Positions 1 through 64,000 of a DNA stretch of 64,000 bases are shown in pieces. Position 1 is the stretch's first letter. The number at the start of each line of letters is the position of its first letter. The notes under the pieces were generated by a model. The model was not told where the DNA came from, did not search any database, and saw only the letters and a list, made by a program, of their open reading frames with translations. Location of the stretch: positions 1 through 64,000 of the IMG/VR virus record IMGVR_UViG_3300046810_000466. The stretch is one strand, 5' to 3'. This DNA is from a virus. Made by a program: the position numbers and the translations under genes.

Positions 1-804
1 GCTATTGGCAGCGATAGCGCCGTCAGCCAGTGCACCAGGATTGGCAACGGTCACGCTGACCGAGAAGCCCAGACGAACTGGCGCTTTATCGCGACGGTTC
101 TGACCAGCGGCATCCACATAACGCATGGTTGCCGCGTGCATTGGTTGCGTCGGGTCTTGCGCCAGCGTCACTGCGCCAGAGAAGGTTGCGCCGTCCAGAC
201 GAGCGTAGATGCCAGCCAGCAGCGCTACCAGATCGGCAGCAGCCACATTGGACGTGCCGGTCACGCGACCGTAGGCATCTTGGGTGAACTTCTTGAAGGC
301 GCCACCGCCAGCATCGGTAACGGTTGCCAGATCCAGCGCAACGTCGCCAGCGATACCGGAACCATTGGCCACCGTCAGGCGGGCATTGGATGCGGAAGTG
401 ATCGAACGCTGTGCCCATGTATCAGCAGCGGTGCGCACTGCAAAGCCAGTACCAGCCAGTGCTTCCAGCGCAGCCATGTCATTGGCCAGCGCGAAGGTTG
501 GATTACCAGCGTCACCCGCTGGATTGGTGATAGTAATGCCAGCCGCAGGCGCTACCAGTTGACGCATGGCGTAGGCACCAGCCGCAGTGCGGTGGATAGC
601 GCCACCAGTATTGAGCGCAGCGATCGCGTCGAGGGCTGTACTCCAGGCCTGCACATTGGTGCCGATCTCAACACCGAGTTTGATACGGGCACCAGCTGGC
701 GTGATTGCACCAGTACCACCCATGTTGGTATCGATGTAGTCGCCAGCTTGGAGCTGTTGAACGTCGCCCAGGTTACTGAGGACTAACGGTTTCTTTTGAG
801 CCAT
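1..804 (-). CDS. Tail-fibre-like protein, 3' part cut off by window edge
   Basis: An open frame runs on the minus strand from ATG at 804 to the left edge without a stop, giving 268 codons, so the C-terminus lies outside. The translation begins MAQKKPLVLSNLGDV. It contains segments typical of phage tail fibres: an alternating Gly/Ala/Thr/Asn-rich pattern, a stretch like ALAGTGFAVRTAADTWAQRS, and PMHAATMRYVDAA near residue 225, which resembles the 'hAAtkqYVD' segment common just before fibre or collar domains. It is the last gene seen in the fibre cluster and starts 16 bases after the stop of the next gene upstream. A fibre or adhesin role is inferred from composition and neighbours; the receptor-binding tip is not visible. 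Confidence 0.75.
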   Translation of the reverse strand, partial: MAQKKPLVLSNLGDVQQLQAGDYIDTNMGGTGAITPAGARIKLGVEIGTNVQAWSTALDAIAALNTGGAIHRTAAGAYAMRQLVAPAAGITITNPAGDAGNPTFALANDMAALEALAGTGFAVRTAADTWAQRSITSASNARLTVANGSGIAGDVALDLATVTDAGGGAFKKFTQDAYGRVTGTSNVAAADLVALLAGIYARLDGATFSGAVTLAQDPTQPMHAATMRYVDAAGQNRRDKAPVRLGFSVSVTVANPGALADGAIAANS

Positions 805-819
805 GATGATTCTTTCTTT

Positions 820-1392
820 TTAGAGGGCGATAGTTCGGTCGATGCGGATGATGAGTTCTGTTTCAGTCAGGGCGTACCCGACTGGACAGAGATGATGCCC
901 AGGTTCAGAGGAGGGATAAGGCGTGATTCGGCCTGCCGCGATATCGAGGTAGTAGGTGCGGTCAGGAATCAACCCACCTGCTAACCCGGTCGTAGTCTCC
1001 CACTGCTCTCTGGAGCCTGTCAACGTACCGGTTGACAGAACGGAGCCACGTCCTGACTGACTGAGAATCAAGTCGTCAGCGACTAATCCGATCACATTTT
1101 TTTGGGTGACGGATGATGCATTTGCTGGTGCTCCCAATCCCGGCCCTGGCGCATACACCGCCATACCCAAGATCAAATCAGCGTTACTGGTGTTGACGAT
1201 AGGGATGGCTTGGAGCAAGCGAAGTTTGGTTTGGGATTGGGCGGCGAGTTTCGCGAGGGAAGGATAAGAGCCACTAACGCCTTGGACATCAACTGACGCA
1301 TCACCACGGGTGTAGTCATCGGCGAGTCCTGAGGCGTTTTTGAATCGCGCAATGGCTTCTTGAAGGGATTGCTCTTGGGTGGTGTCGGGCAT
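820..1392 (-). CDS. Small tail-fibre-associated protein
   Basis: 190 residues, starting MPDTTQEQSLQEA after the ribosome site AAGAGGCC. The N-terminal 60 residues (an acidic helix, then ASVDVQGVSGSYPSLAKLAAQ) resemble the first 60 residues of the 912-residue fibre at 12392-15130, which has TDVATPNGPVPSIAKQARLAA at the same place. This suggests a shared attachment segment. The remaining part is Gly/Ser/Thr-rich beta-type sequence ending ETELIIRIDRTIAL. No enzymatic motif is seen. It lies 15 bases from the next gene on each side in a same-strand cluster of fibre genes, so I infer a short fibre or fibre-base protein. Confidence 0.65.
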   Translation of the reverse strand: MPDTTQEQSLQEAIARFKNASGLADDYTRGDASVDVQGVSGSYPSLAKLAAQSQTKLRLLQAIPIVNTSNADLILGMAVYAPGPGLGAPANASSVTQKNVIGLVADDLILSQSGRGSVLSTGTLTGSREQWETTTGLAGGLIPDRTYYLDIAAGRITPYPSSEPGHHLCPVGYALTETELIIRIDRTIAL

Positions 1393-1407
1393 GCTGGCCT
1401 CTTGGCG

Positions 1408-1902
1408 CTATGGTCGCGGAAGATGGTGGTTCATGAAGTCAAACAACTCATCGCTATTCGGAGGCAGGCCATACAACAACGCGACCTCTGCTGTACCAGT
1501 CCAACCAAGCGAATCATCTTTTGCAACTACCTGCACCGTAACGGTGTCCCCTACTTGAAGTTCAGGAACGTCCAATGCTGTTAGGTCTTGGAGAGACAAC
1601 TGCACTTCTGGATGTTGATTAAGGTGAGCAATGATGGACTCAGAACTAATGGGTATTTCTGACATCAGGCCAGAAGTCGAAGCTTTGGCTAACTCGATGC
1701 GGCTGTAGAACACATCGACACTTCCTTTATATCCCGATTCAGGGGCAGCGTCAACTGTCAAACGTGTGTTATGCAACTGCCCAAGGTCTTGCACTGGTGT
1801 CCGATAAGCTACATCGGAGGGCTTCAGCGGGACTGCGAGTACGTTCGCCGCATTGATCAACTCAACAATTTTATCTTTGGTTGTCATGGGGAATATTGCC
1901 AT
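1408..1902 (-). CDS. Virion protein, paralogue family member A1
   Basis: 164 residues. One of four related proteins in the fibre module (others at 8975, 15164 and 15848). Shared features are an N-terminal helix ending in a pattern like IVELINAANV, the segment NTRLTVDAAPESGYKGSVDVFYSR (NTR ... GY.G..D..Y.R), and a C-terminal beta-strand region. Its closest relative here is 15164-15649, with which it also shares the end S-L-x-W-x-G...V-x-LL-x-G-(L/I)-P......L-x-DF-x-N. No ribosome site is clear for the ATG at 1902; the in-frame Met at residue 6 lines up with the start of the 15164 copy and is an alternative. Function unknown; a structural or fibre-attachment role is inferred from position. Confidence 0.65.
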   Translation of the reverse strand: MAIFPMTTKDKIVELINAANVLAVPLKPSDVAYRTPVQDLGQLHNTRLTVDAAPESGYKGSVDVFYSRIELAKASTSGLMSEIPISSESIIAHLNQHPEVQLSLQDLTALDVPELQVGDTVTVQVVAKDDSLGWTGTAEVALLYGLPPNSDELFDFMNHHLPRP

Positions 1903-2024
1903 AGAGAAATAAACAACAGAAATGTTACTTTTATAACGTTACTGCTTTAACAAACACGGAGGATTACCGTCTGCATAGGATGAAATATAAAAATATTGAA
2001 CAAAAGAAAAAGTCATAGCTAACG

Positions 2025-2052
2025 CTCCTTCCCACCTTTTGGTGGGAAGGAG
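2025..2052 (-). terminator. Intrinsic terminator after HEWGH gene
   Basis: Perfect 12-bp inverted repeat with a TTTT loop, four bases after the stop of the gene at 2057-2632. On the minus strand it is followed by a T-rich run (TTTTTCTTTTG). Confidence 0.85.
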
Positions 2053-2056
2053 TTGG

Positions 2057-2632
2057 TTAGTTGTAACGACCAATACCTTGGCGCCATGCAGCAACTCGTT
2101 GACACTGATACGGACGATCCTGTTTACACAGGGTTTCCATGAATGTCAGCGCTTGATCTACCTTTTCATTTGGGTAAATCGTTACAGCGTAAACATTGGC
2201 GATCCGTTCATACGTTTCTTCCGAATGCATTTGAATGTTACTGCGGCGTTCTTCGAGCAGCTTTGGGTAGTGGAGAAAAGAGATAGCATGACCCCATTCA
2301 TGGGCAATGATAATGTCTTGTTCTTGTTTTGGTAGTTCACACATGTCCGTATTGAGACGAATGATGAACTTGACAGCATCAGTATCAGCCCATCTGCCTG
2401 CATGGCCATTCAGACGAACAAAGCGATAGCGCTTGATAATTTCGCCATGCTCAACCGATACTTGGGATAATGTCCGAGCACGGGCTGCTTCAAACTCCTG
2501 TTCTGCTCGCAGCATGCAGCGCTCAACGTCTATGCCCTTGATGGTAACCGAATGTTCGACGACGGACGCAGCTTCTTGAGAGAACGAGTTCAGCGAAAAT
2601 AACAGGCACAAAGTAAAAAGGAATTGTTTCAT
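2057..2632 (-). CDS. Exported metalloprotease-like protein (HEWGH)
   Basis: 191 residues. The N-terminus MKQFLFTLCLLFSLNSFSQ is a typical signal peptide: positive start, hydrophobic core, and a plausible cleavage near residue 18-20. Residues 111-115 are HEWGH, a match to the zinc-binding HExxH signature of zincin metallopeptidases. The following helix with EETYERIANVYAV could supply the third ligand, which I cannot assign with certainty. Cysteines at 39, 98 and near the C-terminus could form disulfides outside the cytoplasm. The gene has its own terminator (2025-2052) and sits after the hairpin at 2726-2749, so it is probably a separate transcription unit inside the fibre module. Its base composition is poorer in GC than its neighbours, so it may be acquired. 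An envelope-acting peptidase or lysis accessory is possible; the substrate is unknown. Confidence 0.6.
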   Translation of the reverse strand: MKQFLFTLCLLFSLNSFSQEAASVVEHSVTIKGIDVERCMLRAEQEFEAARARTLSQVSVEHGEIIKRYRFVRLNGHAGRWADTDAVKFIIRLNTDMCELPKQEQDIIIAHEWGHAISFLHYPKLLEERRSNIQMHSEETYERIANVYAVTIYPNEKVDQALTFMETLCKQDRPYQCQRVAAWRQGIGRYN

Positions 2633-2718
2633 GGTTAGCTTTCACAGTAAAGGTGGGAGAGTACATCTGGTTTATTCTTCCCACTGAGAATATAGACTTG
2701 AAAAAATCTATTGCAACA

Positions 2719-2723
2719 GCATA
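2719..2723 (-). promoter_or_regulatory. TATGC motif beside terminator
   Basis: On the minus strand TATGC lies three bases after the hairpin 2726-2749 and about 85 bases upstream of the ATG at 2632. TATG is the known core of phiKZ late promoters. Assigning it here is inference from position and recurrence. Confidence 0.3.
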
Positions 2724-2725
2724 CA

Positions 2726-2749
2726 GCCAGGGCACTTTCGTGCCCTGGC
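2726..2749 (-). terminator. Hairpin after giant fibre gene
   Basis: Perfect 10-bp stem (GCCAGGGCAC / GTGCCCTGGC) with a TTTC loop, 24 bases after the stop of the 2053-codon gene. There is no immediate T-run; a T6 stretch follows about 20 bases later. Confidence 0.7.
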
Positions 2750-2773
2750 CTTAGCTTACAACTTTACTTCTTA

Positions 2774-5700
2774 TTACGCGTACGCAACTGCACTAGCCAG
2801 AGCCGCATCCATCGTCCACGGAATCTGATACGTATCGCTATCGATTGCCGCGACAACTGAAGCCAGCGTATAGCCGCCACTCGAACCCAGGAACAGTTTA
2901 TTGTTCGCGGTGGAAACACTGGTCCAAGCTGTTGAGGCTTTTGGCAGTGTACGAGTGGTCCACGTAATACCATCCGGTGACGTGATCAGGGTCGATGAAC
3001 CTTGACCCAGAGCAACGAACAACGAGCCAACACAACCGGTGAACGCCCAGGTACTGCCAGTTGGAGCTGGCGGCATGGTACGTACGGTCCATGTAGCACC
3101 GTCTGGGGAGGTCAATGCAAAGCCCGTGGTACTAAACGCGCAGAACACCGAACCATTCCAATACACCGACGTGAATGTCGCTGCACCGATACCGTTACCG
3201 ATATCGCCAGTCGACCACGTAGCGCCGCCATCGGCAGAAGTCAGCGCCAGACTACCGCTGATCATGCAGTAGATCCCGAGGGATTGACTCCATGCTACCG
3301 CGCCTTGAACAGTGCCACCACCACCTGGCGTAACCGCAGTCCAGGTAATGCCATCTGGCGACGTCATGACCGTGTTGGAGCTGACGAGTACGAACGTGCC
3401 ATTACCAGTTGTCATTGACACCCAAGTCAACGAGTTAGGCAAGACACGTTGAGTCCATGTCGCACCGTCTGGCGACGTCGCTGCAATCGTACCGCCTGGA
3501 ATAACTGCGCAGAACACTGTTCCGTTCCACGCCACGTACTTCCAGTTACCAGCAACTGGCATTGGGCGCTGTGTCCAGTTGATGCCATCCACCGAAGTCA
3601 GCACGAAGGTCGCACCAGTCACACCGTTAACCGTCGCAACATACACACTGCCGTTCCATGCGACTTGGTTAACGGAGAGCGCAGCACTGACATGACCCGT
3701 GTACAGGCTCACTGCATCCGAGCTATACACGTTGATACCCGCGTTTGCCAAGAACAGACCTTTACCAGCGCCACTGGCCGTAGCTACCGGCGCTGCTGTG
3801 ATCGGAAGCGCCGTACTGCGTTGCGTCCATACACCACCGTCAAGACTGGTATACGCAGCAGATGCAGTGCTAGGGACGATCACAAATGAACCGCCCACAA
3901 CACCGCAAAGTGACATGCTCGCAAAGGTAGGATTGGCAGTCGGAGTTGCCCACGTAATGCCATCAGGGCTAGCGATACCGTTCTGGTTAGCCAGAGCTAT
4001 GGCAGCGAAAGTACTATTGCCGTAAGCAACTCCAGCCCACGTCCCACTCGGTACTACCCGTTGAGTCCAGGTGATCCCGTCTGGCGAGGTGGAACCATTC
4101 GTGCTATTGCCAAGGGTAACAAACACACCGTTACCGAAAGCAATCGAACTCCAGTTAGAACTAGCCGACAACACCCGTTGAGTCCAGGTAATGCCGTCCG
4201 GTGATGTTGCGGCCACCGAACTACCAGTTCCAACAGTAACGAACACGCCGTTACCAAACGCCACAGCGCGCCAGTTGACGTTCGTTGGCAAGACGCGCTG
4301 CGTCCAGGTGATACCATCTGGGCTAGTAGCAGCGATAGTACTGCTGCCAGCAATGGCAACGAACACACCGTTGCCGAACGTGATCCCTTGCCAGTTAGCA
4401 CTTACAGGCAAGACCCGTGCTGTCCAAGTGATGCCGTCTGGTGACGTAGCGGCGATAGTACTGCCCCATGCAACAGCACAGAACACCGTGCCATTCCATG
4501 CAACGGAATACCAACCACTGCTCGACGGCATTGCCCGTTGAGTCCAGTTGATACCATCCGGGGATGTCGCCGCAGTTGTGCTACCGTTCGCAACCGCAAC
4601 GAAGAGACCGTTGCCGAACGTAACTGACTGCCAGCTGACACTTGCAGGCAGAGCACGCAGTGTCCAAGCGATACCGTCTGACGACGTTGCTACCGTGGTG
4701 CTGCTTTGTCCGATTGCGACGAACACGCCGTTACCGAAAGCCATGCATGCCCAGCTAGCAGCAGACGGCAACTTCGGCGTGTACCAGGTCAGCGCATCTG
4801 CACTCGAATAGATTGCAGAGGCCGAATTAACTACGAACTTCGAACCATTGTGCGCCAATCCCGCCTGAACAACTGCAGCCGGAAGAGAAGCATGCTGCCA
4901 CTTCAGACCATCGGTGGTGCTGCACAAAGTGCTCGAGGCGCCCGTACTTGCTATTGCAACCCGTGTACCAGACGACGCATTGATAAAACTCAATGCGGTA
5001 TAGCTCAGCATCTTTCGAGTCCAAGTCACACCGTCTGGCGACGTAGTGGCAAAGGTGCTATTACTAGCTACGGCACAGAACACGCTACCGTTCCAAACGA
5101 TTGACACCCATCCACCACCGCCAGATGGCGCGGTTGCCGAAGTCCAGGTAATGCCGTCTGGCGACGTAGCAACGGCACTACTACCGTTTGCAACAGCGCA
5201 GAACACCGTACCGTTCCACGCGATCGCAGTCCAGTTCAAACTACTCGGCAAGACGCGCTGCGTCCAGGTGATACCATCTGGGCTAGTGGCCGCGATGGTG
5301 GCACCGTTTGCAACAGCAACATACACACCGTTACCGTAGGTGACGGCTTGCCAAGTGGTGCTAACAGGCAAGACACGCTGTGTCCACGTGATACCATCCG
5401 GGGATGTCGCAGCGATGGTAGTGTTGTAGGCAACAGCAACGAACACGCCGTTGCCGAACGTAACTGACTGCCATGCACTACTTACTGGTAATGCCCGCTG
5501 GGTCCAGGTAATGCCGTCTGGCGACGTCGCAGCAATCGAACTACCGTTTGCGACGGCGACAAAGACACCGTTGCCGTAGGTCATTGACTGCCAGCTAACG
5601 CCTGCTGGCAAGACACGTTGTGTCCAAGTCACACCGTCTGGCGACGTCGCTGCAATGGTACTGCCCAGTGTAACGGCAACGAACACACCGTTACCGTAGG

Positions 5701-8700
5701 TGACGGCTTGCCAGTTAGCGCTCACCGGCATTGCGCGAAGCGTCCAGTTGATGCCGTCTGAGCTGGTGGCGGCGAGACCGCTGCTTTGTGCGATAGCAAC
5801 GAAAACACTGTTACCAAAGGCGACTGATTTCCAGGTGATACTCGCCGGCAGTTCCTGATTTTTAACTGTCCAGGTAATGCCATCCAGGGAAGTAGCCACC
5901 GCTGCATTGCCGCCGGTTGCTGTGGCGCAGAACATGCTACCATTCCAAGTAAGGCCATACCAGCTAGCACTCAACGGCATCACGCGTTGTGTCCAAGTCA
6001 CGCCATCTGGGCTGGTGGCTGCGATGGTGCCGGCACTGGCCACTAACGCGCAGAACACTGTTCCGTTCCAAACAATCGTTTGCCAGCTAGCACTTACTGG
6101 CAAGACGCGCTGCGTCCAGGTAATGCCGTCTGGCGATGTTGCTGCGATGGAAGTGCCACTTGCTACGGCGCAGAAGACGGAGCCGTTCCAAGCGATTGAC
6201 GTCCAGGGGCTACTCACTGGCATGGAACGTGCTGTCCATGTAATGCCGTCCGGAGAGGTAGCTGCAACGATATCGCCGAAGATAACAGCGCAGAACACAC
6301 TGCCGTTCCATGCAACGGAATACCAGTTACCACTCTGAGGCATCGCGCGTTGGGTCCACGTGATGCCGTCTGGACTGGTCACTGCGATACCTGTGGTGGA
6401 TGACACAATAACAAAGGTGCCATTGCCATAGGCAATATCTGTCCAGCTAGCACTTACTGGCAAGACGCGCTGCGTCCATGTGATGCCGTCGGTGGACGTC
6501 GCGGCATTAACCGAGGCGTTTGCCGTAACGACGAAGATGCCGTTGCCGAAAAAGAGGTTTGACCAGTTACCGCTTGTTGGCATGGTGCGCCGGGTCCAAG
6601 TCACCGCATCTGGCGATGTCGCTACAATGTTATTGCTGGTGGCGACGAAGATGCCGTTGCCGAAAGCAACCGATCCCCAGTTATCGGTCGTTGGCAACAG
6701 GGCATTGGCAGCAATCCAAGTTACGCCGTTATCATTACTGATGTAGACGTTCGTAATTGCCACCGCGATCAAGCGCGCGCCAACAGAAGTAATGGAGGTA
6801 CCGGCGCTGCCTGGCACAAGACGCAATGTCCAGGTAATGCCATCTGGCGATGTGGCGACCACGTTACGAAGGCTGGATGCAGCGCAGAACACCGTACCGT
6901 TCCAGGTAATCGACTGCCATGCTTCCGATGCTGGCAATTTCGACTTAGTCCAGGTCAGGCCGCCATCGGTACTGTAGGCCGCAGCATCTGAACGAGTAGC
7001 CGCCGCTGGACCAGACACAGCCACGTAACGATCACCGCCGAAAGCCATTGCCGTCCAACCGGTCGAGTATGGCATAGCTGGCATCATATCCGTCAGTGAC
7101 GTGACCATGCCGTCAGGCAGAGCCAAGGAAGCCAGATCCGTATTCGCGGCTTTCGATACAGCGCCGCCGCGAGTCGTAACCTGATAACCTGCCAGCTGAA
7201 TGCCTGCGGTAACATCATCCAACAGTGCCACTGTACCACTCTTGTTGGGCAGGTCGTATTGACGTTCTGTGGTGTTGGTGTTACTGAACAGCGACGTGAT
7301 GGTGCCGGCGACGTTCTTCATCTTCAGCTGGTACGACGCGGACAGGCCAGCGTAGCCGTTGGCGGCATCGCGCGCCGTAACGTTTTCTGGCACATAACCA
7401 ATATTTGTCTCCAGCACATCCCAGTTAGCGGCATTTTGCCCTGGATTGTCAACCAGCGCCCGCACGGAATCGCCAACGGCAACCGCAACTCCACTCAGTT
7501 GACCTGCCACCGAGATGAAGAACAAGTTACCTTTCTTGATAGCGCCGCCGGCGCCAGTTCCGCCGGTAGCTGGGTACGCGTTGCCTGAAGCGTTCCAGCT
7601 GCCACAATCAACGACAACGCCAGTGGTAACAGCGTCGACCAGCGTCTTTACAGCCAAGGACGTGGGGTAGGTTACGTCGCTTGGAGCGCCGAAATTAACC
7701 ACCTTGTTCGCAACAGCTTCCGCACCCAGCGAAGCCAGTGTCTGGTCACCCGTGTTGCTGCCGGTAACAACAGTTGCACCCAACTTGGCCAAGAGGCCCG
7801 CTTGTGTCTCATCACCGGTATTCGAACCAGTTACTGCGGTGGCGCCGAGTTTGCCCAGAATACCAGCCTGGGTCTCATCGCCAGTATTGGCGCCGGACAG
7901 GGTGCTGATGCTCAGTTTCGATTTGATGGACGCAGTAGTTTCATCACCGGTATTGCTGCCGCTCACCTGATCGAGGGCGGCACGGTTAGTGTGGTCAATC
8001 GCCGCTTTCTCGGCAGGAGTAACGAACACCTTGGTGCCTGATTCCGTGATCGAAGCGGCAGGCTGCGAACCGGTGTGATTGGCGCGATCGAGCAGGAACG
8101 CATCGGCCTGGTTGGCAGTGAAACCGGCAGGATTGGAAGCGTTGTAGGGAACGAAGCCCAAGTTCGACTCCATGCCGTCCCATTTCGCAGCCACTTGACC
8201 TGGATTGTCTTCCAGGGCACGGAAGCTGTCGCCCACGTTGTACGACACGCCACCCAGAACACCAGGAGCGTTAACGTACCACAGGTTGCCCTTTTGGATG
8301 GAGCCGTCTACGGCCGAGCCACCGGTGGTTGGGAACAGGCCGCCGGATGCATCCCAGCTGCCGCGGTCATTGAGAACACCGACCAACGCGGAGTCGATGG
8401 CGCCTTTGACGGCCTTCGTGGTTGGATATTTTTCGTCGTTGACCACGTTGAAGTTGGTCGCTTTGTTAGCCGAGACTTCTTTCGTTGCCAGTGCCGAATT
8501 GACGGCAGACTGTTGGGCAAAGATGATGTTGGCGTCAATCAGCTTCTGTTCGATACCTGCGCCGGTTTCATCACCAGTGTTGACACCGGTAACTTGATCG
8601 AGAGCGGTGCGATTTGCATGCACGACACCTTCGACGGCCGTTTCCACATCGGCTTGGGTAGCCAGATGGATGTCAGCATTTTCCAGCTTCGCCATGATAC

Positions 8701-8935
8701 CAACAGCAGTCTCGTCGCCGGTATTGGCATCAGCCACGGCTTGAACTTGATCAGCCAGACCGGAGTAGTCGCCGAGGATATTCTTTTGGAGTTTACGGAT
8801 CGAATCAATTGATCCGCCACCAGGCAGGGCTGCGCTGGTTTCGTCGTCGCCTGTGACGACGGTGTGCATAATTGCACTGTCAGCAACGAAGGAAGCTTTC
8901 GCGGCTTCCAGGTCTTGATCATTTACTGGGGGCAT
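2774..8935 (-). CDS. Giant tail fibre with Asp-box repeat propellers
   Basis: 2053 residues; ribosome site AAAGGA eight bases before the ATG. Three zones are visible. Residues about 70-420 carry repeats of the type G-x-NTGDET-x4-I-x2-KL, plus a module with VLNDRGSWDAS, NVGDSFRAL, FVPYNASNPAGFTANQADAF and NHTGSQ that is typical of fibre shafts. A second copy of part of that module follows at about 430-520. From about residue 630 to 2010 there are about 33 repeats of 40-42 residues with the core ATSPDGITWTQRVLP and a strand such as YGNGVFVAVA. The diverged copies STDGGLTW, SNDNGVTW and SADGGATW match the Asp-box/BNR motif SxDxGxTW exactly, so the repeats are most likely beta-propeller blades. 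The protein ends in a short tail without a repeat. A receptor-binding adhesin is the likely role. Confidence 0.8.
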   Translation of the reverse strand: MPPVNDQDLEAAKASFVADSAIMHTVVTGDDETSAALPGGGSIDSIRKLQKNILGDYSGLADQVQAVADANTGDETAVGIMAKLENADIHLATQADVETAVEGVVHANRTALDQVTGVNTGDETGAGIEQKLIDANIIFAQQSAVNSALATKEVSANKATNFNVVNDEKYPTTKAVKGAIDSALVGVLNDRGSWDASGGLFPTTGGSAVDGSIQKGNLWYVNAPGVLGGVSYNVGDSFRALEDNPGQVAAKWDGMESNLGFVPYNASNPAGFTANQADAFLLDRANHTGSQPAASITESGTKVFVTPAEKAAIDHTNRAALDQVSGSNTGDETTASIKSKLSISTLSGANTGDETQAGILGKLGATAVTGSNTGDETQAGLLAKLGATVVTGSNTGDQTLASLGAEAVANKVVNFGAPSDVTYPTSLAVKTLVDAVTTGVVVDCGSWNASGNAYPATGGTGAGGAIKKGNLFFISVAGQLSGVAVAVGDSVRALVDNPGQNAANWDVLETNIGYVPENVTARDAANGYAGLSASYQLKMKNVAGTITSLFSNTNTTERQYDLPNKSGTVALLDDVTAGIQLAGYQVTTRGGAVSKAANTDLASLALPDGMVTSLTDMMPAMPYSTGWTAMAFGGDRYVAVSGPAAATRSDAAAYSTDGGLTWTKSKLPASEAWQSITWNGTVFCAASSLRNVVATSPDGITWTLRLVPGSAGTSITSVGARLIAVAITNVYISNDNGVTWIAANALLPTTDNWGSVAFGNGIFVATSNNIVATSPDAVTWTRRTMPTSGNWSNLFFGNGIFVVTANASVNAATSTDGITWTQRVLPVSASWTDIAYGNGTFVIVSSTTGIAVTSPDGITWTQRAMPQSGNWYSVAWNGSVFCAVIFGDIVAATSPDGITWTARSMPVSSPWTSIAWNGSVFCAVASGTSIAATSPDGITWTQRVLPVSASWQTIVWNGTVFCALVASAGTIAATSPDGVTWTQRVMPLSASWYGLTWNGSMFCATATGGNAAVATSLDGITWTVKNQELPASITWKSVAFGNSVFVAIAQSSGLAATSSDGINWTLRAMPVSANWQAVTYGNGVFVAVTLGSTIAATSPDGVTWTQRVLPAGVSWQSMTYGNGVFVAVANGSSIAATSPDGITWTQRALPVSSAWQSVTFGNGVFVAVAYNTTIAATSPDGITWTQRVLPVSTTWQAVTYGNGVYVAVANGATIAATSPDGITWTQRVLPSSLNWTAIAWNGTVFCAVANGSSAVATSPDGITWTSATAPSGGGGWVSIVWNGSVFCAVASNSTFATTSPDGVTWTRKMLSYTALSFINASSGTRVAIASTGASSTLCSTTDGLKWQHASLPAAVVQAGLAHNGSKFVVNSASAIYSSADALTWYTPKLPSAASWACMAFGNGVFVAIGQSSTTVATSSDGIAWTLRALPASVSWQSVTFGNGLFVAVANGSTTAATSPDGINWTQRAMPSSSGWYSVAWNGTVFCAVAWGSTIAATSPDGITWTARVLPVSANWQGITFGNGVFVAIAGSSTIAATSPDGITWTQRVLPTNVNWRAVAFGNGVFVTVGTGSSVAATSPDGITWTQRVLSASSNWSSIAFGNGVFVTLGNSTNGSTSPDGITWTQRVVPSGTWAGVAYGNSTFAAIALANQNGIASPDGITWATPTANPTFASMSLCGVVGGSFVIVPSTASAAYTSLDGGVWTQRSTALPITAAPVATASGAGKGLFLANAGINVYSSDAVSLYTGHVSAALSVNQVAWNGSVYVATVNGVTGATFVLTSVDGINWTQRPMPVAGNWKYVAWNGTVFCAVIPGGTIAATSPDGATWTQRVLPNSLTWVSMTTGNGTFVLVSSNTVMTSPDGITWTAVTPGGGGTVQGAVAWSQSLGIYCMISGSLALTSADGGATWSTGDIGNGIGAATFTSVYWNGSVFCAFSTTGFALTSPDGATWTVRTMPPAPTGSTWAFTGCVGSLFVALGQGSSTLITSPDGITWTTRTLPKASTAWTSVSTANNKLFLGSSGGYTLASVVAAIDSDTYQIPWTMDAALASAVAYA
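2880..7060 (-). repeat. Tandem ~125-base coding repeats (about 33 copies)
   Basis: Coding repeat of about 123-126 bases inside the giant fibre gene. Neighbouring copies are also very similar at DNA level (for example the recurring CCAGGT(A/G)ATGCCGTCTGGCGA on the plus strand). The copy count was made by eye from the SPDGxTW core. Such arrays can gain or lose units by recombination. Confidence 0.85.
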
Positions 8936-8974
8936 GATTTATTTCCTTTGAAATTACATCAGGTGCGACAACAT

Positions 8975-9658
8975 TTATTGCGGAGCACTCGGAGCGATGG
9001 AGGTGTAGTTCCAGTAGCCAGGAGTAGCCATCATGGACAGCGTTTCATTCAACGCGCCAGCAACAACCACCATTGGTGGCGGCAGCTCAGGATCGCCGTT
9101 TGGATAATGCAGACCGCCCAGTTGGGTATACTGAATGTTATCCAGATCCCAAGCATCCGGGAGAATGCGGAGGTTAACGCCACCAACGAAGATCTTACTC
9201 GCCGCGTTCGCTTCAAAGCGCACATACGCGTTAGCGTACGGGGGCGGTCCTTCGAACACAGGGAGTTGAGCATCGAACACGTCTTCAGGGCGAAGATTGA
9301 TGCGATAGAATTCGTTGATATCGGGCAGCAGATCGAGCAAGTTGTCGTGCTCATTCTTAGCGATGCCGTCGATGGTGTAGGGATAGCGAGTCGATTCCGT
9401 GTCGTCCGTACGGAACATGTCACGGACACGAATGCGATTGTACTTGATGTTGGCTTGGTTGATATAGCCTGAGTTTGCGGCCGGTGAAACAGTCAACGCC
9501 GTACGGGTGTTGTTGAATGTTTCGCGGCCGGAAACAGGATCGGGGGCGATCGAGATCGAACTGAGTACAACGTCGGAAGGTTTGATGTTCCGGCCGTTCT
9601 CCTCATTGATCAAGGCCACCAAGATCGAATCAGGATCTTGAGTGAGGTCAATTGCCAT
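8975..9658 (-). CDS. Virion protein, paralogue family member B1
   Basis: 227 residues, starting MAIDLTQDPDSILVALINEEN. It shares with the gene at 15848 both the N-terminal pattern (I...LIN..N......DV......) with NTRTAL...A...GY.....IKYNRIRV, and the C-terminal pattern S-x-IF-x-G-x3-L-x-I......DL.....T-x-L-x-GL-x-YP. It is longer than its three relatives by a C-terminal extension after the YP motif. No enzyme motif is seen. It lies directly upstream of the giant fibre gene in the same direction (39 bases between them), so a fibre-attachment or baseplate-peripheral role is plausible but unproven. Confidence 0.65.
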   Translation of the reverse strand: MAIDLTQDPDSILVALINEENGRNIKPSDVVLSSISIAPDPVSGRETFNNTRTALTVSPAANSGYINQANIKYNRIRVRDMFRTDDTESTRYPYTIDGIAKNEHDNLLDLLPDINEFYRINLRPEDVFDAQLPVFEGPPPYANAYVRFEANAASKIFVGGVNLRILPDAWDLDNIQYTQLGGLHYPNGDPELPPPMVVVAGALNETLSMMATPGYWNYTSIAPSAPQ

Positions 9659-9745
9659 GACTTGTGCCGTTTACAAAAGAGGTTTAACTACGAGCGTGAG
9701 GCATACGATAAAGTAAAAAAATATCCATTGAAATACCGTGACACA

Positions 9746-9773
9746 CCCTGTATCCTCACAGGAGGATACAGGG
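9746..9773 (-). terminator. Hairpin after DUF4376-like gene
   Basis: Inverted repeat with a 12-bp stem (CCCTGTATCCTC / GAGGATACAGGG) and an ACAG loop, 15 bases after the stop at 9789. There is no strong T-run on the minus strand. Confidence 0.65.
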
Positions 9774-9788
9774 GTGCTATGCTCTTAT

Positions 9789-10706
9789 TTAGTTTGCAAC
9801 AAACTCTTGGTAAGTTTGCGGCCAGCCACCAGAGTAATCGTAACTGTCCGGATCAGTGGCAGCCATCATGGCCTGACGATGCTGCTCTGCAATAACGAAC
9901 AATTCGCTCTCTTTGTCTACGCCTGCATCGATGATCTGGTGCAACAGGTTCTGGGTGAAAGGAACAAACTCGCCCGACATGGTTTTCCATGACGTGAAGA
10001 CTGTCGTTGGAGGAATCCCTTTACGGGTCAGCGAACCGTCCAACAGGGCGTACTGGTTACGGCTAGCCGCATCAGTCCAGAACCAGTACGACTTGGTGCC
10101 GACCGTCAGCTGTACACCACCGGCCTTACGGCGTTCACGTTCGTCGTGGATGCGCAACCATTGATCATCCTGCTTTTCTTTTTTGGTGTACGCGATTGCT
10201 GGCGCCTGCATCATGGCAACGAATTCATCCGTGATGCGGGTAACGCTTTCAACGTCAATAGCTCGCAGGAAATCCAACTCAGCAGGAATAGCTGGCCACG
10301 CAATCGTGTACAGCGAATTCTGTTGCGGGATATCACGCAGAGCTTGGCGGAAGGAGCTGATCCGACGTTGTGAGACTACGTCGTACGACGCCCAACGATC
10401 GCTGGTAGTGACAGCGTCCGTAGCTTCCAGCAATGGGTTACGCATCGAGCGAACCCAGTCGTCAACAGTTGGCGTGCACATCGTGACAATCGCATCAATG
10501 CTCGCCTGACTGATACCGAACTGAACAGCAGTGTCGACCGTCATGAAACCAACCCCATGGTTCTGGGACCAGGCCAAGTTAGCCAATGACTCGTCAGACA
10601 GATCGCAGAGACTGGCAATGTTACGCCACGTGTCAGGGAGTTGAATCAAGTCAACTGCCACCTTTGCATCCAAATCGCACTGCAGATACCATTTTGCATT
10701 CTTCAT
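9789..10706 (-). CDS. DUF4376-like fibre-associated protein
   Basis: 305 residues; ribosome site AAGGATAGCAAC before the ATG. The C-terminal 120 residues (from about 180) read like DUF4376: a charged helix ending HDERERRKAGGVQL, then a short strand with W-x-D-x2-SR-x2-Y, a W-x2-MSGEFVPFT segment and a helix containing AEQHRQAM. That domain is known from phage tail-fibre and fibre-assembly-type proteins. The N-terminal half is unrecognised but rich in Trp and helix-forming residues. The gene lies between fibre genes in the same orientation. I infer a role in fibre assembly or attachment; DUF4376 itself has no established activity. Confidence 0.55.
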   Translation of the reverse strand: MKNAKWYLQCDLDAKVAVDLIQLPDTWRNIASLCDLSDESLANLAWSQNHGVGFMTVDTAVQFGISQASIDAIVTMCTPTVDDWVRSMRNPLLEATDAVTTSDRWASYDVVSQRRISSFRQALRDIPQQNSLYTIAWPAIPAELDFLRAIDVESVTRITDEFVAMMQAPAIAYTKKEKQDDQWLRIHDERERRKAGGVQLTVGTKSYWFWTDAASRNQYALLDGSLTRKGIPPTTVFTSWKTMSGEFVPFTQNLLHQIIDAGVDKESELFVIAEQHRQAMMAATDPDSYDYSGGWPQTYQEFVAN

Positions 10707-10723
10707 GTTGCTATCCTTTTCTT

Positions 10724-11569
10724 TTACGTACCAGTAATGGTGACATACCCACCAGCTGGCACAGTAATCGTTACGCCATTCGTTGAGTATGCGATGCTTG
10801 ATGGCGTTGGCCCGATAACGGGGGCGAGACTATCGCCTGGTCCACCCGGGAAGGTTACGCCGAAGATGTTCGTTGGCGAGCCTGGAGTTCCAGGGACATA
10901 CGGGTTATACACTGCATTGCCCGGGACGTAGGGATTGTACTCAGCATAGCCCGGTTCGTCTGGGTTGTAATACGCATTCCCTGGAACATACGGGTTGTAG
11001 TTCGCATTCCCTGGGTTACCAGGGTTGTAATACGCATAACCTGGTGTCGATGAGTTCTGATAGCCATTACCTTCAATGGTTTCAGGACTGACGTCGACAC
11101 TGTAATAAGACTGGTTTGTCGGATTGTAACTGGAGAACGGACTCACGGTGAAGTAGGGATTTACCGTATAAGACGAATAACTCCCGTTCGGAGACGAGTG
11201 GTATTCGTACAAACCAATCCCTGGTTTAGATGGATTGGTTCCTGAATTACCAGGGATTGGCGGATTGTAACCAGCTACGTTACCGGGCGACGGAGGATTC
11301 GTCCCAGTGTAGTTACCACCACTGCCGGGATTGGTGCCAGCATAGTTACCTGGCTCATCCGGGTTGTAGTAGGCGACATTCCCGCCCGTAGCCGGATTGT
11401 AATACGAGACATTGCCACCGTAAGAGTAGTTACCAGAGGCACCTCGACCAGCAATCTTAAACACGCCCTTACCGTAGGGTGGTTTGTAGACTCCAGTCGA
11501 GTTCATCGTCGTCGTTCCTTTGACGGCGAGATTGCTCCGCTCACGGCGAAGCATGTTTGCTAGTTTCAT
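10724..11569 (-). CDS. Tyr-Asn-Pro-Gly repeat virion protein 1
   Basis: 281 residues dominated by repeats of 8-12 residues of the form (Y/T)NP-x2-PGN-x-(A/N)-x-Y, for example YNPYVPGNAYYNPDEPGYA. Two repeat blocks (about residues 50-130 and 185-230) flank a Ser/Tyr-rich middle. The N-terminus (PPYGKGVFKIAGRGASGN) and the C-terminus (FPGG.GDSLAPV... ending GGYVTITGT) are shared with the adjacent gene. There are two possible starts: ATG at 11569 with a weak ribosome site, or the ATG 21 codons later, preceded by AAAGGA. The first 21 residues are conserved between the two paralogues, which favours their being translated. Gly/Pro/Asn-rich repeats of this kind suggest an extended fibre shaft or polyglycine-II-like bundle; the role is inferred. 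Confidence 0.65.
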   Translation of the reverse strand: MKLANMLRRERSNLAVKGTTTMNSTGVYKPPYGKGVFKIAGRGASGNYSYGGNVSYYNPATGGNVAYYNPDEPGNYAGTNPGSGGNYTGTNPPSPGNVAGYNPPIPGNSGTNPSKPGIGLYEYHSSPNGSYSSYTVNPYFTVSPFSSYNPTNQSYYSVDVSPETIEGNGYQNSSTPGYAYYNPGNPGNANYNPYVPGNAYYNPDEPGYAEYNPYVPGNAVYNPYVPGTPGSPTNIFGVTFPGGPGDSLAPVIGPTPSSIAYSTNGVTITVPAGGYVTITGT

Positions 11570-11581
11570 AATGCTCGCATT

Positions 11582-12334
11582 CTAAAGAGTGGTGATCGTC
11601 ACATATCCTCCAGAACCAACGGTAATGGGGATTGGACTGGCTGTATATCTGAGTGTAGATGGTGCTGGCGCCACCACTGGCGCCAAGCTGTCAGCAGCGC
11701 CTCCAGGAAAGACAACACCACCAACTGAATTAGTTGGCCCAGGGTTTCCTGGGACGTATGGGTTGTAGTTCGCATTACCCGGGGTTGGCGAATTGTAATA
11801 CGCATAACCGGGTTCTGTTGGATTGTAATAGGCAGTGCCAGGAGTGTCTGGATTAGAATACGCATTACCAGGCACTTCAACATCATCGTACTCTGCTTCG
11901 TTCAGCGTCCAATCCCCATTACCGTATTCTCGGTACTGTGAATCGCTTGGTGGATGTGGTCCGCTGCCAGACCAGTGGCCGGAGTAGCCCGCACTCGTGA
12001 ACTGTCCATCAATGGTGCCGTATTGAAAGAATGTGGTAATGTTCCACGGACCAGGCTGTGGAGGGTTATAGCCTGTGTTACCTGGTTCTGGCGAATTATA
12101 TCCAGCGACATTACCAGGTTCCGGACTATACGATCCGGCATAGTTGCCAGGAACCGTTGGGTTATAATAACTTACATTTCCACCTGAAGCATAATTCCCA
12201 GCTGCACCCCGTCCTCCTACTCTCACCGCACCTTTTCCGTATGGGAGAACAAGGTTACCAGGCGCATTCATTGTGTACGACCCTTTAAGAGGTCGATTGG
12301 TTACTTCCCGCATTAACATTCGAGCTAATTTCAT
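11582..12334 (-). CDS. Tyr-Asn-Pro-Gly repeat virion protein 2
   Basis: 250 residues and a clear paralogue of the following gene, 12 bases away. The shared N-terminus is MKLA-x-ML-x-RE-x2-N-x3-KG, then LPYGKGAVRVGGRGAAGN. The repeats are of type YYNPTVPGNYAG and YNPYVPGNPG, and the C-terminus is FPGGAADSLAPV...GGYVTITTL. The central insert differs (a Trp/Gly/His-rich stretch with SGHWSGSGPHPPSDS), so the two proteins share ends but vary in the middle. That fits adhesins with exchangeable centres. A second possible start lies 21 codons in, preceded by AAAGGG. No relative with a known function is recognised. Confidence 0.65.
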   Translation of the reverse strand: MKLARMLMREVTNRPLKGSYTMNAPGNLVLPYGKGAVRVGGRGAAGNYASGGNVSYYNPTVPGNYAGSYSPEPGNVAGYNSPEPGNTGYNPPQPGPWNITTFFQYGTIDGQFTSAGYSGHWSGSGPHPPSDSQYREYGNGDWTLNEAEYDDVEVPGNAYSNPDTPGTAYYNPTEPGYAYYNSPTPGNANYNPYVPGNPGPTNSVGGVVFPGGAADSLAPVVAPAPSTLRYTASPIPITVGSGGYVTITTL

Positions 12335-12391
12335 ATTACTCTCACAATCGATAGAGTCGCGAGCAGTGCTCGCGACTCTGTTGAACTGCGT

Positions 12392-15130
12392 TTATTTTGC
12401 GTCTGCAACTGCCAAGCTACCGAAGTACACACCGTTGTCGACAAAGAACGTCCACACGTCAATCGCATTCGCCGTCGTAGTCCGTGGTGGGAGGAAGCCG
12501 CCTGCCCACTTGATGGTGTTGCCGAACGCCAGACCACGTCCAGCCGTGCCGTCGTTGGTAGTGATCAGCGTGAAGCTGAACAACTCACCATTGGTCGGTG
12601 TAGGTGGATTGCTAAACGTTACTGTGGTGTTGGCCGCAACCGCAACTTTGAAGACGACTGCTTGGTCGCCAGTGTTGAGGTCCACTGCTGTAGCTGCTGT
12701 GTTAGCCGTAATCGAACGAGACTTATCCAACAGGCCGCCCACCAAAGGCGCACCAGTCGCACGATTGTAGGACACGCAGTGCACAACACCACCAGGACGA
12801 CCGACAAACGTCGCGTAATCGCCGGCGGCGGTCTTGATGTCCAGGCCGGTCGGCAACACCAGGTTCACGCTATTGGTCAGGGTCAAGATGCCAGAGAACC
12901 GAACCAGACGTTCTGCACCATCAGTCAATACAATCGACGTGATGTTCGTCGTACCAGTGACGTCAACAACGTTACCGGTTGCATTGGTCAGGTTCAGCGC
13001 AGCGATCGAAGCCAAGTCAGCACCACGCGCAACGTCAAACGTACCAACGACGTTCACACCTTTGATAGTCACAGCCAGACGGGTAACAAGGTTGCGGTCA
13101 GCCAATGAAACGTCCGCAGCAGAACCGTTACCAACAACAGTAGCGCCACGAGTGGTGTCCGATGCCACCATGCCAAGACCAGCTGTAGCCTGAGCCGAAG
13201 CTGCGGTTCCTGTTGTCACCAAGCGGCCGCCACTGAACGTACCCGCAGCCAGCGTATTCGTGCTAGGGTTATAGTTCAGCTCCGTATCAGCCTTCAGTGC
13301 GGTCTGGGAATTGATACCGTCGCCGAAGGAAATGTAGTACGTTGCATTGGTGTTGGCGGCATCGTTAAACTTAACCGAACCGTTGACATTCAGGGTTAGT
13401 GGACTACTGCCCAACTTCCCCAGAATTGTGCTTTGATTCTCATCGCCAGTGTTGGTACCAGACACCAGATCGAGCGCAGCGCGATTTGCGTGAGTGATAG
13501 CCACCTTTTCGCCAGCGGTCACAAACACACGACCCACCGTTTCATCAATCGTCAATGCCGATTGCGTGCCGGTATGGCTCGAACGTGCCACCAGATAGGC
13601 GTCGGTTTGGTTGCTAGTGAAACCCAACGGATTCGTAGCGTTATACGGCACGTACCCAATGTTCGATTCCAACACATCCCAGTTCGATGCAACTTGACCA
13701 GGATCATCAACCAGCGCGCGGAAACTGTCGCCAACGTTGACAGCCACTCCACCCAACAGACCGACAACACTAACGAACCACAGGTTGCCCTTCTGAATGC
13801 TTCCAGTAGGGCTAGAACCGCCCGTGGTGGGCCAAGCGTTAGAACTAGCATCCCAACTACCCCGATCGTTCAGAACGCCTGTGAGACGCGTATCCAGATA
13901 GGACCGAACGGCTTGGGTGGTTGGATACAACGTGTTGTTGATCGTGGCGAAGCTGGTTGCTTTGTTCGACAGGTTTTCTTTGATCAGTGCCAGGTTGGTT
14001 AACTCAGCGAAAGCCGCATTCAGCTGGCCTTGGATCTTCCCTATCGCCAGCAACACCGTATCAGCGGCCGCCACCGCTGAATTCGAACCCACCGCATAAC
14101 CAGCCAACACGGACGAGATGGAACGCAGTTGCGTGAAATACAGGTTCAGATTACCTTCGGCCAGCTGATTGGTGCTGTTGAGTACCACGTTCAGCAGGTT
14201 GTAATTGGTGCCGTTCCAGTAGTATACGCCGCCGTTATCTTCAGCGATGTAAATCCGTTTCTGAACCCCAGGCTGAGGAATCACCCCGTAGTTAGCAACT
14301 GTGACCACCGATTCAAACGCAGCGGGCAAGTTCTCGGTCGGCACCAGACGGTTCGCATCCAGCGGTGCTACACCGTTAAGTGCATTGCGGGCACCCAGTG
14401 GCATGATCTCATAGCCGACTTTAGCAACGATGCTCTCACGGGTTTCGTCACCAGCGTTCACACCGGAGATCGAAGGGATCTGCAGCTTTGACAGAATGGA
14501 TGTCTTAGTCTCGTCACCGGTGTTATCGCCAGACAGAACAGTAATGTTCAGCTTGGCACGAATGGTGGCAGTTGTTTCATCGCCGGTATTAGTATTGCTG
14601 TTGATGCCTTTGATGTCACTCTTCAGTGCCAACACGCCGTCGCCATCAGGCAGTTCAATCATGCGGCTGACGTTGTGGTTATGGAACAAATAACTAAAGA
14701 TGCTGTCTGCACCATTCCGGATTGGCAGCTTGGCGCCTTCGTAGCCGAAGTAGCCGCCGACCTTGTTGCGATTGGCTGGCGTTTCACGACCGTCGATCTG
14801 AGCGATCAGGGTTTCAATGGCACCTTGTACAGCAATGGAGAGCGGCAACTCAGATGGCGCCAAGTTCTCAACCTTGTCCAAGTTGAGGTTAGCGCGACCC
14901 CAGGCCTTCTGGTTGTTATCGTAACCGCCATCACCATCAAGGCGCAGTCGGTTACTCAGGTCAGGCACCAGCTGGTCAATGCGTTCAGCTGCCAAGCGGG
15001 CTTGTTTCGCGATGCTAGGGACCGGGCCATTCGGAGTAGCCACATCGGTCTGGTCATCCCCTTTTGCATACTGACCAGCCTTGCTCATGCTGTCTTTAAA
15101 GCCGACAATCAGATTGTCTAATTCGGACAT
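12392..15130 (-). CDS. Long tail fibre protein
   Basis: 912 residues; strong ribosome site AAAAGGAAGAACC. The N-terminal 60 residues resemble the start of the 190-residue protein at 820-1392 (attachment-type segment). Residues about 170-240 contain three G-x-N-(T/A)-GDET-x4-I-x2-K repeats. Residues about 420-600 carry the same VLNDRGSWDAS / NVGDSFRAL / VPYNATNPLGFTSNQTDAY / SHTGTQ module as the giant fibre. The C-terminal 300 residues are beta-rich, with YYISFGDG and an end like that of receptor-binding tips, and contain no Asp-box repeats. The shared module shows the two fibres are assembled from the same parts, with different tips. Likely a second receptor-binding fibre. Confidence 0.8.
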   Translation of the reverse strand: MSELDNLIVGFKDSMSKAGQYAKGDDQTDVATPNGPVPSIAKQARLAAERIDQLVPDLSNRLRLDGDGGYDNNQKAWGRANLNLDKVENLAPSELPLSIAVQGAIETLIAQIDGRETPANRNKVGGYFGYEGAKLPIRNGADSIFSYLFHNHNVSRMIELPDGDGVLALKSDIKGINSNTNTGDETTATIRAKLNITVLSGDNTGDETKTSILSKLQIPSISGVNAGDETRESIVAKVGYEIMPLGARNALNGVAPLDANRLVPTENLPAAFESVVTVANYGVIPQPGVQKRIYIAEDNGGVYYWNGTNYNLLNVVLNSTNQLAEGNLNLYFTQLRSISSVLAGYAVGSNSAVAAADTVLLAIGKIQGQLNAAFAELTNLALIKENLSNKATSFATINNTLYPTTQAVRSYLDTRLTGVLNDRGSWDASSNAWPTTGGSSPTGSIQKGNLWFVSVVGLLGGVAVNVGDSFRALVDDPGQVASNWDVLESNIGYVPYNATNPLGFTSNQTDAYLVARSSHTGTQSALTIDETVGRVFVTAGEKVAITHANRAALDLVSGTNTGDENQSTILGKLGSSPLTLNVNGSVKFNDAANTNATYYISFGDGINSQTALKADTELNYNPSTNTLAAGTFSGGRLVTTGTAASAQATAGLGMVASDTTRGATVVGNGSAADVSLADRNLVTRLAVTIKGVNVVGTFDVARGADLASIAALNLTNATGNVVDVTGTTNITSIVLTDGAERLVRFSGILTLTNSVNLVLPTGLDIKTAAGDYATFVGRPGGVVHCVSYNRATGAPLVGGLLDKSRSITANTAATAVDLNTGDQAVVFKVAVAANTTVTFSNPPTPTNGELFSFTLITTNDGTAGRGLAFGNTIKWAGGFLPPRTTTANAIDVWTFFVDNGVYFGSLAVADAK

Positions 15131-15163
15131 GGTTCTTCCTTTTATCTATGCTTGTGTTTTGTA

Positions 15164-15649
15164 CTAAGTGAACAGGTCCGCGGCTTCGTTATTCCAGAAG
15201 TCCAACAGTCCAGGTGCTTCAGCGGGAATCCCGTTCAAAAGCGTCACCTGTGTGTTCCCCAACCAAACTAGGGAAGAACTCTTTGCACTCAGAATGAAAT
15301 TGGTAATCACACCATTATCGACTAGAGGCAAGCCGTCGTTGGTGAAATCGTCCGCAGTCATCTGTGCGTCTTTTTGATAGTTGATGAGACCGAGCAGTTC
15401 GTCGTAACTGAACTGTTCTTCCCGGACAAAGATCAGGTCACCCAAGGCCGTCAAGTTCACTCGGGTATAGAACAAGTCAACTTGACCAGTGTAGCCACGT
15501 CCATGCACAGCACGCATGACTGCGCGGGTGTTGTGAGTAGAAGCACCTTCCACCACTTGTTCGCCGATAGTGACCACACCTTGAACCAGCGGGTACGTCG
15601 GCCGATTCTTTTCGTAGATCATTGCAACGATACGATCGAAGCTTGACAT
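15164..15649 (-). CDS. Virion protein, paralogue family member A2
   Basis: 161 residues; ribosome site AAAAGGAAAGAAC. Related to 1408-1902 along its whole length: an N-terminal helix MSSFDRIVAMIYEK, the central segment NTRAVMRAVHGRGYTGQVD with L-F-Y-T-R after it, and the C-terminal SLVWLGNTQVTLLNGIP...LLDFWN. It lies immediately upstream of the 912-residue fibre. The placement of one family copy next to each fibre gene suggests that each copy serves a particular fibre, for example as a connector. That is inference; no catalytic motif is seen. Confidence 0.65.
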   Translation of the reverse strand: MSSFDRIVAMIYEKNRPTYPLVQGVVTIGEQVVEGASTHNTRAVMRAVHGRGYTGQVDLFYTRVNLTALGDLIFVREEQFSYDELLGLINYQKDAQMTADDFTNDGLPLVDNGVITNFILSAKSSSLVWLGNTQVTLLNGIPAEAPGLLDFWNNEAADLFT

Positions 15650-15682
15650 GTTCTTTCCTTTTATACATGCAACAAAAAAAGT

Positions 15683-15733
15683 AGCATCCCTACCCTCACT
15701 CGCCTAGATGAGGTAAGTAAGGGTAGGGATGCT
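15683..15733 (-). terminator. Long inverted repeat between virion genes
   Basis: A 13-bp perfect stem (AGCATCCCTACCC / GGGTAGGGATGCT) around a 25-base partly paired loop. On the minus strand it is followed by a T7 run (CTACTTTTTTTG), just upstream of the start of the gene at 15164-15649. Confidence 0.7.
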
Positions 15734-15772
15734 ATTTCATTGGCGTCAAAAATGAGAGCAGAATGAAAGAAA

Positions 15773-15802
15773 TAAAGGAGGAGGATTTCTCCCCCTCCTT
15801 TA
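15773..15802 (-). terminator. Second hairpin in the same gap
   Basis: A 12-bp stem with one A/C mismatch (TAAAGGAGGAGG / CCCCCTCCTTTA). With 15683-15733 and 15817-15840 this makes three successive hairpins in a 198-base gap that otherwise holds no gene. Confidence 0.5.
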
Positions 15803-15816
15803 TCATTCCTATCCCT

Positions 15817-15840
15817 CGGGATAACTCGAAAGGTATCCCG
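15817..15840 (-). terminator. Hairpin directly after stop
   Basis: A 7-bp stem CGGGATA / TATCCCG with a ten-base loop, seven bases after the stop of the gene ending at 15848. Confidence 0.5.
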
Positions 15841-15847
15841 CTACGGA

Positions 15848-16363
15848 TTAGTAGACAGGGTAGGACAGGCCGTTCAGTTCGGTCACGGTGATCAGGGTGG
15901 CCAGGTCGACGTCGTTACCGTCGATGATCAGTTCCAGCGAGCCGCGGAAGATGTACGAACCGGTTTTGGCGCGCAGCGTGAAGGCTTCGGTTTCCAGCGG
16001 ATCGCTGCCGTCGAAGGTTGGCATCGCGTCGTCTTCGATGTCTTCCGGCTGCAGGTTCAGCTGGTAGGCGGCGTTCAGTGCCGGGATCAGGCCGTGTGCC
16101 GACGTGACGGAGCCGATGTTGAAGGTCTTGTTGCGCGCGCCAGGGATGGCAGCCAGGTCAACGCGGTCGTAGGTCAGATCGCGCTGGCCGGTATAGCCGC
16201 GGCCGTTGACAGCGGTGATGCGCACGCCGGTGTTCTTGTTGCCGGAGCCGAGAACGGAAGGCGCCGTGAAGGTGACGTCCTGGGTGGTCAGTGCGGTGAC
16301 GTTGGTTTCATTGATCAGATCGATCAGGATCTGCAAGGGTGCTTTGGTGAAATCGGTTGCCAT
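15848..16363 (-). CDS. Virion protein, paralogue family member B2
   Basis: 171 residues from the ATG at 16363, which follows CGAGGCACTTCC and aligns with the starts of the paralogues (MATDFTKAPLQILIDLIN); a frame open 20 codons further up lacks a ribosome site. It shares NTGVRITAVNGRGYTGQRD with the other three family members and the C-terminal SYIFRGSLELII...DLATLITVTELNGLSYP with the 8975 gene. Its GC-rich codons and strong signals suggest it is well expressed. It has its own terminators downstream and an AT-rich upstream gap (16364-16484), so it may be transcribed alone. Probably a virion structural protein; the exact location is unknown. Confidence 0.65.
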   Translation of the reverse strand: MATDFTKAPLQILIDLINETNVTALTTQDVTFTAPSVLGSGNKNTGVRITAVNGRGYTGQRDLTYDRVDLAAIPGARNKTFNIGSVTSAHGLIPALNAAYQLNLQPEDIEDDAMPTFDGSDPLETEAFTLRAKTGSYIFRGSLELIIDGNDVDLATLITVTELNGLSYPVY

Positions 16364-16484
16364 GGAAGTGCCTCGGATAGAAGTGGATGGTGGTTTGCTT
16401 GAGCCAGGAAATGCAGAAGCCATTAGCTCAGTATGGCATAAGATAAATAAATATTTGATTTATGCAGAGAAATAGGAAAGTCTC

Positions 16485-16859
16485 CTACTGACAGGGATCT
16501 GCTGATGGCTTGCCAAGTATGTAATCAATTACTGACTTAGGACGAAACAAGCGCACAAACATTCCTGTCGAGATGAAGTCAAACCGTTTGAACGGGTCGT
16601 CCTCATCGTAGATCTCCACATGGATCAAACCCGTTTCAAGGTCTTGCATCAACACTTCTACATGTAGTTGACCGCAACGGCTGTCATACGTGCCGCGCTT
16701 CACAACTACATGGGAAGGAACGTAGTTTGGCACCATGGATGGCTTAAAGTCGCCCTCCGTAGTACCAGGAGTCGTTTGCAGTTGTCTTGCCAGCTCTGCA
16801 AACGACTTATCAACAAAGGAGTGGAATTGCTCCTTTGCTTTGTTCAGCTGGTCGTCCAT
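16485..16859 (-). CDS. Small unknown protein in virion operon
   Basis: 124 residues; ribosome site AAGGAGTCCG, which overlaps the region just after the stop of the upstream gene (nine bases between genes). The N-terminal 30 residues are a charged helix (MDDQLNKAKEQFHSFVDK), followed by a beta-rich part with HVVVKRGTYDSRCGQLHVEV and DLETGLIHVEIYDEDD. I do not recognise a family. It is the last gene of a tightly packed run (16485-21847) of virion-type proteins, so a structural or assembly role is likely. Confidence 0.6.
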   Translation of the reverse strand: MDDQLNKAKEQFHSFVDKSFAELARQLQTTPGTTEGDFKPSMVPNYVPSHVVVKRGTYDSRCGQLHVEVLMQDLETGLIHVEIYDEDDPFKRFDFISTGMFVRLFRPKSVIDYILGKPSADPCQ

Positions 16860-16868
16860 ACGGACTCC

Positions 16869-18230
16869 TTAAGTTTCGCTACTATCCTCAACTGGTTTGA
16901 CAAACACACTCAACGTTACTGTGCTCGTGTAACGGGCAGAAGTTGGTCCAGGTTCACGCAAGCTCGTATACTCGTGCACACCCAGCAAGACACCCATCGC
17001 TTCTTTGATGTCTTCGCCGTCCAAGTACATGACCTTGGTTGGCATGCCAGGATACAACAAGCTCCGGTCTGCATTCTCCCACACCAGACTAATGCCGCTA
17101 CCCTGACGCTTTGCTAGCGCCGAATACTCCACAAAGGGATTGGCGTTGATCTGACGCAGCGCTGTAGTAACGTAGTTCATTTTGTTCTTGCGCTCTTCAC
17201 CAATTGCTTCGGTGTTGAGTTTGGCTCGGGATGCGATGGCCTTATTGCCCTTGGTGACAACAAAGTCTTCCATCATCTTCGATGCATCTGCAAAGCGAAT
17301 GCCGTTACCATCATTCAACTGGGCGGTGTTACTCAGATCCCGGAACGACACTTGACCCGTGGCAATGACAACCAGGTTATCGCCATCCTTCCGGAAGGTA
17401 CGCTCAATACCCGGCATGCGTTTCTCCGGGACATTGATCACTGTCAGCGTTGGACTGCCGTCATTGAAACGGGTGATGTCGAACGTTGGGTAAACATACC
17501 AGTGATTATTCTGCAGATAGTAACCCAACCCTGCCGCATACAAGCCACCGCAGTGGTAGTGGATGTGGTGAGGGACGTCGACTAACTGCAAGCCCTGAGG
17601 GATGATCAACATCTCCCGCTTCTTTTGATTCGAAGCAGGGATCATGTCCACCCCTTTGAGTTTACGATCGTCGTTGACCTTTGCTGACTGCGACCCTTTG
17701 GTCAGAACCGCTTTCACCACATCTTCGCCAGTCATGTTCCGGTAGATACCACCCACCGGGATCATGCGGATTTGTTCCAGCGATTTGTTGGTCAACTGGA
17801 ATTGCACCGTCAGGATGTCCATCCGGTTCAAATCTTCTTCCGACGTGATATTCCCCACTGATGCTTCGATGATGGGGTTGCCAGTGTCAATCATGGTGGC
17901 GGTATAACGTTCGGTCTGGGGAGCGCTATCTTCATCCACAGAGTCGCTACGCTCGCCAACACTTTGCCGAGTCAACTCGATGTCGAGGTCATCCAGGAAA
18001 GGATAGACACGCTTAGCGTACGTCCCCAACGGAATGACAACCGTGACCAAGATGAAGTCGGTATAGTTGTTCAAGTAATCCTGATTGAAGTCGATCGACA
18101 AGATGCGGAATGGGATGACGTAGTCTTCCCCATGGAAGATGGTCAGCTTCCATGCCAAGTGCACTGGCTTCTCACCACTCTGGATAATATCTTCGACTTC
18201 ATTCCAAAGAGAAGAGTCATCAATGATCAC
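16869..18230 (-). CDS. Virion structural protein (baseplate-type candidate)
   Basis: 453 residues starting at GTG (18230), which overlaps the TGA of the upstream gene in the form GTGA; the ribosome site GGAGGTGG lies inside that gene. The N-terminal region WKLTIFHGEDYVIPFRILSI with YTDFILVTVVIPLGTY reads as a beta domain like those of tail/baseplate hub proteins. The middle has VTKGNKAIASRAKLNTEA, and the C-terminus has another beta segment (SARYTSTVTLSVFVKPVED). No enzymatic motif is visible. The overlap with its neighbour implies coordinated production. The baseplate assignment is inference from operon context and the beta-rich pattern. Confidence 0.6.
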   Translation of the reverse strand: MIIDDSSLWNEVEDIIQSGEKPVHLAWKLTIFHGEDYVIPFRILSIDFNQDYLNNYTDFILVTVVIPLGTYAKRVYPFLDDLDIELTRQSVGERSDSVDEDSAPQTERYTATMIDTGNPIIEASVGNITSEEDLNRMDILTVQFQLTNKSLEQIRMIPVGGIYRNMTGEDVVKAVLTKGSQSAKVNDDRKLKGVDMIPASNQKKREMLIIPQGLQLVDVPHHIHYHCGGLYAAGLGYYLQNNHWYVYPTFDITRFNDGSPTLTVINVPEKRMPGIERTFRKDGDNLVVIATGQVSFRDLSNTAQLNDGNGIRFADASKMMEDFVVTKGNKAIASRAKLNTEAIGEERKNKMNYVTTALRQINANPFVEYSALAKRQGSGISLVWENADRSLLYPGMPTKVMYLDGEDIKEAMGVLLGVHEYTSLREPGPTSARYTSTVTLSVFVKPVEDSSET

Positions 18231-18928
18231 GAACCACCTCCCCAGTTCATGCCTTCACGTTTCTGGTGCTCGAACAACCGCTCCAGGCTAACGCGTTTCG
18301 GCAAGTTTGGATCGTCTTTGACTTCCATCATTTCCGGTTCACGCAACGGATCAGGGCGCGGCGCATCTTGACCCACGCCATAGTCACGACCCATGCCACC
18401 CGCTGTTGCTGATGGCGCTGCAGCGGCTTCTGTGCGACGTTGACGACCCAGTTTACTCAGACCAGAGAAACGGTCCGAGGAGAAGCGTTGTGCCATTTTG
18501 GAGTGCGGTGTATCCGACTTCATCTGGTAGCGTGCGTGACCGAAGATAGCCTCTGCAAACTTGTCCAGACGAATCAGCTCGTCCAGCGTCTTGACGTCAT
18601 TGGTCACGTTCTCCGACAACGTCATCACATTGCGCATGGCAATGAGGTGATTGGTGATCAGCTGATAAATCGTTTTGGTGTCTTCGTACTTGACGATAGC
18701 CACCGTGTAACCACGATTGAACATGTCTTCCATCTGTGCGATGTGCAGCATCACGACGGTTTCGTTCTTCGCCATCTCTCGGTCAACTTCTTCATTGCCG
18801 GTAGTTAGCGTGCCGTACAGTTTAATTTCTTCCACTGAACGGACTTTAAGTGGATTGACCCGGACGTAGAACAGCTTGTTGAATAAGTACCAAGCTGTAT
18901 TACGTTGGGACTCTTTCACATAGCCCAT
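18227..18928 (-). CDS. Unknown virion-operon protein
   Basis: 233 residues from the ATG at 18928. I chose this start over one 25 codons upstream because GGAGG lies six bases before it and it forms a TAATG overlap with the stop of the previous gene. The N-terminal part (MGYVKESQRNTAWYLFNKLF) is followed by a largely helical stretch rich in Met, Asn and charged residues, then a low-complexity Ala/Pro/Gly/Arg segment (about residues 170-200) and a short conserved-looking end, RVSLERLFEHQKREG. No family is recognised. Overlaps on both sides (TAATG and GTGA) place it firmly inside one translated unit with 18928-20292 and 16869-18230. Confidence 0.65.
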   Translation of the reverse strand: MGYVKESQRNTAWYLFNKLFYVRVNPLKVRSVEEIKLYGTLTTGNEEVDREMAKNETVVMLHIAQMEDMFNRGYTVAIVKYEDTKTIYQLITNHLIAMRNVMTLSENVTNDVKTLDELIRLDKFAEAIFGHARYQMKSDTPHSKMAQRFSSDRFSGLSKLGRQRRTEAAAAPSATAGGMGRDYGVGQDAPRPDPLREPEMMEVKDDPNLPKRVSLERLFEHQKREGMNWGGGS

Positions 18929-20292
18929 TACAACCTCCGAATAGCGGAGCGCATCAGTGCCATCAGGAATGGCATTTGATAGAATTGCTCCAGTGGTCCC
19001 CATGACGTATAGGTTTTTGCCAAGTCAGTCAGAGTCGACAAGTCGTACGCTTTGCCATCCAAGTAATCATGGAAAGCAATCTCCAGGCCGGACTGACCTG
19101 GATGCGTGTCAGCATAGAACGCCGGTGAGAAGATGTAGGTGTCGTATGCCACAGCGTTCACTGCAGGTGCCTTGTTACTTGGCAGGCCATACAGCTCACT
19201 GATCTGGATCAGCTCGAACAGATCCACCAGACGGGTTGGCGTAGGTTTGATCGCTACGCTGCTGATCGTCTTGGTGTAGTTCTTGCGACGGTAGTCTTCG
19301 GACAGATCCGGGTCAGCTGGATAGACCGCGAAGTCGATACCGGCATAACGAATGCTGTCCATCACGGGGTCAGCCGAGAAAGCACGGGTCAACACCAGAC
19401 CAATCTTACTCATGCAGTTGATCAGTTCCTTGCGACGTTTAGTCAGCAAAGCGGTCCAGACATTGGAGATGTCGTAGTTGTCGTCTTCACCAACGTTCAA
19501 CTCACGCAGGTACTTGATGTTCGGATGATTCTCATCACGGAACATCTTCAACACTGCGCGGGTCAGGAAAGGATCGTACATCGAACGGTCTTGACCAGGC
19601 AGAAGCAGCGTGCGATATTCTTGACTGAAGAAGCGGGTGAAGTAGAAATCCACCAACTCCTCGTAGTAATTACGCAGCTCTTTGATCAGGCGATTTTCAT
19701 CGTACGAGATCAACGGGTTCTGACCGTTCTCCAGGAAGTCACGTTCGAAGTAAAGATTCTCTACCACCTTGCTGTTCAGATCATTGACCCGGTTGTCCTG
19801 CTCAGAGTAACTGACTTGCACGTAGTCAATTACGAATGCGGCGTCTTTGTAGATGGAGCGGCGTTCTGATGAGGTCACCATGAACAAGCCCTCACGCCCA
19901 TCGCCGACATCGGCCAAGAAGTGATCGCCCTCGTTCGGGACCAAGCCGCAAGGGAACACATTGGCTTGACCAGTGACATTGAATCCCTTGCTGCCGGGAT
20001 CTTGCGACTGGTTCAATGCCGTTGTTACCTTCAGTTCAAACTTCTGAATCAGCTTGTATTGTTGGTAGACCGCAGGACGATCCAGACTTTGTCCGGACAG
20101 TGCATTGTCGGCACCCAACACTTGGCTGTAGTAATTCACAGTCCATGACGCACCTTCAACGTGCGTCAGCAGCGACGTCGCTGGTTCGTACGTGGTGTCA
20201 ACTGTCACTCCACGGAACTCTTTAGCGGTCACTAGCACAGCAACCGGTTGTTCTACCGGTGGCGTGGTATTGGTATCACCAATGATTGGCAT
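18928..20292 (-). CDS. Virion structural protein
   Basis: 454 residues from the ATG at 20292 (ribosome site AAGAGGC just after the stop of the upstream gene); a start 14 codons earlier would lie inside that gene. The N-terminus is Pro/Val-rich. A beta domain spans about residues 25-180 (for example GASWTVNYYSQVLGAD and DVGDGREGLFMVTSSERRSI). A helical region follows (FTRFFSQEYRTLLLPGQD), and a C-terminal part ends YQMPFLMALMRSAIRRL. I do not recognise a domain of known function, but length, context and beta-then-helix layout match phiKZ-like tail/baseplate proteins. It ends in TAATG, coupling it to the next gene. Confidence 0.6.
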   Translation of the reverse strand: MPIIGDTNTTPPVEQPVAVLVTAKEFRGVTVDTTYEPATSLLTHVEGASWTVNYYSQVLGADNALSGQSLDRPAVYQQYKLIQKFELKVTTALNQSQDPGSKGFNVTGQANVFPCGLVPNEGDHFLADVGDGREGLFMVTSSERRSIYKDAAFVIDYVQVSYSEQDNRVNDLNSKVVENLYFERDFLENGQNPLISYDENRLIKELRNYYEELVDFYFTRFFSQEYRTLLLPGQDRSMYDPFLTRAVLKMFRDENHPNIKYLRELNVGEDDNYDISNVWTALLTKRRKELINCMSKIGLVLTRAFSADPVMDSIRYAGIDFAVYPADPDLSEDYRRKNYTKTISSVAIKPTPTRLVDLFELIQISELYGLPSNKAPAVNAVAYDTYIFSPAFYADTHPGQSGLEIAFHDYLDGKAYDLSTLTDLAKTYTSWGPLEQFYQMPFLMALMRSAIRRL

Positions 20293-20305
20293 AACAGCCT
20301 CTTTC

Positions 20306-21847
20306 TTAAACTGAGTGGTCGTGGTTCGTTTCAACGAAGAAGATCTGAACCGTGTTGAAATGGTTCAAAGCGCTCATTGGGTTGTTGTTCGGACGCACGT
20401 TTTGAATGGCAGTAACCAGTGCCACCTTGGAAATGAAGTTATCGCCGATGAGTGGCGGAATCAATCCACGAGGCAGCAAGGTAGGGTCGATCGCCATCAA
20501 GATCTGAATGGCAGCTTGACCATGTTCTTGCAGTCGTGCCAGCGCGTTACCGCGAAGCAGCTGCAAGTCCGTCAGCAGACCAACACGAATGTGGTGTTGG
20601 TGGCGCAGGTCAGGCTCAGTCAGCAACGTGATGTTCAGGTCAGCATCGATTGCAATCGAAGGTGGATCAGGTTCGATCTGCGACGTGTTCTTGTACAACG
20701 CTACATGGAGCGCCGACAGACAAGGTCGGAGCAAATAACTCTGCTCTGACTTCATGTACTCGATAATCTCAGGTGTGAATTTCTTCTGGCCGAGATCTTG
20801 CAAGCTCAGCACCTGTCGTGTGTTGGCCTGGTCGATGTCAAACAACACCGTGACCACCCGACGACTCTTGATTGGGATGGACGCTGGAACGAACTCATCG
20901 AACGTAGGGATCGCATAACCAAAATCAAAACGCTGCTTGTCACTGATCTGCGCACCTTCAAATGGCGCCAAGACACGGCTGTGGTAAGCATAGCTCTTAA
21001 CTGTGTCAGTGTGGTCGCGCAGCGGAGGCTGACGGTATTTCAGGTCGATCAGCTGGTTATGCACCATCAATGGATAGACCATTACCACGGTCTCTGGTCG
21101 CTGGTAACCGAACTTGTACGAGAAGCTGGTGATTACTGCTTCACCATCGCCACCGCGTGCTGCCTCTTCTGGTAGATCGAAATCAAACCAGCCCTGTACC
21201 CGCACTTGTGTTTCGGGCACTACCCACAGGGAAGCCGACCCACTCATGTTCGTCAGCTTGCGCATCTTAGGCAAACGATTAGCATCGAAGTACTCGTCGA
21301 ATGTATCGCCATAACCGGCCACATTCTCCCGCAAGCCATGCAGGTACTTCAGAATGTACAGGTACTCTTCCGGCACTCCGAAACTGTAGGTGATATCATG
21401 CAGGTTCAGATCACGGTGTTGACTGATCTTGGCCTTCATAGCCGCACGCCACTGGATGGCCTGGTTCTTATTGCTGGCCCGGTACTTGACAGTGATAGTC
21501 GAATCCATCGTCGCGTAAGCCGGTTTCATGATAATGTCCAGAGCAGGATCGTAGAAGATCAACAGGTTCTCTGGATCAAACATCGGTTCGTTCGGCACGC
21601 GATCGGGAGCATAGATCTCGCTCACCTCCAACTCGATTTTATCGTTGTGCACGAACATGTTCAGGTCATCGCCGTGCTCGGCAATGGCCGATTGCAATTG
21701 CTTCTGCTTCTCCATATCGCCGAAGTAAACTAAGTTCGTCTTCGGGCTAATGCCGGTCAATTGCATTAATTGGCGAACGACTTCCAGCATCACGGGACGC
21801 GTGATGCTTTCCGTGGTCTCCGGGATTGGTAACAAAGTCATTGGCAT
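20306..21847 (-). CDS. Virion structural protein
   Basis: 513 residues; ribosome site AGAGGAAAG. First gene of the coupled set 21847 to 16485. The N-terminal helix contains VMLEVVRQLMQLTGI followed by NLVYFGDMEKQKQLQSAI. The middle region has a Tyr-rich stretch (HDITYSFGVPEEYLYILKYL), and a beta domain carries WFDFDLPEEAARGGD and FSYKFGYQRPETVVMVYPLM. The C-terminus contains NPMSALNHFNTVQIFFVE. No catalytic motif is seen. Position directly after the hairpin/TATG element at 21902-21937 suggests that transcription of the set begins here. A tail or baseplate component is likely; the precise role is unknown. Confidence 0.6.
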   Translation of the reverse strand: MPMTLLPIPETTESITRPVMLEVVRQLMQLTGISPKTNLVYFGDMEKQKQLQSAIAEHGDDLNMFVHNDKIELEVSEIYAPDRVPNEPMFDPENLLIFYDPALDIIMKPAYATMDSTITVKYRASNKNQAIQWRAAMKAKISQHRDLNLHDITYSFGVPEEYLYILKYLHGLRENVAGYGDTFDEYFDANRLPKMRKLTNMSGSASLWVVPETQVRVQGWFDFDLPEEAARGGDGEAVITSFSYKFGYQRPETVVMVYPLMVHNQLIDLKYRQPPLRDHTDTVKSYAYHSRVLAPFEGAQISDKQRFDFGYAIPTFDEFVPASIPIKSRRVVTVLFDIDQANTRQVLSLQDLGQKKFTPEIIEYMKSEQSYLLRPCLSALHVALYKNTSQIEPDPPSIAIDADLNITLLTEPDLRHQHHIRVGLLTDLQLLRGNALARLQEHGQAAIQILMAIDPTLLPRGLIPPLIGDNFISKVALVTAIQNVRPNNNPMSALNHFNTVQIFFVETNHDHSV

Positions 21848-21901
21848 AATCTTGCTTTCCTCTAAGTAGTCTTTTTAAAGCTCATAACATCCTTTCGACG
21901 G

Positions 21902-21906
21902 TCATA
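21902..21906 (-). promoter_or_regulatory. TATGA motif beside terminator
   Basis: Minus-strand TATGACCG begins at the foot of the hairpin 21906-21937 and lies 55 bases upstream of the ATG at 21847. It is a candidate TATG-type promoter for the virion operon; the assignment is inferred. Confidence 0.35.
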
Positions 21907-21937
21907 CCCCTCCGCCCCGTGTAGGGAGCGGAGGAGT
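21906..21937 (-). terminator. Hairpin after internal head protein gene
   Basis: GC-rich inverted repeat with two mismatches (core CTCCGC / GCGGAG), ten bases after the stop at 21948. Confidence 0.65.
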
Positions 21938-21947
21938 CATGGCGTGA

Positions 21948-23294
21948 TTACATACCGGCGGGTTTGAAATCCTGCGAACCTTCTTTGGCAGCTTTTGGCA
22001 CATACATCTTGATCGACTGCTCGACCATGTTCAGAACTGCCTCAAACGTACCCATGGTGCGCTTGGTCAAATCCGTCATGGGTTGCGTCGCCAGCTGACA
22101 GTACACGTTCGGCAGGTTCAACATGACATTCAACGTCGTACGGGCTTCTGGGTTCACTTCCGCTGCGCCATCCAGACGTTTGCTGACGTCTTCGATGACT
22201 TTGCCGAACTTACCACTGACATCTTCCATCCGGCTGGTTTGCGCCTTCTCCAGCTCGCTCATCAGTACCAGTCCTTTCTGGACCGACTCCAGCGCGAGCT
22301 TCATACCAGACACTTTGAATGCCGGCATGGTCAGATGGTTCGACGGCGCCGCTTCACGTTCTTGCGTTACGTGGCAACGAGCGATGGTCAGATCACGCAG
22401 CACTTGCGCAATCGGCTGATCACTCTTACGGTCCAGGAAGAAGGTGTTCATCAGGTTACCCCAAGTGAACGAGACCCGGCAGCTGCCAGCCAACGGAGGC
22501 GACGTCGCTGTGAAGGTATTGGTGATGTGGCTGTCGATCGTATCGCGCTTGAAGTCCTTCACGCCGAAGGCATCGAAGTAACGCCAGAATGCCGGGATGA
22601 TCTTTTCTGCCACTGTCTTCTGCAACGTTTCGTTGGTCGAGTCAGGTTGAACAGATTCGATCGTGGTCATCATGGCCTGTGCCATGTTGGTGATCACCAC
22701 AGGGCCGTCACGGAAGTTCTTGCGAACGTTCTTGAAGATGTCTTGCATCACCACCGAAAACGATTTGGTATCGAGCAGCTTCTGACCAGGCAAGGTGAAG
22801 ATCTTGCCATCACGCATCGGCACATTGATGACGGGATTGGGTTGCAGCGGTTCTTCGGTCAGGTCGTTGATCTTGGTGCTCAGTTCTTCTGCGCGGTGGT
22901 TCAAGTAGTTGCGGTAGCTGAAGATGCGCTGGAAGAAGTTGGTAATGAAACCCCACGCTTTCTTCAGCAGCTCCACAATCTTCTTCCACACATCGCTGAC
23001 ATGATCCGCGATGGATTCGCAGGTAGGTGTATAGTCCACCACCGTTACCGAACCGGTCAGGGTATTACCCATGCCTGTCACGATATCGTTCAATGCCAAC
23101 AGTTCAGCGTTGTCGAAATCGCGAGCCATGGCTTTGGCATCCTGATAAATCACAGCCACTTCAGAAGTGGTGGTCATGGTCGTCAGGGTAGCGGAAAGGT
23201 TTGCAGCTTCTTGATCCGTTTCGTCGGACAGAATGGCAGCTTCTTCGACGGAGAGGTTCAAGCTTTCAGGCGGTGGGAGTGATCCGGAACGCAT
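21948..23294 (-). CDS. Internal head protein, family copy 1
   Basis: 448 residues. It shares with the two genes upstream the pattern VSDVWKKIVELLKKAWG, then FITNFFQRIF and an arginine-containing helix: W-x2-I...I/W...(R)IF...RA. This pattern, the long helical C-terminus and an acidic N-terminal propeptide-like stretch resemble the internal head proteins of phiKZ, a paralogous set packaged in the capsid and trimmed by the prohead protease. Candidate S-x-E processing sites lie near the N-terminus (LSVEE, residues 14-18). The start follows a weak ribosome site (ATGAAAG). The three copies lie in a row but each has a hairpin between it and the next. The function is inferred from family resemblance. 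Confidence 0.6.
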   Translation of the reverse strand: MRSGSLPPPESLNLSVEEAAILSDETDQEAANLSATLTTMTTTSEVAVIYQDAKAMARDFDNAELLALNDIVTGMGNTLTGSVTVVDYTPTCESIADHVSDVWKKIVELLKKAWGFITNFFQRIFSYRNYLNHRAEELSTKINDLTEEPLQPNPVINVPMRDGKIFTLPGQKLLDTKSFSVVMQDIFKNVRKNFRDGPVVITNMAQAMMTTIESVQPDSTNETLQKTVAEKIIPAFWRYFDAFGVKDFKRDTIDSHITNTFTATSPPLAGSCRVSFTWGNLMNTFFLDRKSDQPIAQVLRDLTIARCHVTQEREAAPSNHLTMPAFKVSGMKLALESVQKGLVLMSELEKAQTSRMEDVSGKFGKVIEDVSKRLDGAAEVNPEARTTLNVMLNLPNVYCQLATQPMTDLTKRTMGTFEAVLNMVEQSIKMYVPKAAKEGSQDFKPAGM

Positions 23295-23354
23295 GGTAAA
23301 CTTTCATGTAAAGGGTTGGGTCGTTCTTCATAAAAATAGCAATACATTATCAAA

Positions 23355-23361
23355 CGGCATA
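23355..23361 (-). promoter_or_regulatory. TATGCCG motif beside terminator
   Basis: Minus-strand TTTATGCCG follows the hairpin 23363-23396 directly and lies about 60 bases upstream of the ATG at 23294. A candidate TATG-type promoter by position. Confidence 0.35.
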
Positions 23362-23362
23362 A

Positions 23363-23396
23363 AGAACACCACCACTCCGAAGAGCAGTAGTGTTCT
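23363..23396 (-). terminator. Hairpin after internal head protein gene
   Basis: Inverted repeat AGAACAC / GTGTTCT with an additional inner ACT/AGT pairing, 17 bases after the stop at 23413. Confidence 0.6.
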
Positions 23397-23412
23397 CTAC
23401 GTCTAACCGAAG

Positions 23413-24822
23413 TTAGTACTGTGCCAGCGATTTCTCGACCAGCACCAGCGACACGCGGACGGTCTGGTAGACCTTCTTCGACACCGGCATGGTCAGGTCG
23501 GAGACCCAACGCGTCAGCGAGGTGTTGAAGTTGGCCATGGCCTTCATGGCGTCGACAGCGTAGGCACGCTCAGCGCGGCCGGCTTCATCGTTACCAGCCA
23601 GCTTACCCACGGCTGCAGCAGCAGTGCCGCCGCCTTCCAGCAGGTCAGCGCGGGTCTTCTCGATCGCCTTGGAGTCGGCACTGCCTTCGTGGGCAACAAC
23701 CTTCTTGATCAGGGCTTCCGCCGCATTCAGCGTCGCGTCCATTTCCTGGTACGACATGGTGACGAATGCATTGGTGCTGCTGATCAGGGCGGCACGACCT
23801 TGGCGGGCTTCGATCTTCACGCCGCTGTTGCGCAGCGCTGCCACGATCTGGGCGTCGGACAGGTCCTTGGTCTTGTTCTTGTCGAGGCGGTGAGCGACGA
23901 CGTTGAAGCAGCCCAGGTAACCGGTCGGCGGGTTCGATGGCAGGTTGGTGAAGTTGTTCTTCTGCAGGCCGACAGCGATGGTTTTGATCGCTTCAGCAGC
24001 CTTGTGCGGATCGTACTTCTTCAGTTCCGAAGCCACCTGGTCGCCCATGGACTTGCAGTCCTTCAGGTACGGACCGAACGCGTAGGTTGCCAGTGTGCTC
24101 AGTTCGCCCATGCCCTTGCCCAGTTCCTTGGCGTCTTTGATGACGTAGTCCGGATAGGAGATGGCATTGGTGCCGACGTTGACCGTGATCTGGCCCAGCT
24201 TCGGCTTGTCGCCGCCGGCCTTCTTCTTGGTGCCGACCAGTTCCTTCAGCACCTTGATGCGGTGCAGCAGGCGCGGCGCAACCATGAAGATGCGCTTGAA
24301 GAACTCGGTGATGGTGCCCCAGATGTTCAGGCAGAACTGGCGGATGTTATTCCAGACTTCCTGGGCGTGCTGGCGGATGTTCTCCACGAAGCTTTCCAGA
24401 GCCAGTTGCTTTTCTTCCGGGGTACCGACCAGCAGCGGTTCAGCCGATGGGATGACGTCGTCCGGATTGCCATCGGAACCGGCCACTGCCATTTCGGAGG
24501 CGGTGTCGATCAGCATGGCTTGTTCCGGAGTCAGCTCTTTCACTTCGCTGACGGTGTCAGCAACGTTGAGCATGACGTCGGTGACGTCTTCAACACGGGT
24601 CGTTTCAGCAACGTCCTGGTTGACTTGGGTTTGCAGGGCATCTGCTTCTTGCAGCGCCATGACTTCTTCTTCCACGGACAACATGGAACGACCTTCCAGG
24701 ATCTGGTCGATCGACATGCTCTCGATGGAGAGAGTGCCGTTGCCCGCATTGGTGTCGATGCCGCCTGGATTGGCAGCATGGGCAGCAGGAGCAGCAGTTT
24801 TGTTCAGATATTGACGACGCAT
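23413..24822 (-). CDS. Internal head protein, family copy 2
   Basis: 469 residues from the ATG at 24822, chosen because TTAAAGG lies eight bases before it and the encoded MRRQYLNKT resembles the MR- starts of the other copies; an upstream ATG at 24873 would lie in the terminator stem. The N-terminal 110 residues are acidic with possible S/A-x-E processing sites (LSIES, LALES). The family motif HAQEVWNNIRQFCLNIWG with ITEFFKRIF follows at about residues 160-185. The C-terminal 250 residues are helical, ending PVSKKVYQTVRVSLVLVEKS. The GC-rich, uniform codon use suggests high expression. It resembles phiKZ internal head proteins carried inside the capsid. Confidence 0.6.
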   Translation of the reverse strand: MRRQYLNKTAAPAAHAANPGGIDTNAGNGTLSIESMSIDQILEGRSMLSVEEEVMALQEADALQTQVNQDVAETTRVEDVTDVMLNVADTVSEVKELTPEQAMLIDTASEMAVAGSDGNPDDVIPSAEPLLVGTPEEKQLALESFVENIRQHAQEVWNNIRQFCLNIWGTITEFFKRIFMVAPRLLHRIKVLKELVGTKKKAGGDKPKLGQITVNVGTNAISYPDYVIKDAKELGKGMGELSTLATYAFGPYLKDCKSMGDQVASELKKYDPHKAAEAIKTIAVGLQKNNFTNLPSNPPTGYLGCFNVVAHRLDKNKTKDLSDAQIVAALRNSGVKIEARQGRAALISSTNAFVTMSYQEMDATLNAAEALIKKVVAHEGSADSKAIEKTRADLLEGGGTAAAAVGKLAGNDEAGRAERAYAVDAMKAMANFNTSLTRWVSDLTMPVSKKVYQTVRVSLVLVEKSLAQY

Positions 24823-24872
24823 CACTGTTACCTTTAAGTGAGGATTCGGGTAATTGAAAAAAAGAAGTAACA

Positions 24873-24905
24873 CCCTTCACCCTCGTTGTTGCTGAGAGTG
24901 AAGGG
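24873..24905 (-). terminator. Intrinsic terminator after internal head protein gene
   Basis: A 12-bp stem with one mismatch (CCCTTCACCCTC / GAGAGTGAAGGG), followed on the minus strand by TTACTTCTTTTTTTC; the T7 run makes it a good intrinsic terminator. Confidence 0.8.
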
Positions 24906-24923
24906 CATTAACTTACCGCTTGA

Positions 24924-26318
24924 TTAGGCGGCCGCTTCAGCAGGCTTGGCGCCTTCAGCGGGTTTGGCTTCTTCTTTCTTTGGGGCGGCGCCGTACTGCT
25001 TCAGCGATTGCTCGCCGTATTGCAGGACGTAGCTGCCGGCGTTCAGCACGAAAGCGGCGATCGGAGGCGCAGCGTTGACCACCATGGACATGGCGCCCTT
25101 GGCGATAGCGCGAGCGTCGGCGTCAGCGATGGCGCCTTCAACTGGTTTGCCGTCGGCACCCTTGCCGCCTTCTTTGGCTTTCTTCTCGGCAGCAGCGATC
25201 ACTGCGCTAGCAGCGGTCTCGGCTTCCTTCTGGGCTTTCTTGTAGCCCAGCACCAGGTCGGCGGCTTCGGAGATCTTCTTGGCAGCGGTGCCGACGTCGA
25301 CAGCCGACAGGGTTGGCAGTTGGGTCTTGTCCGCTACTTTCTTCGACGCATCGAACACGCCCAGCTTGTAGCCGGCCTTGCCGATTGCTGCAGCACTGGT
25401 GCCGTCGGATGGGATGGTTGCGATCACAGCCTTGTTACCTGGCAGCGCTTCGCCTTTCCACAGTTCCAGACCTTCGCCAGGTGCCGAGGCGCCGACCGAT
25501 GCTGGGTCGCCGACTTTGGTGAAGCCTTGGCCGGTCATCTTACGCGCTTCAGCGGTCAGGAAGGACAGGGCGTCAGCGCCGCCTTGTTCGATCGACTTGG
25601 CAGCGCCGGTGGCGAAGCTGGCAGCGTGGTTAGCCATGGCCGACAGGACAGATGCTTCTTGCACGATGGCTTGTGCGGCGGCGCCGACGTTGACGGTACC
25701 GTTGATGTGCAGGTTTTCAGCCAGCTTCTGGCTTTCGAAGGTCTTCGAGGTGGCTTCACCTTTGGTCGCGCCGGCGGCGGAGACGACCTTGTCAGCACGG
25801 GCCTTCATCTTGGTAGCGGTGTCGAAAATGCGGTTCCAGATGGCAACGATGGCTTTGGCCGCATTGCGGAACATTTCCAGGATCGCGCCCCACAGCTCGC
25901 CGGCTTTCTCGGCCAGGCCTTCAGCGGACAGCTGGGTGGTGCCAGCACGGCCGGCGGTGCCGCCGAACGATTCGACCGACAGGGTCTTGTGGTTTTCGGG
26001 CAGACCCAGGCGACGGTTCCAGGATGCGTGCATTTGGTTCAGCAGGATGGCGCCGTTGCGGTCCAGGCCGCCGTTGGAGGCGATGATGCGCAGCGATTCG
26101 GTGGCGGCTTCCATTTCACCAGCAACTTCAGCAGCGGCGTCGACGGCGCCTTCGGTGTTGTCGATTTCGACGATGTCGTTGTTCACTTCGACCAGATCGG
26201 CTTCCAGGCTATCGGCACCGGCTTCGATCGGCGCTGCCGGCGCTTCTTCGCCCGGTGGTACTGCTACTGCTTCGATTTCTTCACGTGCCAGATTGGCGTA
26301 GATACGGTGGTTACGCAT
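24924..26318 (-). CDS. Internal head protein, family copy 3
   Basis: 464 residues; ribosome site GGGAG before the ATG. Strongly Ala/Glu/Lys-rich. The N-terminal 100 residues are acidic (propeptide-like), with S-x-E sites LSVES and LSAEG shortly before the family motif AGELWGAILEMFRNAAKAIV with IWNRIFD. A long helical region follows, with many Ala and Lys residues (QKEAETAASAVIAAAEKKAK), and the C-terminus is a Lys/Pro/Ala-rich tail. The basic, flexible tail would suit DNA contact inside the capsid. It is the first of the three paralogues in transcription order. Assignment rests on the shared W...I...RIF pattern and the phiKZ precedent of several internal head protein paralogues. Confidence 0.6.
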   Translation of the reverse strand: MRNHRIYANLAREEIEAVAVPPGEEAPAAPIEAGADSLEADLVEVNNDIVEIDNTEGAVDAAAEVAGEMEAATESLRIIASNGGLDRNGAILLNQMHASWNRRLGLPENHKTLSVESFGGTAGRAGTTQLSAEGLAEKAGELWGAILEMFRNAAKAIVAIWNRIFDTATKMKARADKVVSAAGATKGEATSKTFESQKLAENLHINGTVNVGAAAQAIVQEASVLSAMANHAASFATGAAKSIEQGGADALSFLTAEARKMTGQGFTKVGDPASVGASAPGEGLELWKGEALPGNKAVIATIPSDGTSAAAIGKAGYKLGVFDASKKVADKTQLPTLSAVDVGTAAKKISEAADLVLGYKKAQKEAETAASAVIAAAEKKAKEGGKGADGKPVEGAIADADARAIAKGAMSMVVNAAPPIAAFVLNAGSYVLQYGEQSLKQYGAAPKKEEAKPAEGAKPAEAAA

Positions 26319-26398
26319 GTTGGTAATACTCCCATTGCAATGGATTTGAGGAAAAAGAAATAAATAACTACTTCATTCCGCGCGGAATATGAAACGAT

Positions 26399-26444
26399 GG
26401 CTGGCTTGCCACTATACTATCTACTAGGAAGGGGCAAGCCAGCC
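26399..26444 (-). terminator. Hairpin after 26453-27064
   Basis: Perfect 12-bp inverted repeat GGCTGGCTTGCC / GGCAAGCCAGCC with a 22-base loop, eight bases after the stop at 26453. Confidence 0.7.
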
Positions 26445-26452
26445 AAGGGGAA

Positions 26453-27064
26453 CTAGCCTTCGACTTCGCCGAACAAAACGTGCAACGTTTGGATCATGTC
26501 AGCGAAACCGTTAGGATGGGAACACCAGCGTTGGATAACGTCGATCAGCGCCACATTGCGGGCTGACTTGTTGTCATCCACAAAGAACCAGGTAAAGGAA
26601 CCGTCGTCTTTGGTTTGGTTGTGGGTGATATCCATGGTGGACAACATGGTCGTCCAGGCATGCAAACCAACTGCACGTTTGCCGGTTTGGATGAACTCGA
26701 GCGTGTTGCGCAAGAACTCCATATGCATATCACCCGTGGAAGGACCATTCTGCTGGATCATGACCCATTCCAGGAAGTCCGAAGTGCCGAAAGCGTTGAG
26801 CGCAATGCGCAACACCTTCTCACGGAACTCCATGTCATCGATCGAATGATGATGGTCGTTCATGTGACGCCACATGCTTTCGATGTTGCGGTTCACTTCC
26901 TTCGGATTGGTCAAGCCTTTGAACCAGTCCGGGTGGTAGTTATGGGTCTTCAGCGCTGCTGCGCCGGCGCGTTCGGTAGGCTTGATCTGCTCACCCAGGC
27001 TTGCGCCCAAGAAGCCACGCGGATAGATCCGGTAGCCCTTGTAAGAAGGTGCGGTATCAGGCAT
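26453..27064 (-). CDS. Unknown protein coupled to 27057-27971
   Basis: 203 residues; GAGGAGCAAT precedes the ATG, and the start overlaps the end of the upstream gene by eight bases. The N-terminus has a short conserved-looking segment SYKGYRIYPRGFLGASL. A His-rich helix follows (MWRHMNDHHHSIDDMEF), then alternating helices with several Trp and Met residues. The histidines could bind a metal, but no known motif is met. I do not recognise a family. It is the last gene of a three-gene set with 27057-27971 and 27993-29255, so it is probably a virion or assembly protein. Confidence 0.6.
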   Translation of the reverse strand: MPDTAPSYKGYRIYPRGFLGASLGEQIKPTERAGAAALKTHNYHPDWFKGLTNPKEVNRNIESMWRHMNDHHHSIDDMEFREKVLRIALNAFGTSDFLEWVMIQQNGPSTGDMHMEFLRNTLEFIQTGKRAVGLHAWTTMLSTMDITHNQTKDDGSFTWFFVDDNKSARNVALIDVIQRWCSHPNGFADMIQTLHVLFGEVEG

Positions 27065-27971
27065 ATTGCTCCTCGGTCTTACGCAGCAGCGCGCTCAGGT
27101 CTTCGATGCGTTTCTGGTTGTGTTCCAGTTGCTTCTCGATCGACGGATCTTTCTTACCCTGGAGCAGACGTTCCATGCGCAGGCGGCGCAGTTCCAGCGC
27201 TTCCTTCTCGGCCTTGGCCTTTTCGTAGCGCAGGTGCTGCCATTCAGCCACTGCCATGCGGACATGGTAGATCGGGTTCATGAACAGCGGCACCACGCCG
27301 TGGCGGAACGGATCGAGCTTGGACAGGCCGATGCTGTTGGAGACCACTTGGTCGCCGCTGGCAGTGATGACCACGTCGGGGATGGCTTCGAAGTCAGTAC
27401 GCAGCTTGTCCGATGGTTTGGACAAGGTGTCCATCACTGCACAGAAGTCCAGGAAGCGGTCGCTCACGTAGCGCACCTCGGCTGGGGTCAGGATGGTTGC
27501 TGCATCGTCTGCTTCTTCTTCGTCATCGTCCAGGCGAATCTCGGCGGACTCCACCACGGTGACGTAGTTCAGGTAGCGCAGGGCGAAGTCGGATGCGAAC
27601 GAAACCGACTCCAGCATCTGCAGAACGGCCGCCTTGTAGTAGGTGATGCCGGCGCCTTCGATGTCGTCGCTGTAGTCTTTCTCGACCAGCTTCTCGATCA
27701 GGTCCAGCGTCGCCAGCATTGGCTTCAACGTTTTCTCGATTGCGGCGATGGTGTTGGCGCCGTTGGCACCTTTCACATTGCGGCGATAGACTTCCCAGTC
27801 TTTCAACAGACCAGGGTTAGCCAGCTTGCGGCTGCCGAACAGACGCATCGAGCTTTCATAGCTCGGCACCGTGATGGCAGTCAGCACCAGGCGAGTTGTG
27901 CGGATGTCTTCCAGCACCGTTTGCTTGGCAAAGTTCGGCAGGAGGGACCGCAGGAAGTTAAGTGCTTTCAT
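27057..27971 (-). CDS. Unknown helical virion-type protein with C-terminal coiled coil
   Basis: 304 residues. Residues about 150-160 form a very acidic stretch (DDDEEEADDAAT). The last 70 residues are a charged heptad-like helix (EKAKAEKEALELRRLRMERL ... KQLEHNQKRIEDLSALLRKT), a probable coiled coil for oligomerisation. The rest is helical with no enzyme motif. It lies 21 bases after the 27993 gene and overlaps the 26453 gene, so the three are made together. No strong ribosome site is seen at the ATG, so translation may depend on readthrough from the upstream gene. Function unknown. Confidence 0.6.
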   Translation of the reverse strand: MKALNFLRSLLPNFAKQTVLEDIRTTRLVLTAITVPSYESSMRLFGSRKLANPGLLKDWEVYRRNVKGANGANTIAAIEKTLKPMLATLDLIEKLVEKDYSDDIEGAGITYYKAAVLQMLESVSFASDFALRYLNYVTVVESAEIRLDDDEEEADDAATILTPAEVRYVSDRFLDFCAVMDTLSKPSDKLRTDFEAIPDVVITASGDQVVSNSIGLSKLDPFRHGVVPLFMNPIYHVRMAVAEWQHLRYEKAKAEKEALELRRLRMERLLQGKKDPSIEKQLEHNQKRIEDLSALLRKTEEQYA

Positions 27972-27992
27972 GTTGTTATGTGCCGGTTTTAG

Positions 27993-29255
27993 TTAGAGGG
28001 ATGGTGCATGACCGCCCATCAGGGCTTTCAGGATGTCACCGATGTCAGGACCGCTACCTTTGTTCGACGCCTTCAGGTCCTTGATGCGGACGGTGGTTGG
28101 CATCGCGATGTTGCGGTGGTAGAAGGTAACGTTGTTGTAGTCGACTTCGTCCACGACCGCCATCATCATCAGCGAGGTCTGTTTGAACATGCGCTGACGG
28201 ATGTCGAACTTCGCCAGCTTGCCTTCCAGTTGCAGCTCGAGCTGTTCGGCGGTGTCCTTGGTGATGACCACCATGTTGGTGGACGACGCGATGGTTGGCG
28301 AACCGGATACCAGGGTCGACAGTTTGTTGTTCAGGTTGGTGCGGCCGATGTTACCCAGTGTGCCGGACGGATCCTTCAGCAGATCGGAGCGGTGTTTGTC
28401 CACCAGATCGTTGCACAAGACCAGGTCTTTCCAGAACGACAGGCGACCGGACTTCCAGCCGTGCCAGCGCTCTTTGAACGAGTTGTCTTCGCTGCCCGTG
28501 GCTAAAATATGAATCAGATCCGGACCTGGCAGGACCGAAGCAATCAGGCGGATGTTCACCTGGACTGGCAACGAACGCTTGCCGTCGGAGATCTGGATCT
28601 CGTACGACTTACCAACTGACAGGTTCGCCAGTTCGGTCATGGTGCGGCCGATGTCTGCTTTCGAAATGGCTTCGATCTTGCCGTCGCGCATGTCAGTGCC
28701 GTTTTCGCTGACGGACAGGTTGTTGCCTTCAGCTGCATCGGCAGTGCCCATGCCACCCATGGCGCCAGCGGTATTGCCACGGCTCTTACCGCCACTGCCG
28801 ACACCACCTTCGCCGGTGCTCATGCCTGGTGTTTTCTGTGCTGCGCCGCCCAAGCTACCCAGACCGGATTCGATCGACAGGCGCAGCTTGTTGTTGGTCG
28901 GGAACGGCAGACCGTCTTCGTAGGCTTCGGTGGCAATCATCCAGGTCGACAGACCGGCGTTAACCGGATTACGGTTCGGGTTCAGGGTGTCGAGGCGGTC
29001 GATCACACGGATGTTGCCCATGACGTTGGACAGCGACGCTGCTTGCAGGTAGTAACCAGCGAAGATCGACAGAAGGGATTGCTGTACTTCACCGATGCAG
29101 TCGAGGTGCATAGCAGCCTTTTCGATCAGCACCAGCGGCTCGACACGACCTACACTGGTGAAGTCCACCAGCGAATCCGACGTACCACCACGACGCATGA
29201 GATCGCCTGCTCGGTTGAGGACGCTCAGTCCGGTATTCACGAGATCGCTATACAT
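27993..29255 (-). CDS. Virion-type protein with Gly-rich central linker
   Basis: 420 residues; ribosome site AAAAGGAAAATG. The N-terminal 130 residues have a helical segment, EVQQSLLSIFAGYYLQAASL. A flexible Gly/Ser/Met stretch (about residues 132-175, with GSLGGAAQKTPGM and GEGGVGSGGKSRGN) separates it from a C-terminal domain (about 190-400). That domain carries strands such as YEIQISDGKRSLPVQVNIRL and a Trp-rich part (ERWHGWKSGRLSFWKDLV). Its start is only 36 bases from the divergently transcribed gene at 29292. A two-domain structural protein is likely, but I recognise no family. Confidence 0.6.
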   Translation of the reverse strand: MYSDLVNTGLSVLNRAGDLMRRGGTSDSLVDFTSVGRVEPLVLIEKAAMHLDCIGEVQQSLLSIFAGYYLQAASLSNVMGNIRVIDRLDTLNPNRNPVNAGLSTWMIATEAYEDGLPFPTNNKLRLSIESGLGSLGGAAQKTPGMSTGEGGVGSGGKSRGNTAGAMGGMGTADAAEGNNLSVSENGTDMRDGKIEAISKADIGRTMTELANLSVGKSYEIQISDGKRSLPVQVNIRLIASVLPGPDLIHILATGSEDNSFKERWHGWKSGRLSFWKDLVLCNDLVDKHRSDLLKDPSGTLGNIGRTNLNNKLSTLVSGSPTIASSTNMVVITKDTAEQLELQLEGKLAKFDIRQRMFKQTSLMMMAVVDEVDYNNVTFYHRNIAMPTTVRIKDLKASNKGSGPDIGDILKALMGGHAPSL

Positions 29256-29291
29256 ATTACATTTTCCTTTTCAGTACAGGGGTTTTTCTAA

Positions 29292-30383
29292 ATGGCCGAA
29301 TATACTTCAACTTCCAATGGCGGTCCGTTTGCCAACATAAAGGTCAAATCAGACGATGTAGACCAGGTTTTTCGTGTATCGCCCAGTGGGCAAACCACAA
29401 CGGCCATCGGTGATAACTTTCGTGGATTTAACCACAGACAAGCGCCGAGTCTCATACCAATTAATAAGGATCAGTACGGGATGACGTTTTTCACCCGTCC
29501 GCGGATGAACATGACGGATGAAAATCTGCGTGTTTTGCGCAAGTTTGCGCCGCTGCTTTCGACACGTGAAGACTCGATCCAGCGGATCATTCGTTGCTGG
29601 TTGGACCCAGTGTCCAATAAGAATGGATCGATCAAAAGTCCCTACGTTGATGAATGCATGCCGTTCATTCCGTTGCTGTCCAACTTGCTCATTAACTTGC
29701 CAGGCTGGCCAGACGAAGCGCTGCCTTACTCCACCTCACAAGAGGGTATCCGTAAGGAGCAGTTCAATCTGGTAGACGGTACCGAAGAGATCTTGCGCAC
29801 GGTTGACTTGACTGCGAACTTCCGCAACGTGTCCGGCAATCCAATCACACCGCTGTTCCGGTACTGGTTGGCATACGCTCGTGCTGTGTACTTCGGCGAA
29901 ATGAATCCATACCCAGAAGCCATCCTGGAAAACGAAGTCGACTACGACACACGCATCTACCGTCTGATCCTGGACGACAAGAAAAAACATGTACTCAACA
30001 TTGGCGCCACTGGCGCCGGGTTCCCTGTCTCCAATCCGATCGGAGCACTGTTCAACCATGAAGCGGATCAAGGCGAAGGCCTGATTAATACAGGGCTGCA
30101 ACAGGTGAGTGTGCACTTCGTTAACATGGGCGCCATGTACGACGACGATATGTTGATGTGGGAATTTAACCAGTGTTCTGAACAGTGGTTCAATCCCAGT
30201 TTGGCAGATGGCACGCGACAAACGATGTATACCAAAATTCCAATGGACGAGCTGCCGATCTTCAATTACCGTGGTTACCCTCGCATCAATCTCGAGACTT
30301 ATGAACTCGAGTGGTGGGTGCGGAACACTGAATACAGGCAGCTGGCTGGTCTTGCTAAAATCTACAAAGAAACCCGAGGATAA
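29292..30383 (+). CDS. Virion structural protein
   Basis: 363 residues; AGGGG lies ten bases before the ATG. The N-terminal 60 residues are Ser/Gly/Asn-rich. The segment NKDQYGMTFFTRPRMNMTDENLRVLRKFAP is typical of a conserved core, followed by helices rich in Trp and Pro and the motif NIGATGAGFPVSNPIGALFN near residue 236. The C-terminus contains FNYRGYPRINLETYELEWWV. The gene is five bases upstream of the 981-residue gene and presumably co-transcribed with it. The two are divergent from the 29255 gene across 36 bases, so promoters for both directions must overlap or lie within coding sequence. Structural role inferred. Confidence 0.6.
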   Translation: MAEYTSTSNGGPFANIKVKSDDVDQVFRVSPSGQTTTAIGDNFRGFNHRQAPSLIPINKDQYGMTFFTRPRMNMTDENLRVLRKFAPLLSTREDSIQRIIRCWLDPVSNKNGSIKSPYVDECMPFIPLLSNLLINLPGWPDEALPYSTSQEGIRKEQFNLVDGTEEILRTVDLTANFRNVSGNPITPLFRYWLAYARAVYFGEMNPYPEAILENEVDYDTRIYRLILDDKKKHVLNIGATGAGFPVSNPIGALFNHEADQGEGLINTGLQQVSVHFVNMGAMYDDDMLMWEFNQCSEQWFNPSLADGTRQTMYTKIPMDELPIFNYRGYPRINLETYELEWWVRNTEYRQLAGLAKIYKETRG

Positions 30384-30388
30384 CTTCC

Positions 30389-33334
30389 ATGGCTCTCGCA
30401 ATTCAAGAAATGATCGACAACGTCACACGCTATCGCTTCAACCCGGCTAGTATCCAGCGGGTGGCGTTGCGTGGGCTGGCGGAGATCAACAATGGTCAAC
30501 AGCTTTACTTCGATGCAACCAATCCGTTTATTCAAGCGCTGCAATGTGGCGCAGTAGAAACGGCAGCATTCATGCAGTCGCACGAAGCCGAGTGCCGTCG
30601 TCGTTATCCGTGCCTGGCACAGACACAAGAAGATCTGTACCTGCATATGTCGGACCAAGCTTATATCAATCGCTTTGCTGTTCCGGCACAAGCGAACTTC
30701 AGCTTCCGCTTCTTCAAGCCCGAGCTGGTGAACGCCATGGTCTACGATAATGCAACCGGCTATACCAAGCTGGTTATTCCTCGTAACACCTACTTCACTG
30801 TGGGTGGCACCGTCTTCAGTTTACAATACCCTATCGACGTGCGTCAGTTGGCCAATGGCGCGTTGTCAATCGTGTATAACAACGAGCAGGTATCGCCACT
30901 GCAAACGTTGGAAAGCAACTCGATCCCTTACGAGATCCAGGATGGCGCTGAAGGTGAGTACGTCAAGTTCGATGTGCTGGCCACCCAATTCAACATCACT
31001 CAGATGGTGGAGTCCATCAGCAAAGCGAAAGACGTATCGATCGCAATGCCGATCACCGATCAGATTTACTTTGCTCGGGTGTACCACAAGAACTCGGCGA
31101 CCGGTAAATGGGATGAGCTGGCTACCACCCATGCCGCCAGTATTTACGATGCCACGAAACCAACAGCAGTCCTTCACGTTGCTGACGGGGTCTTGCAGGT
31201 GAAGATTCCGCAAGTGTATGTTCGCACTGGGCTGCTGTATTCGAATATCCGGGTGGACATGTACGAGACCAAAGGCGCCATCAATCTGCCGCTGGCTGAG
31301 TACCCATCGAATGCGTTCTCCATTACGTGGAAAGCGTTCGACAGCTCCGAGCAGAGTAATGTCTTCTCGGCGCCATTGCCGAACATGAACGTGAATGCTT
31401 TCTCCAACGAGATCGTCATCGGCGGTCGCAATGAGATGGGGTTCGAAGAGTTGCGCAAGAACGTCATCAACAACGCGACGGGTCCTATCCACCAACCTGT
31501 TACCGAAGCCCAGTTGGAAGCACAGTTGAGGAACGCTGGTTACGACATCGTTAAAGGTAAAGACAACATCACGGACCGTATCTACTTAGCGACCCGTGAG
31601 ATGCCATCGCCTGAGCTTGTTACAGCCACCACAGCGGCCTCAACAGGCAACAAGCTACTCACGGCAGCCGCAGCCTCTATTGAGACCCTGACGGTCGCTA
31701 CAGAGTCTCTCGCTGGCTTGCCTACGGTGATTGATAACGGCGACAGCATTACCATCACACCAGACACGCTTTACCAGATCGTGGACGGCATTGCACAGCC
31801 GGTACCGCAATCCGATGTAGAGAACATCTTGTCGATGCCGGCTGACAAACGCGCGTTGGCAGTGACCAACGGTAACTTCCTTTACACGCCATTCCACTAC
31901 GTGCTCGATTCATCGAATGCGTCGTTTGAGATTCGTCCGTACTACTTGGACAATCCGATGGCCACCTCCAAGGTGTTCGTCAAACAAAATGACACAACAC
32001 TGATGTTGGTGGGAACGTCGTTGTACGGTCTGGTGCGCACGACGACAGGTTTCATCATGCAAGTACAAACGCGTTCTGACGATGTCTATAAGTCATTGCC
32101 GGACAGCCAAGTGTTTGCACAGATGGCTTTCATCCCGCACGGTGAGCGGGATCGTGCCTACGTTAACGGTGTGATGGTTGGCAAGACGTCGAAAGGTGAA
32201 CGGATCTTTAACTTCGATCTGTCCACCACGTTCAATGTGGACTCCAGCGACAACATGGAGATGACCAAGTTCACCATGTACAACACGGAACCTCGGATCA
32301 CCAAGACCGCGTTGCTCAACTCGTTCGATGTGATCTACTCCACCTCCGTGGTATTGACGTCCCGTTGGACGCCAAATGAAGTGGATGAGGTGTTGGGTCG
32401 TCATCTGTTGCCGAACCAGATCGCCGGTATCAACCACGAACAGATCCGGATCAAGTTCGGCGAACCACTGGACATGCTCTGGACTCGTGCTCGCACTGTC
32501 GCTTCTTCCATCACGTACCAGGTGTGGGAGGAGGATCTGCAAGCCTTCTACAAAGAAGACGTGTTTGAGTACGGCGCTGACGGTTTGCGGTTGAGTGTGG
32601 TGGAAGGGCAGCTGGTCTATAACAAGTTGCATCTGAAAGGTGATCCGATTCTCGGTCCTGAGGAAGCCATCACGTACGAACACCGTAAAGGTGATCTGAA
32701 ACGCGATTCGTCAGGTCAGCTGATCCCAGCCAACCCACGGGGTCTGAAACGTCAGATCGACTTGATGTTGCTCGAGGGTGTGTACTGGTTCGCCACCGAT
32801 GAAACGACGGCCAACTACCGCACGACATTGACCCGGGCACTGGTGTCATGGTTGGTGAACGATCTGGAGTCCTTCAAAACGGGACTGCTGGACAAGACGC
32901 GGATCTACTTCTATCCGAAGACTACCTCGGGTACGGTCAACGTTTATCTGTGGGATGATGTTCGTAAGGCTATCTCTGCTGGTCAGTCGTTCAACGTAAC
33001 GTTGGCGGTGTCCAAGCAAGTGCATGAGAACCTCAACCTGCGTGATCGTCTGGAAGTGGCAACCATCCAAGTGCTGTCGACGATGCTGCAACAGAAGACC
33101 GTGTCGACATCGCAGATGCTCGAAGCGCTGCGCAAGAAATACGGCAGCGATGTTATCGACGTGCAGTTGTCAGGTCTGGGTGGTGAGTTCAACTATCCCG
33201 TGCTGACCATGGCAGATGACACCGACCGTCTGTCCATCCGTAAACGTCTGGTGGCTTTGGCCGACGGTAAGTTGGCAGCTGAAGAAGATGTTACCGTGGC
33301 TTTCGTCATTCACAAAGGCAAAAGCGCTACTTAA
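30389..33334 (+). CDS. Large virion protein, possible baseplate wedge component
   Basis: 981 residues; ribosome site GAGGATAACTTCC. The N-terminal 130 residues are helical and include several Cys. A beta-rich body follows. At about residues 365-405 lies NVINNATGPIHQPVTEAQLE, then AGYDIVKGKDNITDRIYLATRE, which reads like the 'random-access' segment of baseplate wedge proteins related to gp6/gpJ, where a helix is followed by a short conserved loop. Several more beta domains and a helical C-terminal region (QVLSTMLQQKTVSTSQMLEALRKKYG) complete it. The gene ends at the strong bidirectional terminator 33346-33373. The wedge assignment is tentative; a virion location is more secure. Confidence 0.55.
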   Translation: MALAIQEMIDNVTRYRFNPASIQRVALRGLAEINNGQQLYFDATNPFIQALQCGAVETAAFMQSHEAECRRRYPCLAQTQEDLYLHMSDQAYINRFAVPAQANFSFRFFKPELVNAMVYDNATGYTKLVIPRNTYFTVGGTVFSLQYPIDVRQLANGALSIVYNNEQVSPLQTLESNSIPYEIQDGAEGEYVKFDVLATQFNITQMVESISKAKDVSIAMPITDQIYFARVYHKNSATGKWDELATTHAASIYDATKPTAVLHVADGVLQVKIPQVYVRTGLLYSNIRVDMYETKGAINLPLAEYPSNAFSITWKAFDSSEQSNVFSAPLPNMNVNAFSNEIVIGGRNEMGFEELRKNVINNATGPIHQPVTEAQLEAQLRNAGYDIVKGKDNITDRIYLATREMPSPELVTATTAASTGNKLLTAAAASIETLTVATESLAGLPTVIDNGDSITITPDTLYQIVDGIAQPVPQSDVENILSMPADKRALAVTNGNFLYTPFHYVLDSSNASFEIRPYYLDNPMATSKVFVKQNDTTLMLVGTSLYGLVRTTTGFIMQVQTRSDDVYKSLPDSQVFAQMAFIPHGERDRAYVNGVMVGKTSKGERIFNFDLSTTFNVDSSDNMEMTKFTMYNTEPRITKTALLNSFDVIYSTSVVLTSRWTPNEVDEVLGRHLLPNQIAGINHEQIRIKFGEPLDMLWTRARTVASSITYQVWEEDLQAFYKEDVFEYGADGLRLSVVEGQLVYNKLHLKGDPILGPEEAITYEHRKGDLKRDSSGQLIPANPRGLKRQIDLMLLEGVYWFATDETTANYRTTLTRALVSWLVNDLESFKTGLLDKTRIYFYPKTTSGTVNVYLWDDVRKAISAGQSFNVTLAVSKQVHENLNLRDRLEVATIQVLSTMLQQKTVSTSQMLEALRKKYGSDVIDVQLSGLGGEFNYPVLTMADDTDRLSIRKRLVALADGKLAAEEDVTVAFVIHKGKSAT

Positions 33335-33345
33335 TACGGCATACA

Positions 33346-33373
33346 CTCCCATCACCCCGTAGGGTGATGGGAG
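33346..33373. terminator. Bidirectional terminator between convergent genes
   Basis: Perfect 12-bp stem CTCCCATCACCC / GGGTGATGGGAG with a CGTA loop between the plus gene ending at 33334 and the minus gene ending at 33383. It is flanked by CGGCATA (33337-33343) on the left and TATGAC (33375-33380) on the right. Confidence 0.8.
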
Positions 33374-33382
33374 CTATGACCT

Positions 33383-34768
33383 CTAGGCGAAGCTAGCGTC
33401 TTTCATCTCGACGATGCCGTCCAGCGTGGCTTTCATCTCGTTGAAGTTTTCTTCTGGCATTTGCAGCGTGTCCTTACATTGCAGGATCGCTTTCCATGCC
33501 ACGTCCGTCACTGCTGTTACCAGTGTTGCAGCGAAGCTGGTTGCCAAGCCAGCATTACCGCACCACTTAGCGATCTCGCCGACACCGCTGCACATGCCGA
33601 GGTTGCTCTTAGCGAACTCCGTCGTCAGTTTGTACAGGGTGTCGTTTACGAACGTCAGCTTTTCCGACTGGCTGTCGTAAGACGCAATGAAGCTGGCCGC
33701 TTCTTGCAACGTGCCGAGCAAAGCCTTGGCCGCTTCGTTGTACGACTTCAGGCGATCGACGATGACTTCGACTTTGGATTCCTGCGCAGCGTTGCTGATC
33801 TGGTGTATCCAGCGCAGCGTTGACATAGCAGTAGCTTCCGGATCGACCATCTTGTCTTCTGCTGAACGGAAGACGTCCGCCACATTCACCACCGACGTTA
33901 CCTTGGCGCCGGCGCCGAATGCAACAGTTGGTGTCGTAGGCAGTGTCAGGGAAACACGACCCGAGTCGGAAACCTTGAGGGCTGCCAAATGTTGATCAAA
34001 TGCGTCTTTCCATTGCGTCAGATGCGTGGTCATGGTTTCGATAGCCGCTGGTGCTTCCAGGTGCGCAGTGTAGTAGGCGTCCATGGTAGCGAACGAATAC
34101 GGCACACGGCGCGAGATCTTCAGGATATCGGCCACGATTGGCGTCTGGGTCTGATCAGCAGGCACAGCTTGGAACAGAGGATCGTCCCAGCTGAAACCAG
34201 CATCGGTTGCCAAACGCTGGAAGTCCCGCAGGCTGTAATACAGCATCGACACCTTGTTGGCACGACGCTTGAAGTCCAGCGTATTGATCAGGAAGTCCTG
34301 ACCTGGGTTAGCAGAGACTTGTTCCAGACGAATGATCTGCGCTTGGATTTGCGTTGCCAGATCGCCGGCCATGGCTTTGTCGATCTCTTCCAGCGAAGCC
34401 TGGTAGCCGGTGAATGACGGGTGCTTGCTGTACCAGTTCACCGGCTTGTGCTTACCGAAGTTCGGCAACACACTGATCGCTTCCGTGGCCAACTTCTGGT
34501 TCATGCCGCGTTGCGTAATCAGATCGTCACGCAAATACGACAATTCCACGTACAGCGATTCAGCGACCGCCGCTTCTTCCGGATTGAGCTTCGGGATCAT
34601 TTCCATGATGACCGATGTGTCCGTCGCCACTTCGTTGGTCAGGACGTCCGGAATGGGTTCGCTCGGCAGCAGAGCGCCAGCGTTAAGGCTTTGGTCGGTC
34701 GGCGCGCCATTGATGACCGACTGGTTCATCGCGGCAGCCAAGGTAGCGGTGGCGTCGATGTCAGCCAT
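33383..34768 (-). CDS. Unknown helical virion-type protein
   Basis: 461 residues, immediately after the stop of the upstream gene (TAAATG). The N-terminal 60 residues are low in complexity (Ala/Thr/Asn/Pro) and acidic, like a propeptide, followed by LNPEEAAVAESLYVELSYL. The body is almost all helical, with a notable HPSFTGYQASLEEIDKAM segment near residue 114 and an Ala/Thr-rich helix near the end (GLATSFAATLVTAVTDVAWK). No enzymatic motif and no recognised family. It forms a cluster with 34769-35272 and 35296-36612. An internal head or scaffold-like protein is a possibility but not supported by a specific motif. Confidence 0.55.
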   Translation of the reverse strand: MADIDATATLAAAMNQSVINGAPTDQSLNAGALLPSEPIPDVLTNEVATDTSVIMEMIPKLNPEEAAVAESLYVELSYLRDDLITQRGMNQKLATEAISVLPNFGKHKPVNWYSKHPSFTGYQASLEEIDKAMAGDLATQIQAQIIRLEQVSANPGQDFLINTLDFKRRANKVSMLYYSLRDFQRLATDAGFSWDDPLFQAVPADQTQTPIVADILKISRRVPYSFATMDAYYTAHLEAPAAIETMTTHLTQWKDAFDQHLAALKVSDSGRVSLTLPTTPTVAFGAGAKVTSVVNVADVFRSAEDKMVDPEATAMSTLRWIHQISNAAQESKVEVIVDRLKSYNEAAKALLGTLQEAASFIASYDSQSEKLTFVNDTLYKLTTEFAKSNLGMCSGVGEIAKWCGNAGLATSFAATLVTAVTDVAWKAILQCKDTLQMPEENFNEMKATLDGIVEMKDASFA

Positions 34769-35272
34769 TTACTGTGCTCCCATTGGAACAGCAGGCGGCG
34801 ATAGCAGCATGGCCACGTCGGATGCGATCAACATGATCTCGACTTTGTACTTGTTCATGAACTGGCTCAGTTCGTCCGAGATCTGGGATGCGCCACCGGA
34901 GTACAGCATGGTGATGTCCATGTTCTTGGCGGCTGGTTGGCTCAGCAGGTACTTCAGACGGTACTCGCTGTCTTGGGTATAGGCCGCCGGCCATGCTGCG
35001 AAATAACGCATCTTCCAGAACACCTGGGTGTATTCCAGTGCGGACTTGGCACCGAACACCACGCTCTCGTTGACTTCGGAGATCTTCTCCGATACCACTG
35101 GCAGCACTTGCTGGGCGAAAAATGCTGGGATGTTCTCCAGCTGTGCCGAAGGCAGGTGAGCTTGTGCCGAGGCGGCCAGCGCCACTGCGATCGCAACGAT
35201 GCGTCCTTGATCAGCCGGCGCCTTGACAGTGCGGCCAATCGTTTCATTCAGTCCAAAGTACTTCGGGTCCAT
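34769..35272 (-). CDS. Small unknown protein upstream of 33383-34768
   Basis: 167 residues; AAGGAAAACAACCC precedes the ATG. Its stop abuts the next start (TAAATG). The sequence starts MDPKYFGLNETIGRTV, has an Ala-rich helix (IVAIAVALAASAQAHL), a helical middle with aromatic residues (QVFWKMRYFAAWPAAY), and another hydrophobic helix near the C-terminus (KVEIMLIASDVAMLL). The hydrophobic helices could be membrane-associated, but they carry polar residues. No family is recognised. The tight junction with its neighbour suggests that the two products act together. Confidence 0.55.
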   Translation of the reverse strand: MDPKYFGLNETIGRTVKAPADQGRIVAIAVALAASAQAHLPSAQLENIPAFFAQQVLPVVSEKISEVNESVVFGAKSALEYTQVFWKMRYFAAWPAAYTQDSEYRLKYLLSQPAAKNMDITMLYSGGASQISDELSQFMNKYKVEIMLIASDVAMLLSPPAVPMGAQ

Positions 35273-35295
35273 GGGTTGTTTTCCTTGTCGGGTAA

Positions 35296-36612
35296 TTACA
35301 GTAATACGGCCAGCTCAGCCGAGCGAACGAACAGCGGGTTGTTGCCCAGTTGCTCGAGTTGTTGTTGCAGCATCTTGGTCTTGCGGTTGCGACGGTAGAC
35401 CGGGATCAGCGTGGTGGCGATGTATTCACGCCATTCACGTTTATCCTTGATTCCTTCCATGGCTTTTTCCATGGCTTCGACATCGGTGACGATCCGTTTC
35501 TTCTCGTCAGCCGAGATGTTGCGGTTCTTCAGGCGATTGATCGTGTCCTGTTTAATGCGGCGGAAACGAACTTCCGGGGTATCGTAGGTGTTGTCGCCGT
35601 CGTCGCCGAAACCGCCCAGCAGGATGCCGATAACGTTAATCGGAATTGCCAGCAAGCTAATCGGTGGAATGAACATCAACGCGATCGAAACGATCTGGCA
35701 GAAGATGAACCACGGTTGCGACATGTGAGCATAGTCGTCGCCGTAGATTGCCGTCAACTTGTTCAACGCAGTCATCAGGTGACGGCCGGCGCCGTGACGG
35801 GTGGCGAATTGATCAGCCAGGAATTCCGATGCCGTGGAATCGTAGATGCTGATGCCCAGCTCGCTGCGGGATTTTTCAGCCGTCTCGAACACGATAGCGG
35901 TTTCGATGATCGACTTCTTGTCGGTAGCAGCAATTGCCGCGACATCCACGTCCTTCAGCTTCAGGTCGTCAACGCACTTGGCAATGATCAGGTGACGCTG
36001 ATCAACCGAGTAAGCGCCATCCAGGGCTTTAGTCATGGCGGCCAGCGCCATGTTGGTCGTTACCGTACGGCAGAAGGTTTCGCAGTAGGTAAAGAAGTGG
36101 CCAACTTCGTGCAAGAACACTGCTGCCATTTCTTCGGAGCTGAAGCGATGCTTGTCCGCTAAGCCAGAACCATCTTCCGTCGAGAACCAACCTTTCTTCA
36201 GTTGGTCGATCGGCAGGTAGATCGTAAATGGCAGTTCAGAGAACAAACCAGACGTCTTGGCGGTGTTGATGTCGATCATCGACGTGCGACCGCCTGAACC
36301 TCCGATGAAGCGCTTGGTGAAGTTCAGCTGGGCGGAATACCACTCGCGGTAGTTGTTACGGACCAGGACGCTGTTGTGGTACTCGTCGAAGATCATCATG
36401 CATGGCGGCAGTTCGCCAATCTCAACTGAACAGTTGATGTTGAAGGCGTTCTTAACAATAGCTTCCAGCAGCTCTTCGTTACGACGTTTCTGGCTGTCGA
36501 ACTCCCGGCCGGCTTGGAACATGATGTCGCGGAAAGCCAGCTCCAGTTCTTTGAAGGTCTGGGTGCTCTGGTAATTGATTGCCTCGGTAGAGAGCAGGGG
36601 CATGCGTTGCAT
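35296..36612 (-). CDS. Membrane-anchored M48-like zinc metalloprotease
   Basis: 438 residues; ribosome site AAGGATACCAACC. Residues 168-172 are HEVGH within AAVFLHEVGHFF, the zinc-binding HExxH helix. About 90 residues on comes ASEFLADQFATRHGAG (E263), matching the ExxxD-type third-ligand helix of M48 peptidases (Ste24/HtpX type). A hydrophobic segment at about 301-335 (FIFCQIVSIALMFIPPISLL...) could span the membrane once or twice, and a charged helical C-terminus follows. M48 enzymes usually carry membrane segments around the catalytic domain; here they come after it. The gene lies in the virion cluster and is upstream of the two genes at 33383-35272. A role in cell entry, membrane remodelling or processing of virion proteins is possible. 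Confidence 0.65.
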   Translation of the reverse strand: MQRMPLLSTEAINYQSTQTFKELELAFRDIMFQAGREFDSQKRRNEELLEAIVKNAFNINCSVEIGELPPCMMIFDEYHNSVLVRNNYREWYSAQLNFTKRFIGGSGGRTSMIDINTAKTSGLFSELPFTIYLPIDQLKKGWFSTEDGSGLADKHRFSSEEMAAVFLHEVGHFFTYCETFCRTVTTNMALAAMTKALDGAYSVDQRHLIIAKCVDDLKLKDVDVAAIAATDKKSIIETAIVFETAEKSRSELGISIYDSTASEFLADQFATRHGAGRHLMTALNKLTAIYGDDYAHMSQPWFIFCQIVSIALMFIPPISLLAIPINVIGILLGGFGDDGDNTYDTPEVRFRRIKQDTINRLKNRNISADEKKRIVTDVEAMEKAMEGIKDKREWREYIATTLIPVYRRNRKTKMLQQQLEQLGNNPLFVRSAELAVLL

Positions 36613-36759
36613 GGTTGGTATCCTTGTTGACCTGATTCAGAAAGTAAAAATAACGAGTAGGGCTATCATTTGGTCCCAAACATGCAACGCAAAAAGAAAC
36701 ACCCGTTATCAGTGAAGTCATACTGATATTTACCGAATACCCTCTGATCGAGCCGCAAT

Positions 36760-38694
36760 ATGTCTACTAAACCAGCAGTCGTTACAAGAGCAAAAGATAT
36801 TCACGGTCATGAAGTAGAGTTTACTGCCAACGATATTTTAGGTCATGAATGTCGTCACGTCACGTATTGCCAGCCACCAGAACCAGGTATGCGTGACTTA
36901 CACCTCATCAAACGTGTTACTCATGTGAAGATTGGGGAGAAAACGCACTTCATTCCAAACACGGTTCCGAAGTGGGACTACGAGCGCAAGTTCTGGATTA
37001 CAAAAGAAGGTCGGCAGCAGCACAAAGAGAAGCGTGAGTTTGCCGACATGGAGGACTTGCTCGAAGTTGTTTGCACACAATCGAAGCTGCGTGACCGAGT
37101 CCGTGACACGCTGGTTTCCATGACCGAGAAAAGTCGTAAGCGTTTCGGTCTGCCTTTCCCAGGTAAAAACGACAGCTTACGCAAGTTAGCCCGCAGTCCT
37201 TATCTGTACGGTACCGACATCAGCTCAACGACCTTGCTCAAGCGGATGTACATGGACATGTTCCCACATCTGCGCTCCAACTCTAGCATGGCGGCGACCG
37301 ATACGGAAACCAACATGTTCAGCAAAGAGCAAGAGATCATCATGCAGACCATGACCATGAAGGACAAGGTCTTTACGGTGATCAAGAAAGACTTCTTCAA
37401 GGGTCACGAATACGTTGAAGAACGTCTGCGTCAAACCTTTGAGCAGCATCTCGGTGAAGACATCAAAGCGCGTGGCCTGAAGTGGGAGGTCATGTTCGTT
37501 GATACCGCTGGTCAGGTAGTGGTTGAGGTCATGAAGAAAGCCCACGAGTGGGGTCCAGACTTCTTGGCGATCTGGAACATCAAGTTCGACATGGTAAAGA
37601 TGTTGGAAGCGCTGCGCGCCGATAACATCGACCCTGCCACGGTGTTCTCTGATCCATCGGTTGTCAGGGCTGGCTACCACCACTTCGACTTCAAGATCGG
37701 TCCTGCTCAGAAGGTCAAAGCCAATGGCGATGTACAGCCGCTCTCGCCATCGCAGCAGTGGCACGTTGTTACTACCCCAGCTTCGTTCTCCTTCATCGAC
37801 GCTATGTGCGCCTTCCGTCAGATCCGTACGGGTCAGCAGGAAGAACCGTACTACGGTCTTGATGAGATCATGGAAAAGTACATCAAGCGTAACAAGCTGA
37901 ACTTCAAAGAAGCTGATGGCTTCCGTGAAGGTGAGTGGCACAAATTCATGCAGGAGTTCTACAAGTTTGAATACGTGATCTATAACGTGTTCGACTGCAT
38001 CGGTATGGAAATCTTGGACGAAGAAACTTCGGACTTGAATCTGAACTTCCCGCTGTACTCCAATGCTTCGGATTACTCCATCTTCCCATCGCAACCGAAG
38101 AAGCTGTGCAACAAGTTGTTCTTCCATCTCTTGCAACACAACCGTGTCTTAGGGTCGACCTCTGACCAGATGCGAGATGAGAACGACGATAAGACAGTGA
38201 ACGGCAAGGGCTGGATCACCATGCTACCGGCACACCAGGTCATGGACAATGGTTTGCAGTGCTTGGAAGAGATCAACGGCATGCCAACAAACATCCGAGT
38301 CGGCGTTGGTGACTTGGACATTGCTGGTACTTACCCGAACGAAGGTATCTGCATGAACATCTCGAAGTACACGACGCATCGTGAACTGATCGAGATCGAA
38401 GGTATCCCAGATCACATCCGTCGTCGGATTGGATTTAATCTGGCAGGTGGTCATGTTAATGCAGTAGAGATCTGCTGCGACTTGTACAAGGCTCCGTCCT
38501 TGGACGACATGTACATGAGTTACCTGAAGAAGAAAGGCTTGGCTCCTCCGACGGTTGGTAAGGTATTCGATACACCGCCTTATAAACCAGACGAAACAAA
38601 ACCATTCATGCCTCCTGAACCCATGTTAGGTGACGAAGTTTCTGAACCCAATCCGCTGGATGACGATTACGACGCTCAGCAAGCTGCCGCCTAA
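36760..38694 (+). CDS. Family B DNA polymerase, exonuclease plus motif A only
   Basis: 644 residues. The 3'-5' exonuclease motifs are complete: Exo I AATDTETN (D181, E183), Exo II AIWNIKFDM (N273, D277) and Exo III YVIYNVFDCIGMEIL (Y408, D412). Polymerase motif A is DLDIAGTYPN (D520, Y525), the spacing of the family B DxxSLYP motif. A conserved-looking stretch GHVNAVEICCDLYKAPSLDD follows and the protein ends in an acidic, Pro-rich tail at residue 644. Motif B (K...NS.YG) and motif C (DTD) are not visible, so this chain is short of the usual length by roughly 250 residues. It is a stand-alone plus-strand gene between divergent and convergent neighbours. It probably replicates the phage genome, with the missing palm part supplied elsewhere or strongly diverged. 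Confidence 0.75.
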   Translation: MSTKPAVVTRAKDIHGHEVEFTANDILGHECRHVTYCQPPEPGMRDLHLIKRVTHVKIGEKTHFIPNTVPKWDYERKFWITKEGRQQHKEKREFADMEDLLEVVCTQSKLRDRVRDTLVSMTEKSRKRFGLPFPGKNDSLRKLARSPYLYGTDISSTTLLKRMYMDMFPHLRSNSSMAATDTETNMFSKEQEIIMQTMTMKDKVFTVIKKDFFKGHEYVEERLRQTFEQHLGEDIKARGLKWEVMFVDTAGQVVVEVMKKAHEWGPDFLAIWNIKFDMVKMLEALRADNIDPATVFSDPSVVRAGYHHFDFKIGPAQKVKANGDVQPLSPSQQWHVVTTPASFSFIDAMCAFRQIRTGQQEEPYYGLDEIMEKYIKRNKLNFKEADGFREGEWHKFMQEFYKFEYVIYNVFDCIGMEILDEETSDLNLNFPLYSNASDYSIFPSQPKKLCNKLFFHLLQHNRVLGSTSDQMRDENDDKTVNGKGWITMLPAHQVMDNGLQCLEEINGMPTNIRVGVGDLDIAGTYPNEGICMNISKYTTHRELIEIEGIPDHIRRRIGFNLAGGHVNAVEICCDLYKAPSLDDMYMSYLKKKGLAPPTVGKVFDTPPYKPDETKPFMPPEPMLGDEVSEPNPLDDDYDAQQAAA

Positions 38695-38701
38695 TAGCGG
38701 C

Positions 38702-38741
38702 ATACAACCCCTACCGGCCTCGCAGCTGGTAGGGGTTGTAT
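38702..38741. terminator. Bidirectional terminator between DNA polymerase and 38764 gene
   Basis: Perfect 14-bp stem ATACAACCCCTACC / GGTAGGGGTTGTAT with a 12-base loop, seven bases after the DNA polymerase stop. It is flanked by CGGCATA (38698-38704) and TATGCCG (38746-38752). Confidence 0.85.
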
Positions 38742-38763
38742 CACTTATGCCGTCGTAACGGGA

Positions 38764-39549
38764 TTAGTAGTTGAAGTAAGCCAGCACACGCTGACGGGCT
38801 TCTTCTTTGATCTGCTTGCCGGACAGGGCTTGCTCGATGTTGATCTGACGTTTGGCCGCGGCGCGTACCAGGGCGGTCGGATCGGCCAGGGCCGTCAGCA
38901 CGTTCACCAGGTAACGCAGGTGCTGTGCCGATGCCGATGGCAGCGTGACGTGCGGGGTGAAGCGGTGGATGTTCTCGTCAGCGAACACGCCCTTCGGACC
39001 CATGTTGTCACGGATCAGCTTCATCACCATGCCGAAGACCATGTCGAATTCTTCAGCCTTGGTGTTGATGGCCTGGATCAGGATGTGGTACAGCATACCT
39101 TGGATCTGGCCGCCGGTGTCGTGGTCCATGCGGACTTTGCTCGACATCTTTTCGATGTAGTCCTTCAGTTCCAGGATGGTCATCTTGGCAGGGCCGGAGG
39201 CGCCCAGCGGCAGCTCGTAAGCCGATGCCGGGAAGACCGGCAGCTGTTTCACATCGTTGGACGAGACGGCTGCCACTGGGGCAGGTTCCGGTTCAGCCGC
39301 TGGCTGTTCGGTAGCCTTGTGCTCAACCAGTTCGCTGGCAGGAGCAGCTTCGTTCGCAACGAAGTTTGCAGTGATAGCGTCGCCTTCGCGAGTAACGCTT
39401 TCCAGAACTTCTTGGCTGCCGCTGTCCACAGCAGGGGGAGTCAGCGTCACGCTGATGTCTTGATCGGACGAACCCGATTGTTGTTCTTGATCTGCCACGG
39501 CAGTATCCTTTCGAGGTTGGGTGGATTGGTTGTTACGGTTCTTACTCAT
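38764..39549 (-). CDS. Unknown protein with disordered N-terminus
   Basis: 261 residues. The first 110 residues are low-complexity (Gln/Ser/Asp/Glu/Ala/Pro, with EQPAAEPEPAPVAAV), probably disordered. From about residue 118 there is a compact helical domain with MTILELKDYIEKMSSKVR, MGPKGVFADENIHRFTPHV, LPSASAQHLRYLVNVLTAL and KEEARQRVLAYFNY, with the look of a conserved family, but I cannot name it. It is the most downstream gene of the set that includes a beta' fragment (39621) and 40967, separated from the former by 71 bases. The ribosome site is weak (TGGAAATCCC). Function unknown. Confidence 0.6.
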   Translation of the reverse strand: MSKNRNNQSTQPRKDTAVADQEQQSGSSDQDISVTLTPPAVDSGSQEVLESVTREGDAITANFVANEAAPASELVEHKATEQPAAEPEPAPVAAVSSNDVKQLPVFPASAYELPLGASGPAKMTILELKDYIEKMSSKVRMDHDTGGQIQGMLYHILIQAINTKAEEFDMVFGMVMKLIRDNMGPKGVFADENIHRFTPHVTLPSASAQHLRYLVNVLTALADPTALVRAAAKRQINIEQALSGKQIKEEARQRVLAYFNY

Positions 39550-39620
39550 GGGATTTCCAGTAGAAGTTAATCAGAAGATCGCGTGAGCGACGCTCAGAAG
39601 ATTAGCCGCAAAATGTTATT

Positions 39621-40970
39621 TTACAAGATGCGGGCCTTGTAATCGTACTTGGCCAACAGCAGCGCTTTACCGTGAACGGCTTTCATGCACATCAGCAGCA
39701 TGGTGGAGCCGTAGTTAGCGATTGCCGATGAAGCACCCGTTGGATTGGCTTCCAGACGCGGACCAACGCAGACACTGCAGTAATCCGTGAACGGCAGCTT
39801 GCAGTACATTGGCGAACGAACACGAATCCGTTTACCGATGTAGTTGTCAATGACTTCTTCGGTCAGTCGAACTTTCTCCAAGCCTGGTTCATCTGAGACG
39901 ATAGTGAAGTTCAGGTAACGCTTACGGTTCTCTTTGGTCAGCAACACTTTCACGCCGAGACGAGAACCGCAGTCCACAGGCTTGATGTTTACGTTCGAGG
40001 AGGCGCGCAGCAACCACTTCACCGCTTCACCACCGCGCATGGTTTCAGCGCCACGGTTAAACGAACCAGCACGCAAGTTGTTGACCATGGCCGGCAAGCT
40101 GTCGATGTCCCAACCTTCGTGCAACGAACGCGGGATGAGTTCCACTTCTTGGCCGTCACCCAGACCAGCTTCAGCGCCGACCATCAGGAACTTCTTAGCA
40201 CGGACCACTTCGAAGCTCTTTGACTTGATCAGGAAGTTCAGCGTATCATCGCCAGCCAGCCACTGTTGATCCAGGTCGCGCAGTTCTTTGGCGATCACAG
40301 CCAGCGTTGCTGGATCTTTCAGGCTATCCTTGTACTGTGCAAACAGTTTCTCTTTCAGCTCTTTCAAGCCGGGAGGAGGCAGCAGGGATTTCTCCGTACC
40401 AGCACTAACCCACAGACTAGCAAAGCCAGAGATGTAGGTCATGGCATTGGTAAACTTCAAATACTCCGGCACGAAGATCGCGTTGGGTTTTTTCGGAGCA
40501 ACTGTCGCGTTGGCGTCTACATACACCGGCTCATCCACGAACAATGGCAGAATCATCTCTTCCAAGCGATCGGGCATCATCCGACCTTGGACGAAAGGAA
40601 TCTTCGCACCGAATGGCCAGATCAGCAGAATGTAGTTTGCCAAGATATTGCCATAGCTAACAACTGCATCCACACTCAGGTTGGGTACTTGGCCGGCCTT
40701 GAGTGCCACCTTCTCAGCCTTCATGAAGGGTGGTTGAATCTCGCCTGCTGGCAAAACACGGTCGCTCATGTCGAGCGGCAGCAGTTCGCTGATATCATCC
40801 GGGTTGACGTAGAACACGCCAGTAGGCGACTGCACCAAGCGATACGGGTAAGGATCTTGTTTGTACTGTTCAGGCGCTTCCTGGATGGTGGCGAAGGCCG
40901 AGATCACCCAGGACTTATTACGGTACAACTCCGCCTTCATGGCGGCGATAAAGTAGTCTAAGCGGTTCAT
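39621..40970 (-). CDS. RNA polymerase beta'-type C-terminal fragment (probable virion polymerase)
   Basis: 449 residues. The C-terminal third matches the bridge-helix to trigger-loop part of bacterial beta': SFNRGAETMRGGEAVKWLLR (bridge helix region), then VDCGSRLGV (C334) and YCKLPFTDYCSVCVG (C390, C398, C401). These are the four cysteines of beta' zinc site 2 in the order DCGT...C...C..C. ASSAIANYGSTMLLMCMKAVHG follows, corresponding to [22 protein letters not shown]. The chain stops 16 residues later, so the distal trigger loop and jaw are not present. It differs clearly from the second copy at 47389-49455. By analogy with phiKZ, which packages one polymerase and makes another, and because it lies near virion genes, I suggest the virion polymerase. 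It overlaps the gene upstream as ATGA. Confidence 0.75.
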   Translation of the reverse strand: MNRLDYFIAAMKAELYRNKSWVISAFATIQEAPEQYKQDPYPYRLVQSPTGVFYVNPDDISELLPLDMSDRVLPAGEIQPPFMKAEKVALKAGQVPNLSVDAVVSYGNILANYILLIWPFGAKIPFVQGRMMPDRLEEMILPLFVDEPVYVDANATVAPKKPNAIFVPEYLKFTNAMTYISGFASLWVSAGTEKSLLPPPGLKELKEKLFAQYKDSLKDPATLAVIAKELRDLDQQWLAGDDTLNFLIKSKSFEVVRAKKFLMVGAEAGLGDGQEVELIPRSLHEGWDIDSLPAMVNNLRAGSFNRGAETMRGGEAVKWLLRASSNVNIKPVDCGSRLGVKVLLTKENRKRYLNFTIVSDEPGLEKVRLTEEVIDNYIGKRIRVRSPMYCKLPFTDYCSVCVGPRLEANPTGASSAIANYGSTMLLMCMKAVHGKALLLAKYDYKARIL

Positions 40971-41806
40971 GCTTGATATCCCATCATCAACTGGCGCACT
41001 TCCACCATAATTGCCGAGATTGCTTTTGGCTCAGCAATGAATTGTTCGAGGTTGGCTTTCACCGTTTCGTTTGGATTACCGTAGCCATCGCTTGACACCA
41101 ACGCTGCTGCAAACAACTCAGCTGCTGCTTGCTTTGGTTTCATGCCTTGCAATGCTTCGTTGGTGTCGATCAGCATGGCATACATCAAGAACGGTAACGA
41201 TGGATTAACTCCCGAACGCAGGATCGCTGGCATCTGGGTAATTGTCAGCGAGATAGACAACATGAAAGTTTCGAACTTGCGATACGCATGCATGCGTTCA
41301 CGGCGATCGGTCAACATGTTCTCGTCTTCATGCTGTTCGGTCTGATTGATTTCTTTCAGACGCAGCAAGAAACCGTCTGCCACATCTTCAATCATCACCA
41401 GCAACTCGTCAGCAGTGTAACGTGTCACCTGGGACATCATCACACAGAACTTCTCCAAGGTAGGAGCTTCTTCGTCAGCCAGTTCAAACAGCGACTGTGG
41501 GTTTTCGTAGTTGTCGATGTCCAACAAACCGGTAACAATGTTAGCCAGTTCATTCAATCCCAACTCTGGCACAACGGTGATGCTGTGCAAGGTCAACAGC
41601 TGGAACAATTGCTGACGGTAAACTGCCAAGATATTAGCCAGCGGCAGGCCGCTATCTTGCTCTTCTGCAGTCATGATGATTTCTTCAATCACCTGTTCGT
41701 AGTTGTCCATCTCAGCCCGTACCAATACACGATCAGCAAGGGCGATGTGGTTCTTCTCTTCTGCCGTGGTATTGGCATCGAGGAATTCACGCAGAATGTC
41801 TAACAT
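40967..41806 (-). CDS. Unknown helical protein coupled to beta' fragment
   Basis: 279 residues from the ATG at 41806, which follows AGGTGACCCTCACC; a GTG four codons earlier is an alternative. Nearly all helical, starting MLDILREFLDANTTAEEKNH. It has an acidic character and a helix LLTLHSITVVPELGLNELAN. No known motif is seen. It ends in ATGA, so the beta' fragment starts inside its stop codon and the two are translated in step. This suggests a partner of the polymerase, for example an assembly or packaging factor, but that rests only on the coupling. The gene is divergent from 42050 across an AT-rich gap. Confidence 0.6.
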   Translation of the reverse strand: MLDILREFLDANTTAEEKNHIALADRVLVRAEMDNYEQVIEEIIMTAEEQDSGLPLANILAVYRQQLFQLLTLHSITVVPELGLNELANIVTGLLDIDNYENPQSLFELADEEAPTLEKFCVMMSQVTRYTADELLVMIEDVADGFLLRLKEINQTEQHEDENMLTDRRERMHAYRKFETFMLSISLTITQMPAILRSGVNPSLPFLMYAMLIDTNEALQGMKPKQAAAELFAAALVSSDGYGNPNETVKANLEQFIAEPKAISAIMVEVRQLMMGYQA

Positions 41807-41818
41807 GGTGAGGGTCAC

Positions 41819-42049
41819 CTAAAAAGTGTCAAATAGGAAATGCATGCCTGTTATTTATGCCTTAGGCGTGGTCAAATGATTGGGTTCGGTTCATCTCATT
41901 CTTTGTAACTACGCTGTGCTCGTTAGAATTTCTAATAGATAAAAAAATATCTATACAGAGGCATCGTCTGACCGTTGCCGTAGTACAAGGCTTTTAGAGA
42001 TGTTTGACATCTTTCAATTGAACAAATAAAGATTAACTGGAGTTAAGAA
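41819..42049. promoter_or_regulatory. AT-rich divergent intergenic region
   Basis: About 230 bases between genes diverging at 41806 and 42050, the longest non-coding stretch in the window. It contains TTTATGCC at 41855-41861 (plus strand), a small inverted repeat GCCT...AGGC around it, an AT-rich block with A7 (41940-41960) and, at 42039-42044, the TGGAG ribosome site for 42050. No coding frame is credible. Promoters in both directions are expected here, but I cannot fix their positions. Confidence 0.5.
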
Positions 42050-42550
42050 ATGACCCGTAAAAGCGATGGCCGGATTAAACGCGATCTGGCAGCGGCAGCG
42101 CTCGCTGACCAAAATGTCCGCAGTCCTTATCTGGACTTGGAAGACATGTACGCTACCCAGCGCCGGCTGTTCGGTCCGTACTACCAGATGGCCAAACTGA
42201 TCAGCGATCCCGAAGTTTCCAAGTACCTGGTCGACATCGTCAAGACCCTGAACCTGGTACGCGGCCTGTCCGCCGACGTCAAGGATCTGCATGAACGCAC
42301 CGAGGCGTTGCACACCCGTCACGCCGGCAAGACCACGATGCCTGACCTCATCAACGAAGATGAGAACATGGACATCCTGATGATGTTCGAGAACTACAGC
42401 ATGCTGTTCAACGTGCACCAGCAAACCATCGTGCCGATCCTGACCGAGCTGGACGAACACCTGCGCGCCGCACTGCGCAACAAAGAAACAGCTGAAAGCC
42501 AAACGGCGGCGCCGGTGGCAGAAGTTGAACAAGTGGCCAACCACGGCTAA
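42050..42550 (+). CDS. Unknown protein, first gene of plus-strand set
   Basis: 166 residues; ribosome site TGGAGTTAAGAA. The basic N-terminus (MTRKSDGRIKRDLAAAALAD) is followed by helices with YYQMAKLISDPEVSKYL, DIVKTLNLVRGLSADVKDLH and a C-terminal acidic/Gln-rich tail. The heptad-like helices suggest oligomerisation. I do not recognise a family. It lies 11 bases before the next gene, whose ribosome site GAGGACGAC is just after its stop, so the two are co-translated. GC-rich codons are like those of abundant virion proteins. Confidence 0.6.
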   Translation: MTRKSDGRIKRDLAAAALADQNVRSPYLDLEDMYATQRRLFGPYYQMAKLISDPEVSKYLVDIVKTLNLVRGLSADVKDLHERTEALHTRHAGKTTMPDLINEDENMDILMMFENYSMLFNVHQQTIVPILTELDEHLRAALRNKETAESQTAAPVAEVEQVANHG

Positions 42551-42561
42551 CCGAGGACGAC

Positions 42562-44211
42562 ATGAGCGATCAAGAACAAGCGCAACCTGGCGGCATTCCA
42601 CAAGTGGATGATGTCGCTGGCGGTCTGCCGCAAGAATTCCATCCAGCACAACCTTACGTTCCGCCTGAAGAATTGCTCCAAAGCACCCAGGTAGCAGAAC
42701 TGTCGGCGCCTGTCGACGAAGAAGCGGACATGCTGGAAGTGGACCTGCCGCCAGTCGGCGAACCGCAAGCATTCACATCCGACACTGCTGACGAGTTCAA
42801 CTGGCCTGCTCCGGCACCCAACAACAACGCCACGCTCGAGATCCCGTACTCGACGCCGGTCGCGGAAGACAAGTGGGATGACCTGGCGACAACGCTGGCA
42901 ATGCCACCTGACACCGCAGCGCGCTGGATCAACTACGCTGAACAGCAACCCAATCCTGACCTGGGCAACAACGAAAAGGGTGAAGAATGGGTCGGCGTGA
43001 TCACCGATGGTCTGGGCAATGGTTCGTTCCAAGACAACATGGCGCCAGCTGCTCGCCGCGAAGGTGCTGACTACCGTCAACGCATCATGGCTGGCGATAA
43101 GATTCTGGCGATTGCCTCGCCACGCATCCATGACGACGAAGGTCCGCTGCTGACCGGAGAACGCGGCATGCTGCGTGTGAACGCATTGCTGGGTCGCGGT
43201 GCGTTGATCCAAGTACCGCTGTGGCATTCCGGCTTCTGGATCACGTTGAAGTCGCCGGGCGAAACCCAACTGCTGGACACCTTCCAGCGCATCATCGACA
43301 ACAAGATCACCTTCGGCCGCGCCAGCAATGGACTGGCCTTTGCTAATCACGCTGTGTATACCAATGCCGCGGTGGTTGATCTGGCGATGCAATGTCTGTA
43401 CGAAACCTCGGTGCAAGGTCTGAGCAGCTGGAGCGAAGTACGCACCATGATCAAGGCGCCTGACCTGCACATGCTGGCATGGGGCCTGGCGTGCGCTGTT
43501 AACCCTCGCGGCTTCCAGTTCGAGCGTTCGTTGATCGATCCGAAAGGTCTGGCTACCACGGTGGTGCGTGAAAACCTGAATGTCGGCGCGCTGCTGTGGA
43601 CTGACCGCAACAGTCTGGACGACTGGCAGATCGCCCACATGGCTCGCCGCGTCACCGGCAGCATGACCAAGGATCAGGTCAAGTTGTATGGCGATCACTT
43701 CGTGCGTGGTACACCGAAGAGTGTGCTGTTCAACGACGACCTGGGCATGACCATGCGCGTACCGTCGATCGACGAATACCTGATCACTGGCCAGCTCTGG
43801 GTTGATGAACTGGTGGCTGCCGTGAACGAAGCCTTCACCCAGGAAACGGATCACAAGCAACGCAACAGCTTGATCCTGGATCGCGCTAAGGCAACGTCTA
43901 TGCGCCAGTACTCGCACTGGATCGAATCCTTCGACTTGCCGAAATTGAACAAGAAGATGGTCGATCGCGAAACGCTGACCAAGACCTGCGCCAGCCTGTC
44001 GTCGGACAACAGCATTCGTCTGAAGTTCTACGAGACCATGAAGGCGTACATCAACGACTCGATGGTTGCGCTGATCGGTGTACCCCAAGTGCACCCTGAA
44101 GAAAGCGGCCAGGTCAAGCCTCGTTTCGAGAACATCATCCCGCTCGATCCGATCTCGGTTTTTTTCAGCCTCCTCTCCCAAAAAATCCAACAAATCCGGA
44201 TGCGTCAATAG
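42562..44211 (+). CDS. Unknown protein, possibly continued by -1 frameshift
   Basis: 549 residues as read in one frame; ribosome site GAGGACGAC. The N-terminal 130 residues are acidic and Pro/Gln/Glu-rich (VDDVAGGLPQEFHPAQPYVP), probably disordered. From about 170 there is a folded domain (MAGDKILAIASPRIHDDEGP, GALIQVPLWHSGFWITLKSP, HMLAWGLACAVNPRGFQFER) with conserved-looking aromatic residues but no enzyme motif I know. The last 15 residues after the T7 run at 44159-44165 (SLLSQKIQQIRMRQ) look like out-of-frame sequence, whereas the -1 frame remains open through 44684. A frameshifted product would have about 707 residues. Confidence 0.6.
   Translation: MSDQEQAQPGGIPQVDDVAGGLPQEFHPAQPYVPPEELLQSTQVAELSAPVDEEADMLEVDLPPVGEPQAFTSDTADEFNWPAPAPNNNATLEIPYSTPVAEDKWDDLATTLAMPPDTAARWINYAEQQPNPDLGNNEKGEEWVGVITDGLGNGSFQDNMAPAARREGADYRQRIMAGDKILAIASPRIHDDEGPLLTGERGMLRVNALLGRGALIQVPLWHSGFWITLKSPGETQLLDTFQRIIDNKITFGRASNGLAFANHAVYTNAAVVDLAMQCLYETSVQGLSSWSEVRTMIKAPDLHMLAWGLACAVNPRGFQFERSLIDPKGLATTVVRENLNVGALLWTDRNSLDDWQIAHMARRVTGSMTKDQVKLYGDHFVRGTPKSVLFNDDLGMTMRVPSIDEYLITGQLWVDELVAAVNEAFTQETDHKQRNSLILDRAKATSMRQYSHWIESFDLPKLNKKMVDRETLTKTCASLSSDNSIRLKFYETMKAYINDSMVALIGVPQVHPEESGQVKPRFENIIPLDPISVFFSLLSQKIQQIRMRQ
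44160..44166 (+). promoter_or_regulatory. Candidate -1 ribosomal frameshift site (T TTT TTC)
   Basis: In the reading frame of 42562 the codons are GTT TTT TTC, so the heptamer T TTT TTC fits the X XXY YYZ slippery rule. A slip of -1 gives F-Q-P-P-L-P-K-N-P and an open frame of 172 further codons. No clear stimulatory hairpin is seen downstream. A missing T in the assembly would have the same effect. Confidence 0.4.
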
Positions 44212-44273
44212 AGAACATCGATCACGTCGCTCACCCGCTGTTCGCAGCAGAGTTACAGAAAGACCCCGAGCAC

Positions 44274-44684
44274 GTGATCGAGGCGCTCCTCGAGCAGTTG
44301 GCACCGTACTTAGAAAGCGAACCCAAGCTTACTTCGGTACAGGCGGAACAAGTCTTGCGCAAAGCTTACTTGTTCCACTATCACTTTTCTGACGCCAACT
44401 CGTTAGCTGCACAACCCGCATCCTTGGTGCGCTTCCATTCTGCTGAAGACTCCTTCCGCGGCTCCATGATGGAAGACCATGCAGAACATTTTGCCGATCT
44501 TGACATTGGTGACGTGTTCCGCATCTCGTGGTTGGAATACGTTTCTCTCCCTCGCCATGAAATGCAAATCCTGCGTAACATTGCGGAGAAGATCAAGAAA
44601 CGAAAAATTAGCAGCGATAACAATAGTCTAGACGAGGCCGAGAAGTTATTGCGTGCTGCTGGGAGAAAAGTGGGAGGAGGGTAA
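44274..44684 (+). CDS. Frame -1 continuation or separate small gene
   Basis: 136 residues if started at GTG 44274, but no ribosome site precedes it, and the frame is open back through the T7 run at 44159-44165. The upstream part (ASIENIDHVAHPLFAAELQK, with DPEH after it) looks like genuine protein, so the segment is probably the C-terminal part of a frameshift product of 42562. The sequence is helical: VIEALLEQLAPYLESEPKL, EQVLRKAYLFHYHFSDANSL, then SWLEYVSLPRHEMQILRNIA and a Lys-rich end. It ends GGAGGAGGG-TAA, which also serves as the ribosome site of the macro-domain gene. Function unknown. Confidence 0.5.
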   Translation: MIEALLEQLAPYLESEPKLTSVQAEQVLRKAYLFHYHFSDANSLAAQPASLVRFHSAEDSFRGSMMEDHAEHFADLDIGDVFRISWLEYVSLPRHEMQILRNIAEKIKKRKISSDNNSLDEAEKLLRAAGRKVGGG

Positions 44685-44686
44685 TC

Positions 44687-45151
44687 ATGGCAATCCGTTA
44701 TATCAGAAACTACCGCCTGGTATTCGACGATGCTCAGGTGTTGGTGTGTACGACCAACAGTGTTGGCGTCATGGGTGCGGGAGTGGCGAAGATATTTCGG
44801 GAGCAGATCCCCAAACTGTTCTATCGTTACAAAGCGCACTGCAAGAAGCATGAGCCTAAGGAAATGGTGCCGTATGTCTTCGACCGAGAATCCGGGAAGT
44901 TTGTGTACTGCCTCCACACCAAGTGGCAATGGTGGAATCCTTCGAAGCTGGAATACGTTGAGAAGGGACTCGAGTCCTTCGTGGCTTGGTGTAAGGAGCA
45001 TGATATCAAATCCGTTGCTATGCCTCCTCTGGGATGTGGTAACGGGGGCTTGACGTTTGAAGGCGGGGAGAATCCCGACGAAGACATCAAGAACGTGATG
45101 GAACGCTACCTACAAGAGCTGGATGCGGATGTGCGTATTTACTGTCCGTAG
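44687..45151 (+). CDS. Macro-domain ADP-ribosyl hydrolase (DarG/TARG1-like)
   Basis: 154 residues, essentially a single macro domain. The first ADP-ribose loop is TTNSVGVMGAGVAKIFREQI (N24, G30-A-G), the second is PPLGCGNGGLTF (113-124). Between them lies LHTKWQWWNPSKLEYVEKGL, where K79 falls at the place of the catalytic lysine of DarG and TARG1 (PTK..W...S..EYIE.GL). This subclass removes ADP-ribose from DNA or acidic residues, and DarG neutralises the DNA-modifying toxin DarT, a known anti-phage system. A phage copy could therefore undo host ADP-ribosylation. The ribosome site is very strong (GGAGGAGGG two to three bases inside the preceding stop). It ends before a bidirectional terminator. 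Confidence 0.8.
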   Translation: MAIRYIRNYRLVFDDAQVLVCTTNSVGVMGAGVAKIFREQIPKLFYRYKAHCKKHEPKEMVPYVFDRESGKFVYCLHTKWQWWNPSKLEYVEKGLESFVAWCKEHDIKSVAMPPLGCGNGGLTFEGGENPDEDIKNVMERYLQELDADVRIYCP

Positions 45152-45177
45152 AAACAAAAAAAGAAACATAGCGCATA

Positions 45178-45208
45178 CCTCTCCCCTACCGTTAAGGTAG
45201 GGGAGAGG
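45178..45208. terminator. Bidirectional terminator after macro-domain gene
   Basis: Perfect 13-bp stem CCTCTCCCCTACC / GGTAGGGGAGAGG with a GTTAA loop between convergent genes. GCATA (45173-45177) and TATGC (45211-45215) flank it. Confidence 0.85.
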
Positions 45209-45222
45209 AGTATGCTGTCTCG

Positions 45223-45726
45223 TTAGAAATCGTAATCGGTTAAGGATGCCAAGACGTTAAACTCGACAAAGCCTTTTTCAGGTACTGTGGTGTTGATCAG
45301 TTTCAGCAATTGTTCGCTGACTTCTGTACCAGGTAGTTTACCAAACAACAGGTAATCGCGTACGTCGTACGCGGCAGCATTCAGATTGTCGATCTGGTAG
45401 ATAGCACGGTGGTCATCTGGGAAAGCCAGTGCCCAGTCTTTCGTTTGGCGTAGCACTTCAAGTGCCATTTGTGTTTCTTCTTTATCGCCATACCGCACTA
45501 CTACTGTTTCGCCAATGTCTTCGATAAATACATTGCGTACTCCAATGTACTCGTATACATCTTGCGTTACAAACAGACTGAGCTTGAGCGCATCACGCGA
45601 CCCATGTGAAAAACTTCCCATGAGAATCTTCCCGTGTATCAGCACAATCTCATCCGTCAAGGAGTCAAGCAGCTTCAGTAGCCCCTCGGTGCCTGCCTGC
45701 TTGGGGGTTGTGTGTATGATCGCCAT
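45223..45726 (-). CDS. Unknown protein downstream of helicase
   Basis: 167 residues; ribosome site AAAGGGAACGACCCG. Alternating helices and strands: GTEGLLKLLDSLTDEIVLIH, KLSLFVTQDVYEYIG, VRNVFIEDIGETVVVRYGDK, EVLRQTKDWALAFPDDHRAI, and a C-terminal strand VEFNVLASLTDYDF. No recognisable family and no metal or nucleotide motif. It is a single-gene unit between two hairpins (45178-45208 and 45815-45844), with TATGAC directly after the second one. Base composition is slightly AT-richer than the RNA polymerase genes. An early or regulatory function is possible but not supported by any motif. Confidence 0.55.
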   Translation of the reverse strand: MAIIHTTPKQAGTEGLLKLLDSLTDEIVLIHGKILMGSFSHGSRDALKLSLFVTQDVYEYIGVRNVFIEDIGETVVVRYGDKEETQMALEVLRQTKDWALAFPDDHRAIYQIDNLNAAAYDVRDYLLFGKLPGTEVSEQLLKLINTTVPEKGFVEFNVLASLTDYDF

Positions 45727-45810
45727 CGGGTCGTTCCCTTTCTTTTGGTCCCTTCTTATGATAACGTGGCCAAATGATATCGTTAGAACGCAGGAGCGGC
45801 TCCGTATGAC

Positions 45811-45816
45811 GTCATA
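45811..45816 (-). promoter_or_regulatory. TATGAC motif beside terminator
   Basis: Minus-strand TTTATGACGTCATACGG: the TATGAC begins at the foot of the hairpin 45815-45844 and is about 85 bases upstream of the ATG at 45726. A small palindrome, TATGACGTCATA, is formed. It may be a TATG-type promoter; this is inferred. Confidence 0.35.
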
Positions 45817-45844
45817 AAGCGCCGACCCGTAGGTCGGCGCTTTA
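45815..45844 (-). terminator. Terminator after SF2 helicase
   Basis: Perfect 13-bp stem TAAAGCGCCGACC / GGTCGGCGCTTTA with a CGTA loop, adjoining the stop at 45845. The CGTA loop is the same as in the terminator at 33346-33373. Confidence 0.8.
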
Positions 45845-47392
45845 CTAGATCATTGTGCCGTAGAAACGCTTCTCGTACGTCAGTGCGCGGAACTTGAGTA
45901 GCTCCACTTTGCGTTGGTGATACTCGATATGTTTCTCGAAGTCGTCGCAGACAAAGTACACGAAATACATTTTACGATCCAGGCTTGGATCTCTCAGGTT
46001 CAGGTCACGCAAGCGACCAAAGCCCTGTAGGTTCGATGGGGAGCTGTTAATTGCCACAGTCAGAATCACTGTAGTCAATCCCGGGATGTCTTTCCCCGTA
46101 CCAGCCGAACCGATGGTGGAGACGCTAATATCAGCCGTCATTAAGTCCTGGAAGTCATCACCGCCCACAAAACGACAAACCTTCAAGTGCGGGTACAAAT
46201 CCTGGACGTAATCTGCAAACATCGTACACATCTCGACGGAAGCAAAGTACACCAAACACTTGTCACCGGGCTTGTAGTTCAAATCGTAAGTGAACTTCAT
46301 GCTCTCATGAACCATCCGGAAGTAGGCGTCTACTTTCCGTCTGTACTGCAGGATACTACTTTCAAACTCATGGTGCGAATACGACCCCATGCCTTTCTGC
46401 AACGTCTTAATTTCAGACGGCACCCGCACACTGTAATGCAGCGAGTAGGCAGTGACATAGCGATCGAAGTCCCCTGTGTCGTAACGGTCTGACTTAGGGT
46501 ACGCCACCTGCATCATGTTGTTAACGAACATGTTATCGTTGAACATCGTAGCCGACAACGTCAGTGAATCATGGACGTTGGTATACAGATCGAGCTTGAA
46601 GTTGAAATGGAAGTTCTCGTGCCCTTCGTCAATCAACCGTAAGCCGGCTTTAATATGCTCAAAAAATTTATGCGGTGGCACGCAGTAGCCCTCCTCTTCG
46701 AGAAGGGCTTCATGTTCTTCGTACTTGTCGATGTAACCGCGGAACGTATCCGAGCTGACAATCACAACGTCGTAAGGGAGATCCCCTGCTTCCGCCATCA
46801 GGAGCAGCGACTTTAACGTATCACCTCCTTTGATGACAACGATGCGCTTAGGTTCGATCACACAGTTCTGCTTAAAGTCGCGCAGCCACTGGTCGATGTA
46901 TTTGGGGCGAAGCATGACACACACACGCTCAGCTAAGATCGAAGCGATCCGCATTGCAGTATATGTCTTGCCTTTCCCCATTTGCATCACAATCATCTTC
47001 GAAGTCGGAGATTCAGGATTGACGCCATATGCCACAGCTGGAATCTGGTGTTCACGATCCGACAGGTGCGACTGAATCAACAGCTCCATCTTGGCTGCCT
47101 TATACGGCTCCACCGTCTTCCACTCAATCAAGTGGTCATCAATGTAATGCCGATGCAGGACTTTCTTGAACTCCTTCAGATGGTTGATGTGGTAACGAAA
47201 CTCGTTTCTCGACCCCGTTGAGGCCGAGAACACCTTGAACGGCATTTCTTTAAAGGACCTGCCACGTCCTACCTTCTGCAAGGAATACTGCACCAGCGTC
47301 CTTGAGAATTCGTTAATGGCAGACCTCATGCGCGCGCTTACACGGTTGATCACGAAGTGGTGTGATGCAACCGTGATACAGGCTAATGTCAT
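45845..47392 (-). CDS. SF2 DNA/RNA helicase (UvsW/SNF2-like)
   Basis: 515 residues. Helicase motifs appear in order: Walker A MGKGKT (138-143), motif II LIDEGH (DEGH at 255-258, in place of DEAH), motif III LSATM (279-283), a second RecA-like domain with CLVYFASVEMC, motif V STIGSAGTGKDIPGL and motif VI NLQGFGRLRDL with the arginine finger. This is the layout of superfamily 2 helicases such as T4 UvsW. The first 100 residues are a basic N-terminal domain. The ATG overlaps the stop of the beta' gene as ATGA, so helicase and polymerase subunit are translated together. phiKZ also has a helicase next to its non-virion polymerase genes. Likely roles are in replication/recombination or transcription-linked DNA unwinding. 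Confidence 0.85.
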   Translation of the reverse strand: MTLACITVASHHFVINRVSARMRSAINEFSRTLVQYSLQKVGRGRSFKEMPFKVFSASTGSRNEFRYHINHLKEFKKVLHRHYIDDHLIEWKTVEPYKAAKMELLIQSHLSDREHQIPAVAYGVNPESPTSKMIVMQMGKGKTYTAMRIASILAERVCVMLRPKYIDQWLRDFKQNCVIEPKRIVVIKGGDTLKSLLLMAEAGDLPYDVVIVSSDTFRGYIDKYEEHEALLEEEGYCVPPHKFFEHIKAGLRLIDEGHENFHFNFKLDLYTNVHDSLTLSATMFNDNMFVNNMMQVAYPKSDRYDTGDFDRYVTAYSLHYSVRVPSEIKTLQKGMGSYSHHEFESSILQYRRKVDAYFRMVHESMKFTYDLNYKPGDKCLVYFASVEMCTMFADYVQDLYPHLKVCRFVGGDDFQDLMTADISVSTIGSAGTGKDIPGLTTVILTVAINSSPSNLQGFGRLRDLNLRDPSLDRKMYFVYFVCDDFEKHIEYHQRKVELLKFRALTYEKRFYGTMI

Positions 47393-49455
47393 ATCAACGC
47401 TTTTCCAAATGCTTGAATTGGATGTTTTCCAAATACTTGAGTCGGAGTATAGATACCGTCGAACGGGTGATCGAAGCGATTGGTGTTGATGAAGCTGGCA
47501 GGCGCCTGCAGCGCTTCGTATTGTTTCTCGAAGGCCATCAGTACCGACAAGCTACGGCCGTTCATGGTCATGGACAACACCGACGGTTGCGATGTAGTCC
47601 ACGGCTTAGGCAGGCTGTAGTCGTTGTGTTCCGCCGAAACGATCGTGGTCGCGTAGAGAATGACCTCCAAGCACGACAAGTTCACGTTCAGCTTCCAGTT
47701 CACGTAATCGAACAGCTCAAGTATCATCTTGTCTGCCGATTCAATGCGTGCACGCTTGCGCATTTCTGCCACACGCGATTCCAACATCCGTGCCACTTGA
47801 TCCACGTGGTCCGAATTGTTGAAGTGTTTTGCAGGCATCACCAGGACCGGGTCGTCCCAGTTCCATTCCGACATGTCGATGCGGTACTTTTCTTCGGTCG
47901 AAGTCTTGGTGCTCTTCTCACGAATCGTTGTCCAGCCTTTCTCACGGATGTAGTTCAACATCTCATGCGACAAGCTGGCATCCCGGCTACCGGCCACGCC
48001 AACAGGAACAGGGATTTTGTGCCGGATAATCCCTTCGAGTACTTCGATATTCAATACCGTCAGTTCCGAGTAGTGTTCTGGTGGATGTTCTTCCACATCG
48101 TCCACGCTTCGGATGTCATTCAAACTCTCCACTTGCGAGCGGAGCAGAATGATTGCCACTTCTTTATCTTCAATCTCCTTACTCAAGCAGTACGACGAGT
48201 TATCGGGACCACCAATGACGAACTTCCGCAATTCTGGCGAGAGTTCAATCTTGTCGAGCGCACTGGAGCGATCCAAGTGCTTGGCCGACAGCAGGGCCTG
48301 GGTAGCCTGTTCTGCCATGTTGGTAGCGCACCACTGGCCAATGTTGGCGCCAGATGGTACATTCAATGCCAGTTCGCCGAAGCAGGTCGAGCACACACCT
48401 GCTGGATCGGGATGGGCACAGTGCAGCGTTGTACGCAACCGCACCGTTTGGCCAATCAGGTTCACCATGTTCGGCCGGATGGTTTCCAGCTGACCGGTGA
48501 GTTCGTTCAGGTAGTACTTGCCGTCCAGCAGAATCAAATCACTGGTCCGGACAATGTCACCTTGGTCATCACGTTTGTCCGGACGAATCGTCCAGTCCAG
48601 ATACTCCTTCGAACCGCAATCACAATCCTGGTGGAGGTTCTGTACGTTCTGAGAAACGAACTGCAGCTTACGGGAGAAGTACTCGGACATCCGCAGCGAT
48701 TCCGCCGCGTAATACGACGAACGCGCAGCGGAACGTGTTTCCACCGCCGAGCTGTAGATGTCACGGATACCTTCCACGTAACTACGGGTGATCGCTGTGC
48801 TGAAGATCCGCGAGTTCATGTCCGTTGGATTACCACGTGGGCCGATGTTCTGGTGCACCTGGGTTTGCTTCAGCAACTTGGAGCGGTACTCTGCTGCAAT
48901 GGGGTTGCCAATCAAACGGGTTTTGTCGTTGAAGATCTTGTCAATCACGGCGTAGACTTCATGGACATGGATCTCGCCGTTCTGGACAGCACGGTTGGCT
49001 TCGTAGATCTCCGGCTCATCCATTGCTTCATGGAAGTGCAGGATATCAATCGTGCCAACGAAAGCGTCCGCATGCTTGATGATGCCGCAATACGCTTTGT
49101 TGTGGATGTCGTATGCCAAACGCCACAGGTCTGGATCGAGTTTCACGCGCTCTGGCGCGCTGAACGCACGATAGGTGTCATACACACACATCATGGTTGT
49201 ACCGAGCAGCTCGCTGTCGATCCCGATCGACAAGCGACGTCCCTTGGACACGCCGCGCAGATGGTGCTCCTTCAACAACGGAGTGGCCGGGTAAGCGCGA
49301 TGGAAGTCCCACACGTAACTACTGTAGCAGGTCTCCGCTGCATTGGTTTTGAATTCCTCACCATTGTCCATGACGAGGATGAATTCGCCGGTAAGCCAGT
49401 CCCACAGCTCATCGGCAGGTATGCCTAGCAAATAACGGGCGTCGATACGTTTCAT
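47389..49455 (-). CDS. RNA polymerase beta' C-terminal subunit (probable non-virion polymerase)
   Basis: 688 residues. The beta' landmarks are clear: the bridge-helix region VETRSAARSSYYAAESLRMS, then CDCGSKEY (C280 as in DCGT), and HCAHPDPAGVCSTCFG (C346, C355, C358), giving the four zinc cysteines. NIGQWCATNMAEQATQALLS matches [20 protein letters not shown] at the base of the trigger loop. The C-terminal 250 residues cover the jaw/switch part, with NVNLSCLEVILYATT at the place of the bacterial NDKHIEVIVRQM. It therefore continues well past the point where the other beta' fragment (39621) stops. It is followed in ATGA overlap by the helicase and preceded by beta C, in the same direction as beta' N at 61787, so these probably form one enzyme. 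phiKZ gp55 is the counterpart I would expect. Confidence 0.85.
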   Translation of the reverse strand: MKRIDARYLLGIPADELWDWLTGEFILVMDNGEEFKTNAAETCYSSYVWDFHRAYPATPLLKEHHLRGVSKGRRLSIGIDSELLGTTMMCVYDTYRAFSAPERVKLDPDLWRLAYDIHNKAYCGIIKHADAFVGTIDILHFHEAMDEPEIYEANRAVQNGEIHVHEVYAVIDKIFNDKTRLIGNPIAAEYRSKLLKQTQVHQNIGPRGNPTDMNSRIFSTAITRSYVEGIRDIYSSAVETRSAARSSYYAAESLRMSEYFSRKLQFVSQNVQNLHQDCDCGSKEYLDWTIRPDKRDDQGDIVRTSDLILLDGKYYLNELTGQLETIRPNMVNLIGQTVRLRTTLHCAHPDPAGVCSTCFGELALNVPSGANIGQWCATNMAEQATQALLSAKHLDRSSALDKIELSPELRKFVIGGPDNSSYCLSKEIEDKEVAIILLRSQVESLNDIRSVDDVEEHPPEHYSELTVLNIEVLEGIIRHKIPVPVGVAGSRDASLSHEMLNYIREKGWTTIREKSTKTSTEEKYRIDMSEWNWDDPVLVMPAKHFNNSDHVDQVARMLESRVAEMRKRARIESADKMILELFDYVNWKLNVNLSCLEVILYATTIVSAEHNDYSLPKPWTTSQPSVLSMTMNGRSLSVLMAFEKQYEALQAPASFINTNRFDHPFDGIYTPTQVFGKHPIQAFGKALI

Positions 49456-49475
49456 TGTTGATTCTTTCTAAAAAC

Positions 49476-49500
49476 ACCACTCCGGGGTGAACGGAGTGGT
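49476..49500 (-). terminator. Hairpin between beta C and beta' C genes
   Basis: A 9-bp stem ACCACTCCG / CGGAGTGGT; on the minus strand TGTTTTTAG follows. It lies between beta C (stop at 49520) and the beta' C start (49455), so it may regulate the ratio of the two rather than end all transcripts. Confidence 0.6.
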
Positions 49501-49519
49501 TCGTGCTGTTATTATGCTT

Positions 49520-51679
49520 TTAGTGCGATGCGTACTGATAAGGCTGGTGGGTTGGCGTGTAAGGCGCCCAGGCGAACTCCCAACCGCCGCAAGCCGCGAC
49601 GTGGTTAACAGTTTGCAGGGAACGCGAGCCGTCAAGTGGGATGACGTCGCGATCAACCGCTCGGATGATGCGGGTAGGCTTGTCCGAGTTCATGATACTC
49701 CAGCACATGGCCTTATGCGTCTCCACGCTATTGTTACGGTCCAGGATCTCAGCTGCGGTTAGCGTGCCGGAGTACGAGACCACGATGCGAATTTCCGATT
49801 CGCCATACGCTTTGGTTGGTTGGTTACGAATACGTTCCGAGTACTTGTCGCTGTTAGACAAGGTAGCGGCGACGCCGTGGTGTTGACGACGGGTGGACGA
49901 TACAGCAGACCAGCCATCGGCGATCTTTTCCAGCATGATGATAGTCAACGGCGCAATGCGGATATCCGCACGCGTAGTGGTCATCTTGCCGGAGGCGCCA
50001 CGATACTGGATTGGGCCGAATACTGGCGGGTACAGACGTTGGATGTCCGACACCATGTTCTTCAGTTCCAGATCGTGATCCGAACGCATGTACATGACCA
50101 GGTAACCCTTGGACAGGATATACGCCAGATGGTTCAGCGGTGTAGCGCCATACAGACCTTGACGGAAGATAGCTGCTTGTTTAGGCACCACGATCTCGTA
50201 GAAGCCCAGCAGATATTCCCACGCATCATTGATCACGTCCGGCGAGATCTTCTTCAGTTCCTGCAACATGATCGTGCGGCGCAGCTTCGGTGTGATACCG
50301 ATGCGACGTTCAATTTCATGGAACACATCGCGGGCGGCGCCGTTGATATAGTGTTCATACAGGCGACCAGGAATCATGCGGTTATTCACCGCCGCTTGGT
50401 CGAAGATCATTTCTGCACGATTGCCGTGTGCATCCACCGGCATGTCTTCATCTTCCCAGATGTGGCACACCACGCCTTTACCGCCGAACAGATCGGTGAA
50501 CTTATTGCCTTTGTTCGGAATGATCTTGTGCTTGATCGTGAACTCCAAACGGTAATCGTCGATGCGGGTCTTCTTGTGCACCTTGATCACGTTGTTGTTA
50601 CTATCTTGCACTGGTGCCACTACCGAGATGGCTTCAACCACCAGGCGCTGCAGATCACCAGCCAGTTCTGGGTCGCGACCCAATTCACGTGCCAGGTTGT
50701 TGTACCAGCGATAAATCTCACCGAAGAACTCACGGCGCGCAGCATCGTATTTCAACGGCTGCGCTTCCATGGCCGCTGGCGTACCAGGCAACCCGGTGTT
50801 CAGATCGTGGTGCATCTTGATGTCGATCACTTCACCGTCCGCCACAACTTTGCGGTCGAAGGTGTAGTCAATGCGCTGACAAGCTTTGACACTCATCTCA
50901 GCGATCGCCAGATCAGGACGATAAGATCGCATACCCATCAGCACGCCGTCTGGATTGACGTACTCGCCGATGTTCGGATGGATCTTGTAGTTGTCGTCGT
51001 CACCGTAAAGGTTCAACGGGAATTCATTCTGGCCGAACTCCACTACACGCTTCTCGAACGTTGGGAAACCGAAGCGGCGCAATGCCGAACGAGATACCAC
51101 AATACCGTCCTCAGCAACGCCAGGCAAGCCCATCATGGCAATTTCGCACGTAACGCTGAATGCGTAGTCACCTTCATCCGTTACCCCTGGCGAGTCACGG
51201 AACACTACATCCTTTTCGATCGTGTGGTTGATTTTGATTTCGCTGATACCTGGCTTATCAACGTAGCTGAACCCGAGGTATGGGTGCAGCGTGCTGTAGT
51301 CCGTCAGGTTGATCATGCCGTATTCGTACTGGGCCTCGCCATCAAGCGAGCGGAAGATGGCAACCGTTTGCGGAGGGTTGCCTTTGAAGACCTCATCACC
51401 TTCTTTCCGCTTGTAGCGATTTATGATCGCAATAATCTGACCTTTCGCAGGCATGCGCTGCGAGAAAGTAGTTTCTGCCAACAGGGTATCCATGCCTGTT
51501 TGAATACGGCGTTCTTCTACGCCATCCACAACGACGATCTGACCGAGGTTATTCCCGTACATCTGCTTACGGGCGGCCGAGATTGCGCTGTTGAACGGGT
51601 TAATAGCCATGATACTTTCAGCCTGCGGGAAGTGCTGATTTGGCTGTGGTACCGAACGCTTGACGTTCACGTATGTCAT
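49520..51679 (-). CDS. RNA polymerase beta C-terminal subunit
   Basis: 719 residues; ribosome site AAAAGGATGCAGC. Around residues 383-404 lies KHKIIPNKGNKFTDLFGGKG, equivalent to the bacterial beta GDKMAGRHGNKGVIS segment, followed by EDMPVDAHGNRAEMIFDQAA and NNRMIPGRLYEHYING, equivalent to [32 protein letters not shown]. Earlier, GLPGVAEDGIVVSRSAL (185-201) corresponds to NFEDSIIISE. The chain lacks the N-terminal lobe of beta, which must be encoded by another gene outside this window, as in phiKZ. It sits directly upstream of beta' C. The phiKZ counterpart expected from context is the beta C subunit of the non-virion polymerase, though membership in that set rather than the virion one is inferred. 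Confidence 0.85.
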   Translation of the reverse strand: MTYVNVKRSVPQPNQHFPQAESIMAINPFNSAISAARKQMYGNNLGQIVVVDGVEERRIQTGMDTLLAETTFSQRMPAKGQIIAIINRYKRKEGDEVFKGNPPQTVAIFRSLDGEAQYEYGMINLTDYSTLHPYLGFSYVDKPGISEIKINHTIEKDVVFRDSPGVTDEGDYAFSVTCEIAMMGLPGVAEDGIVVSRSALRRFGFPTFEKRVVEFGQNEFPLNLYGDDDNYKIHPNIGEYVNPDGVLMGMRSYRPDLAIAEMSVKACQRIDYTFDRKVVADGEVIDIKMHHDLNTGLPGTPAAMEAQPLKYDAARREFFGEIYRWYNNLARELGRDPELAGDLQRLVVEAISVVAPVQDSNNNVIKVHKKTRIDDYRLEFTIKHKIIPNKGNKFTDLFGGKGVVCHIWEDEDMPVDAHGNRAEMIFDQAAVNNRMIPGRLYEHYINGAARDVFHEIERRIGITPKLRRTIMLQELKKISPDVINDAWEYLLGFYEIVVPKQAAIFRQGLYGATPLNHLAYILSKGYLVMYMRSDHDLELKNMVSDIQRLYPPVFGPIQYRGASGKMTTTRADIRIAPLTIIMLEKIADGWSAVSSTRRQHHGVAATLSNSDKYSERIRNQPTKAYGESEIRIVVSYSGTLTAAEILDRNNSVETHKAMCWSIMNSDKPTRIIRAVDRDVIPLDGSRSLQTVNHVAACGGWEFAWAPYTPTHQPYQYASH

Positions 51680-51795
51680 GCTGCATCCTTTTTGTTCAGA
51701 AAATCAAAACAGTTCTTCTTGTTGCTTTTTGGAGTACTTGACTCTAATTTAGTGATATAGTCCTACAAATATTTAACACACTTCGAGGTGAAACG

Positions 51796-52134
51796 ATGTC
51801 CATCAATGACCTGCTGATTGACATGGGTCCAGATATCTACTACGATCCAAACTTCCGCAACGTCTTGGAAGACCACATGACGTTCTTACGCACCCATCCA
51901 AAGACAGCGTTGTTCACACTCACACCGGACGAGGCATACCAGTGGCGTGGCGATTTGTTTGGTCTGTTGCTTGCAAAGAATCGTCCAGCACAATTCCACT
52001 GGCTGATCATGCGTTTGAACAATTACACGTCTCCTACCCAGTTCAAACAAGATACAATCGGCCTGATCGAACCTGACTACACAGTCGTAGACAAGATTCG
52101 CCAAAGCAACAATAGTTCAGGGCGCATCAGCTAA
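51796..52134 (+). CDS. Small protein, possible baseplate wedge gp53-like
   Basis: 112 residues; ribosome site GAGGTGAAACG. It is a lone plus-strand gene between two minus-strand units, divergent from beta C. The segment TPDEAYQWRGDLFGLLLAKN, then QFHWLIMRLNNYTSPTQFKQ and LIEPDYTVVDKI, resembles the compact pattern of phage gp53-type baseplate proteins (GDLYGLL...yhW...RlNgy.sp..y....I..P). Length is short compared with T4 gp53 (196 residues), so only the core would be present. I am unsure; the alternative is a small unrelated early protein. It ends before a T-rich stretch and a strong bidirectional hairpin. Confidence 0.4.
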   Translation: MSINDLLIDMGPDIYYDPNFRNVLEDHMTFLRTHPKTALFTLTPDEAYQWRGDLFGLLLAKNRPAQFHWLIMRLNNYTSPTQFKQDTIGLIEPDYTVVDKIRQSNNSSGRIS

Positions 52135-52188
52135 TAAGTCTGCTGGATCTTTTTTAACTATATAGAGAAAAAATTAAGGCAGAGAAGA

Positions 52189-52221
52189 ACCAACACCACC
52201 CTAACACTGGGTGGTGTTGGT
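52189..52221. terminator. Bidirectional terminator between convergent genes
   Basis: Perfect 13-bp stem ACCAACACCACCC / GGGTGGTGTTGGT, loop TAACACT. Plus-strand TTATTTATGCCG follows at 52224-52234, placing the TATGCCG motif here too. Confidence 0.85.
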
Positions 52222-52243
52222 CTTATTTATGCCGTTTCAGCAA

Positions 52244-53554
52244 TTAGTAACGACGACCGCCGCCGTAGCCACCGCTAGCTGGTGGTGGATAGCCACCCTG
52301 CGTTGGACCGGACGACGGATAGCCGTAACCACCTTGAACCTGACGGCTACCGCCGCCACGAGCCATCGAGTTGTGCATCATGCCGCTGACGCTCACCGTG
52401 TTACCGTGGCCACCAGATACCGGTGCGCCACGCTGTGGCGCTGGGTAACCCGTGCTTTGTGGGCTTGGGTAACCGCCGCCGGTTTGACGTGGCGCTGGAT
52501 CTTCCCACGGTGCCGGAGCACGCGCTGCTTGATGCTGCTGGGGGCGATTGGCTTGCGGTGCTGCAACGGCTGCCACCGGCACAGGTTCTTCGATGACACC
52601 CTGGCTTTGTGCGGGGATCGCGCGGATTTGCGGCCACAGCACGTCCAGGTTTTCGAAGGCTTCGGCCCAGTCCAGATCGAACGTCATTTCTTCCAGAGAA
52701 CGATCCATGCGGGGATCGAGACCCTTGAACACTTCCATCACGTCGTTCAGATGACGTGCCATCGGCAGGAAGGCGCGCATCATCGCGTCCATTGCCGGAG
52801 CGATACGGGAATTGCTGCCCAGATCGTAGGCGTGCTTGGTGTCCAGATTCGGGATCAGGTATTGCATCAGGCCGAGGAATGCCGAACGGTCTTTACCACG
52901 CAGCTTCACGCCGAAGACTTCCGATTCAGGCTTGGTGCCTTTCTTCGCTTTCGGCGCTGCTTTGTGTTCAGCCAGTTCTTCTTCCAGCTTGTGCAGTTCT
53001 TCGAAGAACGGGAAGTTCACCGAAGCCACACGGTTGTACGACTTGCCGTCCAGGACTGCCGCCGGACGAACGTACAGTGTCGTAAACACACGTTGCAGTT
53101 GATTTGGCTTGGCTGCCAGCTCCGAGATCTTGTCGAAGGCATCGGCCGCGTCGGTGTCTGCTTCAACCACCAGCTGCATGAACTCGGCTTGGTCTGGCTT
53201 CAGACGTTTGCACAGTTCTTTGTCCGCAGCGATACGCAGCAGCGAAGTACCCAGGCCGCCGATTACGATGTTGATGCGGTTGATCGCCCAGTGACGGTAA
53301 CGCGTCATCAGGTCGGTCGAGTTGGCTTTGGCTGCGGAGGTTTCGCTCAGCAGGTGGAATACTTCGTGTTCGTTAACGCGAGCATCGCGCAGACGTTCCA
53401 CCAACGGCAACACCACCGGTTTACCATCTTTGGCAATCACAGGCAGGTATTCACCTTCGCCGATGTCCATACGGAAGTAACCATCATCCGTCACCTCCAT
53501 AGCCGTGAATGCAGCCATCGAACGATAAACGTCCAGGAGTTGAATACTTTCCAT
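52244..53554 (-). CDS. Unknown protein with Gly/Tyr/Pro-rich disordered tail
   Basis: 436 residues; ribosome site AGAGGAAACA. The first 320 residues form a helical domain with MESIQLLDVYRSMAAFTAME, RYRHWAINRINIVIGGLGTS, LRGKDRSAFLGLMQYLIPNL and a Lys-rich linker (KAAPKAKKGTKPESE). From about residue 325 the sequence is Gln/Pro/Gly/Tyr-rich with repeated GGYPSPQSTGYPAPQRG-type units, ending GGYGGGRRY. Such tails often mediate weak multivalent contacts or condensate formation. No catalytic motif is recognised. It lies in the RNA polymerase/replication cluster with 53606 and 55256. The ending RRY is similar to the endings of 53606 (KRY) and 63441 (RKY). Confidence 0.6.
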   Translation of the reverse strand: MESIQLLDVYRSMAAFTAMEVTDDGYFRMDIGEGEYLPVIAKDGKPVVLPLVERLRDARVNEHEVFHLLSETSAAKANSTDLMTRYRHWAINRINIVIGGLGTSLLRIAADKELCKRLKPDQAEFMQLVVEADTDAADAFDKISELAAKPNQLQRVFTTLYVRPAAVLDGKSYNRVASVNFPFFEELHKLEEELAEHKAAPKAKKGTKPESEVFGVKLRGKDRSAFLGLMQYLIPNLDTKHAYDLGSNSRIAPAMDAMMRAFLPMARHLNDVMEVFKGLDPRMDRSLEEMTFDLDWAEAFENLDVLWPQIRAIPAQSQGVIEEPVPVAAVAAPQANRPQQHQAARAPAPWEDPAPRQTGGGYPSPQSTGYPAPQRGAPVSGGHGNTVSVSGMMHNSMARGGGSRQVQGGYGYPSSGPTQGGYPPPASGGYGGGRRY

Positions 53555-53579
53555 TGTTTCCTCTTGTAGTTGTACACAA

Positions 53580-53597
53580 CCCCGTCCGGAGACGGGG
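53580..53597 (-). terminator. Short hairpin between 53606 and 52244 genes
   Basis: A 7-bp GC-rich stem CCCCGTC / GACGGGG with a CGGA loop, eight bases after the stop at 53606. No T-run, so it may be an attenuator or RNA-stabilising element. Confidence 0.5.
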
Positions 53598-53605
53598 CGT
53601 GCGTT

Positions 53606-55252
53606 TTAGTAACGTTTGCCGGATGGCATTGCCTGATAACCCTGGAGATCATGGATCAACGGGCGAACCGGAGTGGCTGGCAGGACTTCTTGTTGCAGGT
53701 TGTGGAATGCAACCGCCAAGTTGTCCAGCGTATCGCGACGCGACGTCAGAACAGGCGACATCACGGACGAGCAGTAAGCCGGCTGCACGTAAGTGTAAGC
53801 CGGCTGACCTTGCAGACGTAACGTGATGCTGATCTCGCCGAACAAGTCAGCACGAACATCCATCTCATAAGCGATACCACCATTGAAGGTCATCGGCATG
53901 ACAACCTGCTGCTCGAACTGCACACCCAGCGCTTGCATCTGAGGCGCCAGATTGATACCGGCCACCACAGGCACACCGCCAGTTGCTACACAGATCGGCA
54001 ACCCTTTCAGGTTGCTGGCGAAGATGTCGATCTTGCGCACGGTCAGGTCGGTCATCAACGGTGGCAACATGTTGGAGATTTGCACCGCTACTTGTGTTGC
54101 CAAGTCTTGACCGTTCCAGTCCGACGTCGTGCCTGCCGTGTGCATGTTTTCACCGACGGAGCCGATGAATTGCAGGCGATCACGCCATTGCACAAAGCAG
54201 ACCTGATCGCGCTCGGCGTTCGGGTCGATGTTGAGCATGTCGCGCCACTTGAACGAAGCGGTGAAATGCCCTGGACCGTTGCGACTGATGGCCATGATGA
54301 ACGGATCTGTCGAGAACGATGCATCACGCAGCTGGCGAGCTGCCGCGTGATACGGTTCCGTAACGCCGTTGCGATTGGTCTGGCGGGACAGATCGCGGCC
54401 GTTCACCAGACCGGAGATCACATTGGCCATGTAATCGTTCGGATTGGTGTGATGCTGATTCGAGAACTGTGGCGTGCTGTTCTGCGTACTGCGGGTGTCA
54501 ACCACATGCACAGTCGAGCCTTGCAGTTCTGGATCATTCAGGCGTGCCAGCGATACAGCGACTTCGTACGGACGCAGACGAATCGTGTCGGCTTCATCCG
54601 GACCTTGGTAACCATGGTCAACCAGCACTTGGTTCACACTGACCAGCTGTTGTTCAACCATGGTGCCGTAGCCGCGGTCGATCTCGATGTCACGGATCTC
54701 GTACATGGTGTTGATATTCAACTCCATCTGCGGGTCGATAGCACCACTTTGGGAGAAGCCAGCGTGGTCAGTGTAACCGATGATCACATAACGGTTTGGC
54801 ACAACCGCTTGCGTACGCTGAACGCTGATCACCATCATGAAGCGACCGGTCGGTTCATTCCAACCCATCTTCATGTTGGCGTAAGCCTGGACTTCAGCAC
54901 TAGCTGCTGGTTTGATGAACGAAGCCGATACCGGCGCCAGATCGGCCGGATTGACCATGTACTGGGTTTCGTTGTGGATCTTACCAGCTTCTTTCGCTAC
55001 CTGATGCTGGTGGTACGCTTGCGCCACCACGTCGTGGATAGCTGCCGCGTTTTGGACATTGTAGTCCGTCGTCCATGGCCGGCGCCACTGCTGATTGTAG
55101 CTACCGGTCGGGGTGAAGACGATGGTCTCTACCGTGATCTTCGAGGCGCCTTGATGAGGAAACTTCGGTTCATTGTAGGTTTTGTATTGCTCGTCGTAGG
55201 CACCGTACGGATTGTGCTGCTGTGGTTGTTGATTATAAGCGTCGTACGTCAT
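53606..55252 (-). CDS. Unknown protein, beta-rich with Gln/Asn/Tyr-rich N-terminus
   Basis: 548 residues; CAGGAGCCTG ribosome site that overlaps the preceding stop (gap of three bases). The first 40 residues are Gln/Asn/Tyr/Pro-rich (MTYDAYNQQPQQHNPYGAYD), probably disordered. The body is alpha/beta: GRFMMVISVQRTQAVVPNRY, VIIGYTDHAGFSQSGAIDPQ, MYEIRDIEIDRGYGTMVEQQ, and FKWRDMLNIDPNAERDQVCF. A later part contains TVRKIDIFASNLKGLPICVA. The C-terminus ends YQAMPSGKRY. No enzyme motif is recognised. It is between 55256 and 52244 in one direction, and the close spacing to 55256 implies joint expression. A cytoplasmic replication or transcription role is possible from the neighbours. Confidence 0.6.
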   Translation of the reverse strand: MTYDAYNQQPQQHNPYGAYDEQYKTYNEPKFPHQGASKITVETIVFTPTGSYNQQWRRPWTTDYNVQNAAAIHDVVAQAYHQHQVAKEAGKIHNETQYMVNPADLAPVSASFIKPAASAEVQAYANMKMGWNEPTGRFMMVISVQRTQAVVPNRYVIIGYTDHAGFSQSGAIDPQMELNINTMYEIRDIEIDRGYGTMVEQQLVSVNQVLVDHGYQGPDEADTIRLRPYEVAVSLARLNDPELQGSTVHVVDTRSTQNSTPQFSNQHHTNPNDYMANVISGLVNGRDLSRQTNRNGVTEPYHAAARQLRDASFSTDPFIMAISRNGPGHFTASFKWRDMLNIDPNAERDQVCFVQWRDRLQFIGSVGENMHTAGTTSDWNGQDLATQVAVQISNMLPPLMTDLTVRKIDIFASNLKGLPICVATGGVPVVAGINLAPQMQALGVQFEQQVVMPMTFNGGIAYEMDVRADLFGEISITLRLQGQPAYTYVQPAYCSSVMSPVLTSRRDTLDNLAVAFHNLQQEVLPATPVRPLIHDLQGYQAMPSGKRY

Positions 55253-55255
55253 GGT

Positions 55256-56935
55256 TTACAGGCTCCTGGTTGCAATGCTGATTGCGAGTTCAGCAAATTT
55301 ATTACGGATGTCAGACTTTACAGAGTAACGTCGTCCACCGGGGTGGTTAGGCAATTTATCCAGCCATTGTTTCGGCAGGTTCAGCAGCCAGCTGTTACGG
55401 CTCAGTTCGTCCCTGATCAACTCGATGTTTTCCACCGCGACGTTGGGAAGATTGGTGTGACGGATGTCGTCGCTACGCCGTTTGCCTGGCGGACGTTGCG
55501 CATACGGATACAGCCGTTGCAATGCTTCTTTATTTTCTTTCGTCAATGCAGCAGGAGGGGCGCTGCTAGCATTGTTGAAACCGTCGCGTTCTTTAGCGAC
55601 AGAAGCAGTCATCAAGGCGGCGATATCGTGATGGCCACGGTGCCACAGCAAGGCGGTAGCGACAGCCATCATGCAGAGATCTTCGAGCAGATTCATCTCG
55701 TCGATTCCACGTGGCGGGAACAGCGCATCCCAACGCTCACGGAACTTAGGATCGGCTTCCCAAGCGCCATCGCGTTGCAGACATTCTGCCCCCAACACAT
55801 TTTGCAAGATCGTGAATTGGATTGGCTGCGGTGGATTCTTCTTCAGATTTTCCACGACAAGCAATGCGCTTGCCAAGATCTCACGCGGCATGTCTGGCGC
55901 AATGCGGGCGATGAACAGCTCGCAGTCTTGTGCGCTGCTTTCCAGGATGGTCAGGTCGCCGGCCGTGTAAGGCTCTTTGATCTTGATCGTCTCGGAAACA
56001 GATTGCCGGTTTTCGTTGTCATTACCAGTGCCGCCTTCAGGGATCTTCGGCTTGATGGACTCGTTCAGCTGGCGATCTGCGCTGTCCATTTGTTGGTCGA
56101 TGAAAGAATACACACGACCAACCAACGAGAAGTTAGGATCACGGCCGGAGAAGTCCACCCACGCCATACGGCGAATCACTAGGATTGCCATGATTTGGAA
56201 CGGCACGTCTTCCTTCGATACCCCGCCGCCGATGACGGAGTTCTTGTACTTTTCCGAAGACAAGTACAGGTTGACGTATTCTTCCAGGCGCTTGAAGCCG
56301 TCAGTTTCCACCAAGGCTGTGCGGGTGGCTAACCGCAGCGCGTAGATTTCTTTCAGGTCGTTACCGATGGCTTCGTAGGTGTTCGCCAAGAAACGACCCC
56401 ACACTGGCACCAGCATACGCAGCAATACGACCAGCACCACCAAGCCCCAGTAATCTTTGCGGAGATACGTGGCACTTACTGGGCGGGAACGCAGACCGAA
56501 TTGGTCGCCGCGTTCTGCGGATTCTTCCAGCGTTTCGTACACCCGGATGCCTTCAGGGAAGCGGATCGTCGGGGTCGTGCGAACCCAAGACGACACATTT
56601 TCTGGCGTACAGATCTCGAAGATCTTCTTGATCAGCGGAGGCAATTGCTTGCGCAGATCCGGAATGTTGTTGTCGATGTTGTCCAACACGTTGAAGATCG
56701 AGTTGTAAACATCAAACAATTGGTCTTGCGTCTGCCGTGGCAGCTGTGCGAAGTATTGGTTCAGATGCTCGAATGGTTCGACCGAGGGGAGGTCTTCCAC
56801 ATCCGGATCACGGGCAGCCATAGCGCCTGCTTTCGCACCACGCTTGTTACCACGTTCCAAGATCTTCACATTCCAGGCTAACTCCTGGCCGTTGTGTTTC
56901 AGTATAACGTTCGAATCTATTTTGTCGAATCTCAC
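55256..56935 (-). CDS. Unknown protein in RNA polymerase/replication cluster
   Basis: 559 residues starting at GTG (56935) with ribosome site AAGGAGAAGAC. A basic N-terminus (AWNVKILERGNKRGAKAGAM) is followed by helices (LNQYFAQLPRQTQDQLFDVY) and a hydrophobic helix near 165-180 (YWGLVVLVVLLRMLVPVWGR). A Gly/Asn-rich linker (about 320) separates this from a second helical domain and a C-terminus with RPPGKRRSDDIRHTNLP. The size (phiKZ gp68 is about 520 residues) and the presence among polymerase genes make a fifth polymerase subunit conceivable, but I see no sequence signature to prove it. The hydrophobic helix also fits a membrane or protein-interaction role. Unassigned. Confidence 0.55.
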   Translation of the reverse strand: MRFDKIDSNVILKHNGQELAWNVKILERGNKRGAKAGAMAARDPDVEDLPSVEPFEHLNQYFAQLPRQTQDQLFDVYNSIFNVLDNIDNNIPDLRKQLPPLIKKIFEICTPENVSSWVRTTPTIRFPEGIRVYETLEESAERGDQFGLRSRPVSATYLRKDYWGLVVLVVLLRMLVPVWGRFLANTYEAIGNDLKEIYALRLATRTALVETDGFKRLEEYVNLYLSSEKYKNSVIGGGVSKEDVPFQIMAILVIRRMAWVDFSGRDPNFSLVGRVYSFIDQQMDSADRQLNESIKPKIPEGGTGNDNENRQSVSETIKIKEPYTAGDLTILESSAQDCELFIARIAPDMPREILASALLVVENLKKNPPQPIQFTILQNVLGAECLQRDGAWEADPKFRERWDALFPPRGIDEMNLLEDLCMMAVATALLWHRGHHDIAALMTASVAKERDGFNNASSAPPAALTKENKEALQRLYPYAQRPPGKRRSDDIRHTNLPNVAVENIELIRDELSRNSWLLNLPKQWLDKLPNHPGGRRYSVKSDIRNKFAELAISIATRSL

Positions 56936-57027
56936 GTCTTCTCCTTTTTGTTGATAAAACTAGACTACTATTTACTGCTCATCGTAGTGATATATGCCTA
57001 AGATTTTTTCCATCCTTGTTGTCTCTA

Positions 57028-57034
57028 GGGCATA
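57028..57034 (-). promoter_or_regulatory. TATGCCC motif beside terminator
   Basis: Minus-strand TATGCCC lies four bases after the hairpin 57039-57062 and about 95 bases before the GTG start at 56935. Candidate TATG-type promoter for the 56935 set; inferred from position. Confidence 0.35.
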
Positions 57035-57038
57035 GCGG

Positions 57039-57062
57039 CCACGCGACCCGAAGGCCGCGTGG
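57039..57062 (-). terminator. Hairpin after SSB-like gene
   Basis: Stem CCACGCG / CGCGTGG with extra flanking pairs, about 37 bases after the stop at 57099. Confidence 0.55.
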
Positions 57063-57098
57063 TCCTATCTAAAACAACTCACCCGATGGTGTTACGGG

Positions 57099-57899
57099 TT
57101 AGTACGGGATGTCGTCATCCATGTCGCTGAACTCCGGCGATGCTTTGGCCGTACCACCGCCGCCATTGCTTTGACCACCGCCGTTACCGCCGCCCGAATT
57201 GCCACCACTGCGGTTACCACCGTTGTTGCTCTGGCCGCCACCTTGACCGCCGCCCTGGCCTTGTGCTGGCACGTATGGCGGTTTGTAGTCGTCTGGTTTG
57301 GCGTTTTGCAGCAGACGCGACTGGGTGATACGTTGGTGCAGTTCGAGCAGCAGCTTGTGGTAAGCGCGGGCGCCGATCAGCGAGTTCTCGGCGTCGGTGA
57401 AGGCATTGCCGTCGCCGTGCTTGAAGATGAACTCGGGACGTTCGTTGATGAAGCCGAATTCGATTTCGGTTTTCTTGAACTGGATCAGCGACATGTAGAA
57501 CACGCCGTTGCTGTCCTTGCCGAAGAACAGCTTGATGCCGTCGCGTGGCGCTTCCAGCGGAACACGTTTCTTCAGGTTGTTGTCCCAGCTGAAGCGAACT
57601 TGCTCGACCAGAACGAACTTGCATTCACCTTTGTGACGGATAGCTTCGCCGAACTGGATGACCCACTTCTCGTAGTCTTCCAGGTTCAGCTTGATGCGGA
57701 TGTTGTCGCCATCGCGCATACGCTCTTTGTCGGCAGGATCGCCGGTACGCACCATCAACGATACGCGGCCAGCGAGGTCTACGTCCAGATTGAACGAAGC
57801 ACTCTTACCTTGAGCGGTCGATTTTGCCCAGCGCGTGAGCGAAAACAGATCGAAGGGAGCGCGAGGACGGTTGTCTTTTTCCTGTTGGTTATATGCCAT
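57099..57899 (-). CDS. SSB-like single-stranded DNA-binding protein candidate
   Basis: 266 residues. A beta-rich N-terminal domain of about 190 residues (SASFNLDVDLAGRVSLMVRT, IRIKLNLEDYEKWVIQFGEA, KFVLVEQVRFSWDNNLKKRV, GVFYMSLIQFKKTEIEFGFI) is compatible with an OB-type fold. A Gly/Gln/Asn-rich linker (about residues 205-250) follows, and the chain ends FSDMDDDIPY. The bacterial SSB C-terminal tip is MDFDDDIPF, so both the linker and the acidic hydrophobic tip match the SSB plan, in which the tip recruits replication proteins. The domain is longer than the 115-residue bacterial SSB core. It is transcribed before the 55256 gene and lies near helicase and nuclease genes. Assignment by architecture, not by fold comparison. 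Confidence 0.65.
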   Translation of the reverse strand: MAYNQQEKDNRPRAPFDLFSLTRWAKSTAQGKSASFNLDVDLAGRVSLMVRTGDPADKERMRDGDNIRIKLNLEDYEKWVIQFGEAIRHKGECKFVLVEQVRFSWDNNLKKRVPLEAPRDGIKLFFGKDSNGVFYMSLIQFKKTEIEFGFINERPEFIFKHGDGNAFTDAENSLIGARAYHKLLLELHQRITQSRLLQNAKPDDYKPPYVPAQGQGGGQGGGQSNNGGNRSGGNSGGGNGGGQSNGGGGTAKASPEFSDMDDDIPY

Positions 57900-57975
57900 T
57901 TTCTTAAAATCCGTGTAGGTGGAATGAAGGTGTTTCGGTCTACATCTAATAGCGTGGTTGGATATTTTTACACTA

Positions 57976-58839
57976 CTAGACTAGCACTTTGTACAACTGT
58001 TTAAGCTTTAAGACGTGTGCAGGGTTCGGTAATTCACTGATCCCCTCCACAATCCTTGCTCGGGTGGTAACACTACTCCAGTTCCTGCGAGTAGCGAGTT
58101 CCACAATGGCTTTTCGAAGTCTTACATCCAACGGATGGAATGTTTCGATGTCGCCAAATACTTGCAACAATTCCTCAGTAAAGGGAATCATTGAGAGATC
58201 ACGCCCGTTGTAGTACTTAGAGTACCAGAGCGCTTTCGGTTTGATCTTGCCGGTGTGTGACTCAAGCAGCGTCAGGCTGCCGAAGTTACTTTCCGACAGC
58301 AGGTCGTACACCACGTGGGTGATGATCAAGGTCTTACCTGGACTTCCTGGTAGCTTATCGTCGACAACGGTAAACGTCTCAGGGATTTCCCTGATTAAGA
58401 TCTTCATCACATCACCCAGCGTCTGGGTGAACTGCTGGGCCTTCGACGTGACATCCTTTCGAATCTCAGCTTCAGGGTATTTCGATTCAATGCGCTTCAG
58501 GTTGTTAAAGTAGTACTTCACTGGGACAACCTTGCCAGCGTATTCACGCAGCATGTCAGGGATGATACCCATCTCCTCGGCCATGATTTGTGCGATGTTA
58601 GCGACGTTAATGGTCGCCGCAATGTCTTTCGACATGGCACCCATGATGTTGCGGTATAACGTCCGCAGATTGATCCAAACTTCATCAAACTTTCGTATGG
58701 GCATCATAGGGGGCTTGGGCAGGTCGGGATGAATCCCGACCGCGGCTTCTATGGCTAACGAGGTAGCAATTGATAAATGAAAGAATCCTAATGCACGTTC
58801 ATCTGCGGTATTAGCGTAGTTGACTTTGTTGTCGTCCAT
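57976..58839 (-). CDS. Unknown helical protein overlapping phosphoesterase gene
   Basis: 287 residues; ribosome site AGGAGAATTATTCCC. The start lies inside the end of the phosphoesterase gene (52-base overlap), so the two are coupled. Mainly helical: LGFFHLSIATSLAIEAAVGI, WINLRTLYRNIMGAMSKDIA, NVANIAQIMAEEMGIIPDML, with a beta part near 165-205 (ETFTVVDDKLPGSPGKTLII, SNFGSLTLLESHTGKIKPKA). No known motif is found. Being coupled to an Mre11/SbcD-like enzyme raises the thought of a partner, but it has no Walker motifs and is not a SbcC/Rad50-type ATPase. Function unknown. Confidence 0.6.
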   Translation of the reverse strand: MDDNKVNYANTADERALGFFHLSIATSLAIEAAVGIHPDLPKPPMMPIRKFDEVWINLRTLYRNIMGAMSKDIAATINVANIAQIMAEEMGIIPDMLREYAGKVVPVKYYFNNLKRIESKYPEAEIRKDVTSKAQQFTQTLGDVMKILIREIPETFTVVDDKLPGSPGKTLIITHVVYDLLSESNFGSLTLLESHTGKIKPKALWYSKYYNGRDLSMIPFTEELLQVFGDIETFHPLDVRLRKAIVELATRRNWSSVTTRARIVEGISELPNPAHVLKLKQLYKVLV

Positions 58840-60041
58840 GGGAATAATTCTCCTAAGATGTCTGTGGCCGCATCCATGATCTGCCCCGACGCACCCTCAC
58901 TCGCGATGCGTTCCAGGATAAGACCTGAGATGTTTTCGCGGGTAATGGTAATCGGTACGAACTTGATGTCAGCTTCAGCCAGAGGAGCTAAGGCTTTTTC
59001 TTTATCCCGAACAGGATCTTTCGCAAAGAACAACAGCGGCGCAATGCGAATCAAACTATCCATATTCGTGAAGATCGGGTGGTTGCTTTCTGCCCGTATC
59101 CTGACGTGTGAGAAATCTGGCAGTTGGTCAACGTACTCCCGAATAAACGAGAGTGTATCTTCCAGTGACTTACCACTCACATTCAGAGTATTGAACCTCA
59201 TGGCGTTGGTATTCTCGATGAAACGAATTTCCCAAGCGCCGTCTGGCTGATACTTTGCCCGCATGTGCCCCTTAGGGGTTTCATAGCCATGCCCCAAGCG
59301 ATCAAACGAACCTTGCACGTAGATACGCTCAAAGCTCTTGTGCCCGTGGTCGTGGCCGATGAATGTGTTGTGTTTCACTATAGCGAGGTATTCAGCCTCA
59401 TCATGCGCTACAGTATTATCAACATACGGGATTTGGAACTTAAACAAGCCATGCATGATCGCATGGTCCACTTGGTCTATGCCACGAGCACGCATCAGAT
59501 CTTTCACTGATCGCAGCGTTGCTGCTGCGCCGCCAGGCAGTTCGTCAGGCACGTACAGGACGTGGATGTCAAACTCTGGCATGTACTCGATGTCAAGCTG
59601 TTCGATGTACTTCAGATCCGCATCAATGTTGTTGATGCGGTTTTCCATCTCGAAGTAGCCCGACTGTTTCCGATCGTGCCCTGGGGTACCTTCCAAGACA
59701 CGCAATTTGATGTTGTACTTCTTGCACAGGTTCAGAAGGTAGTTCACCCAATGCTTGATGCCGTCGATGTCTTCGTCGTTGAACATCAACACGTCATCGA
59801 AGACGTCGCCAGCGACGAAGATAATGTCCAGGCTAGCTGTTTCAGCTGTATCGGGGAATGCATTAAAGAGGTTCTGTACAATCCTTGCTGCGGGGTTTTT
59901 ATTGTGCCCCAGATGGATGTCACTAATAACGGCGTAATACAAACCACCGTTCTTACCGTATCCGATTTCCTGAAGGCTCTCCGCTAAGGCGGTCTTAGCA
60001 GAGGGAATCGAATTCGGAGCTATCGCGGGCAATGTCGACAT
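58788..60041 (-). CDS. SbcD/Mre11-like metallophosphoesterase
   Basis: 417 residues if started at the ATG at 60041; this start lacks a good ribosome site and overlaps the upstream gene, and an in-frame TTG about 33 codons later (before LYYAVISDIH) is an alternative. The calcineurin-like signature is complete: SDIHLGH (D41, H43), VAGDVFDD (D79), EGTPGHDRK (G-x-P-G-H-D, in place of GNHD), a HAIMHG histidine, and GHDHGH (GHxH). This matches the nuclease/phosphodiesterase core of Mre11/SbcD. The C-terminal 130 residues (from about 290) have a helical cap-like region. It probably processes DNA ends during replication or recombination. It overlaps 57976-58839, and the upstream 59995-60597 gene is directly before it. 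Confidence 0.75.
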   Translation of the reverse strand: MSTLPAIAPNSIPSAKTALAESLQEIGYGKNGGLYYAVISDIHLGHNKNPAARIVQNLFNAFPDTAETASLDIIFVAGDVFDDVLMFNDEDIDGIKHWVNYLLNLCKKYNIKLRVLEGTPGHDRKQSGYFEMENRINNIDADLKYIEQLDIEYMPEFDIHVLYVPDELPGGAAATLRSVKDLMRARGIDQVDHAIMHGLFKFQIPYVDNTVAHDEAEYLAIVKHNTFIGHDHGHKSFERIYVQGSFDRLGHGYETPKGHMRAKYQPDGAWEIRFIENTNAMRFNTLNVSGKSLEDTLSFIREYVDQLPDFSHVRIRAESNHPIFTNMDSLIRIAPLLFFAKDPVRDKEKALAPLAEADIKFVPITITRENISGLILERIASEGASGQIMDAATDILGELFPWTTTKSTTLIPQMNVH

Positions 60042-60597
60042 TGGCAGGCTGGGTACTTTGTGTGGCGTTGGTTGGGATCGGTTCGCGACCGTAGCGTTTG
60101 TAGATCTCGTTCCAGCGGCCGATGTTTTCCGAGTTGTCGATGTCCTTGTTGAACATGAACGAACGGCGGTCCATCTCGTTGGCCATGTAGTTCTCGGCCG
60201 CAGCGGCACCACGTGGCGCATGCATACGGGCGGTCATCAACATGTCGGTGACGCTTGGCATCGTGGCGGCTTTGCCGGTGCCGTCCAATGGATTGATAGC
60301 GGCTTGGGTGAAGAAAGGCGGAACGACGAACAGTTCGGCACCTTTCATATCGACCACAGTGACTTCGTTGAACGGACCGCGCGCCAGGTTAAACCACATC
60401 TCTGGCGTGATTGGCGTGCTGGTGTTGGGGTTGACCTCGCCGCAGAACATCGGCAAGAAGATGTTCACGAAGTAGTCTTCGCGCAGGTGAACACGGTTAG
60501 CGGTCGACGTGGTCAGATCGTGGGATACTTCCTTGATCATGTCGAACAGGGATTGTTCAGCCATGGACATGGGGGCTTGAGTGGCTTGAGTGTTCAT
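59995..60597 (-). CDS. Unknown protein upstream of phosphoesterase
   Basis: 200 residues; ribosome site GAGGAAACCAAG. A helical start (MAEQSLFDMIKEVSHDLTTS) is followed by a mixed domain with REDYFVNIFLPMFCGEVNPN, TPEMWFNLARGPFNEVTVVD and KGAELFVVPPFFTQAAINPL. The sequence PPFFTQAAI near residue 93 and the FNEVTVVD strand look structurally important. Near the end a Met-rich helix and a Thr/Gln/Asn-rich tail lead to the stop. No family is recognised. It is between 60613-61029 and the phosphoesterase, all in one direction with small gaps, so it may be expressed with the replication genes. GC-rich codon use suggests strong expression. Confidence 0.6.
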   Translation of the reverse strand: MNTQATQAPMSMAEQSLFDMIKEVSHDLTTSTANRVHLREDYFVNIFLPMFCGEVNPNTSTPITPEMWFNLARGPFNEVTVVDMKGAELFVVPPFFTQAAINPLDGTGKAATMPSVTDMLMTARMHAPRGAAAAENYMANEMDRRSFMFNKDIDNSENIGRWNEIYKRYGREPIPTNATQSTQPANVDIARDSSEFDSLC

Positions 60598-60612
60598 CTT
60601 GGTTTCCTCGAA

Positions 60613-61029
60613 TTAATTGGCACTGCCTGTATTATTAAGCTTCGTAATTTTTTCAAATTTGCCATCGATCAATGACAGCAAATGTGAGACATCGTAACGC
60701 TCGCCGCCTTGGGTTACCAAGGCCGACAACATGATCTTGACACGGTTCGATGGATTGGTTTCGGTATCATCTTCAACGTTCACCACGACAACGTCGTAGT
60801 AACGGCCCAGATACCGCTCCAGGGTCGTGCGAATGCTTTCCTTCAGCCGCGGGATATCATTGCCTGCTTGCTGGATCAGGATGGACAGATTGGCGATCGA
60901 GCCGTTATACAGATAGCTCTGGTTCGCATCTGATGCAAAGAAGTGTGCGATCAGGGTGTCTGTCTTTTCAACGATCGAATAGATCAGTCCTTTGGCGGAC
61001 AATGTTGGGACTGGTTTCACGTTATTCAT
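60613..61029 (-). CDS. Small unknown protein
   Basis: 138 residues; strong ribosome site GAGGAGGGTAGT. Helix-strand layout: LSAKGLIYSIVEKTDTLIAH, NLSILIQQAGNDIPRLKESI, RTTLERYLGRYYDVVVVNVE, then NRVKIMLSALVTQGGERYDV with a helical end. The run 'helix, RTTLERYLGRYYD, beta strand' has a slight likeness to gp25-type baseplate proteins, but it lacks the PE-x-Y-G type motif, so I do not assign it. It lies 16 bases upstream of the 59995 gene. Function unknown. Confidence 0.55.
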   Translation of the reverse strand: MNNVKPVPTLSAKGLIYSIVEKTDTLIAHFFASDANQSYLYNGSIANLSILIQQAGNDIPRLKESIRTTLERYLGRYYDVVVVNVEDDTETNPSNRVKIMLSALVTQGGERYDVSHLLSLIDGKFEKITKLNNTGSAN

Positions 61030-61085
61030 ACTACCCTCCTCGGTGTCAGGCTACGATATGCAAAAAAAGATACATAACATCACGA

Positions 61086-61116
61086 CCTGCCTACCGCCTT
61101 GTGAGCGGTAGGCAGG
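61086..61116 (-). terminator. Intrinsic terminator after 61125-61760
   Basis: Perfect 12-bp stem CCTGCCTACCGC / GCGGTAGGCAGG with a seven-base loop, eight bases after the stop at 61125. On the minus strand a T7 run follows after about 16 bases (ATCTTTTTTTGC). Confidence 0.8.
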
Positions 61117-61124
61117 CGCGACTA

Positions 61125-61760
61125 TTACAACATATCGTTTTCTGGCGAGGATGGGTCCAGCAAGCTATGCTTCAACGAGTAGCGCAGGCGTTCCCAAGTA
61201 TTGGTAATTGCCTTCTGCTCATGGAAGTCCAGCTCCCGGTCACCTTCGAACAGTTCTTCGACATACACTTCAAACTTCCAGCCACCGTCCGGTTGTTCTT
61301 CGGTTGGTGCCGTGGTCTGAAGCATGCCGTTCATTACACGCCGGTAATTGTAATCCTGATCCCCAATCTTGCCTGGGAAAGGATCAACGTAACTACCAGC
61401 ATAGCCGTTGCATTGGCCATTGTGATACATTTGCCGCAGCGTAGGCTCCGACATCACATACCGCTGCATGATCAAGCCGGCCTGCTGGATGTCATACATC
61501 GACTCCAGATCACTGATCTTATCGGATTGGAAGTAATTCTTCACCTTGGACAGCGCTGCACGTGCATGACGCAACGCACCATCGCTGTGATAAGTCTCGT
61601 ACGAGGTGAGCACATTCTGGGCGAACTGGCTACCCGTGGTCTGAATGTAACTCCCCAATACGCTGGCCTGCTCTTTCATGAACTGCAGCATGGACGGATG
61701 TGGTTCACCAGCAGTGAACAAGTTCAACTCCCGTTCACCACCGAACATCACCGTTGCCAT
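61125..61760 (-). CDS. Unknown protein downstream of beta' N
   Basis: 211 residues; ribosome site AAGGAGTATT. Helical N-terminal part (PSMLQFMKEQASVLGSYIQT, GALRHARAALSKVKNYFQSD), then a Tyr/Gly/Asn-rich middle (RQMYHNGQCNGYAGSYVDPF) and a C-terminal beta-helix part (GGWKFEVYVEELFEGDRELD). No known family. Its start is 26 bases after the beta' N stop, so it is co-transcribed with it, and a terminator follows. A polymerase-associated factor is conceivable, but only the genetic linkage supports that. Confidence 0.6.
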   Translation of the reverse strand: MATVMFGGERELNLFTAGEPHPSMLQFMKEQASVLGSYIQTTGSQFAQNVLTSYETYHSDGALRHARAALSKVKNYFQSDKISDLESMYDIQQAGLIMQRYVMSEPTLRQMYHNGQCNGYAGSYVDPFPGKIGDQDYNYRRVMNGMLQTTAPTEEQPDGGWKFEVYVEELFEGDRELDFHEQKAITNTWERLRYSLKHSLLDPSSPENDML

Positions 61761-61786
61761 AATACTCCTTCCTTTTTTGGTACTAC

Positions 61787-63340
61787 TTAGGCTGCATCAG
61801 GGATCAATTCCATCCGTTTAAGAATCGTTGGGTCCGGAGGCAGAGTAGGTGCTGCTTCCAGAAGATTCGCGACAGTGGAGATCCATGGTTTGGTTTTGGC
61901 CAGATTGCCTGAGATGGTACGCGGGACCGACGTGGACATGGTGCTCTTGTAAGGAGCCATTGCTTCGAATCGTTCTGCCATGTAATCGTCAACCAACAAC
62001 GTGCCATTCATTTCGTCGCCGTCGAAGTCCGCGTTGAAGCCGCGCACCGTCAGGATCGACATCGACACGGTCTGGTCAGCCGTATCGGTTTTCACTTTCG
62101 TGATGTAGAACAACTGCATCGAACCTAAGCCCAAGCTCGGGTTACGTTGGAACACCACCGGCAGACCCATGTACTTCGATTCTGCGATGAGTTCCTGGAA
62201 CAGCTCGTCGATCAACGGGTTGTAGTCCGTCGCATAACGAGACAAGAACCGGAAGATCTCGTTGGGTAGCCAGCCACGGCGCTTCAGCTTTGCTGCCAAA
62301 TGCTGCCGCAACAAACCAACCGACACACCCCACGGCGTATGCAACTCGCGGTGATAATGGTCTTCAGTCAACGATGTGATCACAGCACGGAACGACCAAT
62401 CGCAGCGCGTCGCCACCAAGTGCTTACGCGAAATACCTTCCTTGGACGAGAAGGTCTTCTTGTTGAAGTCCTGGTAGTACGTTGCCAACTGTGCCAATGC
62501 CCGCACGAAACGGTTTTGACGGACGATTGCTGTGTAGCCATTCAGCGGATCATCCAGACCAATCAGCGAATCGATCGCATCCACAGCGAGTGGCACGTTC
62601 GAATCCACATAAATGGCCATGTCCGTATCTTCGACTACCAGCAACGTTTTGTTGGGCAGTGCGAGATAGTTCGAGAAAATCTTGTTACGGTTCTCATCCA
62701 GCAATCGCAGGATGTGGTGCACTTCGTTCGGGTTGTCCTGCTTCTTCTTGCGGAAGTCACTGATGGTCAGCAGCTTCTCAATGATGCCAGGGCCGATCTG
62801 GAGACCAGTCTTAGGATCAATGGTTGCAAAGAAGTTCTTAACGAAGTAGTTATACCCCCGTGTGATATCCAGCGACAGCAATTGCTGGAAGATCTTCGGT
62901 GGCTTATCCGGCGTGGGATACTTCGTATCGCACAACCAGTGAATAACGTTGAAGCGACCCTTCTTGAAGTGGTTCGACAAGATCGTCCAAATAATCGGAT
63001 AGATCAAGCGCTCCACACCAGTTGGTTGTTTCAACCACACCAACGACTCCAGCTTCTGATCCCGGATGTTCATCACAGGCTTGTTGCAGGAATCGCAGAT
63101 TACACCAAGAAAACGCTTGCCTTCCAAGCCACCCGACACACACTCACAACGTGGTTTGTTGGTGAGCATATCCGACGGCTGGTACCGAGTGAAGATCTTA
63201 TCGCGGAAAGCTTTACGTTCTTCCTCGGTATACCCTTGGAAGTGATTGACGATGACCGGATCGGTTCGCGACTGACGGAAAAACAAATCGTCGTGGCTAA
63301 TGACGCGAAGGTAAGTACCTATGACATTCTCCTTTGGCAA
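61787..63340 (-). CDS. RNA polymerase beta' N-terminal subunit with catalytic site
   Basis: 517 residues. The catalytic motif FNADFDGDEMN (D438, D440, D442) is intact and chelates the active-site magnesium. Preceding it, VVFQRNPSLGLGSMQLF matches LLNRAPTLHRLGIQAFEP. Residues 298-321 (SSKEGISRKHLVATRCDWSF with RAVI) match the [22 protein letters not shown] region. A zinc-binding cysteine set lies at C65, C67, C82, C85. The chain ends about 75 residues after the catalytic loop, so the rest of beta' is separate (47389 and/or 39621). The start is unusual: the in-frame TTG at 63340 has no ribosome site, while AAAGGAG lies inside the frame six bases before an ATA codon. The corresponding phiKZ subunits are gp74 or gp180. 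Confidence 0.85.
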   Translation of the reverse strand: MPKENVIGTYLRVISHDDLFFRQSRTDPVIVNHFQGYTEEERKAFRDKIFTRYQPSDMLTNKPRCECVSGGLEGKRFLGVICDSCNKPVMNIRDQKLESLVWLKQPTGVERLIYPIIWTILSNHFKKGRFNVIHWLCDTKYPTPDKPPKIFQQLLSLDITRGYNYFVKNFFATIDPKTGLQIGPGIIEKLLTISDFRKKKQDNPNEVHHILRLLDENRNKIFSNYLALPNKTLLVVEDTDMAIYVDSNVPLAVDAIDSLIGLDDPLNGYTAIVRQNRFVRALAQLATYYQDFNKKTFSSKEGISRKHLVATRCDWSFRAVITSLTEDHYHRELHTPWGVSVGLLRQHLAAKLKRRGWLPNEIFRFLSRYATDYNPLIDELFQELIAESKYMGLPVVFQRNPSLGLGSMQLFYITKVKTDTADQTVSMSILTVRGFNADFDGDEMNGTLLVDDYMAERFEAMAPYKSTMSTSVPRTISGNLAKTKPWISTVANLLEAAPTLPPDPTILKRMELIPDAA

Positions 63341-63388
63341 GAAGGAATAAAAAACAATTACTCTCTTTGACGCTCTCCGTAAAGAAAA

Positions 63389-63418
63389 AAAAGTGAAGCC
63401 CTTGCGGACTCCACTTTT
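63389..63418 (-). terminator. Hairpin after last gene
   Basis: Stem AAAAGTG / CACTTTT with further partial inner pairing, about 22 bases after the stop at 63441. On the minus strand the stem runs on into a T-rich tail. Confidence 0.6.
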
Positions 63419-63440
63419 CTCGTTTACGAGTTAACCGCGA

Positions 63441-64000
63441 TTAGTACTTGCGGGTATGCGTCATGCCGCGGTAGCCGCCGCCGCTGTACGAGCTGCCGCC
63501 GGTGGTGTACATACCGGAGGTGAAGTTCGTCATCAGGGCGCCCGATTGCGCCAGGCCAGCAGCGTGACGGATCTGCAGGCGTGCGTCTTCACGGGACATG
63601 TCGTTACGCAGCTTCAGGCCGGTGTCGGTGATCGCACGGTCCAGGCTGCTCAGGAAATCAGCAGTGAAGGACTTGTGGATTGCGATGCCGGTGAAGGTGA
63701 CGTTGGACACGACCGATTCGATCAGCTTCGCACGTGCTGCCAGTTGTGCGTCGCTGCTGCCGCCGAAGGTAGCCATCCACTTCTTGCCGATGTCCGGGTC
63801 TTGATGACCGTCGCGGTTCAGCAGGTACAGCATGTCGATGATGCGGATGTCTTTCATCACACCGTGGTCATCGATGAAGTAGCCCATCAGCACGCGTTCC
63901 ATACGCGGCACGGTGATCAGGCGCGAATGGGTGGTGTTGAAGATGGCGCTGAAGCGGCCGTCGGTCAGGCCGTCGGCTGCCTTAACGATGGCTTGATGTG
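63441..64000 (-). CDS. Unknown protein with Gly/Ser/Tyr-rich end, 5' part cut off by window edge
   Basis: The frame is open from the right edge to the stop at 63441, giving at least 185 residues, so the start lies outside. A GTG in frame at 63911 is not needed as a start, since upstream codons read HQAIVKAADGLTDGRFSAIF without a stop. The visible part is helical-mixed: RLITVPRMERVLMGYFIDDH, then MKDIRIIDMLYLLNRDGHQD and SNVTFTGIAIHKSFTADFLS. The C-terminal 40 residues are Gly/Ser/Tyr/Met-rich (TTGGSSYSGGGYRGM), ending HTRKY. This ending resembles those of 52244 (GGRRY) and 53606 (GKRY). No family is recognised. It is the gene immediately upstream of beta' N. Confidence 0.65.
   Translation of the reverse strand, partial: HQAIVKAADGLTDGRFSAIFNTTHSRLITVPRMERVLMGYFIDDHGVMKDIRIIDMLYLLNRDGHQDPDIGKKWMATFGGSSDAQLAARAKLIESVVSNVTFTGIAIHKSFTADFLSSLDRAITDTGLKLRNDMSREDARLQIRHAAGLAQSGALMTNFTSGMYTTGGSSYSGGGYRGMTHTRKY

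What the first reader, a model, noticed from the sequence alone, without database searches (positions are those of the whole stretch)
2774..8935. 2053-residue fibre with about 33 Asp-box-like blades
The repeat core ATSPDGITWT recurs about every 41 residues, and diverged copies STDGGLTW, SNDNGVTW and SADGGATW match the Asp-box SxDxGxTW. Some 33 blades could form four or five beta-propellers in a row, a very large display for a phage fibre. Near-identical DNA copies make unit number variable. Sialidase-like catalytic residues were not recognised, so a binding role is more likely than cleavage.
Basis: partly seen in the sequence, partly recalled or inferred. Interest (0 to 1): 0.55.

Follow-up and report, generated by a model that had tools for sequence, protein, structure and literature searches.

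The report
Phage fibre with 35 propeller blades
A giant bacterial virus appears to carry a tail protein whose outer two thirds is a chain of 35 similar blades, enough for five ring-shaped propeller domains, most likely used to hold on to the host cell surface; the domain type is known, the length of the chain is unusual.

Summary
The gene lies on the MINUS strand (2774-8935, 2053 aa). Residues 623-2028 hold 34 Asp-box-like motifs; a profile built only from other organisms finds 35 blade units. Thirty boxes are the short form S-x-D-x-x-x-W, three are canonical, one is degenerate. DNA copies are not near-identical (mean 48%, best pair 76%; synonymous choice nearly random), so easy gain and loss of units is not supported.

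The propeller reading holds: Pfam DUF6242 and EPTP are over cut-off; an AlphaFold model of blades 1-17 has one confident domain (pLDDT block means 82-98) that superposes on solved propellers (Z 33). In related ORFs seven units is the commonest count, with 14 and 21 also seen; 35 = 5 x 7, and the one weak point of the array splits it 28 + 7.

Context: fibre module of a phiKZ-like jumbo phage. The gene shares N-terminal modules with a neighbouring fibre and follows a DUF7941 gene; the corresponding stretch of Burkholderia phage FLC9 carries Laminin-G lectin-like domains instead. A multivalent surface-binding role is the best inference; catalysis is not excluded. phiKZ gp131 is a precedent with one propeller. 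New variant of a known kind.

The parts
2774..8935 (-). gene for the 2053-aa fibre (P0001); AAAGGA lies 8 nt before the ATG
   Evidence: upstream sequence
7076..8935 (-). residues 1-620: presumed attachment/shaft part with five NTGDET and one NTGDQT motifs; residues 142-347, 325-390 and 402-520 are 53-59% identical to parts of the fibre encoded at 12392-15130
   Evidence: of the libraries scanned none matched this part
2852..7069 (-). residues 623-2028: array of 35 blades with 34 Asp-box-like motifs
5159..5998 (-). residues 980-1259 (about blades 10-16): the confident domain of the model, 10-residue pLDDT block means 82-98, superposes on whole solved propeller chains
   Evidence: ring register partly set by the alignment supplied
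6215..7069 (-). blades 1-7, propeller 1 if rings are sequential (inferred boundary)
   Evidence: count
5363..6214 (-). blades 8-14, propeller 2 if sequential (inferred)
4523..5362 (-). blades 15-21, propeller 3 if sequential (inferred)
3683..4522 (-). blades 22-28, propeller 4 if sequential (inferred)
2852..3682 (-). blades 29-35, propeller 5 if sequential; unit 29 lacks a proper box before it, like the first unit of a ring in relatives
8975..9658 (-). DUF7941 / phrog_1037 virion structural protein, 39 bp upstream of the fibre gene
9789..10706 (-). tail protein / tail fibre assembly-like protein (phrog_2837, phrog_4912)
12392..15130 (-). second fibre (912 aa) sharing N-terminal modules, different C-terminus (phrog_9017 tail fibre protein)
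16869..21847 (-). conserved block of four genes, 33-42% identical to FLC9 gp328-gp331, next to the fibre module

Best explanation
It is a tail-fibre or baseplate-fibre protein of a phiKZ-like jumbo phage. The N-terminal 620 residues attach it to the virion and form the stalk (inferred). The C-terminal 1400 residues fold into short-Asp-box beta-propellers, most likely five rings of seven blades joined without linkers. [quoted passage not shown] the loops of the opposite face differ from blade to blade and would form a row of similar but non-identical pockets. The protein most likely works as a multivalent adhesin for repeated surface sugars such as LPS O-chains, capsule or exopolysaccharide. 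Shown here: repeat, count, predicted propeller fold of one ring, gene context, absence of recent copying. Inferred: five closed rings, orientation, ligand, adsorption role.
For: Pfam DUF6242 80.6 bits (cut-off 29) and EPTP 58.6 (cut-off 21). The profile from other organisms finds 35 units. Complete stop-to-stop ORFs with 3 or more units from 160 related loci: exactly 7 units in 90 of 139 with the window's profile and in 74 of 139 with the independent profile; 14 in 10 of 139; 21 in 3 of 139; of 245 runs away from open ends 147 are 7 long and 5 are 14. By that same run rule the window splits into 28 + 7; apart from unit 1, unit 29 is the only one of 35 whose match starts late in the profile, a mark shown by 52% of first units and 0-2% of the others in 63 seven-unit relatives. 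The viral ORF in L074 also counts 35, as five groups of seven with linkers. AlphaFold model of residues 600-1312: mean pLDDT 80.1, residues 980-1259 at block means 82-98; Z 32.9, 2.1 A over 275 residues with virginiamycin B lyase 2z2n; 283 columns at 0.9 A to a predicted Caudovirales DUF6242 protein. Mean entropy among 15 exact 40-residue units: box turn 0.58 bits, A-B turn 1.03, D-A loop 1.55, B-C loop 2.00, in line with the variable functional top face in PMC2716378 (passages). Context. In named phages 13 records match at 26-35% identity; in four S-CAM9 records and DSL-LC03 the match lies in a gene annotated baseplate wedge. Of six viral relatives scanned, three carry Collagen, Prophage_tail or Laminin_G over cut-off beside the units.
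Against: No direct evidence of virion incorporation or of a ligand. The alignment behind the model contains 7- and 14-unit relatives, so seven-fold closure and its register are not independent of it, and the confident ring (about blades 10-16) does not sit on the sequential borders; the single-sequence model of blades 11-35 failed (pLDDT 37). Similarity between blades shows only a weak signal at lags 7 and 8 (p 0.048 and 0.018, uncorrected for 24 lags) and the two-type blade pattern none. With the independent profile 28 of 139 ORFs count 8 units. Of the divergent blades, 1, 28 and 35 sit at sequential ring borders but 3, 18, 19, 27 and 32 do not. FLC9 and four IMG/VR relatives of the conserved block give no match to this protein in the genome search, so it is not a core part of the lineage; two weak FLC9 hits with filters off are told under Tried and rejected.
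Confidence: 0.6

Rival explanations
1. The propellers are a mainly mechanical part: a long stack of discs that holds a distal binding element or spaces the fibre, with little ligand binding of its own.
For: Nearly uniform blades with conserved cores; variation among blades is modest and mostly among small residues.
Against: Only 25 residues follow the last blade, so there is nothing for it to present; loops vary on the face that Asp-box propellers use for function; the corresponding stretch in FLC9 holds lectin-like Laminin_G domains.
Confidence: 0.2
2. One or more rings are glycan-degrading enzymes (GH33/GH58 sialidase-like or GH74-like) and the protein is a depolymerase.
For: Asp-box propellers in solved structures are mostly glycosidases (PMC2716378, abstract start and passages); GH74 enzymes have tandem seven-bladed Asp-box propellers (same source), and 6p2l_A (named GH74) and 5fkq_B (xyloglucan degradation; GH74 recalled) are among the 50 Foldseek rows shown.
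Against: No [FYLW]RxP or xRIP motif and only 2 Glu (671, 1028) in 1409 residues of array, so three of five sequential rings lack any Glu (that GH33 sialidases need Arg, Tyr and Glu is recalled); GH33 and GH58 propellers are six-bladed (PMC2716378). An Asp-pair mechanism was not excluded.
Confidence: 0.1
3. Rings are nested: blades 1-3 close with 32-35, blades 18-19 close with 27-31, and complete rings 4-10, 11-17 and 20-26 were inserted later.
For: Divergent blades 1, 3, 18, 19, 27, 28, 32 and 35 all fall in the two outer rings and the three inner sets are more uniform; the only three canonical boxes are in blades 1, 3 and 32, all in one outer ring.
Against: Found after looking at the data; blades 2 and 30 are well conserved although outer; the split 28 + 7 with a first-like unit 29 fits the sequential order; the confident ring of the one model, about 10-16, fits neither scheme.
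Confidence: 0.07
4. Ordinary repeat expansion: a recently amplified array whose number varies between isolates, without special function of the number 35.
For: Unit-to-unit protein identity up to 0.78; propellers are amplified from single blades repeatedly (PMC9218822, title, passages and section 16).
Against: Synonymous sites are close to random (0.393 against 0.357) and best DNA identity is 0.76, so copying is old and the protein is kept by selection.
Confidence: 0.08

Closest known systems
phiKZ gp131 C-terminal domain (PDB 4GBF)
   Same: Seven-bladed propeller in a protein at the baseplate periphery of a related jumbo phage (as told in PMC4901313, passages)
   Different: One ring, not five by count; no sequence match of P0001 to any PDB chain at E 0.01
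DUF6242 / EPTP-type propeller proteins of Caudovirales and bacteria
   Same: Pfam models over cut-off; predicted fold of a Caudovirales DUF6242 protein superposes at 0.9 A over 283 columns with 50% identity
   Different: That relative has 299 residues (one ring); here 35 blades, one run by box spacing and 28 + 7 by the rule used for relatives, whose longest runs are 22 and 14
GH74 tandem propellers
   Same: Uninterrupted Asp-box stretch forming two seven-bladed rings (PMC2716378, passages)
   Different: Enzymes with two rings; catalytic residues not looked for here beyond sialidase motifs
Highly repetitive propellers of Pereira and Lupas 2022 (47-blade Penicillium protein; 15-blade Gymnopus protein)
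   Same: Many consecutive blades; 15 blades predicted as rings of 7 and 8, 47 compatible with several partitions (PMC9218822 section 16)
   Different: Those have 81-83% median blade identity; here the mean unit identity is 40% with synonymous sites near saturation; phage fibre context
phi11 receptor-binding protein
   Same: Propeller in a phage adhesin with a proposed sugar site (PMC4901313, passages)
   Different: Five-bladed single ring per chain, Staphylococcus siphophage

Membership tests
Asp-box / short-Asp-box beta-propeller | repeated S/t-X-D/n-X-(G)-X-T/s-W boxes | tested here: met
   30 short, 3 canonical, 1 degenerate of 34
Asp-box / short-Asp-box beta-propeller | four-stranded blades closed into a ring | tested here: met
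   predicted, for about blades 10-16 only, by superposition on whole propeller chains; other rings not confidently predicted
Asp-box / short-Asp-box beta-propeller | short boxes usually in only one or two blades (PMC2716378, passage) | tested here: not met
   30 of 34 boxes are short; a usual property in that 2009 paper, not a strict criterion
DUF6242 (PF19755) | score over Pfam cut-off | tested here: met
   80.6 against 29 bits
EPTP (PF03736) | score over Pfam cut-off | tested here: met
   58.6 against 21 bits
GH33/GH58 sialidase | six blades | tested here: inconclusive
   seven-unit quantum in relatives and a predicted ring of about seven blades speak against it, but no ring is solved
GH33/GH58 sialidase | RIP motif and catalytic Glu (recalled) | tested here: not met
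   no RIP motif, 2 Glu in 1409 residues
GH74 | catalytic Asp pair | not tested
   no catalytic residues mapped
phiKZ gp131 | sequence homology to the solved chain | tested here: inconclusive
   no PDB chain matched P0001 at E 0.01; repeat profile only an antibody chain at E 0.48; low sensitivity for propellers
phiKZ-like jumbo phage | phage-encoded multi-subunit RNA polymerase and core gene homology | tested here: met
   RNAP beta-like gene 49520-51679, 44% to FLC9, 281 records matched; phrog_2962 RNAP beta at 39621-40970; the nucleus-shell gene was not looked for
tail fibre protein | present in the virion | not testable with these tools
   inferred from modules and neighbours

The most novel reading that the evidence does not exclude
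A phage fibre that grew by gain of whole seven-bladed rings (end to end, or inserted into older rings), giving a five-propeller adhesin in which each ring recognises a different variant of a surface glycan, so that one protein acts as a multi-specific receptor array.
Probability: 0.08. Interest if true: 0.65.

Novelty: new variant of a known kind. Interest (0 to 1): 0.38.

Why it matters
If the five-ring reading is right, this is a natural long chain of propellers without linkers in a jumbo-phage adhesin, against the single ring described for phiKZ gp131. It offers an old, diverged test case for how an unbroken blade array partitions into rings, a question left open for the near-identical 47-blade protein in PMC9218822. 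It also suggests that phiKZ-like phages exchange whole classes of binding domain (propeller here, Laminin-G in FLC9) in the same gene neighbourhood.

Tried and rejected
Repeat-number comparison in close relatives: three viral-contig scans gave no relative; an alignment with FLC9 gp328 gave four contigs at 43%, none with a match to P0001 (an empty first look without a positive control among those five, although the same query did match its own record). Weak FLC9 signals against a clean absence: blastp with masking and composition correction off gave gp314 at 22% over 469 columns, E 1e-5, and the unit profile gave gp311 at E 0.0045 (7.8 bits); neither was followed up. Single-sequence AlphaFold of blades 11-35 failed. 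Self-shifted alignment of the window was useless because overlapping rows aligned to themselves. PDB sequence searches with the protein, the repeat profile and two neighbours found nothing useful. NCBIfam and PHROGs give no family for the fibre. The lag analysis and blade types do not fix the ring register. Promoter-like sites were near the shuffle mean and terminator-like sites below it. A beta-helix is not what the model shows. gp131 (4GBF) is not among the 50 rows shown; those lists are filled by other propellers, so that says nothing. 'Not in print' is not claimed; searches made: (DUF6242: 0 papers in the held library).
Full report
OBSERVATION. The ORF 2774-8935 is on the minus strand and encodes 2053 residues. 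From residue 655 to 1986 there are 34 boxes, commonly 40 residues apart. The exact core ATSPDGITWT occurs 10 times. In residues 620-2053 the pattern [ST]xD[GA]xxW matches 30 times; 2000 shuffles gave a mean of 0.13 and a maximum of 3. Only 3 boxes are the canonical eight letters; 30 of 34 are the seven-letter short Asp-box described by Quistgaard and Thirup (PMC2716378, section 5 read); one (residue 1738) fits neither.

COUNT. A unit profile built from 274 units of other ORFs, window excluded, finds 35 units. The first (620-643) lacks a preceding box, as in single propellers: in 63 non-redundant seven-unit relatives the first unit starts late in the profile in 52%, later units in 0-2%. Two of the 35 units score near zero (those at 1756 and 1904), but the box spacing continues through them; the largest step between envelope starts is 43.

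DNA COPIES. Units are on average 40% identical in protein (maximum 78%) and 48% in DNA (maximum 76%); the longest exact repeat is 41 nt. Where two units share an amino acid they share the codon in 39.3% of 7823 pairs, against 35.7% for random use of the codons of the repeat region. The duplications are therefore old and the protein pattern is held by selection.

FOLD. Pfam places the array in DUF6242 and EPTP. The model of residues 600-1312 made with 41 relatives has mean pLDDT 80.1 and pTM 0.60 (five models 64-80); in blocks of ten, residues 980-1259 lie at 82-98, residues 750-969 at 63-87, the ten before the confident domain at 51, and blades 1-3 at 48-80. The confident part aligns over the whole chain of virginiamycin B lyase (2z2n, Z 32.9, 2.1 A over 275 residues; 2z2o_C, Z 33.2, 3.0 A over 283) and with G-beta subunits (Z about 27.7); that these are seven-bladed is recalled. 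Whole-model TM-scores of the 50 Foldseek rows shown are low (0.18-0.32), as expected for several rings in arbitrary orientation. The alignment was made of 7- and 14-unit relatives, so seven-fold closure is in part put in; the single-sequence attempt on blades 11-35 failed (pLDDT 37).

SEVEN AS THE QUANTUM. In 160 related loci (79 from viral contigs, 79 from genome contigs, 2 phage records) 192 ORFs have 3 or more units and 139 of these are complete, stop to stop, within the locus. With the window-derived profile 90 of 139 have exactly 7 units, 14 have 8, 10 have 14, 3 have 21; with the independent profile 74 have 7, 28 have 8, 10 have 14, 3 have 21. Of 245 runs (unit starts at most 56 apart) not touching an open end, 147 are 7 long, 20 are 8, 5 are 14 and one is 22 (L117); 46 are single stray units. 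By the same rule the window gives runs of 28 and 7, because unit 29 is matched only from profile position 19 after the degenerate box at 1738; by boxes or envelopes it is one run of 35. Either way it is longer than the runs found in relatives. L074, a viral-contig ORF that runs off the left edge of its locus, also has 35 units but as five groups of seven separated by linkers. These loci were chosen by similarity to the window's repeats, and some contigs are near-duplicates.

RING REGISTER. Thirty-five is 5 x 7. For sequential rings: besides unit 1, unit 29 is the only unit whose match starts late, as first units of rings do, and it lies at a sequential border; one such unit among 34 would fall on one of the four internal borders (8, 15, 22, 29) by chance in about 12%. 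Against or neutral: blade similarity after removal of blade effects peaks at lags 1 (p 0.007), 8 (0.018) and 7 (0.048), uncorrected for 24 lags, and blade types show no significant lag. Among the most divergent blades, 1, 28 and 35 sit at sequential borders, while 3, 18, 19, 27 and 32 do not. A nested partition would gather these and the three canonical boxes (blades 1, 3, 32) into two outer rings; this was seen after the fact and is offered only as a rival.

CONTEXT. The record is an 85 kb virus contig, possibly a fragment. It encodes an RNA polymerase beta-like protein with matches in 281 phage records, nearest Burkholderia phage FLC9 at 44%, a DNA polymerase (phrog_3011) and another RNAP beta-like protein (phrog_2962), so it is phiKZ-like. 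The fibre gene follows a DUF7941 gene by 39 bp; there are four DUF7941 genes here, and tblastn with one of them reaches 37 records, among them proteins annotated 'bifunctional tail protein' or 'tail fiber protein' in other jumbo phages including Klebsiella phage FBKp24. A tail fibre assembly-like gene (9789-10706) and a second fibre (12392-15130) lie upstream; the second fibre shares 53-59% identical modules with residues 142-520 but has no blade units. In FLC9 the stretch after the homologous block (gp328-gp331) carries Laminin_G_3 domains in gp310, gp314, gp315 and gp316 and DUF7941 in gp310, gp319 and gp325, of nine proteins scanned. Laminin_G_3 is found in FLC9 (10 places) and in four IMG/VR relatives (5-6 each) and not in the 85 kb held of the window's record, while the genome search with P0001 is empty in those five. 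In named phages 13 records match P0001, at 26-35% identity, none over 80% of its length; in four S-CAM9 records and DSL-LC03 the match lies in a gene annotated as baseplate wedge. Of six viral relatives scanned with Pfam, L033 has Collagen, L054 Prophage_tail and L052 Laminin_G over cut-off; L010 has Collagen below cut-off; L016 and L020 only propeller families.

MECHANISM. In Asp-box propellers the box face is structural and the opposite face is functional and variable (PMC2716378, passages). Among the 15 units of exactly 40 residues (of 33 box-to-box units), mean column entropy is 0.58 bits in the box turn and 1.03 in the A-B turn, against 1.55 in the D-A loop and 2.00 in the B-C loop; the A strand is also high at 1.54 (strand borders assigned by eye). 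That the D-A and B-C loops form the top face is recalled. With only 25 residues after the last blade, the array itself is the likely contact surface: a row of similar pockets suited to repetitive polysaccharide. Sialidase-type catalysis is unlikely (no RIP motif, 2 Glu in 1409 residues). The binding role, orientation and ligand are inferred.

COMPARISON. phiKZ gp131 has a single seven-bladed propeller at the baseplate periphery with unconfirmed function (as told in PMC4901313, passages; the original paper was not seen). The largest blade count named in PMC9218822 section 16 is 47, in a fungal protein whose repeats are nearly identical. The present protein is thus a new variant of a known kind: an old, diverged, linker-free 35-blade array in a jumbo-phage fibre.

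Noticed in passing
10724-11569 and 11582-12334 (-): Two paralogous proteins (281 and 250 aa, 45% identical) rich in YNPxxPGN repeats of about ten residues, between the two fibre genes; no PHROG hit for either, and no Pfam or NCBIfam hit for the 281-aa one.
   Followed up: partly
2057-2632 (-): 191-aa protein with a signal-peptide-like N-terminus and HEWGH; weak, below-cut-off Pfam matches to YgjP-like and SprT-like metallopeptidases, right after the fibre gene.
   Followed up: partly
1408-1902, 8975-9658, 15164-15649, 15848-16423 (-): Four DUF7941 genes interspersed with the fibre genes; about a dozen FLC9 proteins of the corresponding stretch match them by blastp at E 0.01, suggesting a fibre docking module.
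   Followed up: partly
2852-7069 (-): The blade array has only 2 Glu against 40 Asp and 73 Trp in 1409 residues, an extreme composition.
   Followed up: no
L117 (936-aa ORF): A Pseudobdellovibrio MAG encodes 22 units of the same kind in one run, the longest among the relatives counted.
   Followed up: no
47386-49428 (+) and 47389-49455 (-): Long open frames of 680 and 688 aa lie on opposite strands of the same stretch.
   Followed up: no
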